This document shows, piece by piece, positions 1-51,435 of a DNA stretch of 51,435 bases. The DNA comes from Bacteroidota bacterium (GTDB taxonomy: Bacteria > Bacteroidota > Bacteroidia > Bacteroidales > VadinHA17), in assembly GCA_030618105.1 (NCBI GenBank), contig JAUXED010000005.1:1-51435 (forward strand). Direction: 5' to 3'. Each line of letters starts with the position of its first letter. The first letter of the stretch is position 1. Below the pieces are notes generated by a model. The model saw nothing but the letters and a program-made list of their open reading frames with translations, ran no database searches and was not told where the DNA came from. Position numbers and translations under genes: made by a program.

Positions 1-1
1 T

Positions 2-1408
2 ACAATAAGCTCGCCCGGAAGCTCTGTCCCGGTGCCGGTAGATCTGACCAATGATAATATAAACGTTTCTGTATCTACCTCCGATTTAACTATTGTTAGA
101 GGGCTGGCTTATTTACCTGAGCAGTTGTTCTTATCTGTTGTTGATACTATTCAGTTTAACCTTGACAATGATGTAGAGATAACCTTTTTAGAACTCAATA
201 CAGCAAATATTGATTACACTCTGGAATCTCATTTAACTGAGAATATAGAGGTTGTTATAACACTTCCTGCTTCACTGTCAGGAACTGATACAACACGGTT
301 TACGATTCCTTTAGGGGCAAGTGGCACACAAACAGGTCAGCTTTCAATGAATAACACTGTTAATGATTTTTCTATAGACCCCGCACAACCCTATAATTCC
401 ATCCTGTTTGATTATGGGTTGTCTATTAAACCTTCCGGAGGAGGGATGGTGAATTTTGATCTTACCGATTCGGTTAATCTAGCTTATAAGATAAATAATA
501 TTGATTTCTCGTATGTTGAGGGTTATTTTGGGCAACATAATTTTGATGTTGATGAAGATACAATTGACCTGGAGCTTGAAGAAATAGAAGATCATATTTC
601 CGGCACTTTTACATTTACCAATCCAATAGTTAATATTAATTACTCTAATTCAGTAGGAGTCCCTGTTTCGTTTGGTCTTAATCTTATTGGCAGCAACGGT
701 GCAGGGGATATACAAGCCCTTAATGCTGATACCATGCATTTTGAATATCCAACTGACCGGGATAACAGTCCGGTTACTTCAACAGTATCATTCAACAAAG
801 ATAATACGGATATTGTCGAGCTTATTGAAATGAGACCCAGCAAGATCACCTATTCAGGAGGAGCAACGGTGAACCCGACTGGAAAGTTGGGATGGGATAA
901 TTTTGTTACCGGCGAGAGCAGTGTCGTTGCCGGTTTGGAAGTAGAAATACCATTTGAATTTAGGGCAAACCTTTCGCTTCAGGATACACTGGAGAATCCT
1001 TTGAAGCTGGAAGATAGCCAGGAAGATGAAGATTTCGGGATTGATAATGTTGAGAGCGCAAGTCTCCATTTTCTCATAAATAATGGCTTTCCGGTGGAAA
1101 TAGGGTTTAATATCCAGTTGTATGATTCTACTGCAGATCAGGTGCTGGCTACATTAGATGTGCCTGTATTGTTTCCTGCAGCACCTGTTGATGCAAACGG
1201 AATTGTAACTGAACCAACAGAAGATACAACATCAATTGTTATAACCAGTGAATTCCTGGAAAATCTTGAAATAGCAGACGAACTTATTGTTACAGGTTCA
1301 TTAAATACTACTAATAGTGGAGCAGTAAAAATACTTACAACTTATACTATTGACTTTAAATTAGGAGTAAGTACAAAGGTGTCATATGAGTTTGACTTTG
1401 GAGAATAA
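2..1408 (+). CDS. Beta-rich hypothetical protein, 5' end cut by window edge
   Basis: The reading frame is open through the left edge; the first in-window start-like codon is a GTG at 32, but codons before it remain open, so this is the C-terminal part (at least 458 residues) of a longer protein. The visible part is acidic, threonine- and asparagine-rich and predicted mostly beta-strand, with repeated blocks of the form 'SVxFxxDNTDI' and 'IxISxxFLENLxIADELIVTG', as in secreted or surface proteins of Bacteroidetes. No catalytic motif or family signature is recognised. It precedes a DUF5723 outer-membrane-type protein in the same direction, which suggests an envelope role; that is inference. It ends a few bases before an AT-rich repeat. 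Confidence 0.6.
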   Translation, partial: TISSPGSSVPVPVDLTNDNINVSVSTSDLTIVRGLAYLPEQLFLSVVDTIQFNLDNDVEITFLELNTANIDYTLESHLTENIEVVITLPASLSGTDTTRFTIPLGASGTQTGQLSMNNTVNDFSIDPAQPYNSILFDYGLSIKPSGGGMVNFDLTDSVNLAYKINNIDFSYVEGYFGQHNFDVDEDTIDLELEEIEDHISGTFTFTNPIVNINYSNSVGVPVSFGLNLIGSNGAGDIQALNADTMHFEYPTDRDNSPVTSTVSFNKDNTDIVELIEMRPSKITYSGGATVNPTGKLGWDNFVTGESSVVAGLEVEIPFEFRANLSLQDTLENPLKLEDSQEDEDFGIDNVESASLHFLINNGFPVEIGFNIQLYDSTADQVLATLDVPVLFPAAPVDANGIVTEPTEDTTSIVITSEFLENLEIADELIVTGSLNTTNSGAVKILTTYTIDFKLGVSTKVSYEFDFGE

Positions 1409-1410
1409 AA

Positions 1411-1442
1411 TAAATTAAAAATTACAAATTAAAAATTAAAAA
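1411..1442 (+). repeat. AT-rich short repeat (AAATTAAAAATT type)
   Basis: Tandem copies of an AAATTAAAAATT-like unit begin 2 nt after the stop codon at 1406-1408. Similar units occur before yraN (46935-46962) and over the DUF89 stop (7709-7736). Confidence 0.7.
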
Positions 1443-1450
1443 GTGAAGAT

Positions 1451-1506
1451 GAGGAAATGAGGAAATGAGGAAATGAGATGATGAGGTGATGAGGTGATGA
1501 GGAGAA
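1451..1506 (+). repeat. 8-nt tandem repeat GAGGAAAT/GAGGTGAT, 7 units
   Basis: Seven consecutive 8-nt units: GAGGAAAT three times, GAGATGAT, GAGGTGAT twice, GAGGAGAA. It lies between two plus-strand genes in the sense of the upstream gene. The same family recurs at 3118, 6728, 26873, 40440 and 51321. Confidence 0.9.
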
Positions 1507-1552
1507 GAAAGAAGAAGTCATTGAAGAAGTTAAAAGGTAAAATAAATATAGT

Positions 1553-3052
1553 ATGATAATGAAAAGATCAGTTTTTTTTAGTTTTATTCTCTTTGGAATG
1601 TTAGTGATTCCCTTTACCCTGGAAGCACAGGAGAACCAAACCCTTTATTACATGGGTCTCCCACAATCAAGACTTATGAATCCTGCATTACAAAGCAGTT
1701 GCGGTTTTTACCTGGGGCTCCCGGGAGTTTCATCCGTTTATTTTAATTATTCAAACAATGGTTTCAGTCCTGATGATTTTATTTTTAAAGGAACCGGTGA
1801 GTATGCCGATTCACTTATCACTATTCTTCATCCCAGTTATGATATTGATGATTTTCTTGATAAGTTCCCCGAGAGATTATATATTTCACCTGAAGCTCAT
1901 GTTCAGTTGTTTGCTCTTGGGTTCAGGAGTGGAGACACCTATTTCACTTTTGATATTACTGAAAAAGCAAATTTTTTCCTCTCCTTACCAAAAGATTTTA
2001 TGACACTTGCTTTTCATGGAAACAGTGCCTTTATTGGGGGCACCGCTGATTTTTCGGATATCACATTTGATATGACTGAATACAGGCAATATGGAATGAG
2101 CCTTTCAAAGAAAATCAACAAAAATTTAAGCTTCGGTGCAAAAGGCAAACTGTTATTCGGAAAAGCTAACCTTTCTGTAAAAAATACAGACCTTGGAATA
2201 ACTATTGATGAAGAAAATACTTTTGTCCATACATTGCATTCTGATATCAGTCTTAATGTGTCTGCCCCGATTACAGTTACCACAGACTCTGCCGGGTTTA
2301 TTGAAGATCTTGATATAAAGGAGGATATGGATACAGATGAAGGAATTATCGATTTTATTTTGAATACGGGAAACATGGGGTTTGCAGTTGATCTGGGAGC
2401 TGTTTATAACATTGCGGATTATTTCACACTATCGGCAAGTATAGTGGATTTAGGGTATATTAACTGGAAACAGAATGTTTACAATTTTGTTTCGAAAGGG
2501 ACATATAATTTTGAAGGAATTGATACCTCACCGGAATTTGATGTAAATGATAACAGTGATCTTGGTGATGTGGCTGAAGCAATGCTGGACAGTATTGCTG
2601 ATATATTTAAACCTCTGTCGCAAGAAGAAGCTTATATAACTATGCTTCCAACCAAGATATATCTTGGGGGAACATTCAATGTGAGTGAAAAATTAAATCT
2701 CGGCTTACTATCAAAATCGCAGATATATAAGGGAAAGATACAACAGGCTCTAACAGTTTCGGCGAATACTAATCTTGGCAATGCATTGATGACCAGTGTA
2801 AGTTATACCATGTCTAATAATAGTTATAACAACCTGGGTGTAGGGCTTAGTTTTCGCGGAGGTCCTTTCCAGTTTTATTTTGTTTCCGACCACATCCCTG
2901 TTACTTTCAATAAGATTCAGTTCGAAGATAACGGTGATGTTACATCATTTCCGTTCCCAACAAATCTAAAGAGGATCAATATCCGGTTTGGATTGAATTT
3001 TGTTTTCGGATGTAATCCTAAACGGTTTAAGGATAAGCCATTGGTGTTGTGA
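1553..3052 (+). CDS. DUF5723 family outer-membrane-type protein
   Basis: The 499-residue product has an N-terminal signal peptide (residues 3-25, hydrophobic core then an 'EAQ' cleavage-like site) followed by alternating beta-strand segments and a C-terminus rich in aromatic strands ending in 'FGLNFVFG'. Early residues 'MGLPQSRLMNPALQ' match the Bacteroidetes DUF5723 family, whose members look like porin-like beta-barrels. A substrate cannot be inferred. Two ATGs (1553 and 1559) are possible; either keeps the signal peptide. It lies 144 nt after the previous gene, a gap filled with tandem repeats. Confidence 0.75.
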   Translation: MIMKRSVFFSFILFGMLVIPFTLEAQENQTLYYMGLPQSRLMNPALQSSCGFYLGLPGVSSVYFNYSNNGFSPDDFIFKGTGEYADSLITILHPSYDIDDFLDKFPERLYISPEAHVQLFALGFRSGDTYFTFDITEKANFFLSLPKDFMTLAFHGNSAFIGGTADFSDITFDMTEYRQYGMSLSKKINKNLSFGAKGKLLFGKANLSVKNTDLGITIDEENTFVHTLHSDISLNVSAPITVTTDSAGFIEDLDIKEDMDTDEGIIDFILNTGNMGFAVDLGAVYNIADYFTLSASIVDLGYINWKQNVYNFVSKGTYNFEGIDTSPEFDVNDNSDLGDVAEAMLDSIADIFKPLSQEEAYITMLPTKIYLGGTFNVSEKLNLGLLSKSQIYKGKIQQALTVSANTNLGNALMTSVSYTMSNNSYNNLGVGLSFRGGPFQFYFVSDHIPVTFNKIQFEDNGDVTSFPFPTNLKRINIRFGLNFVFGCNPKRFKDKPLVL

Positions 3053-3061
3053 AGAGAAAAG

Positions 3062-3095
3062 AAAAGTTGAAAGTTAAAAGTTATAAAGTTGAAAG
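3062..3095 (+). repeat. AAAGTTGAAAGTT-type tandem repeat
   Basis: Four to five imperfect 7- to 8-nt units of the form AAGTTGA/AAGTTAA lie 9 nt after the DUF5723 stop codon, in the sense of that gene. The same unit occurs directly at the stops of the Gfo/Idh gene (40510-40530) and metG (44681-44701). Confidence 0.8.
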
Positions 3096-3117
3096 GAAAG
3101 AAAGAAGAGAAGACGAA

Positions 3118-3131
3118 GTGATGAGGTGATG
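3118..3131 (+). repeat. Short GTGATGAG repeat
   Basis: Under two copies of the TGATGAGG octamer; listed because it belongs to the family at 1451, 26873 and 51321 and follows a gene in the same sense. Confidence 0.6.
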
Positions 3132-3138
3132 TAGTAAG

Positions 3139-3166
3139 AAGGCAAAAGGCAGAAGGCGGAAGGCAG
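3139..3166 (+). repeat. 7-nt tandem repeat AAGGCAG, 4 units
   Basis: Units AAGGCAA, AAGGCAG, AAGGCGG, AAGGCAG in tandem. A shorter sense-oriented version follows the hldE-type gene on the other strand (28487-28503). Confidence 0.8.
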
Positions 3167-3222
3167 CGCGAACCGCAGCCTCATCAACAAATCAACATTC
3201 CCAGGGAACAAAAATATTTCTG

Positions 3223-3230
3223 TAACTTTG
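3223..3230 (+). promoter_or_regulatory. Putative -7 element TAACTTTG
   Basis: An exact TAnnTTTG site lies 22 nt before the ATG at 3253. No TTG is found at the expected -33 spacing, so the call rests on the -7 element alone. Confidence 0.4.
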
Positions 3231-3252
3231 CGGGATAATTAGCACAAAAGAA

Positions 3253-3495
3253 ATGATAATAGGTTTATTAAGGACCATATTAATAATAATTGTTTTCTAT
3301 TTAGTGGTGAAATTGCTTACAAGGCTTTTATTCCCACCATCAAGAAATAATTCCACCATGAATAACCGGAATAATAAGCCGAAAAAGAAAGAAGGTGATA
3401 TAACCATTCATTTTGATAAACGAACGGATAAGAAAATGTTCGGCAAAGACTCCGGAGAGTATGTTGACTACGAAGATGTAGACAAAGACGAGTAA
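3253..3495 (+). CDS. DUF4834 family small membrane protein
   Basis: The 80-residue protein has one N-terminal hydrophobic helix (residues 2-28, rich in Ile, Leu and Val), a basic stretch (residues 30-48, Arg/Asn/Lys) and an acidic tail ending 'YVDYEDVDKDE'. This layout matches the Bacteroidetes DUF4834 family. It is probably anchored in the inner membrane with the charged tail in the cytoplasm. Function is unknown. An own promoter is likely (TAACTTTG at 3223), and a gap of over 200 nt separates it from the next gene. Confidence 0.7.
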   Translation: MIIGLLRTILIIIVFYLVVKLLTRLLFPPSRNNSTMNNRNNKPKKKEGDITIHFDKRTDKKMFGKDSGEYVDYEDVDKDE

Positions 3496-3674
3496 AGAAA
3501 AATTCTTTTAAAACAACAGCCCCTTAAACTCCTTCGCGTTCCGTTTCGGGTGCCTATGCTAAAGTTTCAGCGACAGCATGCGGACGAGACCTCCTTCGCA
3601 TTTGCTACGGAGGACAAGCAGGAAGTGGTTAATACTATTTATTAAATAAATTTAAATATTGCACATATGTTCAT
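3496..3674. other. GC-richer intergenic segment without tandem repeats
   Basis: The stretch 3524-3626 is clearly GC-richer than its surroundings, contains two CTCCTTCGC copies (3530 and 3590 areas) and CCTCC...GGAGG that can pair across about 14 nt. No ORF with coding character is visible. It is different in style from the other gaps and may be a dispersed intergenic repeat or a structured RNA; I cannot tell. Confidence 0.4.
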
Positions 3675-3682
3675 TATCTTTG
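3675..3682 (+). promoter_or_regulatory. Putative -7 element TATCTTTG before the metal island
   Basis: An exact TAnnTTTG match lies 52 nt before the start at 3734. A TTG at 3659 is only 13 nt upstream, shorter than the usual spacing. It could drive the zinc-ribbon/NifX/MinD genes. Confidence 0.4.
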
Positions 3683-3733
3683 TGGTGTTATACAGAAAAG
3701 GAAATAGAAACCAAAAAAATGGAGGAAATAAAA

Positions 3734-4009
3734 ATGAATAATTCAGGAAGAAACAGAACTGCCGGAGGAGGTGGTGGACGTGGACAAGGCGGACAAGGCA
3801 GAGGCTTGGGTCAAAGTGGACAGGGCAGAGGTTTAGGACAAGGCGGAGGACGCGGTCGTAATAAAGGTGGAGCGTTTGGTATAGGAGGTTATTGCGTTTG
3901 TGCAAAATGCGGGGCAAAAGTACCACATCGGCAGGGTGAAAAATGTACAACATTAAAATGCCCGGAATGTGGAAAAACAATGATAAGAGAAGAATTGTTA
4001 AAGAAATAG
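3734..4009 (+). CDS. Glycine-rich zinc-ribbon protein
   Basis: The product is about 91 residues. Residues 5-45 form a Gly/Arg/Gln-rich low-complexity tail with GQGRGLGQ-like repeats; residues 50-90 hold a zinc ribbon with two CxxC pairs ('CAKCGAK' and 'CPECGKTM'), followed by basic 'REELLKK'. The start at 3734 is chosen because GGAGG at 3721-3725 sits 8 nt before it; an ATG at 3719 would contain that motif. It lies 21 nt before a NifX-family gene and two MinD/ferredoxin ATPase genes, so it probably belongs to the same metal or Fe-S system. Nucleic-acid binding through the RG-rich tail is an alternative. Confidence 0.65.
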   Translation: MNNSGRNRTAGGGGGRGQGGQGRGLGQSGQGRGLGQGGGRGRNKGGAFGIGGYCVCAKCGAKVPHRQGEKCTTLKCPECGKTMIREELLKK

Positions 4010-4030
4010 TAACAATAAATAAATAAAAAA

Positions 4031-4369
4031 ATGAGAAAACTATTTGCTGTGCCAACAATTGACGGTAAATTATGTCAGCATTTTGGCCATTGTGAGAAAT
4101 TTGCAATTGTGGAAACACAAGAGAATAAAGTTGTAGGTGAAGAATATATTGCTCCGCCAGTACATCAACCCGGAATTTACCCTAAGTTTCTTGCCGATCA
4201 TGGCGTTGAAGTAATTATTTCCGGAGGAATGGGTCAGAAAGCACAAGATCTTTTTGCCCAGAACAGTATAGAGGTTTGTGTTGGTGTGAATTCTGATTCA
4301 CCACGGCAACTTGTAAAGCAATACCTGGAAGATCAACTTGAAACCGGTCAGAATCTTTGTGATCATTAA
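4031..4369 (+). CDS. NifB/NifX-family metal-cluster-binding protein
   Basis: The 112-residue protein carries the dinitrogenase iron-molybdenum cofactor domain: 'HFGHCEKF' (residues 16-23), a central 'PGIYPKFL', and 'ISGGMGQKAQDLF' (residues 63-75), ending in 'CDH'. Family members bind Mo-Fe-S, Fe-S or Mo-Cu clusters; no nif structural genes are present here, so this is not a nitrogen-fixation locus. The next gene, a MinD-type ATPase with a ferredoxin insert, starts 6 nt downstream, so co-translation is likely. This NifX plus MinD pairing is the hallmark of ORP-like systems. Confidence 0.85.
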   Translation: MRKLFAVPTIDGKLCQHFGHCEKFAIVETQENKVVGEEYIAPPVHQPGIYPKFLADHGVEVIISGGMGQKAQDLFAQNSIEVCVGVNSDSPRQLVKQYLEDQLETGQNLCDH

Positions 4370-4375
4370 TAAGCA

Positions 4376-5239
4376 ATGAAGATAGCAATTGCAAGCGGAA
4401 AGGGCGGAACAGGAAAAACAACCCTCTCAACAAACCTGGCTGGTTATTTTGCGGAAAAAGGAGAAATGATTTTGGCGGATTTAGATGTCGAAGAGCCTAA
4501 TTCAGGGCTGTTCATTAAAGGTGAATCTGTTTACAAAGAGGATAAATATAAAATGATCCCCGAATGGGAACAGGAGAAATGTACTCTTTGTGGATTATGT
4601 CAGGATGTGTGTAATTTCCATGCAGTGATTCAATTGGTGGATCAGATCATGGTTTTTCCCGAGTTATGCCATAGTTGTTACGCTTGTTCGGAATTATGTC
4701 CTACCGATGCCCTGCCTATGGTTCCGAAAAAAATGGGCGAGTTGAACCATTTTCGAAAGGATAATTTAACTTTCGTGGAAAGCCGCCTTGATATAGGCCA
4801 GGAACAGGCAGTGCCATTAATCTCTCAAACAAACGAATATATTGATAAGCATTTCCCCAAAGAGGCTATAAAATTATACGATTCGCCTCCGGGAACATCA
4901 TGCCCGGTAATTGAAGCCGTAAAAAATGCCGATTTTGTTATTCTTGTTACCGAACCAACACCTTTCGGATTACATGATCTGAAACTGGCAGTTGATACTT
5001 TAAAGGAACTGAAAATAAAATTTGGTGTTGTTGTAAATCGTCATGGTATTGGGAATGATGATGTAGTGAACTATTGCCAAAAAGAAAACATTGATTTAAT
5101 AGCAAAAATTCCGAATAGCCGCCGTATAGCTGAATTATATTCACGCGGCGAATTAATTTATCAGAAAATTCCGGAAGTAAAACATCAATTTGAAAATATT
5201 GAGAGGTATATTTTTGCAATTAATAAGAAAGGCGCCTGA
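4376..5239 (+). CDS. MinD-superfamily ATPase with inserted ferredoxin domain (first)
   Basis: The protein has 287 residues. A deviant Walker A motif 'GKGGTGKTT' is at residues 8-16, followed by 'DLDVEEPN' at 35-42. A two-cluster ferredoxin insert has Cys69/72/75/79 and Cys98/101/104/108. The MinD core resumes with 'DSPPGTSCPV' and 'VTEPTPFGLHDLK'. Such proteins couple ATP hydrolysis to handling of Fe-S or heterometal clusters in anaerobes. It pairs with a second copy 46 nt downstream, and the two probably form a heterodimer, as proposed for the ORP ATPases of Desulfovibrio; the pairing here is inference from adjacency. Confidence 0.88.
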   Translation: MKIAIASGKGGTGKTTLSTNLAGYFAEKGEMILADLDVEEPNSGLFIKGESVYKEDKYKMIPEWEQEKCTLCGLCQDVCNFHAVIQLVDQIMVFPELCHSCYACSELCPTDALPMVPKKMGELNHFRKDNLTFVESRLDIGQEQAVPLISQTNEYIDKHFPKEAIKLYDSPPGTSCPVIEAVKNADFVILVTEPTPFGLHDLKLAVDTLKELKIKFGVVVNRHGIGNDDVVNYCQKENIDLIAKIPNSRRIAELYSRGELIYQKIPEVKHQFENIERYIFAINKKGA

Positions 5240-5285
5240 TGAAACCCTCATCCTTAAGTAGGTTAATAAATATAGCTTTATCCAC

Positions 5286-6176
5286 ATGAAAGAAATTGTT
5301 GTTATTTCAGGGAAAGGGGGCACAGGGAAAACTTCCATTACTGCATCATTTGCGTATCTGGGGGGAAAGGATGTAGTTGTTGCAGACTGTGATGTAGATG
5401 CGGCAGATATGCACCTGCTTATGCAGCCGGATTTTGCAAAATCTGAAGATTTTTTTAGTGGCGAAATTGCTGTGATTGATCAGGATAAATGTACTAAATG
5501 TGGAAAATGTGCTGATGTTTGCCGTTTTAATGCAATTCCGGTTATTAACGATCAATATGTTGTTCAACCATTGGACTGTGAAGGATGTGGATATTGTTCG
5601 AGGGTTTGTCCTGAAGATGCTATAACAAATGAGAGTCAGAATGTGGGCAATTGGTATATTTCAAATACAAAAGCTGGAAACACCATGGTACATGCCAGAC
5701 TTGGTATTGGGGCAGATAACTCGGGTAAACTTGTTGCAAAAGTAAAGAATGAGGCAAAACAGATTGCAAAAGAAAACAATAAAAATTATATAATTATTGA
5801 TGGTTCTCCCGGTATAGGATGTCCTGTAATATCATCACTCTCCGGTGCCGGTTTTGTTGTCCTGGTAACAGAACCTACAGTAGCAGGCTTGCACGATTTA
5901 AAACGGGTTTATAAGCTGGTAAAACAATTCAATATTGAAACAGGTTGTATTATAAATAAATCTGATCTTAACCTAAAGGTATCCAATGAAATAGAAGGTT
6001 TTTTAAAGGAAGAAGATATTATTCATATTTCCAGTCTGCCTTACGATGAAACTTTCACAACTGCTATGACCTTAGGACAAACAATTGTTGAATATGGTGA
6101 GAGTAATTTAAAAGAAATTATAAAAGAGAGTTGGGAGAAAGTGATCCAAATAGTAGGGAAGAAAAGTAAAAAGTAA
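5286..6176 (+). CDS. MinD-superfamily ATPase with inserted ferredoxin domain (second)
   Basis: A 296-residue paralogue of the preceding gene. Walker A 'GKGGTGKTS' is at residues 9-17 and 'DCDVDAADMHLL' follows at about 35. The insert carries 'CTKCGKCADVC' and 'CEGCGYCSRVCP', two complete CxxCxxCxxxC sets. The core closes with 'DGSPGIGCPV' and 'VTEPTVAGLHDLK'. Divergence from copy one is high, so this is an old duplication rather than a recent one. The last codons (encoding KKSKK) are already part of a 7-nt AAAAGTA repeat that runs through the stop codon at 6174-6176. Confidence 0.88.
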   Translation: MKEIVVISGKGGTGKTSITASFAYLGGKDVVVADCDVDAADMHLLMQPDFAKSEDFFSGEIAVIDQDKCTKCGKCADVCRFNAIPVINDQYVVQPLDCEGCGYCSRVCPEDAITNESQNVGNWYISNTKAGNTMVHARLGIGADNSGKLVAKVKNEAKQIAKENNKNYIIIDGSPGIGCPVISSLSGAGFVVLVTEPTVAGLHDLKRVYKLVKQFNIETGCIINKSDLNLKVSNEIEGFLKEEDIIHISSLPYDETFTTAMTLGQTIVEYGESNLKEIIKESWEKVIQIVGKKSKK

Positions 6177-6182
6177 AAAGTA
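6162..6182 (+). repeat. 7-nt tandem repeat AAAAGTA, 3 units across a stop codon
   Basis: Three perfect AAAAGTA units (6162-6168, 6169-6175, 6176-6182) overlap the last codons and the TAA stop (6174-6176) of the second MinD-type gene. Confidence 0.85.
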
Positions 6183-6205
6183 AAGAGGGAGTAATGAGGA
6201 GATGA

Positions 6206-6245
6206 AACGATAGAACGATGGAACGATAGAACGATGGAACGATAG
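6206..6245 (+). repeat. 8-nt tandem repeat AACGATAG/AACGATGG, 5 units
   Basis: Five units strictly alternate AACGATAG and AACGATGG, giving a 16-nt higher-order period. The same family lies after the second NifX gene (9229-9265). Both are in the sense of the upstream gene. Confidence 0.9.
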
Positions 6246-6313
6246 GACGAAGAGAGGGGAGTGACTGATAATGGTACGGCCTTCAGATAGCCGACTTTAA
6301 ACAGCAAAGTATT

Positions 6314-6700
6314 ATGAAATTAGAACATATTGCAATAACTGTTTCTAAACCTGCTGATATTAAGGATTTTTATCTTGATATTCTCGGGATGAAAGAGGTG
6401 AAAAACTTTGTTTTAAATAAGGTTCTTGCTAATAAGATTTTTAGCATAAATAAAGAAACTTCAGTTTGCCTTTTGCAAAAAGATGATATTAGTCTGGAGA
6501 TGTTTATTTTACCCGGACAAAGCAAACGCAGCTTTGAACATATCTGTCTTACAGTTAAGGACCGGGAGAAACTTGTTGAAAATTCCCTGAAACAAAATTA
6601 TGAATGTATCAGGATAGAAAGAGATTTGTTCGATCTGGTATTTATAAAAGATAAAAGCGGAAATGTTTTTGAAATTAAGGAGAGTCAGGTAAGTAGGTGA
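6314..6700 (+). CDS. VOC (glyoxalase/dioxygenase fold) protein
   Basis: The 128-residue protein starts 'MKLEHIAITVSKPADIKDFY' and has the paired beta-alpha-beta-beta-beta modules of the vicinal oxygen chelate superfamily; 'FEHICLTVKDREKLVENS' begins the second module and 'FIKDKSGNVFEIKES' closes it. His5 and His75-like residues and the terminal Glu are candidate metal ligands. The substrate is not predictable. The gene sits inside the run of plus-strand metal-related genes. Its stop codon (6698-6700) lies inside a repeat containing GTAAGTAGGTGAG. Confidence 0.75.
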   Translation: MKLEHIAITVSKPADIKDFYLDILGMKEVKNFVLNKVLANKIFSINKETSVCLLQKDDISLEMFILPGQSKRSFEHICLTVKDREKLVENSLKQNYECIRIERDLFDLVFIKDKSGNVFEIKESQVSR

Positions 6701-6716
6701 GTAAGTTGAGTAAGGA
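6689..6716 (+). repeat. GTAAGTAGGTGAGTAAG-type repeat over a stop codon
   Basis: Imperfect GTAAGT/GTGAGT/GTTGAGT units cross the TGA stop of the VOC gene. An equivalent sense-oriented element lies over the topA stop on the other strand (21831-21865). Confidence 0.75.
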
Positions 6717-6727
6717 GGAGAAGAAAT

Positions 6728-6759
6728 GAGGTAATGAGGTAATGAGGAGATGAGGTGAA
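6728..6759 (+). repeat. 8-nt tandem repeat GAGGTAAT, 4 units
   Basis: Units GAGGTAAT, GAGGTAAT, GAGGAGAT, GAGGTGAA; a member of the GATGAGG family, in the sense of the upstream VOC gene. Confidence 0.85.
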
Positions 6760-6791
6760 GAATGAAGAGTTCAAGGTTTAAATGACTTTAA

Positions 6792-6826
6792 CCCGTAACC
6801 CGTAACCCGTAACCTGTAATACGTAA
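6792..6826 (+). repeat. 7-nt tandem repeat CCCGTAA, 5 units
   Basis: Three perfect CCCGTAA units then CCTGTAA and TACGTAA. Related short copies lie after gldN (14382-14398, minus), after the hldE-type gene (28472-28481, minus) and before yraN (46866-46888, plus). Confidence 0.85.
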
Positions 6827-6864
6827 CAATTTAGAAGAATGTAGAATGAAAAAATATTAAACAT

Positions 6865-7710
6865 ATGAAAACGTTTTTAGATTGTTTGCCTTGTATGATG
6901 GATCAGGCTTTGCGTGCCGGAAGAATGGCTACTGATGATGAGCGGATAATAAAAAAACTGCTTGATACTGTCGGCGCAATGATGAAAGATATTCCGATGG
7001 AGAACACACCTCCTGAAACAGGAGAGATCATTTACCGGAAAGTAAGAGAAATAACAGGGGTAACTGACCCATACAAGGAAATTAAGAAAGCGAATATTGA
7101 GGAAGCTCTGTCTTTATATCCGGAGTTAAAAAAAAATGTTGAAGAGTCTGATAATTCACTGCTAACAGCTATTCGTATGGCTATAGCCGGGAATGTTATT
7201 GATCTGGGAGTGAATAAGAAATTTAATCTTGTTGAAGATGTGCAAAAAATCTTAAAGCAAGATTTTGCTATTCTGGATTTTGATAAATTTGAAAAACAAC
7301 TAAAGATAGCGGATTCTGTTCTTTATCTTGGAGATAATGCGGGGGAATCAGTTTTTGATAAAATTCTTATTGAAGAATTAAATAAACCGGTAACATATGT
7401 AGTAAGAGAAATACCCGTGATAAATGACGTAACAGAGGAAGATGCAATTGCATCAGGAATTAATGAGGTTGCTGAAATAATATCTTCAGGAACAACAGCC
7501 CCTGCAGTTATTTTAAGTTTATGTAATAATGAATTTATTGAGAGATTTAATAACTCAAAACTGATTATCAGTAAGGGGCAGGGGAATTACGAAGGTCTTT
7601 CAAATGTTAAACAACCAGTATTTTTTCTTTTAAAAGCAAAATGCTTTGTTATTGCCAACGAATTAAATGTAGAAGAAAACGATATTGTTTTAAAAGGGAT
7701 TAATGTGTAA
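6865..7710 (+). CDS. DUF89 family metal-dependent phosphatase
   Basis: The 281-residue protein begins 'MKTFLDCLPCMMDQALRAG', the CxxC start of type I DUF89 proteins, and has the family motifs 'LGDNAGESVFD' (residues 156-166), 'SSGTTAPAV' and 'SKGQGNYEGL' (about 235). DUF89 enzymes are Mn/Ni/Co-activated phosphatases acting on damaged or unwanted phosphometabolites. Type I members are common in anaerobes and archaea and often sit near radical SAM genes, as here (75 nt before the next gene). The natural substrate is unknown. The stop codon overlaps an AAATTAG repeat. Confidence 0.85.
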   Translation: MKTFLDCLPCMMDQALRAGRMATDDERIIKKLLDTVGAMMKDIPMENTPPETGEIIYRKVREITGVTDPYKEIKKANIEEALSLYPELKKNVEESDNSLLTAIRMAIAGNVIDLGVNKKFNLVEDVQKILKQDFAILDFDKFEKQLKIADSVLYLGDNAGESVFDKILIEELNKPVTYVVREIPVINDVTEEDAIASGINEVAEIISSGTTAPAVILSLCNNEFIERFNNSKLIISKGQGNYEGLSNVKQPVFFLLKAKCFVIANELNVEENDIVLKGINV

Positions 7711-7736
7711 ATTAGAAATTAGAAATTAGAAATTAC
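7709..7736 (+). repeat. 7-nt tandem repeat AAATTAG, 4 units
   Basis: Units AAATTAG three times and AAATTAC; the first unit uses the last two bases of the TAA stop of the DUF89 gene. Confidence 0.85.
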
Positions 7737-7760
7737 TAATTAACCAATTAACCAATTAAC
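7737..7760 (+). repeat. 8-nt tandem repeat TAACCAAT
   Basis: About 2.5 units of TAACCAAT directly follow the AAATTAG array, so two different families abut with no spacer. Confidence 0.8.
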
Positions 7761-7785
7761 ATTGAAAATCCGATAAAATAGTAAT

Positions 7786-8733
7786 ATGTACAAGTACTTA
7801 TTTGGTCCTGTACCATCGCGACGTTTAGGAATGTCTTTAGGTGTTGACCTTGTTCCTCATAAAGTATGTTCACTTAATTGCATTTATTGTGAATGTGGAT
7901 CTACTACTAATTTAACAATAGAAAGAAAAGAATATGTTCCTTATAACGAAGTGGTACAGGAATTAAAGCGATTTCTCAGTGATAAACCGGCACTTGATTT
8001 TATTACTTTTTCAGGTTCGGGAGAACCTACTCTTAATTCACGTATTGGCGATATATTGAAATTTATTAAACAGAATTATCCCGATATTCCTGTTGCCGTT
8101 CTGACAAACGGGACTTTACTCAAAAATAAACAGGTAAGAGGGGAAATTATGGATGCGGACCTTGTATTGCCATCGTTAGATGTTGCTTCAAACCTGACTT
8201 TCAGGAAAATAAACAGACCTTTTCATTCGCTGAATATTGAAGATTATATAAATGGTCTTTGTGAATTCAGAAAAGAATACCAGGGCAAAATATGGCTGGA
8301 GGTTCTTATTATTCCGGGATATAATAACAGTAAGGAGGATTTAAAATTATTGAAAGAGGCATTTAATAAAATTAAACCTGACAGCATTCAGTTAAACACA
8401 CTTGACAGACCCGGAGTTATACCAGGGCTTAGAGCTGCCGGGAAAGAGGAATTGGAACAAATTGCAGATTTCTGGGGACTTGATAATATTGAAATTATTG
8501 CTGCAGCCCAATCGCGAAAAGAGATAAAATCTTTCCGTGATGATATTGAATCTGCAATTTTGGAGACAATATTCAGAAGACCATGCACTGTTGATGACCT
8601 GGTTAAAATTCTAGGGTTACATATTAATGAAATAAATAAATATCTTGATGTGTTAGAAGCAGATAATAAGATCAAATCTGTTCAGCAGGAGAGAGGTGTA
8701 TTTTATCAGACAACAAACAGGAGCTATGAATAA
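7786..8733 (+). CDS. Radical SAM protein with C-terminal winged-helix-like region
   Basis: The protein has 315 residues. 'GPVPSRRLG' precedes the [4Fe-4S]-SAM motif Cys28-x3-Cys32-x2-Cys35, with an extra Cys37. 'TFSGSGEPTLN' is the glycine-rich SAM-binding strand. Residues 250-310 ('TVDDLVKILGLHINEINKYL') look like a winged-helix segment. It belongs to the COG0731-like Fe-S oxidoreductases, whose reaction is mostly unknown. Its place between a DUF89 phosphatase and a NifX protein suggests cofactor work; that is inference from context. Confidence 0.85.
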   Translation: MYKYLFGPVPSRRLGMSLGVDLVPHKVCSLNCIYCECGSTTNLTIERKEYVPYNEVVQELKRFLSDKPALDFITFSGSGEPTLNSRIGDILKFIKQNYPDIPVAVLTNGTLLKNKQVRGEIMDADLVLPSLDVASNLTFRKINRPFHSLNIEDYINGLCEFRKEYQGKIWLEVLIIPGYNNSKEDLKLLKEAFNKIKPDSIQLNTLDRPGVIPGLRAAGKEELEQIADFWGLDNIEIIAAAQSRKEIKSFRDDIESAILETIFRRPCTVDDLVKILGLHINEINKYLDVLEADNKIKSVQQERGVFYQTTNRSYE

Positions 8734-8766
8734 CAACATGGGTAAATAATTAGATTACAGCAGTTT

Positions 8767-8794
8767 GCAATTGGCAGTTGGCAGTTGGCAGTTG
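8767..8794 (+). repeat. 7-nt tandem repeat GCAGTTG, 4 units
   Basis: Units GCAATTG, GCAGTTG, GCAGTTG, GCAGTTG. Related to the CAGTCGG family after glmS (34571-34598). Confidence 0.85.
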
Positions 8795-8889
8795 GTAAAA
8801 TAGTTAATGCCAAAATATCGCTGACCTTTTTGTTAGTCATTTTGAACTTAGCCCGAATAATTAACTTAAACTTAAAAAACAATAAAAAA

Positions 8890-9228
8890 ATGAAAATTGT
8901 ATTTACAGCAAAAGGAACAGAGTGGGATTCTATGATGGATTCCCGTTTCGGGAGAACTGAATTTATTCTGATGTATAATGATGAAAAGGATGAATTTACA
9001 TATACTGACAACAGGGATGTTGCTAATGAGGCTCATGGAGCCGGACCACGAACAGCACAAAGATTATTTGAACTTAATCCTGATGTATTAATCACCGGAA
9101 ACGGTCCCGGAGGTAATGCTGCATCAGTTTTAGAAAAGGCTGGTATGAAAATTTTCGTTGGGGCAGGTCAGATGACTGTCAAAGAAGCATTTGAAGCATA
9201 TAAGAAGGGTGAATTGAAGAAGTTTTAA
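8890..9228 (+). CDS. NifX-family metal-cluster-binding protein, ORP-like
   Basis: The 112-residue product has 'DSRFGRTEF' near residue 17 and 'TGNGPGGNAASVLEKAGMK' in the second half. This 'SRFGR' form is closer to the orange protein of Desulfovibrio than the 'HFGHCEKF' copy at 4031. The ATG at 8890 is chosen because the frame upstream is an unlikely extension through repeats and AT-rich DNA, and A-rich sequence precedes it. Cluster binding is expected from the family, but conserved Cys ligands are absent here, so binding would need other residues. It lies 80 nt before the metal exporter gene. Confidence 0.82.
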   Translation: MKIVFTAKGTEWDSMMDSRFGRTEFILMYNDEKDEFTYTDNRDVANEAHGAGPRTAQRLFELNPDVLITGNGPGGNAASVLEKAGMKIFVGAGQMTVKEAFEAYKKGELKKF

Positions 9229-9265
9229 ACGATAGTACGAAAGAACGATAGTACGAAAGAACGAG
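9229..9265 (+). repeat. 16-nt tandem repeat ACGATAGTACGAAAGA, 2.3 units
   Basis: Two perfect 16-nt units begin immediately after the TAA stop at 9226-9228. Each can be read as two 8-nt subunits related to the AACGATAG family at 6206. Confidence 0.88.
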
Positions 9266-9308
9266 GGTGTGAGAGTGTGAGTATGTTAATCATAACAATA
9301 ATGAAAAT

Positions 9309-10340
9309 ATGGATTTACAATCACTTGCACATGTTTTTAAGCATGCATTAATGATCACCGGTTTTGTACTGATGATGATGCTTATTATTGATTATATCAA
9401 TGTGCAAACACAAGGCGTCTGGAATCGTAAATTGCAGCAGAAAGAATGGTTGCAGATTATTCTATCAGCATTTCTTGGAGTTATTCCCGGTTGTCTTGGC
9501 GCATTCGCAGTTGTATCTTTATATACACACCGTATTGTAAGCTTTGCAGCTCTGGTAGCCGCTATGATAGCAACTTTTGGCGATGAAGCATTTGTAATGT
9601 TTGCCATGATGCCGGAAAAGGCACTGATATTAACGATCATTGTTTTTGCCGTTGCTGTTTTTACAGGCTTTTTCATTTTGTTGGTCTCGAAACAAAAAAA
9701 TCAGGATAGCGACAGATCATATGGGTTTGAGGTACATGAAAAAGAAACAGAATGTGTTTGTTTTCCAAAAGATAAATTATTTGCTCAGATTAAACACATA
9801 AATTTTGAAAGGACATTATTAATTGCCGGCTTTTTACTTTTTATAATTTTTCTTGTAGCAGGAGAATTGGGCCCTGAAGAATGGGATTGGAAGCGGATCA
9901 CTTTTCTTGCAGGAGGTTTAGTTACATTGTTTATTGTAACAACTGTTCCTGACCATTTCCTTAAAGAGCATCTTTGGGGACATGTGATAAAGAAACATTT
10001 ACCACGTATATTTCTTTGGACGTTTGGAACTTTTGTCTTTATTCATTTTATCGAGGGATTCCTGGATATCAGTAACTGGATACAGGATAATCAATATGTG
10101 ATTTTAATCATTGCAGTATTGATTGGTATAATCCCTGAGTCCGGGCCACATCTGGTTTTTATCACACTTTTTGTAAATGGCACAATCCCATTCAGTATAT
10201 TATTGGCAAGCTCCATTGTCCAGGACGGACACGGGGCGATCCCTTTACTGGCTGAATCTAAAAAAGGGTTTATTTATATGAAGCTAATAAATATTCTGGT
10301 TGGATTAATTATTGGGTTTATAGGTCTGTTTTTCTTTTAG
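9309..10340 (+). CDS. Putative 10-TM heavy-metal (Mn/As-type) exporter
   Basis: The protein has 343 residues with about ten hydrophobic helices in two halves joined by a soluble loop (about residues 128-165, with 'CVCFPKD'). The repeated halves carry 'LGVIPGCLGAF'/'IGIIPESGPHL' and 'TFGDEAFVMF'/'SIVQDGHGAIPLLA', the paired motifs of the ArsP_2 (putative manganese/arsenic efflux) family; the acidic and His residues are the likely metal path. It closes the plus-strand metal island and meets the minus-strand PLP enzyme end to end with no gap. The metal is not predictable from sequence. Confidence 0.78.
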   Translation: MDLQSLAHVFKHALMITGFVLMMMLIIDYINVQTQGVWNRKLQQKEWLQIILSAFLGVIPGCLGAFAVVSLYTHRIVSFAALVAAMIATFGDEAFVMFAMMPEKALILTIIVFAVAVFTGFFILLVSKQKNQDSDRSYGFEVHEKETECVCFPKDKLFAQIKHINFERTLLIAGFLLFIIFLVAGELGPEEWDWKRITFLAGGLVTLFIVTTVPDHFLKEHLWGHVIKKHLPRIFLWTFGTFVFIHFIEGFLDISNWIQDNQYVILIIAVLIGIIPESGPHLVFITLFVNGTIPFSILLASSIVQDGHGAIPLLAESKKGFIYMKLINILVGLIIGFIGLFFF

Positions 10341-11525
10341 TCAGGATATCTTGTTTAATGCCTGTGAAAGATCGTCAATCAGATCTTCAACATTTTCAAT
10401 ACCAATTGATAAACGTACCAATCCGTCTGTAATCCCGGCTTTCAGTTTCTCTTCTTTGTTTATGCCCGAATGGGTCATTGAAGCAGGATGCTGAATAAGT
10501 GTTTCAATTCCACCAAGAGAGACTGCAAGAATTGCCAGCTCTACATTATCCATAAGAACTTTTCCGGCATCGAGGCCACCTATTAATCCAAAGCTTATCA
10601 TTGTACCGAATCCTCTCATTTGCTTTTTGGCAAGTTCATGCTGCGGGTGTGATTTCAGTCCCGGATATTTTACCCATTCAACAAGAGGGTGTTCTTCGAG
10701 CCATTGTGCGATCTTTGCAGCATTTTCCTGGGCTTTTTCGATTCGGATTGATAGAGTTTTAACACCACGGTGAACAAGGTAAGCCTGGTGCGGGTCCATA
10801 TTGCAACCAAAATTTACCATTATGTTTCTGATCTGTTTATAAAGATTTTCCTCTTTCGCTATAATAACTCCGCCAACTACATCAGCATGACCGTTAATAA
10901 ATTTTGTAATGGAGTGGAACACAACATCAGCGCCCAGGTCGAGGGGATTTTGGAGATAGGGACTTGAAAAAGTATTATCCACAACAAGGGGGATTCCATA
11001 TTTATGTGCAATTTCTGCAATTTTACGGATATCGGTTATTTGCATAGTGGGATTAGAAGGGGTTTCGACCAGGATCATTCTGGTATTGGGTTTAATTGAT
11101 TGTTTAACTTTATCAGAATCAGAGGTATCTACAAAAGTAGCTTCAACGCCAAAGCGGCTGTAGTGTTTTTCAATGACATTGCGTGAGGGCCCATAAACTG
11201 AAGCTGTACTTACCAGATGCGCACCTTGTCCGAGTAAAGCCAGATAAATTGAATTAACAGCACCCATTCCCGAGCTGGTTGCAATTCCTCCGAATCCGTT
11301 TTCAAGTTCAGCTATTGTTTCTTCAAGGGCATTTATAGTCGGGTTCCCAAGCCGTGTATAAATATACCCATCGTCTTTACCTGAAAAGCAATCAGCTCCA
11401 TGCTGTGCGTTTTTAAAAGAAAAAGTAGATGTTTGAAAAATAGGGACAGTTACGCTACCCATTGAGTCTTCTAGTTCTCCTAAGTGTACAAGTTTTGTGT
11501 TGAAACCGGTTTTTTTCTTTTTCAT
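10341..11525 (-). CDS. Trans-sulfuration PLP enzyme (methionine gamma-lyase / cystathionine gamma-synthase family)
   Basis: The 394-residue protein is of usual family length. The PLP-binding Lys208 lies in 'HSITKF', and the partner-subunit phosphate site 'YTRLGNPT' is at 56-63. 'SSGMGAV' and 'VVDNTFSSPYL' are also typical. The overall pattern is nearest methionine gamma-lyase, but at the position after the substrate Tyr (Tyr111-Gly112) the lyase has Cys and this protein has Pro113, so the reaction could equally be cystathionine synthesis/lysis. It is cytosolic, transcribed after mlaEF with a 58-nt gap, and converges with the exporter gene. Confidence 0.8.
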   Translation of the reverse strand: MKKKKTGFNTKLVHLGELEDSMGSVTVPIFQTSTFSFKNAQHGADCFSGKDDGYIYTRLGNPTINALEETIAELENGFGGIATSSGMGAVNSIYLALLGQGAHLVSTASVYGPSRNVIEKHYSRFGVEATFVDTSDSDKVKQSIKPNTRMILVETPSNPTMQITDIRKIAEIAHKYGIPLVVDNTFSSPYLQNPLDLGADVVFHSITKFINGHADVVGGVIIAKEENLYKQIRNIMVNFGCNMDPHQAYLVHRGVKTLSIRIEKAQENAAKIAQWLEEHPLVEWVKYPGLKSHPQHELAKKQMRGFGTMISFGLIGGLDAGKVLMDNVELAILAVSLGGIETLIQHPASMTHSGINKEEKLKAGITDGLVRLSIGIENVEDLIDDLSQALNKIS

Positions 11526-11583
11526 AAAATATATGTTTTCAGAGTGTGATAAGAATTAAGATTAATAATTTCGTAAAGGATAT

Positions 11584-12333
11584 TTATATTTGTTTCAAAC
11601 GTTTTGCCATATGGTTTGCAAAAACAAAATCGTTTAATTTTTCATTTTCTGAATGAAGGATATCTTTATTTGTGCCTTCCCACCATATTTGTCCTATATG
11701 AATAAAAATAATCTTTTCGCCAAACTCCATTACCGAATTCATATCATGAGTATTTATAATGGTAATTGTATTAAATTCCTCGGTAATTTCTTTGATCAGG
11801 TTATTTATCCTTAGGGTTGTAATAGGGTCCAGTCCCGAATCAGGCTCATCACAGAAAAGGTATTCAGGATTCAGAACTATGGCCCGGGCGATGGCAACCC
11901 TTTTTTGCATGCCTCCACTAATTTCAGAGGGGTAAAGATGATTTGCATTTAAAATATTGACCCTGTTCAGGCAAAAATTAGCACGTTCCCTTTTTTCTTC
12001 ATAGCTCATGTTTGTGAACATATCAAGAGGGTAGATAACATTTTCCTCAACAGTAGAGGAGTCGAAAAGGGCACTTCCCTGGAATAGCATCCCGATTTTT
12101 TTTCTAATTTCCTTTTTTTCCCTAAAATCAAGTTTGCTGTAAACAACATCGTCATATTTAACCTCACCCTTATCAATATCAAGTAAACCAACTATTGACT
12201 TTAGAAGAACAGTTTTCCCTGAACCACTCTGACCGATGATAAGATTTGTTTTTCCCTTTTCAAATTCAACACTGATATCTTTAAGAACAGTTTGATGGTT
12301 AAAAGATTTCCATATATGATCTACCTTTATCAT
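11584..12333 (-). CDS. mlaF: ABC transporter ATPase, MlaF type
   Basis: The 249-residue protein has Walker A 'GQSGSGKTVLLK' (about 36-47), signature 'SGGMQKRVAIARA' (about 143) and Walker B 'YLFCDEPDSGLDP'; the 'EPDSGLDP' form is characteristic of MlaF/Mkl ATPases that work with MlaE in phospholipid traffic between inner and outer membrane. Its start overlaps the mlaE stop by 4 nt (ATGA), so the two are translationally coupled. No MlaD (MCE) gene is adjacent in the window. Confidence 0.9.
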   Translation of the reverse strand: MIKVDHIWKSFNHQTVLKDISVEFEKGKTNLIIGQSGSGKTVLLKSIVGLLDIDKGEVKYDDVVYSKLDFREKKEIRKKIGMLFQGSALFDSSTVEENVIYPLDMFTNMSYEEKRERANFCLNRVNILNANHLYPSEISGGMQKRVAIARAIVLNPEYLFCDEPDSGLDPITTLRINNLIKEITEEFNTITIINTHDMNSVMEFGEKIIFIHIGQIWWEGTNKDILHSENEKLNDFVFANHMAKRLKQI

Positions 12334-13070
12334 GATAATAACAGTTGGGTAAGGATTACATCGAAAAGTAATATTAATATACAGCTGTAAACAACTGCTT
12401 TTGTGCTGGAACGTCCCACTTCCAGTGCTCCACCCCTGACAAAATACCCGTAATATGAAGAAACAGATGTTATAATAAAAGCGTAGAATACAGTTTTAAT
12501 AAGAGCGTATGTTACATAAAATGGAATAAATGCAAACCGAATACCATATATATAATCTTCTGATGACACTACACCTGTTGCTGTTCCGGCAATCCAGCCA
12601 CCAAACACCCCAATAGCTATACTTATCATGGTGAGCAGGGGATTAAAAAGAACAGATGCAATTATCTTAGGAAGGATAAGATAGCTTGCTGAGTTAACAC
12701 CCATAATTTCGAGGGCGTCAATTTGCTCTGTTATCCTCATTGTCCCTATCTCTGAGGCTATACTAGATCCAATTTTTCCTGCAAGGATTAATCCTACCAT
12801 AGTAGATGAAAACTCCAGGATAATAGTATCGCGTGCCATCAGTCCTATCAGGTACCTTGGGTAAAAAGGATTTTCAGTATTATATGCTGTTTGTAAAGTT
12901 ATTACTGCACCGGTAAAGACGGATATAATAATAACAATACCAATAGAATTGACTCCCAAGCTGATAAGTTCTTTAAGGGTTTGTTTATAGTATATTTTGC
13001 TTTTTTCAGGTTTTGAAAAGACCTTTGTAAGGAGGATAACATATTTTCCAAAATGATAAAAAAACTGCAT
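12330..13070 (-). CDS. mlaE: MlaE-family ABC permease
   Basis: The 246-residue membrane protein has five to six hydrophobic segments and the MlaE motifs 'LILAGKIGSSIASEIGTM' and 'EQIDALEIMGVN', which form the coupling helix to the ATPase. It is the first gene of a two-gene unit with mlaF, probably moving lipids across the periplasm to maintain outer-membrane asymmetry. The divergent neighbour is manC, and the 167-nt gap contains a lone GTGAGTAG-like fragment (13092-13112). Confidence 0.9.
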   Translation of the reverse strand: MQFFYHFGKYVILLTKVFSKPEKSKIYYKQTLKELISLGVNSIGIVIIISVFTGAVITLQTAYNTENPFYPRYLIGLMARDTIILEFSSTMVGLILAGKIGSSIASEIGTMRITEQIDALEIMGVNSASYLILPKIIASVLFNPLLTMISIAIGVFGGWIAGTATGVVSSEDYIYGIRFAFIPFYVTYALIKTVFYAFIITSVSSYYGYFVRGGALEVGRSSTKAVVYSCILILLFDVILTQLLLS

Positions 13071-13237
13071 ATTAAAGAAATGATTAAATGACTTAACTAC
13101 TCACCTTACTAATAAGAATACAAATATCATAAATATTATTGATTTACCGGAAGATAATCGGATGATATGTTCTAATGATACTATTTTATAAAATATTTCA
13201 TTAATAGAAAAATTTTAGTAAATTGAAACTGAAAAAA

Positions 13238-14338
13238 ATGAAAACCATGGATAAGAACAATTATTGTGTAATTATGGCAGGAGGGATAGGAAGCAGGTTT
13301 TGGCCTTATAGTCGCACACAAAAACCCAAACAATTTCTTGATATTCTGGGAATAGGAAAGACACTTCTTCAACAAACATTTGACAGGTTTGCTGATATTT
13401 GTTCTGAAGAAAATGTTTTGATCGTAACTAATGCTGACTATAAGGAGCTTGTTCTGGAGCAACTTCCCGGGATAAAACCATCCAATATTCTGCTTGAACC
13501 ATTGAGGAAAAACACTGCTCCCTGCATAGCTTATGCAAATTATAAGATAAATAAAATAAATCCTGACGCTTGTATTGTTGTTGCACCTTCTGATCATTTT
13601 ATACAAAAGGAAAAACAGTTCAGAGACAGGATAAAAGAGGGTTTTAAATTTGTCAGGAATCGGGATGCATTATTAACACTTGGAATAAAACCTGACAGAC
13701 CTGAAACAGGTTACGGATATATTCAGGTTTCAAAGGGGGAAATAGCAGGCACAAATAAGAACCTAAATAAGGTTAAAACATTTACAGAAAAACCTGATTA
13801 TGATTTGGCTAAGGTTTTTTATGAAAGTGGTGAGTTTTATTGGAACTCAGGAATTTTTATCTGGTCGCTCAACTCAATAATGAATGCATTTGACAAGCAT
13901 TTATCTGAAGTTGATAGTATATTCAGGGAAGGAGTAAAATTTTATGATACTAATATGGAAAACGAATTTATTCTTAAAACATATTCAAAATGCAAAAACA
14001 TTTCCATCGATTATGGCATAATGGAAAAAGCAGATAATGTATATGTATTGTGTTCTGATTTTGGCTGGTCAGATCTTGGTACCTGGGGTTCGCTATATAA
14101 AAATTTAAAAAAGGACAAGAGTAAAAATGCAATAGCCGGACAAAATATTTTCGATTATGATGTTAAAGGATCTATTGTGAGGGTATCGGATGATAAGCTT
14201 GTTGTATTGCAGGGATTGGAAGATTGTATTGTTATTGATACAGATGATATACTTCTTATCTGCAAGAAAAAAGACGAACAGAAAATCAAGCAATTTGTAA
14301 ATGACATAAAGCTCCGTAAAGGGGAGGAGTATATATAA
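13238..14338 (+). CDS. manC: Mannose-1-phosphate guanylyltransferase
   Basis: About 366 residues. 'VIMAGGIGSRFWPYSR' is the nucleotidyltransferase signature; 'KPKQFLDI', 'NTAPCIAYA', 'VAPSDHFI' and 'FTEKPDY' follow in order, and 'YYWNSGIFIW'-like and 'DFGWSDLGTW' match GDP-mannose pyrophosphorylases. The C-terminal phosphomannose isomerase domain of bifunctional ManC is absent. It makes GDP-mannose for surface glycans. The ATG at 13238 or 13247 is preferred over a TTG at 13223. A hairpin terminator follows 3 nt after the stop. Confidence 0.88.
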   Translation: MKTMDKNNYCVIMAGGIGSRFWPYSRTQKPKQFLDILGIGKTLLQQTFDRFADICSEENVLIVTNADYKELVLEQLPGIKPSNILLEPLRKNTAPCIAYANYKINKINPDACIVVAPSDHFIQKEKQFRDRIKEGFKFVRNRDALLTLGIKPDRPETGYGYIQVSKGEIAGTNKNLNKVKTFTEKPDYDLAKVFYESGEFYWNSGIFIWSLNSIMNAFDKHLSEVDSIFREGVKFYDTNMENEFILKTYSKCKNISIDYGIMEKADNVYVLCSDFGWSDLGTWGSLYKNLKKDKSKNAIAGQNIFDYDVKGSIVRVSDDKLVVLQGLEDCIVIDTDDILLICKKKDEQKIKQFVNDIKLRKGEEYI

Positions 14339-14341
14339 AAA

Positions 14342-14364
14342 AAAGACACTTTTGCAGTGTCTTT
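14342..14364 (+). terminator. Intrinsic hairpin after manC
   Basis: A perfect 9-bp stem (AAAGACACT / AGTGTCTTT) with a 5-nt loop (14351-14355) begins 3 nt after the manC stop. A-tract before and T-rich right arm allow it to work for either of the convergent genes. Confidence 0.7.
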
Positions 14365-14405
14365 ATGATTGAATGATTAAATTGTTACGGGTTACGAGTT
14401 TTTTG

Positions 14406-14433
14406 CCGACTGTCGACTGAGGACTGAAGACTG
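14406..14433 (-). repeat. 7-nt tandem repeat CAGTCNN, 4 units, after gldN
   Basis: Read on the minus strand the units are CAGTCTT, CAGTCCT, CAGTCGA, CAGTCGG, starting 1 nt after the gldN stop (14435-14437). A CCGTAAC copy follows at 14382-14398. Same family as 34571-34598 after glmS. Confidence 0.85.
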
Positions 14434-14434
14434 A

Positions 14435-15292
14435 TTAGTATTCCCAAAGATCATGTTCAACGTTGAATAGCCATTCTTTTATGCGTTGCGCCTCAATTAA
14501 CGCCTCTTTCCCTGTTTCATAATCAAATATTTGACGGTTATCGTAAACGTTTGATTCCGCAATGATTGTGCTGGAGAATCTTCTTTGCATAAAGAAATCG
14601 TCATAAGAAATCCGGTGAGCGTCATTATTAGGATTAAAAATTTCATGATTTGCGAATGTATTCCTGAAATCAGGATAATAGATCCAGCATATCCTTACTT
14701 TTTTAAATTCACCAAGTTCACTGTCATAATAATGCCGGATTGGCATTAATCCAAGGATCCTGACATCCATCCGGGAGTGTTTTTTATCAAAGAACCACTC
14801 TTCCTGAACCTGGATTTGCTTAACATCTTCAGGGCTTGGTTCATTAACAATTACAGTATCTCTATAAACACCGGGGGCTATCTGGATACTTGTTGAGTCA
14901 GTTTCAGCTCCCATTTTCCTGTCTATATCAGCCTGAGTGATCTTTACGGTCATATCATCACCAATATCGGCATCGTAAGCATTAACAGTACCCGACTTAA
15001 TCTCAGCGAGAATTATATGTATAAGACTTGCACGATCACCAATTGGTTCAGTAGGGAAGTACAATGGTTGATTTATTTTTTTTCTAAGGTCGATTACCCT
15101 CCATATTTTTTTTGACCACATAACATCTGCTTCGCGCAGGTGAGAGTAAGGGATTGGTGATTTATCCCTAATATCTTTATTATATAAGCCTTTTACCCGT
15201 GCAGGGGATTCCTGAGCTGAAAGTTTCAGAGCAGGAGCGAATAGAATGCTTAGGAACAGTATTCCAGGAATTATTATTCTATGTTTTTTCAT
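14435..15292 (-). CDS. gldN: Type IX secretion/gliding component GldN (PorN)
   Basis: Residues after the chosen start at 15292 ('MKKHRIIIPGILF') form a signal peptide of about 26 residues ending 'LSAQESP'; the longer in-frame start at 15319 would overlap gldM and spoil it. The mature protein of about 260 residues is periplasmic, with the family pattern 'DVMWSKKIWRVIDLRKKIN', 'QVQEEWFFDKKHSRMDVRI' and 'FMQRRFSSTIIAESN'. GldN/PorN binds GldK/PorK to form the periplasmic ring of the T9SS translocon. It is the last gene of the operon, 20 nt after gldM, and is followed by a CAGTC repeat and the terminator. Confidence 0.92.
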   Translation of the reverse strand: MKKHRIIIPGILFLSILFAPALKLSAQESPARVKGLYNKDIRDKSPIPYSHLREADVMWSKKIWRVIDLRKKINQPLYFPTEPIGDRASLIHIILAEIKSGTVNAYDADIGDDMTVKITQADIDRKMGAETDSTSIQIAPGVYRDTVIVNEPSPEDVKQIQVQEEWFFDKKHSRMDVRILGLMPIRHYYDSELGEFKKVRICWIYYPDFRNTFANHEIFNPNNDAHRISYDDFFMQRRFSSTIIAESNVYDNRQIFDYETGKEALIEAQRIKEWLFNVEHDLWEY

Positions 15293-15311
15293 ATCGAAAA
15301 TAAGTTTATTG

Positions 15312-16949
15312 TTATTCAATTTTCAGAACAATTGGAGGAAGTGACCTTTGACGACCATCGGGTCCAACTGCTTTAATATCGGTAAATACAACACGATCAT
15401 TTCTCTTCAATCTGTTAATTAAGCTTTTCTGGGCTGCTGTAACTCTATGGCTTTTTGATGGTTCGGTAACGGCAAACCCACGGTCGTTTATTTCAATTAT
15501 AAAGGCGGTGACATCATAATGTATATCGAACAGAAAATTTTCCAGTTCAGCAAAAACTGCCACCTGGGCACTTAGCATTGATTTTGCAATTGCCCCGCTG
15601 TTTTTTCCACCAACTTTTGCCACAGGGTCAGGTACTACTTCTACCCTGAAGGGAATGGGTGCAAATGAACGCATTACACCATTAATCTCTGCTGTAACTG
15701 TAACATTGGCTGGTTTCCCAGGAGTTCTCGGATTTGCAATAAATGAACCACGAAACTTTTTGGTAGTTCCCCTTTTTATTGTGCCGTTTGTCATCTTGGC
15801 AAAAGTTTTATCAGAGGCTGCCCCGGAAACGGAAATATCAACAGGATTATCCACAGCAACATAGAAAACATTCATAGCAGTGGGAGAAACAACTACATTG
15901 GGTGGTGCCACAGTATATTTTTCTTCGAAAGGGAAATTTGTAAAATTCCCATCAGGGGCTCTCATTCTAATTAGTCCCCCCCAGGTTTTATCTCCAAGAA
16001 CAGTAGGTTTTCTCTTGTATATTCCCCGTCCGCGTTCATCAACAGTTAATGTTTCATAACCAGGGATCATACGATATTCCTTAATTCCATTGGCATTAAC
16101 AGTGGTTTCATATTTACCAACTAAAACTTCAGGTTGTTGAGTTGTATCTGTTGCAGCAATGAATACCTCAGCCTGGTATTCGTTACCTCTCATAATATAG
16201 TTCGAATTAGTAATTATAGTTGGGATCAGACTATTAAATTTAAAAGCTCCGGCGTCAATTTGCTGATATAGGAAATTAAGAGCTTCAGCTTCTGCATTTC
16301 GAATGTCACTTTGCACTTTGGACAATAGAGTGATGGAAGCAATAAGAGGTGATGCCTGGAACATATGGTTAACCCAAAGCACCTTTTCTCCTTTAATTAC
16401 GGGATCGTTTGTATCAAGACCGGCTTCGATTGAATTTGAAGCACTAACATTCTTATTTCCAATTATATCCAGCAAAAATGTACGGTATTCTTCTATTGCA
16501 GCTTTCATGTCAAATGCTGCTCCATTCTGGTCTGATCCGACAAGTATTTGTGAAGGAACATTATTCTCGTCAATTTTTTGGATATGTTCAACAATGATCT
16601 CTCCATCTGCTGTAAGGGCTTCACTATCTTTTCCCTCTGCTGTCTGAATAATTTCGATCTTTAATCCCTGTACATATTCATGCAACTCGTTAGCACGATC
16701 CTTAACCTCGTATGCAATGTTTTTCCAGGGGCCTGCTTTTTGTGGATTTTCACTAGCAGCCTGATCGAATTCCTGGTAAATCAAATTGTTTTTAGCACTA
16801 AAATTCTCAGTGGTTTTGGTAAGACTTTTGTCAACAAGTTTAAAAGCTTCCACGGCATCTTTAGACACATTCAGTGCCAGCAATGCTGTAAGCACCAAAT
16901 ACATCATACCAATCATTTTTTGTCTTGGGGTTTCTTTTCCGTGAGCCAT
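15312..16949 (-). CDS. gldM: Type IX secretion motor protein GldM (PorM)
   Basis: The 545-residue protein begins 'MAHGKETPRQKMIGMMYL', with a single transmembrane helix at about residues 13-32 and a long periplasmic part ending in immunoglobulin-like beta domains, matching the known GldM architecture. GldM and GldL form the proton-driven inner-membrane motor of the T9SS; the N-terminal helix and its Arg/Glu surroundings contact GldL. It follows gldL by 39 nt and precedes gldN by 20 nt. Length and order match P. gingivalis and Flavobacterium. Confidence 0.95.
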   Translation of the reverse strand: MAHGKETPRQKMIGMMYLVLTALLALNVSKDAVEAFKLVDKSLTKTTENFSAKNNLIYQEFDQAASENPQKAGPWKNIAYEVKDRANELHEYVQGLKIEIIQTAEGKDSEALTADGEIIVEHIQKIDENNVPSQILVGSDQNGAAFDMKAAIEEYRTFLLDIIGNKNVSASNSIEAGLDTNDPVIKGEKVLWVNHMFQASPLIASITLLSKVQSDIRNAEAEALNFLYQQIDAGAFKFNSLIPTIITNSNYIMRGNEYQAEVFIAATDTTQQPEVLVGKYETTVNANGIKEYRMIPGYETLTVDERGRGIYKRKPTVLGDKTWGGLIRMRAPDGNFTNFPFEEKYTVAPPNVVVSPTAMNVFYVAVDNPVDISVSGAASDKTFAKMTNGTIKRGTTKKFRGSFIANPRTPGKPANVTVTAEINGVMRSFAPIPFRVEVVPDPVAKVGGKNSGAIAKSMLSAQVAVFAELENFLFDIHYDVTAFIIEINDRGFAVTEPSKSHRVTAAQKSLINRLKRNDRVVFTDIKAVGPDGRQRSLPPIVLKIE

Positions 16950-16988
16950 AATTCAAGGATGAAGTTTATAATTAAAAACTAAATAGTA

Positions 16989-17891
16989 CTATTTGCTCAT
17001 TACGTTCATAGCCGATAACATATTGCCGTATATTGTATTCAGGGCAGACAGATTTTCGCTAAGTTTTGAAACTTCTTCGCGATATTTCTTAGTATCTCCG
17101 ACAGTATCTTGCAAATCAGTCATCATTTCATCAAGGTTATTATAGAGGGCATCAGAGGTTTTGAGATGATCATCGGTTCCCTGCAATTGAAGCTCATAAA
17201 CTGCATTTAAAGCAGAAAGATTTTTGTTAAGAGCTTCAAGTTGTTCACCATATGATTTACTACCATCTTCAATAACTGAGAAAGATTCGGATAATTGCTG
17301 ATAATTACTCCCTGATTCTGTTATCAGGTTAGCTGTTTTGTCATATGACCCCGAGAGTCTGGTGACAGACTCTTTCAACTCTTCGGTTGATTTAACATAT
17401 GATTCCGTATAAGAGTTAACGGCTGTAGCAGCTTGTTTAATATTATTTACATAATCGTTTGTTGCTGCTCCTGCATCAGATATATCAGATAATCTCTCTG
17501 TAGTTTCATTAAGTTTACTAAGCCCTTTTCCAAGCTTATTAAAAAGATCAGGAGTAATTTGCCCTTGCTCAAGAAGAGCATCAAACTTCTCTAAAGCAGA
17601 ACTGCTTCCTCTAACAGAAGTTGGAATTTGGTCAAGTTCTTCATCATCCTGCATTCCTGCTAATTCAGGATAAACAAGAGTCCAGTCGACTTCTTCATGA
17701 AGTGGTTCGAAAGCTGAAAAGAAGAAAATTATTGCTTCGGTCATAAGCCCTACAGTCAACATCAATCCGGCGAGGGGCCAGTGCTGAATTTTGAAAAGTG
17801 CACCAACAATTACAACCGCTGCGCCAAGGCCATAAAGCTTTGACATAAAGTTTTTCCAACCGCTGCTTTGTACTAACTCTGTTAAATTCAT
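16989..17891 (-). CDS. gldL: Type IX secretion motor protein GldL (PorL)
   Basis: The 300-residue protein has two transmembrane helices near the N-terminus (about residues 18-38 and 42-62, the latter holding 'LMLTVGLMTEAIIFFFSAF' with the conserved Glu) and a long cytoplasmic coiled-coil tail rich in Ser, Leu and Glu. The glutamate in the second helix is the proton-path residue of the motor in studied GldL proteins. The tail ends 'LNTIYGNMLSAMNVM', a typical GldL C-terminus. It lies between gldK and gldM with gaps of under 40 nt. Confidence 0.95.
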   Translation of the reverse strand: MNLTELVQSSGWKNFMSKLYGLGAAVVIVGALFKIQHWPLAGLMLTVGLMTEAIIFFFSAFEPLHEEVDWTLVYPELAGMQDDEELDQIPTSVRGSSSALEKFDALLEQGQITPDLFNKLGKGLSKLNETTERLSDISDAGAATNDYVNNIKQAATAVNSYTESYVKSTEELKESVTRLSGSYDKTANLITESGSNYQQLSESFSVIEDGSKSYGEQLEALNKNLSALNAVYELQLQGTDDHLKTSDALYNNLDEMMTDLQDTVGDTKKYREEVSKLSENLSALNTIYGNMLSAMNVMSK

Positions 17892-17927
17892 AGTAGTTGA
17901 ATTTTATTATTAATCTGAAAAAAAAAT

Positions 17928-19265
17928 TTAATAACCCATATATGAACGAACATTCCTGAATCCTATAAATGATTTTGCAGAATCCTGATATTCATATGTT
18001 CTCGAACTAACCTGAAGGTAATATCCAATATCTTTCCATGAACCGCCTCGTATTACTTTTCTTTTCATAACAGGAGGCTCATCCGCCCGTGCGTTATACT
18101 GGTAATTTGGATTCATGTCATGTGTGAACACATATGCTGATTCGTCATAAGCACTTGATGTCCATTCAGCTACGTTGCCTGCCATGTCATACAATCCAAA
18201 TTCGTTCATTGAGAAAGAAGCAACGTTGGTTGCAACCAATGCTCCATCATCAATATAGTTGCCACGTAATGTTTTAAAGTTAGCCAGAAAACAACCCTCA
18301 TCATTTCTGGTATATGGCCCTCCCCACGGGTACATGGAATGATCTAAACCACCCCGTGCAGCATATTCCCATTCTGTTTCAAGTGGAAGACGGTATTCCT
18401 GAACCCAGGCATTACCCTGTTGCGAAAGGTAACTATTTAAATAATTTGTTCTCCAGGTGCTGAAAGCATTTGCTTGTTTCCATGTAACACCAACAACCGG
18501 ATATTCATCAAAAGAGGGATGCCAGAAATACATATTTGCCCATGGTTCATTATAAGAATAGGTAAAATCCCTGATCCACACAAGGGTATCCGGATAACAC
18601 TGTACTTCATCGTGCATAATAAAAGATGAACGATTCTCGATTGGTATACGTTCTCCCTCCTGATTAATTATTTCTCCATCATATGACTGAGTTTCCAGAT
18701 TATACCGGCTTGATTTTTTAGCAGCCTGTTGAAGATCGATCCAGAAAAATGTATAAACAAGTTTCCGTGTATCTACCTGTTTCCTGTTATTAAATCTTTC
18801 GTTTTCAGGATAATACATTTCCTCAACAATGTCAGGAATTTCTTCATTATCCATATCAATTTCAGTTTCCCAGTCGATAACAGGAGGATCATAAGGATCT
18901 CCGTTTTCATCTGCCTTAAAGAAACCTTCAATCCCTGCATCTCCAAGTTTATAGCGCAGGATCGAGTCTCTGACATAATTTACAAACTGGCGATACTCAT
19001 TATTTGTTATTTCAGTATCATCCATATAGAAAGCATCTACAGTAACAGTTTTTGAGAATGCATCCATTGAAAAGGCAATATCCTGATCGCTTGGACCTAT
19101 ATTAAAACTACCCTGAGTGACAAATACCATTCCATATGGCTCAGGTTCATACCATTTTTTTCTGCCCTTAACTCCAACCAGCTCACCGTTGAGAGAAGAA
19201 CCCCCGCATCCGGTCAATACAATTATCATTGCCAGAACAATACAGAAAAGGAATATTTTTTTCAT
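17928..19265 (-). CDS. gldK: Type IX secretion lipoprotein GldK (PorK)
   Basis: With the start at 19265 ('MKKIFLFCIVLAM') the protein has a lipoprotein signal ending 'IVLTGC', the Cys being about residue 20. A longer in-frame start at 19289 has no advantage. The rest (about 445 residues) is a formylglycine-generating-enzyme-like (FGE-sulfatase) fold: 'GMVFVTQGSFNIGPSDQD', 'YRLPLETEWEYAARGG', 'YPWGGPYTRNDEGCFLANF', 'YDMAGNVAEWTSSAYD', 'VIRGGSWKD'. GldK is an outer-membrane-anchored ring component that binds GldN. It acts structurally, not as an enzyme. Confidence 0.94.
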   Translation of the reverse strand: MKKIFLFCIVLAMIIVLTGCGGSSLNGELVGVKGRKKWYEPEPYGMVFVTQGSFNIGPSDQDIAFSMDAFSKTVTVDAFYMDDTEITNNEYRQFVNYVRDSILRYKLGDAGIEGFFKADENGDPYDPPVIDWETEIDMDNEEIPDIVEEMYYPENERFNNRKQVDTRKLVYTFFWIDLQQAAKKSSRYNLETQSYDGEIINQEGERIPIENRSSFIMHDEVQCYPDTLVWIRDFTYSYNEPWANMYFWHPSFDEYPVVGVTWKQANAFSTWRTNYLNSYLSQQGNAWVQEYRLPLETEWEYAARGGLDHSMYPWGGPYTRNDEGCFLANFKTLRGNYIDDGALVATNVASFSMNEFGLYDMAGNVAEWTSSAYDESAYVFTHDMNPNYQYNARADEPPVMKRKVIRGGSWKDIGYYLQVSSRTYEYQDSAKSFIGFRNVRSYMGY

Positions 19266-19311
19266 ATCTATTTCAGTTTTATATTGCAAGTAAATTAATT
19301 TTTTTTAATAA

Positions 19312-20280
19312 TCATAAAAATCTTACACTTTTGTAACTTCTTGGACTCCTGCTAATGCTAAGATTAAAACAATAACTTACCATTAATTCATGGCTGCCAT
19401 TACTATTTTTTCTTATATCAGAAGTCGCAAAATCGTAAGCGTAACCAACTCTTATACCGTTAAAAAGCTCAATCCCCACTAACCCGATAATGGCATCTCC
19501 TGCTCTGTAAGTAACGCCACCCCAGATTTTTTTATTGTATTGAATATTGGTATTTATGCTAAGCTGGGATGTTCTTCCATCAGAAAACAGGTAAATTGAC
19601 GGTGTAACCTCAATCATCGGGTTATTTATTGGCAGATGGTACCCGGCAATAACATAATAATGCCTTTTCAGGTAAGGTGTTCCTTTAGAATATTTAATTT
19701 TTGCCTCGTTTATATGAGTAGATGAAATGCCAATATAAAATTCGCGGGTTTTAAAAAATGCTCCAAAACCCATATCAAAAGCTAAATAACTTTCATTATT
19801 CTCAGGGATTAAAGGGTCCCCACTGGCAGGGGTATGATAATCGCTTGTTGGAATTGTCCAGTTGGGCTCTAATGTTTTGTTCATTATTCCTAAACCCATA
19901 CCAATACCCAGCTTGCCTGATGCAATATCAATCTTGTAAGCATAAGAGAAATTAATGTTCATATTATCGTTAAACCCGGCCTGGTCATTCATAAGTGATA
20001 ATCCTGCTCCACTGTTGATCCCAAACAAGTTAAAAGGGGCATTTACATGAAAAAACGTGGTGCTGGGGGCACCGTCAAATCCAACCCAGGATTGGCGGCT
20101 CAGAGCAGCAAAACAGATCATATCATTACTTCCTGCATATCCCGGGTTAATGGACATCTGGTTAAACATTATCTGGCTGATTTGAGGATCCTGTTGTCCC
20201 ATACAAATCAGTGAGATGTATGATAAAAATGTGATTATTTTGACTCTTTTTGTCAAACTTGTTTCTTCCCTTTTTTGCAA
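19312..20280 (-). CDS. porP: PorP/SprF family type IX secretion outer-membrane protein
   Basis: The 322-residue protein has a signal peptide (about 1-27), then 'QDPQISQIMFNQMSINPGYAGS', the hallmark of the PorP/SprF family, with 12-14 beta strands and 'VGYAYDFATSDI' near the end. PorP-type proteins associate with the T9SS translocon and attachment of cargo. It starts the porP-gldK-gldL-gldM-gldN run, with 46 nt to gldK, and a promoter-like site lies upstream (20312-20342). The order porP-K-L-M-N is that of P. gingivalis. Confidence 0.92.
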   Translation of the reverse strand: MQKREETSLTKRVKIITFLSYISLICMGQQDPQISQIMFNQMSINPGYAGSNDMICFAALSRQSWVGFDGAPSTTFFHVNAPFNLFGINSGAGLSLMNDQAGFNDNMNINFSYAYKIDIASGKLGIGMGLGIMNKTLEPNWTIPTSDYHTPASGDPLIPENNESYLAFDMGFGAFFKTREFYIGISSTHINEAKIKYSKGTPYLKRHYYVIAGYHLPINNPMIEVTPSIYLFSDGRTSQLSINTNIQYNKKIWGGVTYRAGDAIIGLVGIELFNGIRVGYAYDFATSDIRKNSNGSHELMVSYCFNLSISRSPRSYKSVRFL

Positions 20281-20604
20281 TATACTTGTTATCTAACATT
20301 TTTTAGTTTAGTAAAAATAGTACTTTCAATCAACATTAACAATTTATCTGTAAACAATAATTATGTTAACCTGTTTCATTATCATTGACCTTATACGGAT
20401 AAAAAGTAAATTAGGTTGTTTATTTGATATAGAATATGTAAAAATTGATGATTAAAACTAATACTCGTGATTTATTGTGCTGGTTTCTGATGGTCAATAA
20501 TATGCTCGGGCAATAGTAAAAAGATTAAATGGAGAACTCAGAATAATTTTGGCAAATATTGAATTTTGGATGATAAAGAGTTGTTTTTTTTAGATAAACG
20601 GAAG
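20281..20604. other. 324-nt gap upstream of the T9SS operon
   Basis: No coding sequence and no tandem repeat is seen here, unlike most gaps in the window. Apart from the promoter-like site near the porP start it is plain AT-rich DNA. Its length leaves room for regulatory sites, for example for the PorX/PorY or sigma-factor control known for T9SS genes elsewhere, but I see no specific operator. Confidence 0.5.
20312..20342 (-). promoter_or_regulatory. Putative promoter of the porP-gldKLMN operon
   Basis: Minus strand: TTG (20342-20340), 20 nt, TATTTTTA (20319-20312). The -7 element differs from TAnnTTTG only at the last base. The start codon is 32 nt downstream. Confidence 0.4.
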
Positions 20605-21765
20605 TTATCCTTGTTTCTGAAAGGCTTTCCACCAACGATCTGGTATTTCCTGGCTGCTTGCTTTCATATAATCTTTGTATGTACAGGCAATAAATTCAGC
20701 CTTTGCAGAATTGGTTTTTGATATAGGCACTTTTAGCCACCATCTTTCAGTATGATTACTTTTATAAAAAACAATATCTTTTCCAACACCACTTAAATTC
20801 ACAATATACTTTGTAAACAGGTTCTTTTGCTTAGCCGGATTTTCAATAATTTTTTGTGACATTCCTTCAAACAGATACCAGATAATCTGTGCTGCCAGTC
20901 TGGAAGATTGATTGTTTATATCAAGAGCAGGATTGATTTCAAAAATACCAAATACCTGCAAATTATCACTTTGTCCGGCATATTTAGCCAGCTGACAGAT
21001 CTCTTCACCGTAAAATCCGTTTGGTGAAGGGTTAAAATGCCCGGGTGAATCAGATTGTCTTACGGCACTAATATCAAGACTAACAATATGCGCATCTCTC
21101 AACACCGGTTCCATTTCCTTAATATCTGACCGCACCACGCCGACACGGAATGAATCAAAATGTTTTTGACGGAGTTCCTTTAATAACTTTTTGTCAGTTA
21201 AATAGTCCTGATGTCCAATGTTATAGTATTGTACAGGTATTTCTTTTCCGGAAATAATTTTGTTAAGATAATTTTGTGAATTAATTAGTTTGGGATCATT
21301 TCTCCAATCTATCCTGGAGTCGATAGATACAAGGTTCAAAAAAGCGTTTTCTTTCTTGTATACATTATAAATGCCATAAGTCAGATCCTGACTTCCTCCA
21401 ATTACAAGCGGGAATACATTTTGATTTAGAAGTTCTGAAACCACATCCCGTAATGCAAAATATGTATCTTCAACATTTTCTCCTTTTTTAATATTACCCA
21501 GATCAATAATTCTGAATTTTTTATTTGGTTTTGAAAGTTGATACAACCAGGTTCTTATTTTGTCAGGGCCATCAGAACAACCCTTATTTGGGGAATTACG
21601 GTCTTCGCATACTCCCAAAATCGCCACATCATAGTTATTAATGTTATTAACCGGAGTGTCAGGTGTATGAATATGAATATTTCTACCGAATAGAGCCCGG
21701 GATGGCAAAAGCTCCAAATCCGGTTTATCCAGACTTACAGGATCGAAATAATAATTCAGGTCCAT
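20605..21765 (-). CDS. Ureohydrolase-fold protein (formimidoylglutamase-like) with degenerate metal site
   Basis: The 386-residue protein aligns with arginase/agmatinase/formimidoylglutamase enzymes, but the Mn2+ ligands are largely replaced. The usual GGDHS is 'GGSQDLT' (His to Gln), DAHxD is 'DSRID' (His to Arg), and SxDxD is 'SLDISAV' (second Asp to Ser). The Glu in 'FGIFEINPALD' remains. A binuclear Mn site therefore seems unlikely, and the protein may be a non-catalytic or altered relative of the family. It sits upstream of the T9SS operon and just after topA. Databases probably label the family formimidoylglutamase; that name should be treated with care here. Confidence 0.7.
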   Translation of the reverse strand: MDLNYYFDPVSLDKPDLELLPSRALFGRNIHIHTPDTPVNNINNYDVAILGVCEDRNSPNKGCSDGPDKIRTWLYQLSKPNKKFRIIDLGNIKKGENVEDTYFALRDVVSELLNQNVFPLVIGGSQDLTYGIYNVYKKENAFLNLVSIDSRIDWRNDPKLINSQNYLNKIISGKEIPVQYYNIGHQDYLTDKKLLKELRQKHFDSFRVGVVRSDIKEMEPVLRDAHIVSLDISAVRQSDSPGHFNPSPNGFYGEEICQLAKYAGQSDNLQVFGIFEINPALDINNQSSRLAAQIIWYLFEGMSQKIIENPAKQKNLFTKYIVNLSGVGKDIVFYKSNHTERWWLKVPISKTNSAKAEFIACTYKDYMKASSQEIPDRWWKAFQKQG

Positions 21766-21794
21766 AAAAGTTATAAAGTTATAAAGTTAAAAGT
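21766..21794 (-). repeat. AACTTTATAACTTT repeat directly before a start codon
   Basis: In minus sense ACTTTTAACTTTATAACTTT-like units run up to the base next to the ATG of the ureohydrolase-fold gene. The same element precedes PBP1A (24484-24508) and glmS (32687-32720), each time in the sense of the downstream gene. Confidence 0.8.
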
Positions 21795-21830
21795 GCCTAA
21801 AATTTAAAATTCATTATTCTCTTCCTCTTC

Positions 21831-21865
21831 CTTACTCTCCTTACTCAACTACTCACCTACTCAAC
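21831..21865 (-). repeat. GTTGAGTAGGTGAGTAG-type repeat over the topA stop codon
   Basis: The minus-strand stop TGA (21861-21863) is inside the first GTTGAGTAG unit; GTGAGTAG, TTGAGTAAGG and GAGTAAGG follow. Twin of 6689-6716. Confidence 0.8.
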
Positions 21866-24182
21866 TTTTTTTCTTTTTTGATTTTTTTCTCTCTCCTTCT
21901 TCAATAATTCTCAAACAATCTTCAAATGTAAGAGATTCAGGCTCATTTTTCCGTGGTATACGGAAGTTTTTCTTTTTATAAGAAATATATGGGCCATAAC
22001 GTCCAATAAGGACTTTCAGATCGGGATCATTTGGGAAACTTTTAATAATTCGCTTTTTTTCAATTTCCCTTTTTTCTTCGATCAGTTCTATGGCTCTTGA
22101 TTTATTAATAGTTAATGGATCGTCTGTTTCTTTCTTCAGCGAAAAGAATTTATTGTTATGTCGAACATATGGTCCGAACCTTCCAATACCAACAATTAAA
22201 TCCTTACCTTCAAAGTCGCCAACGGTTCTTGGCAGTTTGAATAACTCAAGGGCTTCTTCGAGTGTAATTGTTTCAATAAGCTGTCCTTTAAGCAGACTGG
22301 CAAACCTGGGTTTTTCATCCGTATTACTGTCGCCCATTTGAACAAAAGGACCATATTTGCCAATTCTAACCATAACCGGTTCTCCTGTCTCAGGATCTTT
22401 ACCAAGTTGCCGCTCACCGGTTTTTTTAATTGAAGTTGCTAAGCTTTTTTCAACTTTTGCATGAAATGGTTTATAAAAGGTATCAATCATTTCAGTCCAG
22501 TCTAACTTCCCGGCAGCAATTTCATCAAATTCTTTTTCTACAGAAGCTGTAAAGTTATAATTCAGGATATCTTTGAAATGCTCAATAAGAAAATCGTTAA
22601 CAATTATTCCAATATTTTTAGGGAACAGTTTCTTTTTTTCCGTACCTGCCTTTTCAATTTTGGTTTTTTCTTCAAGTTTCCCTTCTGATAAAGAAATAAC
22701 AGTGAAATTTCTGTTGAAACCAGGGCGATCTTCTTTAAGAACATAACCTCTTTGCTGGATAGTTGAGATTGTCGGAGCGTAAGTGGAAGGACGACCAATG
22801 CCAAGTTCTTCAAGTTTTTTTACCAGACTGGCTTCAGTATATCTTGGGGGTGAAGTTGAGAACCGTTCATAAGCATTGATGCTTTCATAATTCAAAATTT
22901 GCCCGGTACTGATTGGGGGAAGCATCCCTTTAGTAGAATCATCCAAATCATCATCTTTCGATTCCATATATACTTTAAGGAACCCGTCAAATTTTATTAC
23001 TTCTCCGGATGCGACAAACTTTTTGTCACTATTGGAAATATTAATTGTAACAGTGGTTTTTTCAAGTTGTGCTTCGCTCATTTGAGATGCAATAGTCCGT
23101 TTCCATATTAAATTATAAAGTCGTTGTTCGGAACGGTTCCCTTTAATTGTTTCGTTTTGAAAATATGTTGGTCTTAGGGCTTCATGTGCCTCCTGTGCTC
23201 CTTTTGCTTTGGTTTTATATTTACGTGTTTTTGCATATTTTTCCCCGAACTCTTGAGTAATTGTATTGCGGGCACTTGTCAGGGCAAGACTTGATAGATT
23301 AACAGAATCAGTTCTCATGTAGGTAATAAAACCGGCTTCATATAGTTTTTGTGCAACTGTCATAGTTTGCGATACGGAAAACCCCAATTTTCTACTGGCT
23401 TCCTGTTGTAAGGTTGAAGTTGTAAAGGGTGGCGCAGGAGATTTCCTGGACGGTTTAGTTATAATATCAACGACCTCAAAATCAGCATCTTTGCAATTGT
23501 TTAGGAACTTTTTTGTTTCATCTGAATCGGGAAAGCGATTGGTAACTTCTGCTTTAAGCTCTACTTTTTTCCCTTGTTTATCAGAAAAACTAAAGGTGCC
23601 ATAAACTTTAAATTTTGATTCAGGGCTAAAATGCATTACCTCTCTTTCTCTTTCAACCAATAATCTTACAGCGACTGATTGAACCCTGCCGGCTGAAAGT
23701 TTTGGCTGAATTTTTTTCCACAAAACAGGGGATAACTCGAAACCTACAAGCCGGTCCAAAATCCTGCGTGCCTGTTGAGCATTTACCAGGTCGTTATTTA
23801 GTTTCCTGGGGTTGCCTACAGCGTTACGTATTGCATCTTTGGTAATTTCATGAAAAACAATTCGTTTAGTGTTCTCCGGAGGCAGTTTCAATATTTCTGA
23901 CAGATGCCATGCAATAGCTTCTCCCTCCCTGTCTTCATCAGTTGCAAGCCATACGACCCCGGAATCTTTTGCCAGCTTTTTTAATTCAGCGACAATTTTT
24001 TTCTTGTCTTCTGATACAATGTATTGTGGAGAATAATTGTTATCAATTTCGATACCGAAATTTTTCTTAGACAGATCACGAACATGACCAAAGCAGGATT
24101 TAACAATATAATCTTTGCCAAGAAAACTTTCTATGGTTTTTGCTTTCGCCGGAGACTCAACAATAACTAAATTTTCGATCAT
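21861..24182 (-). CDS. topA: DNA topoisomerase I
   Basis: The 773-residue type IA topoisomerase begins 'MIENLVIVESPAKAKTIESF' (TOPRIM) with 'ATDEDREGEAIAWHL' as the metal-binding part; the active-site Tyr is in 'GFITYMRTDSVN'. 'LSAGRVQSVAVRL' and 'PRYTEASLVKKLEELGIGRPSTYA' are further core motifs. The C-terminus has repeated 'GKYGPFVQMG', 'GRFGPYVRHN' and 'GRYGPYISYK' modules with no Cys4 zinc fingers, followed by a lysine-rich tail. It relaxes negative supercoils. The tail codons run into a repeat that supplies the stop codon. Confidence 0.95.
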   Translation of the reverse strand: MIENLVIVESPAKAKTIESFLGKDYIVKSCFGHVRDLSKKNFGIEIDNNYSPQYIVSEDKKKIVAELKKLAKDSGVVWLATDEDREGEAIAWHLSEILKLPPENTKRIVFHEITKDAIRNAVGNPRKLNNDLVNAQQARRILDRLVGFELSPVLWKKIQPKLSAGRVQSVAVRLLVEREREVMHFSPESKFKVYGTFSFSDKQGKKVELKAEVTNRFPDSDETKKFLNNCKDADFEVVDIITKPSRKSPAPPFTTSTLQQEASRKLGFSVSQTMTVAQKLYEAGFITYMRTDSVNLSSLALTSARNTITQEFGEKYAKTRKYKTKAKGAQEAHEALRPTYFQNETIKGNRSEQRLYNLIWKRTIASQMSEAQLEKTTVTINISNSDKKFVASGEVIKFDGFLKVYMESKDDDLDDSTKGMLPPISTGQILNYESINAYERFSTSPPRYTEASLVKKLEELGIGRPSTYAPTISTIQQRGYVLKEDRPGFNRNFTVISLSEGKLEEKTKIEKAGTEKKKLFPKNIGIIVNDFLIEHFKDILNYNFTASVEKEFDEIAAGKLDWTEMIDTFYKPFHAKVEKSLATSIKKTGERQLGKDPETGEPVMVRIGKYGPFVQMGDSNTDEKPRFASLLKGQLIETITLEEALELFKLPRTVGDFEGKDLIVGIGRFGPYVRHNNKFFSLKKETDDPLTINKSRAIELIEEKREIEKKRIIKSFPNDPDLKVLIGRYGPYISYKKKNFRIPRKNEPESLTFEDCLRIIEEGERKKSKKKKS

Positions 24183-24206
24183 ATTTAGCAGCCTTATAAA
24201 ATTAAT

Positions 24207-24262
24207 AAATGCTTAAATGCTTAAATGCTTAAATGCTTAAATGTTTAAATGATAAAATGAAT
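24207..24262 (-). repeat. 8-nt tandem repeat AAATGCTT (sense AAGCATTT), 7 units, in the topA leader
   Basis: Plus-strand units AAATGCTT four times, then AAATGTTT, AAATGATA, AAATGAAT. With the 13-nt AAAAATCGTGAAT block at 24269-24281 it forms a cassette that recurs before the nucleotide-sugar dehydrogenase (40363-40439). Confidence 0.88.
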
Positions 24263-24433
24263 AAATTGAAAAATCGTGAATCATTCTTCCTCTTCCCATT
24301 TACTCATTGTCTTTATTTAAGTATTTTAGTAAAAATTTGCACAAAGTAAATAAAATAGCAAGCTAAGTTCAAAATTTAAAAGCACATATTTCTTTAAAGT
24401 TTTAGTATTTTTGAGGCAAATAGGAAGAATGGG

Positions 24434-24465
24434 GTAGAGGGAATAGAGGGAATAAAGGGAGTAAA
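24434..24465 (+). repeat. 9-nt repeat GTAGAGGGA/ATAGAGGGA in the PBP1A leader
   Basis: Three and a half 9-nt units GTAGAGGGA, ATAGAGGGA, ATAAAGGGA, GTAAAG. Same family as 32577-32656 and 36894-36956. Confidence 0.82.
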
Positions 24466-24483
24466 GTTCAATGTTTCTTTACA

Positions 24484-24508
24484 AACTTTCAACTTTTAAC
24501 TTTATTAT
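24484..24508 (+). repeat. AACTTTCAACTTTTAACTTT repeat before PBP1A
   Basis: Three AACTTT units with CAA/TAA spacers end 4 nt before the start at 24513, in the sense of the gene. Confidence 0.75.
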
Positions 24509-24512
24509 ACAA

Positions 24513-26867
24513 ATGGCTTTTGCAAAATCAAAATACAAGAAATATCTGTATTGGTTCTGGGGTATTTTTTCCTTCCCGTTTGTCTTTGCTATTCTTCTGT
24601 TTGCCTTGATTTCATTTAATATTTTCGGTCCTATGCCCTCTTTTAAACAGCTTGAGAATCCGGAGAATGATCTGGCTTCTGAAGTATGGTCTGAAGATGG
24701 AAAATTACTTGGGAAATTCTACATAATAAACAGGACATGGACAGACATAGATGTAATATCTCCCTATGTTGTTGATGCACTAATTGCTACAGAAGACATT
24801 AGATTTTATAAACACTCAGGTGTTGACATAAGAGGCTTGGGAAGAGTGATATATAAAACAATATTACAGGGAGAATCAAGTGCAGGAGGAGGCAGTACCA
24901 TTACACAGCAACTGGCAAAAAATCTTTTCCCGCGCGATACTACAACTTACAAGTTTGCCCTGGTGAAAATAGCCAATCTGGGCATTATAAAGTTTAAAGA
25001 ATGGGTAACAGCAGTAAAATTGGAAAGGAGCTACACTAAGAATGAATTAATTACAATGTATCTGAATGTGTTTGATTTTTTGAATCAGGCAGTAGGAATA
25101 AACTCAGCAGCTTCAATATATTTTAATTCTTCACCTGATTCATTGAATCTTGAAGAGTCGGCAATGTTAGTGGGAATGTTAAAAAACTCATCATATTATA
25201 ATCCTTTAAGGAGATATGATGAAACTCTTCACAGGAGAAATGTTGTGCTTTCACAAATGGTGAAATATGGGTATCTGGAGAAAGAAATATTTGACTCGGT
25301 TAAAACCCTGCCAATCGAGCTTGATTATAAAAAACAAAGCCATGATCTGGGATTAGCTACATACTTCAGGGAATATCTGCGAGTTGCAATGAATAGATCT
25401 AAGCCTGAGCGAAGATATTTTTTTACTAAGCGGCAGTATGAAGAAGCAAAATATCAGTGGGAGAATAATCCTCTTTACGGATGGTGTTCTAAAAATAATA
25501 AACCTGACGGGTCGGAATATAACCTTTATCGTGATGGTCTGAAGATTTATACTACAATTAATTTCACTATGCAGGGATATGCCGAAAATGCAATAAAAGA
25601 GCATTTGGGTAAGGACCTTCAGAAAACTTTTATGGTTTCAGCCGAAAATTACAAGAATCCTCCATTCTCTGATGATCTGGATCGTAACGAAATAGCTAAT
25701 CTGATGGAAATTGCCACCCATCGTACCGAGCGTTATAGAAAATTAAGAAATGCCGGGGTTTCTGAAGATTCAATTAATGCATCCTTTAACCAGCCGGTAG
25801 AGATGAAGGTTTTTTCCTGGGATGGAGAGATAGATACAGTTATGACACCCCTTGATTCTATCAGGTATTACAAGTATTTTGTAAGATCCGGACTTATGTC
25901 AATCGATCCTCACACCGGATATGTAAAAGCTTATGTTGGTGGTCCTGATTTCAGATACTTCAAATATGATGCAGTAACTAATCAAAAACGACAAATTGGA
26001 AGTACCATTAAACCATTCCTGTATACACTGGCAATGCAGGATGGGTATACCCCTTGTTATCAGGTTCCAAATGTGCCACAAACTTTTATTGTGAATGATT
26101 CAGTCTGGCGTCCCGCCAGTACCGGGCCCAGGGATTTTTGGGGGAAAATGGTGTCATTGAAGTTTGGATTGGCACATTCTGAGAATTATGTTTCAGCATG
26201 GTTGATTAAAAAATTTAATCCTCAGTCAGTTAGAGATTTAATGCAAAAAATGGGTATTCGTAGTTTTATTGATCCTGTACCGTCAATCTTTCTTGGCACC
26301 TCAGAAGTGTCACTATATGAAATGGTTGGGGCATATAGCACTTATGCAAATAAAGGGATTCATATTAAACCAATTTTTATTACCCGAATTGAAGATAAAG
26401 AGGGGAATCTTATTTCAACATTTAAACCATCATTTAAGGAAGCAATCAGTGAGCCGGATGCCTACCTGATGCTGAATTTGTTAGAGGGAGTTGTTAAGGA
26501 TGGTACCGGGCGCAGATTACGCTGGAAATACGAGCTAATGAATGAAATTGGAGGGAAAACGGGTACTACGCAAAACCAGTCTGATGGTTGGTTTATGGGA
26601 GTAACCCCAAAACTGGTTACAGGTGTATGGTCTGGTTGGCCTGACAGATCGGTCCATTTTGAACGTCTGGCACTTGGATCAGGAGCAAATATGGCTCTTC
26701 CGGTGTTCGGTCTTTATATGCAGCAAATTTATAATGATAGTTTGAATGTAACGACTGAGGATGTTTTTGAACCACCACGAGTTTTTAATATTGAACTCGA
26801 TTGCGACCAGTACAAAAAAGAAAATCCACAGGACAATTATAATCCGTTTGATGAGGAGATTTATTGA
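24513..26867 (+). CDS. mrcA: Penicillin-binding protein 1A (bifunctional)
   Basis: About 784 residues from the ATG at 24513 ('MAFAKSKYKKYLYWF'); an earlier in-frame ATG at 24471 would start inside a repeat. One N-terminal transmembrane helix is followed by the GT51 glycosyltransferase domain ('ATEDIRFYKHSGVDIRGLGR', 'GGSTITQQLAKNLF') and the transpeptidase domain with Ser in 'GSTIKPF', 'SEN' and 'GGKTGTTQNQSDGWF'. It polymerises and cross-links peptidoglycan at the inner membrane. It ends in 'NPFDEEIY', and the stop codon is part of an ATTGAAAGTTGAGG repeat start. Confidence 0.93.
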   Translation: MAFAKSKYKKYLYWFWGIFSFPFVFAILLFALISFNIFGPMPSFKQLENPENDLASEVWSEDGKLLGKFYIINRTWTDIDVISPYVVDALIATEDIRFYKHSGVDIRGLGRVIYKTILQGESSAGGGSTITQQLAKNLFPRDTTTYKFALVKIANLGIIKFKEWVTAVKLERSYTKNELITMYLNVFDFLNQAVGINSAASIYFNSSPDSLNLEESAMLVGMLKNSSYYNPLRRYDETLHRRNVVLSQMVKYGYLEKEIFDSVKTLPIELDYKKQSHDLGLATYFREYLRVAMNRSKPERRYFFTKRQYEEAKYQWENNPLYGWCSKNNKPDGSEYNLYRDGLKIYTTINFTMQGYAENAIKEHLGKDLQKTFMVSAENYKNPPFSDDLDRNEIANLMEIATHRTERYRKLRNAGVSEDSINASFNQPVEMKVFSWDGEIDTVMTPLDSIRYYKYFVRSGLMSIDPHTGYVKAYVGGPDFRYFKYDAVTNQKRQIGSTIKPFLYTLAMQDGYTPCYQVPNVPQTFIVNDSVWRPASTGPRDFWGKMVSLKFGLAHSENYVSAWLIKKFNPQSVRDLMQKMGIRSFIDPVPSIFLGTSEVSLYEMVGAYSTYANKGIHIKPIFITRIEDKEGNLISTFKPSFKEAISEPDAYLMLNLLEGVVKDGTGRRLRWKYELMNEIGGKTGTTQNQSDGWFMGVTPKLVTGVWSGWPDRSVHFERLALGSGANMALPVFGLYMQQIYNDSLNVTTEDVFEPPRVFNIELDCDQYKKENPQDNYNPFDEEIY

Positions 26868-26872
26868 AAGTT

Positions 26873-26936
26873 GAGGAGAAGAGGTGATGAGGAGATGAGG
26901 AAATGAGGAGATGAGGAAATGAGGAAATAAGGTGAA
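26873..26936 (+). repeat. 8-nt tandem repeat GAGGAGAT/GAGGAAAT, 8 units
   Basis: Eight units alternating GAGGAGAT, GAGGAAAT and GAGGTGAT, starting 5 nt after the PBP1A stop and in its sense. The convergent radA side carries a different family (26995-27030). Confidence 0.9.
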
Positions 26937-26994
26937 GAATTAAGAGTTTGAGGTTTAAAAAGTTCAAGGCTCAAAGCACTATTAATCTTATAAC

Positions 26995-27030
26995 TTTAGG
27001 CACTCCAAACTTTAGGCATTTTAGGCACTT
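26995..27030 (-). repeat. GTGCCTAAAATGCCTAAAG repeat after radA
   Basis: Minus sense: three GCCTAAA units spaced 10-18 nt apart, beginning 5 nt after the radA stop (27033-27035). A single copy lies at 21792-21800. Confidence 0.7.
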
Positions 27031-27032
27031 TT

Positions 27033-28397
27033 TTATTTGAAAATGCTTTTTATAAGATCTTCTATTCGTGACTGAAAATGGATTTTGATATTAAACTTTG
27101 AAAAATCAAGGCCTTTACGGTTATATTTTGAAATATACATTTCGCTAAATCCCAGCTTTTCTGCTTCACGAATTCGTTGTTCAATTCTGTTAACAGGCCG
27201 GATTTCTCCGGAAAGACCAACCTCACCGGCAAAACATATACGCTTATTGATTGGGATATCTATGTTTGAGGATAAAACAGCCGAGATAACTGCCAGATCG
27301 ATTGCCGGATCATTAACTTTTATTCCTCCTGCTATATTAAGAAAAACATCTTTTGCAACCAGCCTGAACCCGGCCCGTTTCTCCAAAACAGCCAGTAACA
27401 TATTTAATCTTCTAAGGTCGAACCCGGTGGATGACCGTTGTGGAGTTCCGTATACTGCGGAGCTAACAAGCGCCTGTGTTTCGATAAGGAAAGGTCTGAC
27501 CCCATCAATAGTTGCAGAAATGGATACGCCGCTTAGATTTTCATCGATGTGAGAAACTAATAATTCTGATGGATTGTGTACTTCCCTGAGGCCGTTGCTT
27601 CTCATTTCGTAAATACCCAGTTCGGATGTTGATCCGAATCGGTTTTTTGTTGCTCTAAGGATGCGGTACAAATGATTTTGGTCGCCTTCAAATTGCAATA
27701 CTACATCTACAATGTGCTCAAGTGCCTTTGGTCCGGCAAGATTTCCTTCTTTTGTAATATGCCCGATAAGCAAAACCGGAATACCGGTTTCCTTAGCATA
27801 TTTAAGAAGACGAACGGTACATTCTCGTATTTGAGAGATACTTCCCGGTGAAGAAGAGATGTTTTCTGTAAACATGGTTTGAATAGAATCCACAATCACT
27901 AATCCTGCTTTAGTGTTTTCTATTTGTGTAAGAACATTTTCCAGTGATGTCTCGGTAAGAATATAACAATTTTCATGATTTGACTTGATACGGCTGGCTC
28001 TGAGTTTAATTTGGCTGTTGCTTTCTTCCCCTGAAACATAAAGAATTTTTAACTCTTTTAATCCGAGTGCCAGCTGGAGAGCCAGTGTGGATTTTCCTAT
28101 TCCCGGTTCTCCACCAAGAAGAATAATTGATCCGGGAACTATTCCTCCGCCGAGTATCCTGTTCAACTCTATGCTGCGAGTATCAATTCTTGATTCTTCA
28201 AGGGAAGCTATTTCCTGCAGGGTTACTGGTTTCGCGGTTCCGGTGAATGTGTAATTAGTTGTTTTGCCGGCGCTATCTTTTCTAACAACCTCTTCAATAT
28301 AGGTATTCCATTCCCCGCAGGATGGACAACGGCCAATCCATTTGGATGATTCAACACCGCAATTCTGACATACCCAGATTGTCTTTGTTTTTGGCAT
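27033..28397 (-). CDS. radA: DNA repair protein RadA (Sms)
   Basis: The 454-residue protein has an N-terminal zinc finger (Cys10, Cys13, Cys24, Cys27), Walker A 'GGEPGIGKST' at 95-104, the RadA-specific 'KNRFG' motif, and a Lon-like C-terminal domain ('GGIKVNDPAIDLAVISAVLS', 'CFAGEVGLSGEIRPV'). RadA is a RecA-like, DnaB-type branch-migration helicase in recombination. It is transcribed away from hldE with 112 nt between the genes. Confidence 0.95.
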   Translation of the reverse strand: MPKTKTIWVCQNCGVESSKWIGRCPSCGEWNTYIEEVVRKDSAGKTTNYTFTGTAKPVTLQEIASLEESRIDTRSIELNRILGGGIVPGSIILLGGEPGIGKSTLALQLALGLKELKILYVSGEESNSQIKLRASRIKSNHENCYILTETSLENVLTQIENTKAGLVIVDSIQTMFTENISSSPGSISQIRECTVRLLKYAKETGIPVLLIGHITKEGNLAGPKALEHIVDVVLQFEGDQNHLYRILRATKNRFGSTSELGIYEMRSNGLREVHNPSELLVSHIDENLSGVSISATIDGVRPFLIETQALVSSAVYGTPQRSSTGFDLRRLNMLLAVLEKRAGFRLVAKDVFLNIAGGIKVNDPAIDLAVISAVLSSNIDIPINKRICFAGEVGLSGEIRPVNRIEQRIREAEKLGFSEMYISKYNRKGLDFSKFNIKIHFQSRIEDLIKSIFK

Positions 28398-28471
28398 AGT
28401 AATTTTGAGGTCAAAAAATAAAACCTTCTTTACAATGTATTAATGTATTATATTCTATTATTTTTCTAAAA

Positions 28472-28503
28472 AGTTACGAGTTCTCTTTGCCTTCTGCCTT
28501 TTC
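28472..28503 (-). repeat. AAGGCAG and CTCGTAAC repeat fragments after the hldE-type gene
   Basis: Minus sense: AAAAGGCAGAAGGCAAAG then CTCGTAAC, in the sense of the gene whose stop is at 28510-28512. Both units are shared with other gaps (3139, 6792). Confidence 0.65.
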
Positions 28504-28509
28504 TTCACT

Positions 28510-29007
28510 TTACTTAACCTTATTTATTTTTTCTAATATACCTGAAGTAGAATACCCCTCAATAAAATCAAGCATCTTAATCTCACCTCCATTTTCTTTA
28601 ACAATATCATAACCAACAATTTCTTCGGGATTGTAATCACCCCCTTTTACCAGGATATCAGGCCTGATTTGTTTAATTAATTTGTATGGGGTTTCTTCAT
28701 CAAACAATACAATATTGTTAACAAAGCTAAAAGCTGCCAGTGTCATCGCCCTGGATTCCTGATCAAGCACAGGTCTGCCGTGACCTTTGATCTTTATTAC
28801 AGATGAATCGGAATTAAGTCCGATAATTAAAATATCACCCAGATCGGCTGCCTGCGTAAGATATTTAACATGTCCGAGGTGGATAAGATCGAAGCAACCG
28901 TTGGTAAAAACAACTTTTAGGTTTTTAAACCGGTAAAAGGAAAGAAGACGCATGAGATCAATCCCGGTTACAATTTTGGATTTAATGAGCGTATACTTAT
29001 TCATCAT
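28510..29007 (-). CDS. hldE: D-glycero-beta-D-manno-heptose 1-phosphate adenylyltransferase (RfaE domain II)
   Basis: The 165-residue nucleotidyltransferase has 'TNGCFDLIHLGHVKYL' with the HxGH catalytic motif and 'VKGGDYNPEEIVG' typical of the C-terminal domain of HldE. The kinase domain of bifunctional HldE is absent. It activates heptose for LPS inner core. The ATG overlaps the stop of the upstream YbhN-like gene by 4 nt, so the two are translationally coupled. Confidence 0.82.
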   Translation of the reverse strand: MMNKYTLIKSKIVTGIDLMRLLSFYRFKNLKVVFTNGCFDLIHLGHVKYLTQAADLGDILIIGLNSDSSVIKIKGHGRPVLDQESRAMTLAAFSFVNNIVLFDEETPYKLIKQIRPDILVKGGDYNPEEIVGYDIVKENGGEIKMLDFIEGYSTSGILEKINKVK

Positions 29008-30059
29008 TCAGTAGTTTTAGATTCTGCCTGAAAAGATAACCTTTTTCTTTTTTTTCTCTCAAGAAAAATCATTAAAAATGAGTAAGCCCCTAAAATTATC
29101 ACTAAAAGTGTTTGTGATTCATGCGATAATGTTGCGTATACAAGCCCTTTTTCCCTGCTTATTCCGTATATGGTCAACCCCTTATAAATTATCCAGTGAA
29201 AAGCTCCAATGCCACCCTGAACAGGAGCTGCCATGCCTAGGGTGCCGACAACTAAAAGAAATAAACCATCAAGAGCAGTTAAATGTGAAGTTTCAGGAAT
29301 TGAATAAACAACAACCCATGTCATAAGAAAATAAATAAACCACAACAGGACAGTATGAAAAACAAAAACCCTTCGCCTTTTCATACTGAATACGGTTTTT
29401 AATCCTTCAAATATTCCCAGGATGATCTTTTTTGTTTTCCGGTAAAACGGGAGATCTGAAAATTTTGAACGGTAATAGATAAAAACTATAACCAGGATAA
29501 TTATTACTGAAATAATAGCTATCCAGATAATGGATGGAAAATTTAATGCAGCAATAATTTTTTCGTACAGCGGATCAAAAACCTGAGTTTTTAAAAAATG
29601 ACCAAAAAAATTGATCCTGGCAAAAAAGACAATCACTAACAGTCCCAAAAGCACTATCATATCAATGGTTCTTTCAATAATAACAGTCCCGATCAAAGCA
29701 TCCATTGGGACTTTATTAGTGCGGTTAAGTGTAGCACAACGAGTTACCTCACCAAAGCGCGGAAGTGTAAAATTTGCAAGGTATCCTGTCATTAAAGCAT
29801 GAAATGTATCTTTCAGTGGTGGTTTAAAACCCAGGGGTTCAATTAGCATTTTCCAGCGATAGGCTCGTACAACGAACCCCAGGAATCCCAGTAAGAGTGA
29901 AAGGAGTATCCAGAAATAGTTTGCATTTTTAAGATCTGAAAGAAGAGCCTGAAAACTAATATTCCGGAACGCAAAATAGAGTAAAACTATTCCCAGGCTA
30001 AGAAATATAAGAAAATTCAGTATGGCACGTAATTTCTTTTTCAATTTAAGCAATTTCAA
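29004..30059 (-). CDS. YbhN/AglD-type membrane protein (lysylphosphatidylglycerol synthase TM region)
   Basis: The 351-residue protein has about eight hydrophobic helices and the UPF0104 motifs 'YRWKMLIEPLG', 'GYLANFTLPRFGEVTRC' and 'GTLGMAAPVQGGIGAFHW'. No soluble transferase domain is attached. Members are flippase- or synthase-like membrane proteins of uncertain role. Coupling to the heptose adenylyltransferase suggests a job in envelope lipid or LPS assembly. The C-terminus is basic ('LERKKRKRLSFQ'), placing it in the cytoplasm. Confidence 0.82.
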   Translation of the reverse strand: MKLLKLKKKLRAILNFLIFLSLGIVLLYFAFRNISFQALLSDLKNANYFWILLSLLLGFLGFVVRAYRWKMLIEPLGFKPPLKDTFHALMTGYLANFTLPRFGEVTRCATLNRTNKVPMDALIGTVIIERTIDMIVLLGLLVIVFFARINFFGHFLKTQVFDPLYEKIIAALNFPSIIWIAIISVIIILVIVFIYYRSKFSDLPFYRKTKKIILGIFEGLKTVFSMKRRRVFVFHTVLLWFIYFLMTWVVVYSIPETSHLTALDGLFLLVVGTLGMAAPVQGGIGAFHWIIYKGLTIYGISREKGLVYATLSHESQTLLVIILGAYSFLMIFLERKKRKRLSFQAESKTTE

Positions 30060-30150
30060 TAATGATCATACTGTAAAATATTGCGATGATCAAATTTGCA
30101 AAGTTAAAATAAATTTTCAGCCATTTTTAACTTTAATCAGTCTTAGAAAT

Positions 30151-30246
30151 CCACCTTCTTTGATAGTGGTCATTTTTTTTTTGTTGAACATGATATAAAT
30201 CATTCCTTGATTATATTAATAAAGAAGCCACCTTCTTAGAGGGTGG
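30151..30246. repeat. Pair of 19-nt imperfect palindromes
   Basis: Copies at 30151-30169 and 30228-30246 share CCACCTTCTT and end GTGG; each can form a CCACC/GGTGG-type stem. The first is followed by a run of ten T on the plus strand, so it could act as a terminator for a short plus-strand RNA. Confidence 0.4.
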
Positions 30247-30399
30247 ATATTTACTCATCTCTAAATGGCAGGCATGTAATCAATTATTTTTCTTCGAAAC
30301 AATTATTGCGATACAACCATAACACTCACGATTTTCATCCCACTTACTGACAGGGGAAAGCATTTAAGATATTATCATAAATATGCAGGATTGTAAAAA

Positions 30400-30430
30400 T
30401 TGAAAATTACCAATAATTTTACTAAATTTG
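30400..30430 (+). promoter_or_regulatory. Bacteroidetes-type promoter before the GT5 gene
   Basis: TTG at 30400-30402, 20 nt, TAAATTTG at 30423-30430. Matches the expected pattern; start codon at 30460. Confidence 0.55.
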
Positions 30431-30459
30431 CAAATTATTATAAAAGCATATTTTATTTG

Positions 30460-31266
30460 ATGGAGAACAAAAAGGTTTTATTTGTTTCTCAGGAAATTAC
30501 CCCTTACCTGCCCGAGAATGAAATGTCCCGAATTGGACGCTATTTACCTCAGGGCATCCAGGAAAAAGGCAAAGAGATACGTACTTTTATGCCTAAGTTC
30601 GGATGTGTTAAAGAAAGAAGAAATCAACTTCACGAGGTAATCAGGCTATCTGGTATGAACGTTATCATTGATGACTCCGATCATCCGCTAATTATTAAAG
30701 TAGCTTCCATTCAATCTGCCAGGATGCAGGTTTATTTCATTGATAATGAAGATTATTTCCAGAGAAAATTTATACTTACTGATAAAAAAGGGGAAGAATT
30801 TAGTGATAATGATGAGCGGGCAATCTTCTATGCGCGTGGTGTGCTTGAAACCGTAAGAAAATTGAGATGGGCTCCTGACATTGTTCATTGTCATGGTTGG
30901 TTTACAAGTTTAGTACCGCTTTATCTTAAGAAAAGCTTTGCTGATAATCCCTTGTTCTCAGACTCTAAAGTGGTGTATTCGGTATATGATAGTGAATTTA
31001 AGAAATCGTTGAATCCTTCGTTTAAAAAGAAACTTCTGCTCGAAGGTATTACTAAAGATGATATTAAAATAATTAACGACGCCAATTATTTAAATTTGAA
31101 TAAGCTTGCCATTACAAATTCGGATGCTGTTATTATGGGAAGTGAGAAAATAAATTCCGAGTTGAAAACGTTTATTGAGGAATGGGGTATACCTGTTTTG
31201 GAGTATAAAGGGGAGGATGAGTATATTGATAAGTATTCCGATTTCTATGATGAACTTATATCTTAA
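30460..31266 (+). CDS. Glycogen/starch-synthase-like GT5 single-domain protein
   Basis: About 268 residues from the ATG at 30460; a TTG-initiated extension to 30400 would overlap the promoter. The sequence matches only the N-terminal (starch synthase catalytic) half of GT5 enzymes: 'KKVLFVSQEITPYLPENEM' and 'DIVHCHGWFTSLVPLYLKK'. The second Rossmann domain that binds ADP-glucose is missing and the glucan-binding loop KxGGL is not present, so glycogen synthesis is doubtful. This short form is recurrent in Bacteroidetes beside DUF4270 and glmS, as here. The DUF4270 gene starts 7 nt after the stop. Confidence 0.72.
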   Translation: MENKKVLFVSQEITPYLPENEMSRIGRYLPQGIQEKGKEIRTFMPKFGCVKERRNQLHEVIRLSGMNVIIDDSDHPLIIKVASIQSARMQVYFIDNEDYFQRKFILTDKKGEEFSDNDERAIFYARGVLETVRKLRWAPDIVHCHGWFTSLVPLYLKKSFADNPLFSDSKVVYSVYDSEFKKSLNPSFKKKLLLEGITKDDIKIINDANYLNLNKLAITNSDAVIMGSEKINSELKTFIEEWGIPVLEYKGEDEYIDKYSDFYDELIS

Positions 31267-31273
31267 TACCAAT

Positions 31274-32575
31274 ATGAAATTACCAATTATTAACCGGTTA
31301 ATTATATTACCGGTTTCATATATTACCCTTTCTGTTTCCGTCCTTTTTTTGGGCGGTTTGTTTTTACTAACTTCTTGCGACGACGAAGGCACCCTTATAG
31401 GTGAAAATCTCCAACCCCAAAGCGACAAATTTTCAGTTAATTATTATGATAAGTTCGTGGTTGAAGTGTATACCGGATCATTAGATTCATTAAGAACAGA
31501 TGAAATGGCATTAGCTGTAGCTGGTGAATTTATTGATCCTGTATTTGGTACTACTAACGCTGATTTTATTTCACAGGTACGATTGTCAGGCGAATTGATT
31601 TTCAGCGAGTATCCTCCGGTTATTGATTCTCTTATTGTGTTTCTTGAAGTTGCCGGTTCATATGGTGATACTAACTCTATAATGGAAATTAATGTTCATG
31701 AGCTTAAAAAAGATATTTATCCTGATTCTGCTTATTACTCAAATTTGAATCAGGAAGGTTTATACTATGAGAATGTTGTAGGCTCGGCAAATTACAATGC
31801 ATCTGATACTTTAATTAAAATATATATGAATGATGCATTTGCTGAGAAGATAATAGCTGATACAAGTATTTTAATCTCGCAGGACGACTTTTTGCAGAAA
31901 TTTAAAGGCTTGTATTTCACTTCAGATATACAGGCAGGGAATGGATCATTAACCAATTTTAACCTGCCTTCATTATCAACCGAAATGGTATTATTTTTTC
32001 ATTATCCCTCATCCGACACATTGTTTTATTTTTATAATTTCTCTATCAGCCAAAGTTCTGCACGTATAAATATGTATTCTCATGATTTCAGCACTGCTGA
32101 TCCTATATACAGCATCACCCATCTGAATGATAATATAGAAGACAGTGTCAGCTACACACAAGGATTGGCGGGGGTATATACAGAGCTTAAATTTCCTGAA
32201 CTTGAAAACTGGCGCGATTCCCTGCCAATTGCAATAAATAAAGCAGAACTGATAGTTAATTTATCAACTGACGACCCCTACTCTTCTGAATACACTCCAC
32301 CGGAGTATTTGGATATAAAAATCCGCGATGAGAATGGGAATTTTGAAACAGTATATGATCTTGTTCTTGGCAGATATTATTTTGGGGGAGATCTTAAGGA
32401 GGGAGTATATACTTTCAATATTTCAGATTTTGTTCATAAATACCTTACCGGATATTATGACGATCCTACGGTTTATATCTTTGTCAATACGTATTATTAC
32501 CGGGCTAACAGGGCAGTGCTTAGCGGGTATAACCACTCCGGGAAAGTTAAGCTGAAGATGACTTATACTAAATAA
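31274..32575 (+). CDS. DUF4270 lipoprotein
   Basis: About 433 residues from the ATG at 31274; longer in-frame starts overlap the previous gene. The N-terminal helix ends in 'LLTSCDDEGTLIGE', a lipobox with Cys about residue 31, so the protein is exported and lipid anchored. The rest is beta-rich with 'DEMALAVAGEFIDPVFGTTNADF', the conserved DUF4270 opening. The function is unknown; the family is restricted to Bacteroidetes. It is co-transcribed with the GT5-like gene. A 9-nt repeat array starts 2 nt after the stop. Confidence 0.78.
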   Translation: MKLPIINRLIILPVSYITLSVSVLFLGGLFLLTSCDDEGTLIGENLQPQSDKFSVNYYDKFVVEVYTGSLDSLRTDEMALAVAGEFIDPVFGTTNADFISQVRLSGELIFSEYPPVIDSLIVFLEVAGSYGDTNSIMEINVHELKKDIYPDSAYYSNLNQEGLYYENVVGSANYNASDTLIKIYMNDAFAEKIIADTSILISQDDFLQKFKGLYFTSDIQAGNGSLTNFNLPSLSTEMVLFFHYPSSDTLFYFYNFSISQSSARINMYSHDFSTADPIYSITHLNDNIEDSVSYTQGLAGVYTELKFPELENWRDSLPIAINKAELIVNLSTDDPYSSEYTPPEYLDIKIRDENGNFETVYDLVLGRYYFGGDLKEGVYTFNISDFVHKYLTGYYDDPTVYIFVNTYYYRANRAVLSGYNHSGKVKLKMTYTK

Positions 32576-32576
32576 T

Positions 32577-32656
32577 GGAATAGAGGGAATAGAGGGAATA
32601 GAGGGAATAGAGGGAATAGAGGGAATAGAGGGAGTAGAGGGAGTAGAGGGGATAAA
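32577..32656 (+). repeat. 9-nt tandem repeat GGGAATAGA, 9 units
   Basis: A partial unit, five perfect GGGAATAGA units, two GGGAGTAGA units and GGGGATAAA. It begins 2 nt after the DUF4270 stop. Same family as 24434 and 36894. Confidence 0.92.
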
Positions 32657-32686
32657 GGGAAGAATGTAAAGTTCAACGCTTCCTAT

Positions 32687-32720
32687 TAACTTTTAACTTT
32701 ATAACTTTTAACTTTTAACG
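32687..32720 (+). repeat. TAACTTTTAACTTTATAAC repeat before glmS
   Basis: Four to five AACTTT(T/A) units ending 9 nt before the glmS ATG at 32730, in the sense of glmS. Confidence 0.8.
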
Positions 32721-32729
32721 TTTATCTTT

Positions 32730-34565
32730 ATGTGTGGCATTATTGGTTACATTGGGAAAAACCCGGCATATCCTGTTATTATTAACGGATTAAAAAAACT
32801 TGAATACCGTGGATATGATTCAGCAGGGATTTCTGTTGTTGATGATAAAGTAAAAACATACAAGTGTAAAGGGAAAATTGCTGATCTTGAGAAACATATT
32901 AAAGGAAAAGATTTAAATGGTGTTATTGGTATCGGGCATACCCGCTGGGCAACACATGGAGAACCAAATGACATAAATGCTCATCCCCATAAATCACAGC
33001 ACGGACATTTTATTATAATTCATAACGGAATTATTGAGAATTATGCAAGGCTGAAAAATAAATTGACAGAAAAAGGATATAAATTTAATACCGAAACAGA
33101 TACTGAAGTTCTTGCCAACCTTATCGAACATATTTATCTTAAAGGAAAAGTTTCTGCCGAACAGGCTGTCCGTCTTGCCTTGAGGAAAGTTATAGGTGCT
33201 TATGGATTAGTTATTATTTGTGCTGATGAGCCTGAACAACTTATTGCTGCAAGGAAGGGAAGTCCACTGGTTATTGGCATAAGTGAGGATGGATATTTTA
33301 TCGCCTCAGATGCCACACCTATCGTAGAGTATACCAAAAGTGTTGTTTACCTTAATGATAATAATATTGCAATAGTTACGAAAAGTGAACTAAGTCTGAA
33401 AACTATTGGTAACAATATATTAACCCCCAAAATTCAAATCCTTGATCTTGATATCGGTGAAATAGATAAAGGAGACTTTAAGCATTTTATGCTAAAGGAG
33501 ATCTTTGAACAACCCCGGTCAATCCAGGACACTTTCAGGGGCAGGATATCAAGGGAAAGGAATACTATCCACCTTGGAGGATTACATAAAGTGATGCCGA
33601 GACTGGTTAATGCCAGGCGAATTATCATTATCGGCTGTGGTACTTCATGGCATGCTGCTCTTATCGGAGAATATCTTTTTGAGGAATTTGCAAGGATTCC
33701 CGTGGAGGTTGAATATGCTTCAGAGTTTAGATACCGTAATCCGGTGATTCATATTGATGATGTTGTAATTGTTATCAGCCAGAGTGGTGAAACGGCTGAT
33801 ACCCTGGCAGCAGTGAATCAGGCACGTGAAGCAGGCGCTCTCGTTCTTGGTATATGCAATGTAGCCGGTTCAAGTATCCCCAGAGAAACCCAGGGAGGGG
33901 TTTATACACATGCAGGACCTGAAATAGGAGTGGCTTCAACCAAAGCCTTTACTGCCCAGGTTACTGTGCTCACAATGATGGCCATGCTGATAGGGAAAAA
34001 ACGGTTTATCCTTGATGAAAAAAAATATGAAAAATTCATCACCGAGTTGCTGAGAATACCTTCAAAAATAGAAGAGATCCTGAAAAACAATGATCTTTAT
34101 AAAAAGATTGCCGGGTTATATGTTAATTCTAACAATTTTATCTACCTCGGCAGAGGTTACTTTTTCCCGGTTGCCCTGGAAGGAGCGCTGAAACTAAAAG
34201 AAATTTCATATATACATGCTGAAGGATACCCGGCAGCTGAAATGAAACATGGACCAATTGCTCTTATTGATGAAAATATGCCGGTTGTGGTTATTGCTCC
34301 CCAGGATGATTCGTATGAGAAAATTGTAAGCAATATCCAGGAGGTTAAAGCCAGGGGAGGAATTGTGATTGCTGTGGTTACTAAGGGGGATAAAACTATA
34401 AGTGAAATTGCGGACCATGTTTTTGAAGTGCCCTCGACAGTTCTTGCTCTGGCTCCGCTGCTTACTGTAATACCTCTTCAGTTGCTTTCATACCATATTG
34501 CAGTTATGAGAAGTTGTAATGTTGATCAACCGAGAAACCTGGCAAAATCTGTAACAGTCGAATGA
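32730..34565 (+). CDS. glmS: Glutamine-fructose-6-phosphate aminotransferase (isomerizing)
   Basis: The 611-residue enzyme starts 'MCGIIGYIG', Cys2 being the nucleophile of the glutaminase domain, with 'GHTRWATHGEP' and 'HNGIIENY'. Two SIS domains follow ('CGTSWHAALIGEYLFEE', 'ISQSGETADTLAA', 'YLGRGYFFPVALEGALK') and the C-terminus 'QPRNLAKSVTVE' is the conserved end that seals the ammonia channel. It makes glucosamine-6-phosphate, the precursor of UDP-GlcNAc used by the sugar genes downstream and by peptidoglycan. The leader may matter for control, but no glmS ribozyme sequence is visible. Confidence 0.96.
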   Translation: MCGIIGYIGKNPAYPVIINGLKKLEYRGYDSAGISVVDDKVKTYKCKGKIADLEKHIKGKDLNGVIGIGHTRWATHGEPNDINAHPHKSQHGHFIIIHNGIIENYARLKNKLTEKGYKFNTETDTEVLANLIEHIYLKGKVSAEQAVRLALRKVIGAYGLVIICADEPEQLIAARKGSPLVIGISEDGYFIASDATPIVEYTKSVVYLNDNNIAIVTKSELSLKTIGNNILTPKIQILDLDIGEIDKGDFKHFMLKEIFEQPRSIQDTFRGRISRERNTIHLGGLHKVMPRLVNARRIIIIGCGTSWHAALIGEYLFEEFARIPVEVEYASEFRYRNPVIHIDDVVIVISQSGETADTLAAVNQAREAGALVLGICNVAGSSIPRETQGGVYTHAGPEIGVASTKAFTAQVTVLTMMAMLIGKKRFILDEKKYEKFITELLRIPSKIEEILKNNDLYKKIAGLYVNSNNFIYLGRGYFFPVALEGALKLKEISYIHAEGYPAAEMKHGPIALIDENMPVVVIAPQDDSYEKIVSNIQEVKARGGIVIAVVTKGDKTISEIADHVFEVPSTVLALAPLLTVIPLQLLSYHIAVMRSCNVDQPRNLAKSVTVE

Positions 34566-34570
34566 ATTAG

Positions 34571-34598
34571 TCGGCAGTCCTCAGTCGGCAGTCGGCAA
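34571..34598 (+). repeat. 7-nt tandem repeat TCGGCAG, 4 units
   Basis: Units TCGGCAG, TCCTCAG, TCGGCAG, TCGGCAA, beginning 5 nt after the glmS stop, in its sense. Confidence 0.88.
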
Positions 34599-34701
34599 TT
34601 GGTTAGCATCAAATAGCTATACTTTTATTGGGGGCTGAAGACTGGAGATTGAAGACCAATAAATTAAGTGGTACACTGGAAAACCAAGTAGCAATAATAT
34701 A

Positions 34702-34822
34702 ATGGCAACTAGATTTAAAAACTTAACTTCACATAATTTTTTTGATGATATTTAATAAACGATCTGAAGAAATCGGACGATTACTTAATCATATAATTCA
34801 AAATCATGAAAAGTATATATAG
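34702..34822 (+). pseudogene. Possible remnant of a four-helix-bundle (23S IVS-type) protein
   Basis: The two short frames (34702-34755 and 34745-34822) resemble the first and last parts of a roughly 120-residue four-helix-bundle protein, but are in different frames and lack the middle. The resemblance is from memory of the family and short, so this is a weak call. If right, the internal two-thirds was deleted. Confidence 0.25.
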
Positions 34823-34837
34823 CCTGGTCTTTAGTTT

Positions 34838-34864
34838 GCCGACTGAAGATTGAAGACTGCCGAC
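34838..34864 (-). repeat. CAGTC-type repeat in reverse orientation
   Basis: Minus sense GTCGGCAGTCTTCAATC-like units. This is the only clear copy opposite to the direction of both neighbouring genes, and it pairs as an inverted arm with 34571-34598. Confidence 0.75.
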
Positions 34865-34905
34865 TTTAATATAATGGGATTAGCCATTTTAAATATTTTA
34901 TTAAT

Positions 34906-36897
34906 ATGAATACATACCGGAAACTTACCCCAGAGGAGATAAAACAACTTAACCGGCAAAATTGTTGTACGGATGACTGGTTAAAGGTTGAAGTAACCAA
35001 TGATTTTAATCCCGCGAATGTTAAAAACGTGACTTTCTCGGGGAAGATCCGGATGGGTTGCTTCGAAAAAGAGTTTGAACTATCTAACGGAATGAAAAAA
35101 CAATCAGGTATTTATGATGCTGTTTTGCATAATTCCATAATTGGTGATAATACCTATATTGCACAGGTTAGAAATTACATGGCAAATTATGAGGTTGGTG
35201 AAGGATCATTTATCGAAAATGTGGACATAATTGAAGTGGATGGAGAAAGTTCGTTTGGTAATGGTGTTTTGGTGAATGTTCTGGACGAGACCGGGGGAAG
35301 AAAACTTCCGATATTTAATGAATTATCAGCTCATCTGGCTTATATCCTGGTACTGTATCGCCATCGTCCCGATATGATAGAAAAACTGTTTCAGATGATC
35401 GGAAATTACACGCGAACGGTAACTTCAGTGAAAGGAAAGATAGGGAATAATGTGAAAATTACGAATTCGAGGATCATTAAGAATGTATCTATTGGGGATA
35501 ACTCTTCCATTGAAGGGGCAGAGATGCTATCCAATGGAAGCATTAATTCCAATTCTCTTGATCCGGTTTATATAGGTCCCGGTGTAATTATGGAAGATTT
35601 CATCGTGTCATCAGGTGCAACTGTTTCGGATTCAACGGTTATTGATAAATGTTTTATCGGGCAGGCATGTGAGCATAAAAAGCACTATTCAGCCGAAAAC
35701 TCTTTGTTCTTTGCAAATTGTGCCGGTTTCCACGGAGAAGCCTGTTCGCTTTTTGCCGGTCCATATACCGTTACACATCATAAGTCTACCTTGCTTATTG
35801 CCGGAATGTTTTCTTTTATGAATGCCGGCAGTGGTTCAAATCAAAGTAATCATATGTATAAACTCGGACCAATACATCAGGGTATTGTTGAGCGAGGGGC
35901 AAAAACAACCAGCAATTCCTATCTTCTATGGCCTGCAAAGGTTGGTCCGTTTACCCTGGTAATGGGAAGGCATTACAAAAATTCTGATACGTCGAACCTG
36001 CCATTCTCTTATATTGTGGAAAGTAAAGATGAAAGTATACTTGCTCCGGGTGTAAATTTGCGTAGTGTCGGAACAATCAGGGATGCCCAAAAATGGCCCA
36101 GGAGAGACCGCCGTAAAGATACCCGGAAACTTGACTTCATTAATTTTAATTTACTCAGCCCATACACAATAAATAAAATGATAGCAGGACGCGACCTGCT
36201 GATAAAACTCAGGGAGTATTCAGGTGAAAAATCTGATTTCTATACTTATGAGAATACAAAGATTTCCAGAGCTTCTCTTGAAAGGGGAATAAAATTATAC
36301 GGAATGGGAATTGATAAATTCCTTGGGAACTCGTTGATCAAAAGACTGGAAATAGCTAAATTCAGAACTAACCGGGAGATAAGGGAAAGACTGAAGCCTG
36401 ATACCGTAATTGGAAAAGGGAAATGGATTGATCTGGCGGGCCTCATTGCTCCTTTAGATGAGATTGAAAAACTAATGAATGATATTGAGCGGGGAAAAAT
36501 TGATTCTTTAAAGGATATTCGCAAGGTTTTTGAATTCCTGCATAATAATTATTATACCTACGAGTGGACCTGGGTTATTGATATAATACAAAAAGAGACA
36601 GGGAAGAACCTGGCTGATTTTACAGCGGAAGATATTATCCAATTAACCACCAGGTGGAAGAAGAGTGTTACAGATCTTGATGAAATGCTTTATGATGATG
36701 CCAGAAAAGAATTTACACTTTCAAAGCAAACAGGTTTTGGTATTGATGGAGATATGAAAACCAAGCTTCTTGATTTTGCCCAGGTAAGAGGTGATTTTGA
36801 AAAAAACCAACAGGTATCAGCAATTAAAGACCATATTGAGAAAAAATCATTTCTCGGAAATGAGTTAATTGAAAGAATGAAAATGGTTAAATTATAG
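34906..36897 (+). CDS. DUF4954 protein with left-handed beta-helix
   Basis: The 663-residue protein has a hexapeptide-repeat (LpxA-like) region at about residues 75-260 ('NSIIGDNTYIAQVRNYMANY', 'GNNVKITNSRIIKNVSIGDN') and an alpha-helical second half with 'GFHGEACSLFAGPYTVTHHKS' and 'GMFSFMNAGSGSNQSNHMYK'. This is the DUF4954 family of Bacteroidetes, with possible relation to nucleotidyl- or acyltransferases. Histidines in 'PYTVTHHKS' and 'KLGPIHQG' are candidates for a site, but the reaction is unknown. The stop TAG (36895-36897) is inside the first unit of a 9-nt repeat. Confidence 0.8.
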   Translation: MNTYRKLTPEEIKQLNRQNCCTDDWLKVEVTNDFNPANVKNVTFSGKIRMGCFEKEFELSNGMKKQSGIYDAVLHNSIIGDNTYIAQVRNYMANYEVGEGSFIENVDIIEVDGESSFGNGVLVNVLDETGGRKLPIFNELSAHLAYILVLYRHRPDMIEKLFQMIGNYTRTVTSVKGKIGNNVKITNSRIIKNVSIGDNSSIEGAEMLSNGSINSNSLDPVYIGPGVIMEDFIVSSGATVSDSTVIDKCFIGQACEHKKHYSAENSLFFANCAGFHGEACSLFAGPYTVTHHKSTLLIAGMFSFMNAGSGSNQSNHMYKLGPIHQGIVERGAKTTSNSYLLWPAKVGPFTLVMGRHYKNSDTSNLPFSYIVESKDESILAPGVNLRSVGTIRDAQKWPRRDRRKDTRKLDFINFNLLSPYTINKMIAGRDLLIKLREYSGEKSDFYTYENTKISRASLERGIKLYGMGIDKFLGNSLIKRLEIAKFRTNREIRERLKPDTVIGKGKWIDLAGLIAPLDEIEKLMNDIERGKIDSLKDIRKVFEFLHNNYYTYEWTWVIDIIQKETGKNLADFTAEDIIQLTTRWKKSVTDLDEMLYDDARKEFTLSKQTGFGIDGDMKTKLLDFAQVRGDFEKNQQVSAIKDHIEKKSFLGNELIERMKMVKL

Positions 36898-36956
36898 AGG
36901 GGATAGAGGGGATAGAGGGAATAGAGGGAATAGGAGGAATAGAGGGAATAGTAGAG
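36894..36956 (+). repeat. 9-nt tandem repeat ATAGAGGGG/ATAGAGGGA, 7 units, containing the stop codon
   Basis: Units ATAGAGGGG twice, ATAGAGGGA twice, ATAGGAGGA, ATAGAGGGA, ATAGTAGAG. The TAG stop of the DUF4954 gene (36895-36897) lies in the first unit. Confidence 0.92.
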
Positions 36957-36991
36957 TGTTCTAAAATAACTAAGTATTATCCTGAAGAAGG

Positions 36992-38047
36992 TTATCTTTT
37001 TACATATTGGTCAGAATAGTATTTTTCATATTCTCCGGATATCACATGGTTAAGCCATTCGGTGTTTTCCAGATACCATATAATTGTTTTCTCCAGTCCT
37101 TCTATAAAATTAACCGAAGGTTTCCACCCCAGTTCTCTCTGAATCTTTCCCGAATCAATGGCATAACGCAGATCATGTCCTGCACGGTCTTTTACAAAGG
37201 TGATCAGTTTTGCTGATGTTCCCGGTTCCCTGTTGAGCTTGCAGTCCATTACTTCACAAAGCTGATGAATGAGGTCAATATTCCTCCATTCATTATTGCC
37301 TCCAATATTGTATGTTTCTCCGGTTTTACCTTTATGGAATATCAAGTCGATGGCATTAGCATGATCTTCAACGTAGAGCCAGTCACGTATATTCTTCCCC
37401 TTACCGTAAACAGGGATCTCTTTATTGTTTGTGATGTTGTTGATAGCCAACGGGATCAGTTTTTCCGGAAACTGATTGGGGCCATAATTATTTGAACAAT
37501 TAGAAATGACTATTGGAAGGCTAAATGTGTGATAATAAGCCCTTACCAGGTGATCAGAACTTGCCTTTGAAGAAGAATAAGGGCTACGGGGATCATAAGG
37601 AGTCGATTCAACAAAATATCCTTCTTTACCTAATGATCCGTAAACCTCATCGGTTGAGATATGATAGAACAACCTGTCTTTATAATTGTTTCCCCAGAGC
37701 TCCTTTGCCGCGTTCAGCAGGTTAACTGTGCCGATTATATTTGTAAAAATAAATTCTGTCGGGTTGGAAATTGAACGATCAACATGCGATTCGGCAGCTA
37801 AATGAATAACACCTGTGAAATTATATTTTTTGAACAGACCAAAAACAAATTCCGGATCAATTATATCACCCTTTTCTAAAATATAGTTCTCTTTACTGTC
37901 AATATCCTTAAGATTTTCAAGATTCCCGGCATAGGTTAGCTTGTCAAGATTTACGATCTGATAATCGGGATATTGGCTGACAAATCTGCGAACCACATGT
38001 GAACCGATGAATCCTGCACCTCCTGTAATAAGAACTGTTTTTTTCAT
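36992..38047 (-). CDS. rfbB: dTDP-glucose 4,6-dehydratase
   Basis: About 351 residues from the ATG at 38047 ('MKKTVLITGGAGFIGSHVVR'); an upstream in-frame start at 38095 overlaps galE and adds a non-conserved tail. The NAD motif GGxGxxG, 'STDEVYGS' and the catalytic 'YSSSKASSDHLV' are present, and 'NNYGPNQFPEKLIP' is typical of RfbB. It makes dTDP-4-keto-6-deoxyglucose. rfbA, rfbC and rfbD are not in the window, so the final dTDP sugar cannot be told. It lies 11 nt after galE. Confidence 0.9.
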   Translation of the reverse strand: MKKTVLITGGAGFIGSHVVRRFVSQYPDYQIVNLDKLTYAGNLENLKDIDSKENYILEKGDIIDPEFVFGLFKKYNFTGVIHLAAESHVDRSISNPTEFIFTNIIGTVNLLNAAKELWGNNYKDRLFYHISTDEVYGSLGKEGYFVESTPYDPRSPYSSSKASSDHLVRAYYHTFSLPIVISNCSNNYGPNQFPEKLIPLAINNITNNKEIPVYGKGKNIRDWLYVEDHANAIDLIFHKGKTGETYNIGGNNEWRNIDLIHQLCEVMDCKLNREPGTSAKLITFVKDRAGHDLRYAIDSGKIQRELGWKPSVNFIEGLEKTIIWYLENTEWLNHVISGEYEKYYSDQYVKR

Positions 38048-38058
38048 CTGTTTGTTTT

Positions 38059-39087
38059 TTATTTTTGCTTCTTTAAATATTTCTGCCAATTCCATGCTGA
38101 CAGCATTGCATCATCAAGACTTCTTTCAGCTTTCCATCCCAACTCTTTATTCGCAAGGCTTGTATCTCCCCATACTTTCTCTATATCTCCGGGCCTTCTG
38201 TCAACTATTTTATAATTCAGTTTTTCACCCGTTGCACGTTCAAACGATTTGATAGCTTCCAATACAGATACACCTTCTCCTGTTCCCAGGTTAAACACTT
38301 CATAATTTTTTTTATTTTGATTGTTCAACAATCTCTGCAAGGCAACTACATGAGCTTTTGCCAGGTCAACAACATGCAGGTAATCCCTTATTGCCGAACC
38401 GTCAGGAGTGTTATAATCATCTCCAAAAACTTTTAGCTCATCACGTATCCCAATAGCTGTTTGTGTAATAAACGGGACCAGGTTATCGGGTATACCAATA
38501 GGTAATTCACCGATCAAAGCTGAAGGATGAGCTCCAATTGGATTAAAATACCTGAGTGATATTGCTTTAAGTGAGGGGGTTGATAGAAGAGTATCACTTA
38601 TGATATCTTCCATTATTTGCTTTGTATTACCATAAGGAGACATCGCCTTTTTTACAGGAGCCTCTTCTGAAACAGGCAGTTTATCAGGTTGTCCGTAAAC
38701 AGTGCATGATGATGAAAAAACCATATACGGAACATTTTTCTCCTTCATGAAGTGGAGAAGGTTTATGGTAGACACCAGATTGTTATAGTAATATTTCAGT
38801 GGATTTGATACCGATTCCCCTACTGCTTTAAAGGCAGCAAAGTGAATAATGGCTCCAATACCGGCATGTTTCTCAAAAAAGGATCTGAGTTGTGATTTAT
38901 TACAAACATCAAGTTTTTCAAACAGTGGACGCTTACCGGTAATTTCTTCGATACCATCCAATGCATTCATATTTGAATTGGAAAGGTTATCAACAATAAT
39001 AACTTCGAATCCTGATTCTATCAGTTCAACAACAGTATGTGAACCAATATAACCGACCCCTCCTGTAACAAGAATTTGTTTTCCCAT
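38059..39087 (-). CDS. galE: UDP-glucose 4-epimerase
   Basis: The 342-residue SDR protein has 'TGGVGYIGSHT', 'SSSCTVYG' and 'YGNTKQIMEDII' with the catalytic Tyr-x3-Lys, plus 'SLRYFNPIGAHPS', 'DGSAIRDYLHVVDLA' and 'NLGTGEGVSVLE', all GalE signatures. It interconverts UDP-glucose/galactose and possibly the N-acetylated forms. The stop of the upstream dehydrogenase gene is 1 nt away, so co-translation is likely. Confidence 0.92.
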   Translation of the reverse strand: MGKQILVTGGVGYIGSHTVVELIESGFEVIIVDNLSNSNMNALDGIEEITGKRPLFEKLDVCNKSQLRSFFEKHAGIGAIIHFAAFKAVGESVSNPLKYYYNNLVSTINLLHFMKEKNVPYMVFSSSCTVYGQPDKLPVSEEAPVKKAMSPYGNTKQIMEDIISDTLLSTPSLKAISLRYFNPIGAHPSALIGELPIGIPDNLVPFITQTAIGIRDELKVFGDDYNTPDGSAIRDYLHVVDLAKAHVVALQRLLNNQNKKNYEVFNLGTGEGVSVLEAIKSFERATGEKLNYKIVDRRPGDIEKVWGDTSLANKELGWKAERSLDDAMLSAWNWQKYLKKQK

Positions 39088-39088
39088 T

Positions 39089-40351
39089 TTATAAACTCAA
39101 ATATTCCAATTGGTTAATTTTATTTCTAAATATCCCTTTTATATCAACAAAAATGGCTTTATCAGCAGCGATTGAAGTAAAATACTTTTCATCCAATGTT
39201 TCGTATTCTTTATGATTTACTGCCAGAACTATGGCATCATAACCTTTCCCAATCTTTTTCTTAAGTTCGAATCCAAATTCTTTATTAACCTCTTGCATAT
39301 TAGCATTTGGATCAATTATGTCAACTTTTACACCGAAAGAGACAAATTCATTAATCATATCAACCACTTTGGAATTCCTTATATCACTAACATTCTCTTT
39401 AAATGTTACTCCCAGTATCAAAACTTTGGCTTCAGAAATATTTTTCTTTTGGGCTATAATTTTTTTTACAGTTTGTTTGGCAATATAGGCACCCATTGAA
39501 TCATTTACAAACCGCCCCGAATTAATTATCCGGGCATGATATCCAAGTTCCCTGGCTTTGTAAGACAGATAGTAAGGATCAACTCCTATACAGTGTCCCC
39601 CTACAAGACCGGGGGAAAATTTCAGGAAATTCCATTTTGTACCCGCTGCTTCAAGCACTTCGTAGGTATTGATATTCATACGGTTAAAGATAATTGAAAG
39701 TTCGTTCATAAAAGCGATATTGATATCCCGCTGGGTATTCTCAATAATTTTGGCAGCTTCGGCAACTTTTATAGAACCGGCACGGTGAATACCTGCTTCA
39801 ATGATTATCTCGTATGTTTTACTTATGAACTCCAGAGCTTCATCATCACAACCCGATACCACTTTAACAATTTTTATAAGTGTGTGTTCCCTGTCTCCCG
39901 GATTTATTCTTTCCGGGGAAAAACCAACTTTAAAATCCTTGCCGCAGGAAAGTCCGCTTTCTTTTTCAAGCAGGGGAATACATTCTTCCTCCGTACATCC
40001 GGGGTAAACAGTTGATTCGAAAACGACATAATCTTCTCTTTTTAGCTGTTTGCCCACTAATGATGTGGCATTTAAAAGCATGGTCAGGTCGGGAAGGTTA
40101 TGATCATCAATAGGTGTTGGTACTGCAATAATGTGGAAAGATGCCTCTTTTAAGTCATTGGGGTCAGTAGTGAATTGAATGTTTTTTCCCATAAATTCTT
40201 CAGGGAGCAACTCATGGCTCGGATCTTCACCTTTTTTCATCATTTCTATCCTGTCTTCCCGGATATCAAATCCGATAACAGGAAAATGTTTTGCGAATTC
40301 CAAAGCTAAGGGAAGTCCTACATATCCCAACCCGGATACAGATATTTTCAT
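39089..40351 (-). CDS. UDP-N-acetylhexosamine 6-dehydrogenase (WbpA/TviB-like)
   Basis: The 420-residue enzyme has the NAD motif 'GLGYVGLPLALEFAK', 'GFSPERINPGD', and the catalytic Cys254 in 'GLVGGHCIGVDPYYLSYKA', the signatures of UDP-glucose/GlcNAc dehydrogenases. Features such as 'VPTPIDDHNLPDL' and 'STVYPGCTEE' fit the TviB/WbpO/WbpA group that oxidises UDP-N-acetylhexosamines to uronic acids. It follows the WbpB/D/E-like genes, giving the first step of UDP-diacetamido-glucuronate synthesis. Whether it prefers UDP-GlcNAc or UDP-GalNAc cannot be read from sequence alone. Confidence 0.88.
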   Translation of the reverse strand: MKISVSGLGYVGLPLALEFAKHFPVIGFDIREDRIEMMKKGEDPSHELLPEEFMGKNIQFTTDPNDLKEASFHIIAVPTPIDDHNLPDLTMLLNATSLVGKQLKREDYVVFESTVYPGCTEEECIPLLEKESGLSCGKDFKVGFSPERINPGDREHTLIKIVKVVSGCDDEALEFISKTYEIIIEAGIHRAGSIKVAEAAKIIENTQRDINIAFMNELSIIFNRMNINTYEVLEAAGTKWNFLKFSPGLVGGHCIGVDPYYLSYKARELGYHARIINSGRFVNDSMGAYIAKQTVKKIIAQKKNISEAKVLILGVTFKENVSDIRNSKVVDMINEFVSFGVKVDIIDPNANMQEVNKEFGFELKKKIGKGYDAIVLAVNHKEYETLDEKYFTSIAADKAIFVDIKGIFRNKINQLEYLSL

Positions 40352-40362
40352 GTTTGTTTTAT

Positions 40363-40418
40363 TAAATGAAGAAATGCTAAAATGCTAAAATGAGTGAATG
40401 ATTAAATGAATAAATGAT
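40363..40418 (-). repeat. 8-nt tandem repeat (plus AAAATGCT/TAAATGAA), 7 units
   Basis: Plus-strand units TAAATGAA, GAAATGCT, AAAATGCT, AAAATGAG, TGAATGAT, TAAATGAA, TAAATGAT. It lies in the leader of the dehydrogenase gene and is followed by the AAAAATCGTGAAT block (40427-40439) also seen before topA. Confidence 0.85.
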
Positions 40419-40439
40419 TAAAGTTAAAAAATCGTGAAT

Positions 40440-40466
40440 TTCCTCATTACCTCATCTCCTCATCAC
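40440..40466 (-). repeat. GATGAGGAGATGAGGTAATGAGG repeat (minus sense)
   Basis: Three 8-nt units of the GATGAGG family, in the sense of the upstream Gfo/Idh gene (minus). Confidence 0.85.
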
Positions 40467-40509
40467 AATTCTTCTTCTTAAATCTTAAACTCTTCTCTTC
40501 TTTCTTTAC

Positions 40510-40530
40510 TTTCAACTTTCAACTTTCAAC
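40510..40530 (-). repeat. 7-nt GTTGAAA repeat holding the stop codon of the Gfo/Idh gene
   Basis: Three perfect GTTGAAA units on the minus strand; the TGA stop (40526-40528) is inside the first one. Confidence 0.9.
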
Positions 40531-41488
40531 TTATATTCCTACAGATAGGGTGATATTCACCTTTTAATCCTATAGGTTCTGTATTTCGTATTGCATAAAC
40601 TGTCTCGATCGATTTTTTTGCATCTTCAAGACAAAATCCCTTACCCCGGAGTATTTTCTGATAGCTAATTGTATGAAGGTCGGTAAAACCATCACTGAAT
40701 TCAATTTCTTTACCTTCAAGCTTGATCGAACGGAAAGTACGTTGTCCATTTTCCTTAATTTTAACCGGAATGTCATTTTTATCTACACTGAGGAACCATC
40801 TTACTCTTGCTTTTTCAAGTTCAAGATACCCGGCAGCTTTATTATTTTGTGATATATGAACCACATTCTTTTTTACATTGCCGAATATCCATGTTAACAT
40901 ATCAAAAAAATGAACACCAATATTTGTTGCAACCCCGCCAGATTTCTGAATATCTCCTTTCCATGAAATAAAATACCAGTTTCCGCGACTTGTTATATAT
41001 GTCAGATCGAGATTAAAAATTTTATCCTTTGGGCTTTCGTCAATTATCTTTTTTAATTTAATGATAGAAGGGTGTAGTCGTAGTTGAAAGATCGTGTTCA
41101 CCCTTTTACCGGTTTCCTTTTCAATTTCCTGCAGTGCTTCAATATTCCATGGGTTTAATACGATAGGCTTTTCACAGATGGCGTCTGCCTGATGTCGCAA
41201 CGCAAAACGTATATGTGAATCATGCAGGTAATTAGGAGAACATATACTGACATAGTCTATTTTTGTTCCAACTCTCCGCAGTTTATCGATATGGCGGTCG
41301 AATCGTTCAAATTCCACAAAAAAATCGGAATAAGGGAAAAACCCATCCATAACACCAACACTGTCAAACTTGTCCAATGCTGCAAGAAGAATGTTATTGG
41401 TATCTTTTATAGCTTTTAAATGTCTGACAGCTATAAAACCCGCAACACCAATTAGTGCAAAATTTGCTTGTTTCTCCTTATTTTTCAT
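40526..41488 (-). CDS. wbpB: Gfo/Idh/MocA oxidoreductase, WbpB-like
   Basis: The 320-residue protein has an N-terminal Rossmann fold ('FALIGVAGFIAVRHLKAI'), the EKP motif in 'DAICEKPIVL', and 'GGVATNIGVHFFDMLTWIFG' with the His of the active site. This is the WbpB pattern: NAD-dependent 3-oxidation of UDP-GlcNAcA. With the neighbours it forms the UDP-diacetamido-uronate pathway. It has its own promoter-like site (41510-41539). The C-terminal codons run into the GTTGAAA repeat, which supplies the stop. Confidence 0.85.
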   Translation of the reverse strand: MKNKEKQANFALIGVAGFIAVRHLKAIKDTNNILLAALDKFDSVGVMDGFFPYSDFFVEFERFDRHIDKLRRVGTKIDYVSICSPNYLHDSHIRFALRHQADAICEKPIVLNPWNIEALQEIEKETGKRVNTIFQLRLHPSIIKLKKIIDESPKDKIFNLDLTYITSRGNWYFISWKGDIQKSGGVATNIGVHFFDMLTWIFGNVKKNVVHISQNNKAAGYLELEKARVRWFLSVDKNDIPVKIKENGQRTFRSIKLEGKEIEFSDGFTDLHTISYQKILRGKGFCLEDAKKSIETVYAIRNTEPIGLKGEYHPICRNIS

Positions 41489-41509
41489 AGTAATTAATTT
41501 GTGGATAAC

Positions 41510-41539
41510 AAAGGTAGTTATTTGTATCGGAGTTTCAAT
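41510..41539 (-). promoter_or_regulatory. Bacteroidetes-type promoter before the WbpB-like gene
   Basis: Minus strand: TTG (41539-41537), 19 nt, TACCTTTG (41517-41510). The start codon is 22 nt downstream. Confidence 0.55.
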
Positions 41540-41636
41540 GTTAATGGTTTGTGAATGGCTAATTTCATTATGTTTTGCATTTCTAAACTGACTGCCGACT
41601 ATTAACTAATTTGCGAAGCGACGTTCTTAAGTTATG

Positions 41637-42224
41637 TTAATTATTATCGCTAATTTTTTTAACTACACCGTCTTTCAATATATATATCTCCTTACTTTCC
41701 GGACATTCGGCAATACCATCTTTATCGAAATTGAGTCTATGCCCAAACTCGCTCATCCATCCAATAGGTCGACCGGGGTTGCCAACAATAAGCGAATAAG
41801 GTTTAACATCTTTATGAACGACAGCTCCTGCTCCAATAAAAGCATATTTGCCGATACGGATCCCGCAAATTATTGTTGCATTGGCGCCAATACTTGCTCC
41901 CTTTTCAACATATGTTTGTTTATACTCATCTTTTCTTATAACTGCACTTCTGGGGTTTATAACATTGGTGAATACCATTGAAGGACCAAGGAAAACATCA
42001 TCTTCGCATATTACTCCCGTATAAATGGAAATATTGTTCTGTACTTTAACATTTTTTCCCAGTTTAACCTGTGGAGAAACAACAACATTTTGTCCTAAGT
42101 TACAATTTTCTCCAATTATACTATCAGACATAATATGGGTAAAATGCCAGATTTTAGTTCCTTTTCCTATGCTGCAACCATCATCTATTACAGCCGTTTC
42201 GTGTGCAAAATATTCTTTTCCCAT
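41637..42224 (-). CDS. wbpD: Hexapeptide N-acetyltransferase, WbpD-like
   Basis: The 195-residue protein has left-handed beta-helix repeats from residue 12 ('[16 protein letters not shown]', '[19 protein letters not shown]'), '[19 protein letters not shown]' and '[20 protein letters not shown]'. This matches WbpD, which acetylates the 3-amino group of UDP-GlcNAc3NA using acetyl-CoA. It begins 9 nt after the DegT gene and 148 nt before the Gfo/Idh gene. It acts as a trimer in the cytoplasm. Confidence 0.88.
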
Positions 42225-42233
42225 TAAGATTTA

Positions 42234-43370
42234 TTATTTGTAGTTAATAAAAAATTTAATCACATGGTTTACAATGTATTCTAACTGTTCTGTTTCCAGT
42301 TCGGTGTGCATAGGTAATGAAATTACCCGTTGGCATAAACTTTCGGTAACCGGGAACTTTTTATTATCATACCCGTAGCTGCCGAAGGCTTTTTGCCGGT
42401 GAAGAGGAACAGGATAATATATCATTGACGGGATATTATTTTGGGCAAGATAATTTTTTAACGGGTCTCTTAATTCAGGATCAGTTAACAAAGTATACTG
42501 GTGAAAAATATGTGTTGATAATTTATTGCGATATGGAATTGTAATATTTTCCAGGTTTTGGAATGCTTTATCATAAAATGCTGCTGCTTTTTGACGGCTC
42601 TGGTTATACTCATCCAGATATTTCAGTTTAACATTCAGTATGGCTGCCTGAATACTGTCAAGCCGTGAATTTACACCAATACTGTCATGATAATATTTTT
42701 TCTCCATGCCATGATTACCTATGTAGCGCATTCTTTTTGCCAGATCATCGTTATTTGTTATAATGGCTCCTCCGTCTCCATATGCACCCAGGTTCTTGGA
42801 AGGGAAAAAAGAAGCTGTTCCAATATCTCCTATTGTTCCTGCTTTGCTTTTTGATCCGTTACTGAAAAAGTATTCAGCACCAAGAGTTTGTGCAGTATCT
42901 TCAATAACAAAAAGGTTGTTCTTTTTTGCGATGTTAAGGATCTCATCCATATTTGCACATTGCCCGAACAGGTGAACCGGTACAATTACTTTTGTTTTTG
43001 TTGAAAGGGATTTCTTAATGGAGTCGGGGGATATATTAAAACTGCCGGGTTCAACATCAACAAATACAGGTTTGAGGCCAAGAAAAGCAATCACCTCTGC
43101 TGTGGCGATAAATGTAAAATCGGGAGTTATTATTTCATCTCCGGGCTTAAGGTTTAGTGACATGAGGGAGATCTGGAGAGCATCTGTCCCGTTACCACAA
43201 GGAATAACATGTTTTACATCCAGGTATTTTTTAAGATTGTTCTGAAAACTCTTTACATCAGGACCATTAATAAATGCGGTGGAATTTATTACTTCTTCGA
43301 TGGAATTATTAATCAGGGTCTTAATTTTTATATATTGACCCTTAAGATCAACCATCTGTATTTCTTTCAT
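42234..43370 (-). CDS. wbpE: DegT/DnrJ/EryC1 aminotransferase, WbpE-like (PorR-like)
   Basis: The 378-residue PLP enzyme has 'PCGNGTDALQISLMSL', 'IEDTAQTLGAEY' and the PLP Lys192 in 'FFPSKNLGAYGDGG'. This is the sugar 3-aminotransferase class; WbpE aminates UDP-3-keto-GlcNAcA. In P. gingivalis the corresponding gene (porR) is needed for A-LPS and for anchoring T9SS cargo. It opens the minus-strand sugar operon. Confidence 0.88.
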   Translation of the reverse strand: MKEIQMVDLKGQYIKIKTLINNSIEEVINSTAFINGPDVKSFQNNLKKYLDVKHVIPCGNGTDALQISLMSLNLKPGDEIITPDFTFIATAEVIAFLGLKPVFVDVEPGSFNISPDSIKKSLSTKTKVIVPVHLFGQCANMDEILNIAKKNNLFVIEDTAQTLGAEYFFSNGSKSKAGTIGDIGTASFFPSKNLGAYGDGGAIITNNDDLAKRMRYIGNHGMEKKYYHDSIGVNSRLDSIQAAILNVKLKYLDEYNQSRQKAAAFYDKAFQNLENITIPYRNKLSTHIFHQYTLLTDPELRDPLKNYLAQNNIPSMIYYPVPLHRQKAFGSYGYDNKKFPVTESLCQRVISLPMHTELETEQLEYIVNHVIKFFINYK

Positions 43371-43476
43371 ATATTTATCGGTTTAGAAGAATAATTTTGG
43401 CACTAAGATAAATAAAATCGGGACATCACTGCCTCACAAATCTTTACTTTCCTCTATTTTTCCGGAGTAAAAATTA

Positions 43477-43505
43477 TTGACTGGATTAAATTTTATTTAT
43501 CTTTG
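43477..43505 (+). promoter_or_regulatory. Bacteroidetes-type promoter before the HU-SPOR gene
   Basis: TTG at 43477-43479, 18 nt, TATCTTTG at 43498-43505. The proposed start codon is 28 nt downstream. This is the best promoter match in the window. Confidence 0.6.
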
Positions 43506-43533
43506 TTTTTGAAATAATAAATAAACTTTCATT

Positions 43534-44502
43534 TTGGAAAATTATATAAAAGAACTTCTGTTTCAGCACGACTGTGTTATTATTCCTGATTTTGGCGGGT
43601 TTGTTGCCAATATACAATCGGCAAAGATCAACCAGACACAGAATTCGTTCTCACCACCTTACAAGGAGATAAGTTTTAACCGTGACCTGAAACATAATGA
43701 TGGTTTGCTGATTGGTTATGTGTCCAGGGCGAAAAATATTGGGTTTGTTGATGCCAAAAGGCTTGTTGATTCATTTGTGAAGAATTTGAACATTAAACTC
43801 AATAAGGGAAAGAAGGTGATTATTGAAGATGTTGGCGCCCTGCAAATGGATAAAGAGAAAAATATTCAGTTCGAACCTTCAAATACAATTAATTTCCTGC
43901 TTGATTCATATGGATTGGATCATTTTAATTTCGATCCGCTTGAAGAGTATGATGTAACTAAACGTATTCAGAAAAAGTTTGAGGAAAGATCTCCTGCCTC
44001 CCTTTCAAGAAGACGTACACTCAGGCGCCTGGCTATTGCTATACCTGTAGCTGTTGCCCTGGTACTTATTCCGTTAAAAACAAATATGCTGGATTTTAAT
44101 GCTGACATTTCTTCACTCAATCCTTTTTCCAAAACTGAACAAGTCCAACCCAAAACAGAAAGTGCTGTTACCGAAAAACCAAAAATTGAAAAAATTGATA
44201 TAGAGAAGCCTGTAACCATTGAAGAAACTATTACTCAACAAGCACCAGTCAGTCAGCCCGAAAAACCTGTCACCGACCTGCATTACTACATCATTGCCGG
44301 CAGTTTTTTAAGTGAAAACAATGCACTCGGCATGAAAAAACAACTTGCAGGACAAGGGTTCGACCCGGTTGTTTTCAAAGCCAATAATGATTTTTACCGT
44401 GTTGGTATGAAAGGATATTCTTCTATCGACCTTGCAATAAAAGAGATGAGAGAAATGAGAAAGAAACAGGGTTTTGAACAGGTATGGGTAACGAAATATT
44501 AA
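43534..44502 (+). CDS. HU-like (CCDC81 type) and SPOR domain protein
   Basis: The 322-residue protein has an N-terminal HU-like CCDC81 domain (residues 1-115: 'HDCVIIPDFGGFVANIQSAK', 'GKKVIIEDVGALQMDKEKN'), one transmembrane helix (about 168-185, 'RRLAIAIPVAVALVLIPL'), a disordered Pro/Glu/Lys linker, and a C-terminal SPOR domain (about 245-322: 'YYIIAGSFLSENNALGMKK'). SPOR domains bind denuded peptidoglycan at the division site. There is no ATG at the proper place; a TTG at 43534 gives the conserved 'MENYIKELLFQHDC' start. Confidence 0.85.
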   Translation: MENYIKELLFQHDCVIIPDFGGFVANIQSAKINQTQNSFSPPYKEISFNRDLKHNDGLLIGYVSRAKNIGFVDAKRLVDSFVKNLNIKLNKGKKVIIEDVGALQMDKEKNIQFEPSNTINFLLDSYGLDHFNFDPLEEYDVTKRIQKKFEERSPASLSRRRTLRRLAIAIPVAVALVLIPLKTNMLDFNADISSLNPFSKTEQVQPKTESAVTEKPKIEKIDIEKPVTIEETITQQAPVSQPEKPVTDLHYYIIAGSFLSENNALGMKKQLAGQGFDPVVFKANNDFYRVGMKGYSSIDLAIKEMREMRKKQGFEQVWVTKY

Positions 44503-44560
44503 GAAGGACAAAGCTTCGCAAAGTAATTTACAAAGCAATATTTGATTATTAGGAACTAAT

Positions 44561-44630
44561 CAGGATACAGGATACAGGATACAGGATACAGGATACAGGA
44601 TACAGGATACAGGATACAGGATACAAGATG
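44561..44630. repeat. 7-nt tandem repeat CAGGATA, 9 perfect units plus variant
   Basis: Nine perfect CAGGATA units (44561-44623) and CAAGATG, between the convergent HU-SPOR and metG genes. The most regular array in the window. Confidence 0.95.
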
Positions 44631-44680
44631 CAGGAGGATATATAACTTATGGTTCTCGATTCCCACTCTGCTCTCTTCCC

Positions 44681-44701
44681 TTTCAACTTTCAACTTTCTA
44701 C
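44681..44701 (-). repeat. 7-nt GTTGAAA repeat holding the metG stop codon
   Basis: Minus sense: GTAGAAA, GTTGAAA, GTTGAAA. The TAG stop of metG (44698-44700) is in the first unit, the same register as the TGA in the Gfo/Idh copy. Confidence 0.9.
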
Positions 44702-46731
44702 TTAACAGTACAACCATCGGGTATTTTTTCGGTGGGAGAAACAAAAGTTAATTTTCCTTCACCTGTCTCAGCCATCAGGATCATCCCATGAGATTCTATT
44801 CCTCTTATCTTACGGGGTTGCAGGTTAAGCACTATTGATATTTGCTTTCCAATAATTTCAGCAGGATCAAAATGTTCGGCAATACCTGCAACAATGGTTC
44901 GCTCATCTACACCGGTTCTTATTTTTAGTTTGAGTAATTTTCCGGTTTTAGGAACTTTTTCAGCTTCAAGAATGGTTGCTGTCCTGATATCAACTTTAGT
45001 GAAATCTTCAAATGATATAGTATCTTTTTGTTCCATAATCCCGGTTGTATTTTCAAATATTTTCTGTGTTTGCGCCAATTTATTTACCTGTTTTTCAATT
45101 ATTTCATCTTCAATTTTTTCAAATAAAAGAGAAGATTTATTTATTTTATGTCCGGCAGAAAGCAGATCTTTTTGTCCGATCATTTCCCAGCTCCCTCCTG
45201 AAAAATTCAGGAATTTTTTTATTTTTTCTACCGTGAATGGAAGGAAAGGCTCCAGGATAAGAGACAGATTTGCGGTTATTTGCAACGAAATATTCATTAT
45301 TGTTCCAACCCTTGGTTTGTCTGTCTTAATAACTTTCCATGGTTCTGTATCTGCCAGATATTTATTACCCAGTCTTGCCATATCCATAGCAAACTTTTGA
45401 GCTTCCCGGAAACGGTAATTCTCCAGACTGTTTTCAACCTTGTTCTTCAGTTTTAATATTTTGTCTGAGGTTTCTTTATCAAAGTCAGTTAATTCTGATA
45501 ATTCCGGCACTTCCCCGTCAAAATATTTCTGGGTGAGGATAAGTGTACGATTAACAAAGTTCCCCAGCACTGCCACAAGTTCGTTGTTGTTACGCGACTG
45601 GAAATCTTTCCATGTAAAGTCGTTATCTTTTGTTTCGGGAGCATTGGCAGTTAATACATACCGCAGTACATCCTGTTTTCCGCTGAACTCTTCCAGGTAT
45701 TCATGAAGCCAGACAGCCCAGTTTCTTGAAGTCGAGATCTTATCTCCCTCAAGGTTAAGGAATTCATTTGCAGGTACATTATCAGGAAGAATATAACTCC
45801 CTTCAGCCTTGAGCATTGACGGAAAGAAAATGCAATGAAAAACAATATTATCCTTACCGATAAAATGCACCATCTTAGTGTCAGGATCTTTCCAGTACTT
45901 TTCCCAGTTATCTGTCAATTCCCTGGTAGCCGAAATATATCCTATCGGGGCATCGAACCAGACATACATAACTTTTCCTTTTGTGTTTTCAACAGGAAGT
46001 GGAACCCCCCAATTCAGATCGCGGCTAACAGCCCTGGGTTGCAGACCCATATCAAGCCATGATTTACATTGCCCGTAAACGTTTATTTTCCAGTTTTTAT
46101 GGTCCTCAAGGATCCATTTCTTCAGGAATGGCTCATATTTATCTAATGGCAGGTACCAGTGTTTGGTTTTCTTACGAACCGGTTCGCTTCCGCTTATAGT
46201 TGATTTTGGATTGATCAGATCTGTTGCATTAAGTGACGTTCCACATTTTTCACACTGGTCTCCGTAAGCATTTTCATTCCCGCAGTGAGGACAGGTTCCG
46301 GTAATATACCTGTCGGCAAGGAACTGATCTGCTTCATTGTCATAATATTGCTCCGTTTCCTGTTCAATAAAATCTCCGTTATCGTAAAGTTTTTTAAAAA
46401 ATTCAGAAGCGGTTTCATGATGAATTTTAGCTGTGGTTCTTGAATAAATATCAAAATCAATCCCGAATTTTTCAAATGATTTTTTGTTTAATGAATGATA
46501 TTTATCGACAATATCCTGAGGAGAAATCCCTTCGTTTCGTGCTTTCAGAGTAATAGGCACACCATGTTCATCCGACCCGCAGATTGAAATAACATCTTTC
46601 CCTTTTGCCCGTAAATAGCGGGTATAAATATCTGAAGGAACATAAACACCGGCAAGATGCCCGATATGAAGAGGTCCGTTAGCGTAAGGCAATGCAGAAG
46701 TAATAAGGAAGCGTTTATATTCTTTCATCAA
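44698..46731 (-). CDS. metG: Methionyl-tRNA synthetase with C-terminal tRNA-binding domain
   Basis: The 677-residue class I synthetase has the HIGH box in '[12 protein letters not shown]', a zinc knuckle '[18 protein letters not shown]', and KMSKS as '[13 protein letters not shown]'. Residues 570-677 form an EMAP/Trbp111-type tRNA-binding domain ('[18 protein letters not shown]', '[20 protein letters not shown]'). It charges tRNA-Met. A TATCTTTG -7-like element lies upstream (46772-46765). The last codons run into the GTTGAAA repeat. Confidence 0.96.
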
Positions 46732-46764
46732 AACCGGTTTATTTTAAAAATATGCAAATTGAAA

Positions 46765-46772
46765 CAAAGATA
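46765..46772 (-). promoter_or_regulatory. Putative -7 element of metG (TATCTTTG)
   Basis: Exact TAnnTTTG on the minus strand, 33 nt before the metG ATG. No TTG at the usual spacing was found. Confidence 0.35.
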
Positions 46773-46827
46773 ACCAAGAAAATCATATTTTTGGAGTAGC
46801 AAGGAGAAGAAAAACAAATCGCAGAGG

Positions 46828-46843
46828 CGCAAAGACGCAAAGA
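46828..46843 (+). repeat. 8-nt repeat CGCAAAGA, 2 units
   Basis: Two perfect CGCAAAGA units in the divergent metG/yraN gap; followed by a CTCGTAACCCGTAAC copy at 46868-46882. Confidence 0.7.
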
Positions 46844-46934
46844 GGAGGCGAAAACGAGAAAGAACTCGTAACCCGTAACACGAAACATTTTAGTTATTTT
46901 AGCTACTTCTTCGCACTGAATAATTACCTGTTTT

Positions 46935-46962
46935 TTTTTAATTTTTAATTTTTAATTTTTAA
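46935..46962 (+). repeat. 7-nt tandem repeat TTTTTAA, 4 units, before yraN
   Basis: Four TTTTTAA units end 10 nt before the yraN ATG. Confidence 0.88.
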
Positions 46963-46972
46963 TTTCTATTAA

Positions 46973-47338
46973 ATGACAATACAGCAAGAAGTGGGAAAAA
47001 GGGGGGAACAAATTGCAATAGACTACCTTATTGCAGAAGGATACAGGATACTTAAACGAAATTGGTATTTTAGAAAAAAGGAAATTGATATAATTGCAGA
47101 AAAAGACGATTTCCTTGTAATTATAGAGGTTAAATCCAGATCGGTTGGTTTTCAGGAAAATCCAAGGGATGCTGTGAATATGAAAAAACAAAAGTTCCTT
47201 ATCCAGGCTGCCAATGCTTATGTTTATAAATTTGATATTGAACTGGAAGTTAGATTTGATATTATAACCGTGGTTTTTTTAAATGAACACGAATATAAGC
47301 TTAAACATATTGATGATGCTTTTTACCCAACTTTATAG
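46973..47338 (+). CDS. yraN: YraN family (UPF0102) endonuclease-like protein
   Basis: The 121-residue protein has 'GKRGEQIAIDYLIAEGYRIL' and the restriction-endonuclease-like core 'EIDIIAEKDDFLVIIEVKSR', with the D-(E/Q)xK-type residues Asp and Glu/Lys. The family is universal in bacteria and of uncertain role, possibly in Holliday-junction or DNA processing. It starts a plus-strand run with the YjbR-like and DUF502 genes, the next one 16 nt downstream. Confidence 0.9.
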   Translation: MTIQQEVGKRGEQIAIDYLIAEGYRILKRNWYFRKKEIDIIAEKDDFLVIIEVKSRSVGFQENPRDAVNMKKQKFLIQAANAYVYKFDIELEVRFDIITVVFLNEHEYKLKHIDDAFYPTL

Positions 47339-47354
47339 CATAAAACACAATTAC

Positions 47355-47720
47355 ATGAACATAGAAATTTTCAGAGACTATTGTCTGGCAAAACCGGGCG
47401 TTACGGAAGGATTCCCTTTTGATGAAACAACTCTTGTGTTTAAAGTTATGGGGAAAATGTTCGCACTGACAAATCTTGATAGCGACCTTTCTGTAAATTT
47501 GAAATGCGATCCGGAAAAGGCGATTAGTTTACGGGAGAACTATCCGGCAATAAAACCGGGATATCACATGAATAAAAAATATTGGAACACAATTGAAATC
47601 GACGGCTCGGTACCTGATAGTCTAATTTTTCAATTAACAGACCACTCGTATATACTGGTGGTTGACAGTATGACAAAACTTAAAAAAGAGCAATTGAAGA
47701 AACTTAAAAACAAAAACTAA
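47355..47720 (+). CDS. MmcQ/YjbR family protein
   Basis: About 121 residues from the ATG at 47355 ('MNIEIFRDYCLAKPGVTEGF'); longer in-frame starts overlap yraN. The family pattern is 'FPFDETTLVFKVMGKMFAL', 'NLKCDPEKAISLRENY' and 'PGYHMNKKYWNTIEIDGSV'. Members have a CyaY-like DNA-binding-type fold and no clear role. The stop overlaps the next start by 1 nt (TAATG), so the genes are coupled. Confidence 0.85.
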   Translation: MNIEIFRDYCLAKPGVTEGFPFDETTLVFKVMGKMFALTNLDSDLSVNLKCDPEKAISLRENYPAIKPGYHMNKKYWNTIEIDGSVPDSLIFQLTDHSYILVVDSMTKLKKEQLKKLKNKN

Positions 47721-48289
47721 TGAAAAGAATTAGAGGTTATTTTATACAGGGATTATTATTTATTGCTCCCATAGGTGTAACAGTTTATGTAGTTTACCTG
47801 GTTTTCAAGTTTATTGATAATTTACTGAAAACATATATTGATCCGGTGCTGCCAGTAAACATTCCGGGAATGAACCTTTTAGTTGTATTAATGGTCATTG
47901 TATTACTGGGTTTTCTGGGACAATCCATTATTGCATCACCGATCAGGATTTTTATTGAAAAATCATTGAAAAAAGCTCCGCTGATAAAGATTGTCTATTC
48001 TTCAATCAGGGATTTACTATCTGCTTTTGTCGGGAAAGAAAAGAAATTCAACAAACCGGTTTTAGTAAGGGTAAATACAATTTCAAACCTTGAAAAACTA
48101 GGATTCCTCACTCAGGAAGATCTTAGCAGTCTTGGTATTAAAGAAAATAAAGTCATTGTTTACTTCCCACATTCCTACAATTTTTCGGGGGAAATGTTTA
48201 TTGTTCCAGGTGAGCATGTAACACCAATTAAAGTACCATCTGCAGAAGTAATGAAAATTATTATTTCAGGAGGAGTTGCAGGTTTTTAG
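47720..48289 (+). CDS. DUF502 membrane protein
   Basis: The 189-residue protein has two transmembrane helices (about 7-28, 'FIQGLLFIAPIGVTVYVVYL', and about 52-72) and the DUF502 pattern 'IVYSSIRDLLSAFVGKEKKF' and 'FPHSYNFSGEMFIVPGEHV'. A periplasmic beta-rich part is likely. The role is unknown; in plants the homologous family (LCV/COV) affects endomembrane traffic. It is transcribed with yraN and the YjbR-like gene. Confidence 0.88.
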   Translation: MKRIRGYFIQGLLFIAPIGVTVYVVYLVFKFIDNLLKTYIDPVLPVNIPGMNLLVVLMVIVLLGFLGQSIIASPIRIFIEKSLKKAPLIKIVYSSIRDLLSAFVGKEKKFNKPVLVRVNTISNLEKLGFLTQEDLSSLGIKENKVIVYFPHSYNFSGEMFIVPGEHVTPIKVPSAEVMKIIISGGVAGF

Positions 48290-48345
48290 CAATAAGTAAA
48301 GATAATACAGAGGAAATTTATATTTTTATAAAAAAAAGCTTAAAA

Positions 48346-49485
48346 ATGAGAAAAATCACTTCAATTATTTTGCTTGCATTGCTGATACCGGTTGTTTCAG
48401 CGCAAAAGATCGAAAAAAAGAACTTTGATTTTAAAGAAATTAAAACTCTTAAAACCATCAGCGTAAAAAGTCAGGATCGCACCGGTACATGCTGGTGCTT
48501 TGCAACAACATCATTTCTTGAGACTGAATTGATCAGGATGGGCAAAGGGGAGTTTGACCTGTCGGAAATGTTTTTTATCAGAAATGCTTATAAGACTAAA
48601 GCAATGAATTATGTAAGGTTCCATGGCAAAACGAATTTTACCCAGGGAGGCCAGGCGCATGACGTATTAAATGAGATAGCAGAACACGGTATAGTTCCGG
48701 AAAGTGTTTATTCAGGGAAGGTATATGGACAGGAAATACATAATCATAGCGAACTAAGAACTGTTATTAAAGGAATGCTGGATGGTGTGATAAAAAGCCG
48801 AAAACCCACACCTGTTTGGAATGATGCATACTGCTCGGTTCTTGATACTTATCTTGGTGAAACGCCGGCTTCTTTTACTTACGATGGAAAGACTTATACC
48901 CCTGGATCTTTTGCAGAAACACTGGGGATAATTCCTGATGATTATATTGAGCTTACCTCGTACAGCCATCAGCCCTATTATAAGAGTTTTGTGCTTGAAG
49001 TACCTGACAACTGGTCGTATGATGGATACTATAACCTGCCTGTTGACGATCTTATTGAGGTTATGAAAAAGGCAATTAAAGCGGGTTATTCTATTGCATG
49101 GGATGGCGATATGAGTGACAAGGGTTTTTCACACAAAAATGGTGTTGCAATAGTTCCTGAAACCGATTGGGATGATATGAGTGACGAAGTAAAAGATTCG
49201 ATTTTTGTTAAGCCGGGGAAAGAGAAGCAGATAACTCAGGAAATGCGGCAGGAAGCATTTGGTGATTATACTGTTACCGACGATCACCTGATGCATCTTA
49301 CAGGGATGGCAAAAGACAAGGACGGCACTTATTATTTCCTGACAAAAAATTCCTGGGGACCGGAGAGTAATGATTTTGGGGGATATTTGTACATGTCAGA
49401 ATCTTTTGTCCGTTTACATACCATCGCGTTTATGGTTCATAAAGACGCATTGCCAAAAGATATTAAAGAGAAGCTTGGGTTGTAA
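48346..49485 (+). CDS. Secreted C1-family cysteine peptidase (bleomycin hydrolase/aminopeptidase C type)
   Basis: The 379-residue protein has a signal peptide (residues 1-20, ending 'VSAQ') and the papain-like core: Cys49 in 'DRTGTCWCFATTSF', His in 'DDHLMHLTGMAKD' and Asn in 'TKNSWGPESNDFGG'. An extra Cys51 sits near the active site. Bleomycin-hydrolase-type enzymes are usually cytosolic; this form is exported, as in gut Bacteroidetes. It ends 'IKEKLGL' without a T9SS C-terminal domain, so it is probably periplasmic. It is convergent with the LuxE-like gene, 8 nt apart. Confidence 0.88.
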   Translation: MRKITSIILLALLIPVVSAQKIEKKNFDFKEIKTLKTISVKSQDRTGTCWCFATTSFLETELIRMGKGEFDLSEMFFIRNAYKTKAMNYVRFHGKTNFTQGGQAHDVLNEIAEHGIVPESVYSGKVYGQEIHNHSELRTVIKGMLDGVIKSRKPTPVWNDAYCSVLDTYLGETPASFTYDGKTYTPGSFAETLGIIPDDYIELTSYSHQPYYKSFVLEVPDNWSYDGYYNLPVDDLIEVMKKAIKAGYSIAWDGDMSDKGFSHKNGVAIVPETDWDDMSDEVKDSIFVKPGKEKQITQEMRQEAFGDYTVTDDHLMHLTGMAKDKDGTYYFLTKNSWGPESNDFGGYLYMSESFVRLHTIAFMVHKDALPKDIKEKLGL

Positions 49486-49493
49486 GTTTTTCT

Positions 49494-50486
49494 CTATTCT
49501 TCCACCATCAGATTGCAACCCCTGATATCACTTGAATCAAACCGGCCAAGAACTTCAAATCCACTGTTTGGGAGGAGCCGGCCGAGATCCCGGGTTTCAA
49601 TAAATGAGCATGAATTGTAATTTGCCAGATCAATTATATTGATGCCCCCCGATCGTCCATTCTCAACATATGATAAAGGATCATAGCCATCCCTTATCAG
49701 TACATTTATCCAGGGTGGGGTATGAAAAATTCCATCTCCTTTGGAATATGCCTGCGATAACAACTCTGTCATTCCGAATTCCGAATGGATCAATTTTGTG
49801 TTGAATGCTTTGCATAAAACTTTATGCAGTTCTTCCCTGATGATCTCTTCTCTTTTGCCCTTCATCCCCCCGGTTTCCATAACAATCTGCCCTGACATAT
49901 CCGGCTTATATTTTTCTGCCAGGTCAAGCAGGGCAAAACTGACACCAAACAACAGGATCTTCTGGTTTTGTTCACGTAAACGGATTATTTTTTCTGTCAG
50001 GTCGTCAAGTTTATCAAGATAAAAACCGCTTTCCGGGTTATTGCTTTTTTTTATCAGGTAGTCCATCATGTAAATAAGAGACGAACCTTCTTTTTCAAGA
50101 TATGACGGCAGCAAAGCAAGTATGCAGAATTGTTCGGGATTACCGTAGAAATATTGAAATGTCCTGGTAAAGCTTTCCTGGTACAGGCTTATATCAGTTA
50201 CATAATGTTTGGAAGTTCCGGCACCGGTTGTCCCGCTGCTGGTAAAGATTTTTCCGGGGACATCTTTACCTGTGATTATTTTATCCGTTTTGAAAAATTC
50301 GATGGGTAAAAATGGTATTTGGACAAGCTGGTGAATACTACCGGTGGTAATTCCCAGATGGTTGAGATATTTTGAATAGGTGTCGTTATTTTTTGCCTGG
50401 TATTGAAACACTTCAAGTGCCAGGGGTTCAAAATCCTTTGATGATTTAATTTTAAATATTTTGTCTTTGATTAAATTCATTGGCAA
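49494..50486 (-). CDS. LuxE/PaaK-type acyl-protein synthetase-like protein
   Basis: The 330-residue protein has the ANL-superfamily pattern 'TSSGTTGAGTSKHYVTD', 'ETGGMKGKREEIIRE' and 'HSEFGMTELLSQAYSKGDG', as in LuxE (acyl-AMP forming). No luxCD partners are nearby, so bioluminescence is not implied. The family in Bacteroidetes is an orphan of unknown acyl acceptor. It starts 'MPMNLIKDKIF'; either Met is possible. Downstream is a lipoprotein gene 27 nt before it in the same direction. Confidence 0.75.
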   Translation of the reverse strand: MPMNLIKDKIFKIKSSKDFEPLALEVFQYQAKNNDTYSKYLNHLGITTGSIHQLVQIPFLPIEFFKTDKIITGKDVPGKIFTSSGTTGAGTSKHYVTDISLYQESFTRTFQYFYGNPEQFCILALLPSYLEKEGSSLIYMMDYLIKKSNNPESGFYLDKLDDLTEKIIRLREQNQKILLFGVSFALLDLAEKYKPDMSGQIVMETGGMKGKREEIIREELHKVLCKAFNTKLIHSEFGMTELLSQAYSKGDGIFHTPPWINVLIRDGYDPLSYVENGRSGGINIIDLANYNSCSFIETRDLGRLLPNSGFEVLGRFDSSDIRGCNLMVEE

Positions 50487-50513
50487 ATGAAGATTAAGAA
50501 TTTCTCGCAGACT

Positions 50514-51056
50514 CTATTTAAATTCCAGTGATCCGTCCGGTTGATATTCCCAGAGGAATGTTGTCTCTGCATAGTCTTTGGTGTCTTTAACAAACGCTTT
50601 CACCTCTTTTATCAGGATCTTGCCGAATTTATTAGCTGCTGTACAGAAAGTCCACACCTGGTTTTCATTAAGCGGGTCGGCAAGGAAAACGTAGTTGGAA
50701 TCGATAACGTTTTTGTATTGCTCGAAATATTGTAACGCAAGCGAAGAATCACTGAATTCTGCAGTTAAGCTGAATGATTTATTCTGATTTGGGCTATCAA
50801 ACAATGCTCCGGTTACTTGTCCCCCTGCTTCTGTTACAGGCATGATAAAAAAATCGGGGATTATTCCATCTCCTGCCGGGTTATATTTTATCACTTCACC
50901 CTGCTCAAAAGAGAAGCCGTAAATTGAATATGTTGATCCTTCCAGGAAACGATCGGATGTCAAAGTTGCTTCACCGGAAGTATCAGGATTTTCTTCCTTT
51001 TCGCAGCCCGAAAAAGCAAAAAGCAATAAAACAGAAAATATAAATACCCTTTTCAT
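50514..51056 (-). CDS. Small lipoprotein of unknown function
   Basis: About 180 residues from the ATG at 51056 ('MKRVFIFSVLLLFAFSGCEK'), with a lipobox 'FSGC' (Cys about 18). A longer in-frame start at 51155 would run through the palindrome and produce the odd stretch 'VINNVINNVINN', so it is rejected. The mature part is beta-rich and ends 'ETTFLWEYQPDGSLEFK'. No family is recognised. It lies 27 nt upstream of the LuxE-like gene and is likely co-transcribed. Confidence 0.7.
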   Translation of the reverse strand: MKRVFIFSVLLLFAFSGCEKEENPDTSGEATLTSDRFLEGSTYSIYGFSFEQGEVIKYNPAGDGIIPDFFIMPVTEAGGQVTGALFDSPNQNKSFSLTAEFSDSSLALQYFEQYKNVIDSNYVFLADPLNENQVWTFCTAANKFGKILIKEVKAFVKDTKDYAETTFLWEYQPDGSLEFK

Positions 51057-51092
51057 ATTTGTATACTTTTTAACAGATAAAAGAATTACGTT

Positions 51093-51134
51093 ATTAATTA
51101 CGTTATTAATAACGTTATTAATAACGTAATTAAT
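51093..51134. repeat. 42-nt perfect palindrome with 12-nt internal period
   Basis: All 42 positions pair with their mirror (51093 with 51134 down to the centre at 51113/51114). Three ACGTTATTAAT copies start at 51088, 51100 and 51112, so the palindrome is also a direct repeat with period 12. It sits 37 nt upstream of the lipoprotein ATG. Confidence 0.92.
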
Positions 51135-51320
51135 CTTCGCTCCGTTCATGTTCATAAACCAATTAGGTGGTCATACGATAGTCAAACAATAGTTTTTTAC
51201 ACAATAATCGAACCTCTACGATATACTTGCATTCTCCCGCTCCATCTCTTTGTTTCTCCGTAGTCACACTGTATACTCTTCGCTATTTACTACATACTAT
51301 TTACTTCCTACTTCTTCACC

Positions 51321-51435
51321 TCATCACCTCATCACCTCATCACCTTATCACCTCATCACCTCATCACCTCATCACCTCATCACCTCATCACCTCATCACC
51401 TCATCACCTCATCACCTCATCACCTCATCACCTCA
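51321..51435 (-). repeat. 8-nt tandem repeat TCATCACC (sense GGTGATGA), 14 units, open at window edge
   Basis: Fourteen units, 13 perfect and one TTATCACC (51345-51352), continuing to the last base. This is the longest array of the GATGAGG family. Confidence 0.95.

Follow-up and report, generated by a model that had tools for sequence, protein, structure and literature searches.

An ORP-complex-like gene island with loosely linked DUF89, radical SAM and exporter genes in a Bacteroidales genome

Gene content and layout of the island

The window analysed here is the whole 51,435-nucleotide stretch of a Bacteroidales contig. A sequence-only reading had placed nine co-directional genes within it, and this arrangement is real: all nine ORFs were found where they had been noted, on the + strand between 3719/3734 and 10340. 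The proposed families (two NifX-type proteins, two MinD ATPases with Fe-S motifs, VOC, DUF89, radical SAM and exporter) were likewise recovered by profile searches. The features are as follows.

3675..3682, + strand: TAnnTTTG element upstream of ZR; a weak candidate, as chance matches to so short a motif occur
3719..4009, + strand: ZR, glycine/arginine-rich N-terminus followed by a zinc ribbon (CVCAKC...H...C...CPEC); start possibly at 3734
4031..4369, + strand: NX1, stand-alone NifX/Di-Nase protein with CQHFGHCE and CDH (PF02579, 1.1e-19)
4376..5239, + strand: MD1, MinD-type ATPase with two 4Fe-4S ferredoxin motifs and switch-II cysteine C176 (CbiA/MinD and two Fer4 matches)
5286..6176, + strand: MD2, paralogue of MD1 with two 4Fe-4S motifs and switch-II cysteine C179 (CbiA/MinD and two Fer4 matches)
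6314..6700, + strand: VOC, glyoxalase/VOC-superfamily protein (PF00903, 6.7e-10)
6865..7710, + strand: D89, DUF89/ARMT1-like protein of the damage-control phosphatase family with an N-terminal CxxC (PF01937, 6.6e-71)
7786..8733, + strand: RSM, radical SAM enzyme with GPVPSRRLG and CxxxCxxC (PF04055, 9.6e-15)
8890..9228, + strand: NX2, ORP-like NifX protein with SRFGR and no cysteine (PF02579, 7.1e-14)
9309..10340, + strand: EXP, 10-TM heavy-metal exporter of the ArsP_2 family (PF11449, 5.5e-38)

Intergenic gaps across the island measure 6-164 bp, and five of the eight contain tandem-repeat arrays. In the genus member L034, the gaps are 35 bp (D89-RSM), 14 bp (RSM-NX2) and 112 bp (NX2-EXP). Such sizes are compatible with a single transcription unit without proving one. 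The TAnnTTTG element, which we take to be the Bacteroidetes -7-like promoter motif, occurs in none of the eight internal gaps, and no Rfam family reached its gathering threshold in the window.

The first gene had no family match above cut-off in the profile search, and its start is ambiguous between the ATG at 3719 and that at 3734, the latter preceded by GGAGG. The metal-binding pattern is kept in 40/40 ZR matches from the gathered loci, all distinct, and 14 aligned homologues share 15 invariant columns; ZR is therefore a real gene. A 158-aa antisense ORF lying over this conserved gene is most likely a shadow.

MinD-type ATPases and NifX-type proteins of the core

The core resembles the Desulfovibrio vulgaris ORP complex, as had been proposed from the letters alone. 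That complex comprises Orp3/Orp4, Orp5, Orp8 and Orp9 (= MrpORP) (PMC6345978). Both have a pair of MinD-type ATPases that are paralogues and carry two 4Fe-4S motifs apiece, an ORP/Orp8-like NifX protein and a MrpORP-type Di-Nase domain. The last corresponds to NX1, which aligns with the C-terminal domain of the MrpORP model (NF041136; DVU2109/Dde3202) at positions 266-365 of 365 (4.9e-36) and scores far under the whole-protein cut-off. It carries both Di-Nase motifs, CXHFGHCE and CDH, named in the same source, where the domain is described as giving a [3Fe-4S]-type signal with a potential of about -445 mV (PMC6345978). Among 46 NX1 homologues, HFGHC is kept in 41 and CDH in 37.

NX2 matches the profiles of 1rdu (8.8e-13) and of the ORP entry 2wfb (1.8e-9). 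The SRFGR motif reported for it was read correctly: all 25 distinct homologues have RFGR, and 23 of them have no cysteine. The island differs from the ORP complex in that the Di-Nase domain is a separate gene without the Mrp domain fused to it in MrpORP. No two-domain MrpORP lies in the cluster, the full-length Mrp match being on another contig (C43), and no Orp5 counterpart was identified. It differs further in the added DUF89, RSM, EXP, VOC and ZR genes, and in that the molybdenum genes searched for were not found.

The two ATPases are set apart by a cysteine in switch II, present in 64/64 MD1 and 62/62 MD2 homologues and in 0/24 Mrp proteins (all sequences distinct), the residue being Cys in all 126 MD sequences and Asp in 24/24 Mrp. 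Both ferredoxin cysteine motifs occur in 58/64 MD1 and 62/62 MD2. A CXC or CXXC in the C-terminal half was seen in 0/64 MD1 and 3/62 MD2, although in only 12/24 of the Mrp set itself. MD1 and MD2 thus depart from Mrp/Nbp35 (ApbC) at both the C-half CXXC and the switch-II Asp.

In the MAFFT alignment, the switch-II cysteine shares a column with a cluster-ligand cysteine of NifH, presumably C132 in A. vinelandii numbering, a residue position that serves as a ligand in NifH/BchL reductases. The equivalence rests on MAFFT and on spacing, because the MD1 and MD2 profiles, when aligned to NifH with hhalign, gave short local matches only, none reaching switch II. The column of the second NifH cluster cysteine, which we take to be C97, falls amid the ferredoxin cysteines of MD1 and MD2, in an untrustworthy region of the alignment where this ligand finds no clear partner. 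By VIA-align, the predicted fold of MD1 (pLDDT 90.8) is roughly as close to BchL and NifH as to MinD and ApbC (Z 21.0-23.6 among the 50 matches listed), and Foldseek places MinD structures first (1.2e-11), followed by BchL (5.7e-9) and NifH (2.6e-8). A MinD-like positioning or cell-division complex, suggested by that ranking and by the description of the ORP complex as putatively involved in cell division in PMC6345978, is nevertheless most improbable, as the invariant switch-II cysteine and the ferredoxin motifs would be needless in a pure positioning ATPase.

The added genes and their linkage to the core

D89 scores above the PF01937 cut-off and has DNxGE and KGQGN-type motifs, and is a putative phosphatase; its N-terminal CxxC is found in 113/114 distinct homologues. 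The profiles of two DUF89 structures, 2g8l and 2ffj, match it nearly full length (1.3e-72 and 1.8e-54), both deposited as 'hypothetical protein' with no function given. RSM is a protein of 315 aa with a helical, winged-helix-like C-terminal region, and its structure model matches NifB and PFL-activating-enzyme structures equally well. NifB needs cysteines for auxiliary (K) clusters beside those of the SAM cluster; unlike it, RSM has no conserved cysteines beyond the SAM-cluster set, C28, C32 and C35 being the only ones invariant among 18 aligned homologues. It also differs in having no fused NifX domain and no PF02579 match, though in some organisms the radical SAM and NifX parts of NifB are separate genes. 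EXP scores 146.9 bits against NF037962 'arsenic efflux protein', above the cut-off of 100, and is a predicted transporter.

The MD pair was found in 57/118 genomes of the relatives set vs 6/295 other Bacteroidota. A NifX-type gene lies within 8 kb in 60/63 MD loci, and an Mrp gene in 26/63. The commonest core partners in relatives are DUF134 and DUF5320, which in the present genome (G000) lie on another contig, outside the window; in 9/53 DUF134 proteins, a ribbon similar to that of ZR is part of the same ORF. DUF89 is near the MD pair in 16/33 genomes with both, the radical SAM gene in 15/36 and the exporter in 9/24 (10/63 loci), all well above chance by P values that ignore kinship among genomes. 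DUF89 and the radical SAM gene are co-located in 16/29 genomes with both, and an NX or MD gene occurs in 22/80 D89 loci of named genomes. VOC is seldom near the core (2/63 loci); the next labelled gene downstream of it is DUF89 in 8/13 VOC matches.

The added genes accompany the core neither invariably nor simply at random. The sequence-only reading had treated the island as one larger system: the recurrence of DUF89, radical SAM and exporter genes near the core speaks for this, but there is no fixed nine-gene unit. In one genus member (G004), VOC is absent from the locus and a DUF89 match from the genome; another (G005) retains the radical SAM gene and exporter together but lacks DUF89, NX2 and any strong MD match. 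A core conserved amid freely varying neighbours would have counted against the idea, and what we find lies halfway: the core holds steady and its neighbours change, though not freely.

The two sets of genes could be unrelated neighbours, an ORP-like core and a DUF89-radical SAM-exporter module sharing a hotspot or a regulator. The G005 locus fits this, as do four g11 loci (L201-L204) where DUF89-RSM-HdrC-HdrB persists without a NifX gene and the MD2 matches are weak (47-53 bits), and some genomes of g2 and g13 (G018, G020 and G046, for example), in which DUF89, RSM and MD are on separate contigs. However, the MD pair is present in 33/40 genomes with DUF89 vs 24/78 without (P 8e-8, kinship ignored), besides the co-location in about half of the genomes with both, and the tie of DUF89 and radical SAM to the core is seen again, in differing gene orders, on contigs with other phylum labels. 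We consider independent neighbours possible but rather unlikely.

Molybdenum, iron and the probable nature of the system

The remark that no nif or molybdenum-cofactor genes are nearby holds across the assembly (95% complete) for the families searched (PF00148, PF00994): G000 has no nitrogenase match and no MoeA/MogA-type gene, its sole PF00994 match being CinA. It also has no ModA/WtpA-type molybdate/tungstate-binding protein (PF13531; 0/7 genus members), the kind of uptake protein searched for; molybdate could instead enter through a TupA-type binding protein or an anion permease. Since ORP-type clusters to our knowledge contain no pterin, missing molybdopterin genes alone do not exclude molybdenum. 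Both kinds of marker are absent in 22/57 genomes with the MD pair, and this, together with their absence from G000, weakens the molybdenum reading.

A Mo-Cu form of the heterometal cofactor system first suggested for the island, in which DUF89, radical SAM and exporter genes extend an ORP-type core, is accordingly a poor fit and in our view quite unlikely. The homology of NX2 to ORP and the match of two ferredoxin-bearing MinD ATPases and a Di-Nase domain to the complex of PMC6345978 favour it, as does PF13531 being somewhat commoner with the MD pair (31/57 vs 23/61 genomes without it; P 0.10, at most a weak association, kinship ignored). On the other hand, molybdenum-cofactor genes are not associated with it, occurring in 30/57 genomes that have the pair vs 30/61 that do not (P 0.72, kinship ignored).

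A metal-homeostasis operon for Mn, As or Cu, led by EXP and using its NifX and MinD proteins to buffer metal sulfide, is very unlikely. EXP does exceed the arsenic-efflux cut-off and lies near some MD pairs, and IssA of Pyrococcus furiosus, a thioferrate protein storing iron and sulfur (PMC5524996), shares with NX1 and NX2 the PF02579/IPR003731 domain and Fe-S handling in an anaerobe. But the glycine-rich, cationic C-terminal tail that follows the Di-Nase domain of IssA is missing from NX1 and NX2, each of 112 aa and ending with the domain. The presence of EXP is not clearly associated with that of MD (MD in 24/41 genomes with EXP vs 33/77 without, P 0.12), and the window has no Rfam family at threshold.

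The reading we tentatively favour, with a little less than even confidence, is an Fe-S cluster machine of a type found in anaerobes and akin to the ORP complex, not necessarily dependent on molybdenum, to which a module of DUF89, radical SAM and exporter genes is loosely joined. It is based on gene content, motifs, co-location and the absence of the molybdenum genes searched for. From these we infer that MD1 and MD2 would form a dimeric, probably heterodimeric, MinD/NifH-class ATPase with built-in ferredoxin domains, in which ATP hydrolysis would gate electron or cluster transfer via the switch-II cysteines. NX1, as a stand-alone MrpORP-type Di-Nase, would hold a low-potential Fe-S cluster with ligands from CXHFGHCE/CDH, while cysteine-free NX2 may bind a sulfide-bridged metal cluster non-covalently as in ORP, with iron or another metal. 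The second module, made up of DUF89, radical SAM and exporter with VOC as a loose member, would join and leave the core: DUF89 may be a phosphatase removing a phosphorylated side-product or metabolite, RSM may catalyse a radical SAM step, and EXP may export metal that is toxic or in surplus. ZR, whose type of ribbon also shares an ORF with DUF134, is probably a regulatory partner that responds to metal or Fe-S.

As in nitrogenase cofactor assembly (NifB, NifX, NifH), a radical SAM enzyme, NifX domains and a P-loop ATPase with a NifH-aligned cysteine occur together. MD1-MD2 might be a NifH/BchL-like ATP-driven low-potential reductase, with ferredoxins of its own, that loads or reduces an iron-based cluster on NifX-fold carriers. 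It would work in a free-standing, molybdenum-free and nitrogenase-free assembly line related in logic to that pathway, which a DUF89 phosphatase and a radical SAM enzyme with a novel function would assist. We regard this specific form as unlikely.

The ORP-type core is already known and poorly understood; the function of the complex is unsettled and its name tied to molybdenum. Its occurrence in 57 of the 118 sampled genomes, 22 of them with no detected molybdenum marker, shifts attention towards Fe-S chemistry, and those 22 are clean comparison organisms. The switch-II cysteine offers a single-residue handle on mechanism. Extra enzymes often accompany the core in distant microbes, and their recurrent tie to it gives DUF89 and an uncharacterised radical SAM family a context in which to search for substrates.

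Layout of the island and conservation of its core

The sequence-only reading had described a run of nine co-directional genes, and we confirmed it in the window; the layout is as follows:

3719 (or 3734)-10340: island of nine co-directional genes, in the order ZR (zinc ribbon), NX1 (NifX-type), MD1 and MD2 (MinD-type ATPases with two 4Fe-4S motifs each), VOC (glyoxalase/VOC superfamily), D89 (DUF89/ARMT1-like), RSM (radical SAM), NX2 (NifX-type), EXP (ArsP_2-type exporter)
10341-11525: convergent gene neighboring EXP
14435-20280, minus strand: consecutive type IX secretion-like genes, judged by eye, which we take to be gldK, gldL, gldM, gldN and a PorP/SprF-like gene

The gaps between the island genes measure 21, 6, 46, 137, 164, 75, 156 and 80 bp in gene order, and five of the eight contain short tandem arrays. 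In another member of the genus (G001, locus L034) RSM lies 35 bp from D89 and 14 bp from NX2, and in G002 (L033) 435 bp separate D89 from RSM. Gap length thus differs by species and gives no argument against an operon; transcription of the island as a single unit would be compatible with the gaps but is not proven. Sigma-70-type promoters and terminators occurred in the window at chance-level counts only, and an RNA element was rejected after an Rfam scan of the window returned zero matches at the gathering threshold. Short tandem arrays, with units mostly of 7, 8, 9 and 16 bp, crowd the spacers at 1412-9264 and 21767-51435, and 25 of 30 merged arrays are intergenic even though the ORFs used assign 91% of the window to coding sequence. 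The contig terminus is itself made of 15 copies of an 8-bp unit, and such arrays may therefore break assembly.

A strong match to the MD proteins was found in 57 of the 118 genomes of the relatives set (E < 1e-25; the island's own genome, G000, is counted in both numbers) and in 6 of 295 further genomes taken from the phylum, a figure that rests on a different query (profile A5, E <= 1e-30). The neighbors of the MD pair were counted within 8 kb in all 63 MD loci, the window among them, at a threshold of at least 25 bits; many of these loci end at contig ends, and the counts are in that respect lower bounds. NX1 was present at 50 loci, NX2b at 44 and NX2 at 11; 60 of the 63 loci had some NifX-type gene and 45 had NX1 together with NX2 or NX2b. 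Other frequent partners were DUF134 (41), CGGC (32), an FAD oxidoreductase (27), Mrp (26) and MIP18 (10), along with DUF5320 (48) and ZR as a separate gene (13), two counts that may be inflated since both models are glycine-rich. RSM was found at 19 loci, DUF89 at 16, EXP at 10 and VOC at 2.

NX1 and NX2 are the sole two PF02579 matches in G000. NX1 matches the final 100 positions of the MrpORP model and carries both CXHFGHCE and CDH, which PMC6345978 proposes as ligands of the MrpORP-domain cluster, assigned [3Fe-4S]. Of 46 NX1 homologues, 41 keep HFGHC, 26 the complete C.HFGHC and 37 CDH. All 25 distinct NX2 homologues contain RFGR and 23 of them are cysteine-free; among solved structures NX2 is closest to 1rdu and to 2wfb, the orange protein. 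The eight ferredoxin cysteines are kept in MD1 and in MD2 (alignments of 17 each). Residue counts are taken over both locus collections without the window and L212-L225. NX2, D89 and RSM each have a single duplicated sequence, and all MD, Mrp and NX1 sequences are distinct.

A cysteine in switch II sets the MD proteins apart: D..PG..C occurs in 64/64 MD1 and 62/62 MD2 sequences, and D..PG..D in 24/24 Mrp proteins from the same neighborhoods. A MAFFT alignment places the MD cysteine in the same column as the NifH ligand seven residues past the switch-II aspartate (NifH from L174), and for the other NifH ligand the alignment shows no clear MD counterpart. Hhalign of the MD1 and MD2 profiles against NifH gave only short local matches that leave the switch-II region uncovered. 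The predicted MD1 fold aligns similarly to ApbC, ATPase-type HypB, BchL, MinD and NifH (Z 21.0-23.6), and in a Foldseek search MinD ranks first, with BchL and NifH lower; the fold as such hence gives no choice between them.

Attachment of the added genes

The earlier suggestion that DUF89, the radical SAM gene and the exporter belong with the core in one larger system held in part: they are linked to it more often than by chance, but as a loose set. In genomes holding both partners, co-location with MD was observed for DUF89 in 16/33, RSM in 15/36 and EXP in 9/24, and DUF89 and RSM were co-located in 16/29, values far above the 0.8-1.6% per genome assumed for chance, with kinship uncorrected. 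MD was present in 33/40 genomes with DUF89 and in 24/78 without (P 8e-8, kinship uncorrected), compared with 24/41 with EXP and 33/77 without (P 0.12). The genome sets behind these counts were compiled by hand from profile-search results. RSM was counted only at about E < 1e-34, excluding a nearly ubiquitous paralogue (frames mostly 260-300 aa); a fragment of 42 residues, located where a contig ends, sufficed to score G001 as DUF89-linked, and G029, in which a DUF89 fragment of 46 residues adjoins RSM, was left out of the DUF89-RSM linked genomes. In G074 a 2-kb stretch holding MD1, MD2 and VOC separates DUF89 from RSM.

The looseness of the set is visible in individual genomes. G004 has the row ZR, NX1, MD1, MD2, RSM, NX2, EXP, DUF134, lacking VOC, and a search of its genome for DUF89 gave no match. 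G005 has RSM and EXP without DUF89, NX2 or a strong MD match, and G018, G020 and G046 carry DUF89, RSM and MD on separate contigs. Close behind RSM, two genes that we judge by eye to resemble HdrC and HdrB are found at loci that include L049, L078, L081, L083, L085 and L201-L204; L201-L204 have DUF89 upstream of RSM, in a stretch without a NifX gene or strong MD match. Two or three RSM-type frames per MD island were seen in phylum-level relatives (L190 and L189, from G179 and G297), and a member of the BtuR/CobO-type corrinoid adenosyltransferase family lies near DUF89 at L100, L103, L105 and L036 (checked with Pfam at L100 only).

By profile comparison D89 closely resembles 2g8l, and 113/114 distinct D89 homologues carry an N-terminal CxxC. 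In RSM the three SAM-cluster cysteines are the only conserved ones. Its model (mean pLDDT 84.1) matches NifB and PFL-activating enzyme in a tie, followed by RlmN, TYW1 and viperin; despite this tie a NifB-like role was rejected, since conserved cysteines beyond CxxxCxxC are missing. A ZR-like ribbon also occurs in 9/53 proteins of DUF134, presumably a DNA-binding family, which ties ZR to DUF134, and the likeliest guess for ZR is therefore a regulatory role. DUF134 and DUF5320, frequent partners of the MD pair elsewhere, sit on another contig in G000: its sole DUF134 gene is on C65 (L210, 9462-10388), adjoining a DUF5320 gene, and encodes a C-terminus that reads by eye as a ZR-like ribbon.

A scan of named genomes with DUF89 profile A1 confirmed at least 586 relatives, the best 80 of which were kept. 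Under strict thresholds, 22 of these best 80 of at least 586 loci had an NX or MD gene (27 under a loose threshold), and RSM was found at 17, ZR at 23, VOC at 11, EXP at 9 and CGGC at 17. No core gene was seen at the other 58, most of the 80 being short contigs; 25 of the 80 loci extend 5 kb in each direction, and 8 of these 25 contain the core. Loci with an NX or MD gene include ones labeled Cloacimonadota (L160, L162), Aminicenantes (L153), Zixibacteria (L112) and Methanophagales (L111), and the Spirochaetes-labeled L096 has MD1, MD2, NX2, VOC, DUF89 and RSM in one run, but these labels are inherited from metagenome bins, in which individual contigs may be misplaced.

Molybdenum and nitrogenase

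The statement that nif and molybdenum-cofactor genes are missing near the island stood for the markers searched across G000. A nitrogenase link was rejected, PF00148 being above cut-off in 3/118 relatives and absent from G000, and the one PF00994 match in G000 is CinA (417 aa), not MoeA or MogA. PF00994 has one match in 6/7 genus members, its identity checked in G000 only, and zero in G003; PF13531 (ModA/WtpA-type binding proteins) has none in the seven. In other relatives PF13531 matches often adjoin a MoeA-length PF00994 frame, and the neighbor in G014 scores as MoeA-like.

A link between the MD pair and molybdenum-cofactor genes was likewise rejected, none being seen among the 118 genomes: these genes occur in 30/57 genomes with MD vs 30/61 without (P 0.72). 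PF13531 has at most a weak tie (31/57 vs 23/61, P 0.10; dropping matches weaker than 1e-10 reduced its genomes from 59 to 54). In 22 of the 57 genomes with MD, including 13 with a completeness of 90% or more, neither marker was found. These absences and the lack of a clear association weaken the case for a Mo-Cu cluster in the island, as far as a search covering PF00994 and PF13531 can indicate.

Relation to the ORP complex and a proposed mechanism

The kind of system is already known: it is the ORP complex, described from 2011 onward according to the citations in PMC6345978. In that source Orp3, Orp4 and Orp8 of Desulfovibrio vulgaris co-purify and receive Fe-S clusters from MrpORP; matched by description only, these three correspond to MD1, MD2 and NX2. 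The ORP, MrpORP and IssA literature consulted comprises PMC6345978, PMC5524996, PMC3897727, PMC9164220 and PMC8351635. Literature searches by DUF and COG names found no description of the island neighborhood, and the open-access literature searched describes neither an ORP-type core in genomes without a detected Mo marker nor the invariant switch-II cysteine of the MD proteins. Fievet 2011 terms the ORP complex anaerobe-specific in its title. The form with DUF89, RSM and an exporter is undescribed in the same open-access literature, although Fievet 2011 may already list Bacteroidetes.

We propose, from published work on relatives and the motifs seen here, that MD1-MD2 would spend ATP to move either electrons or clusters out of its ferredoxin sites to NX1 and NX2, which would in turn ferry iron-sulfur material to client proteins. 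We infer that this transfer would pass via the switch-II cysteines, that NX2 may bind a metal, and that DUF89, RSM and EXP would form an attached module.
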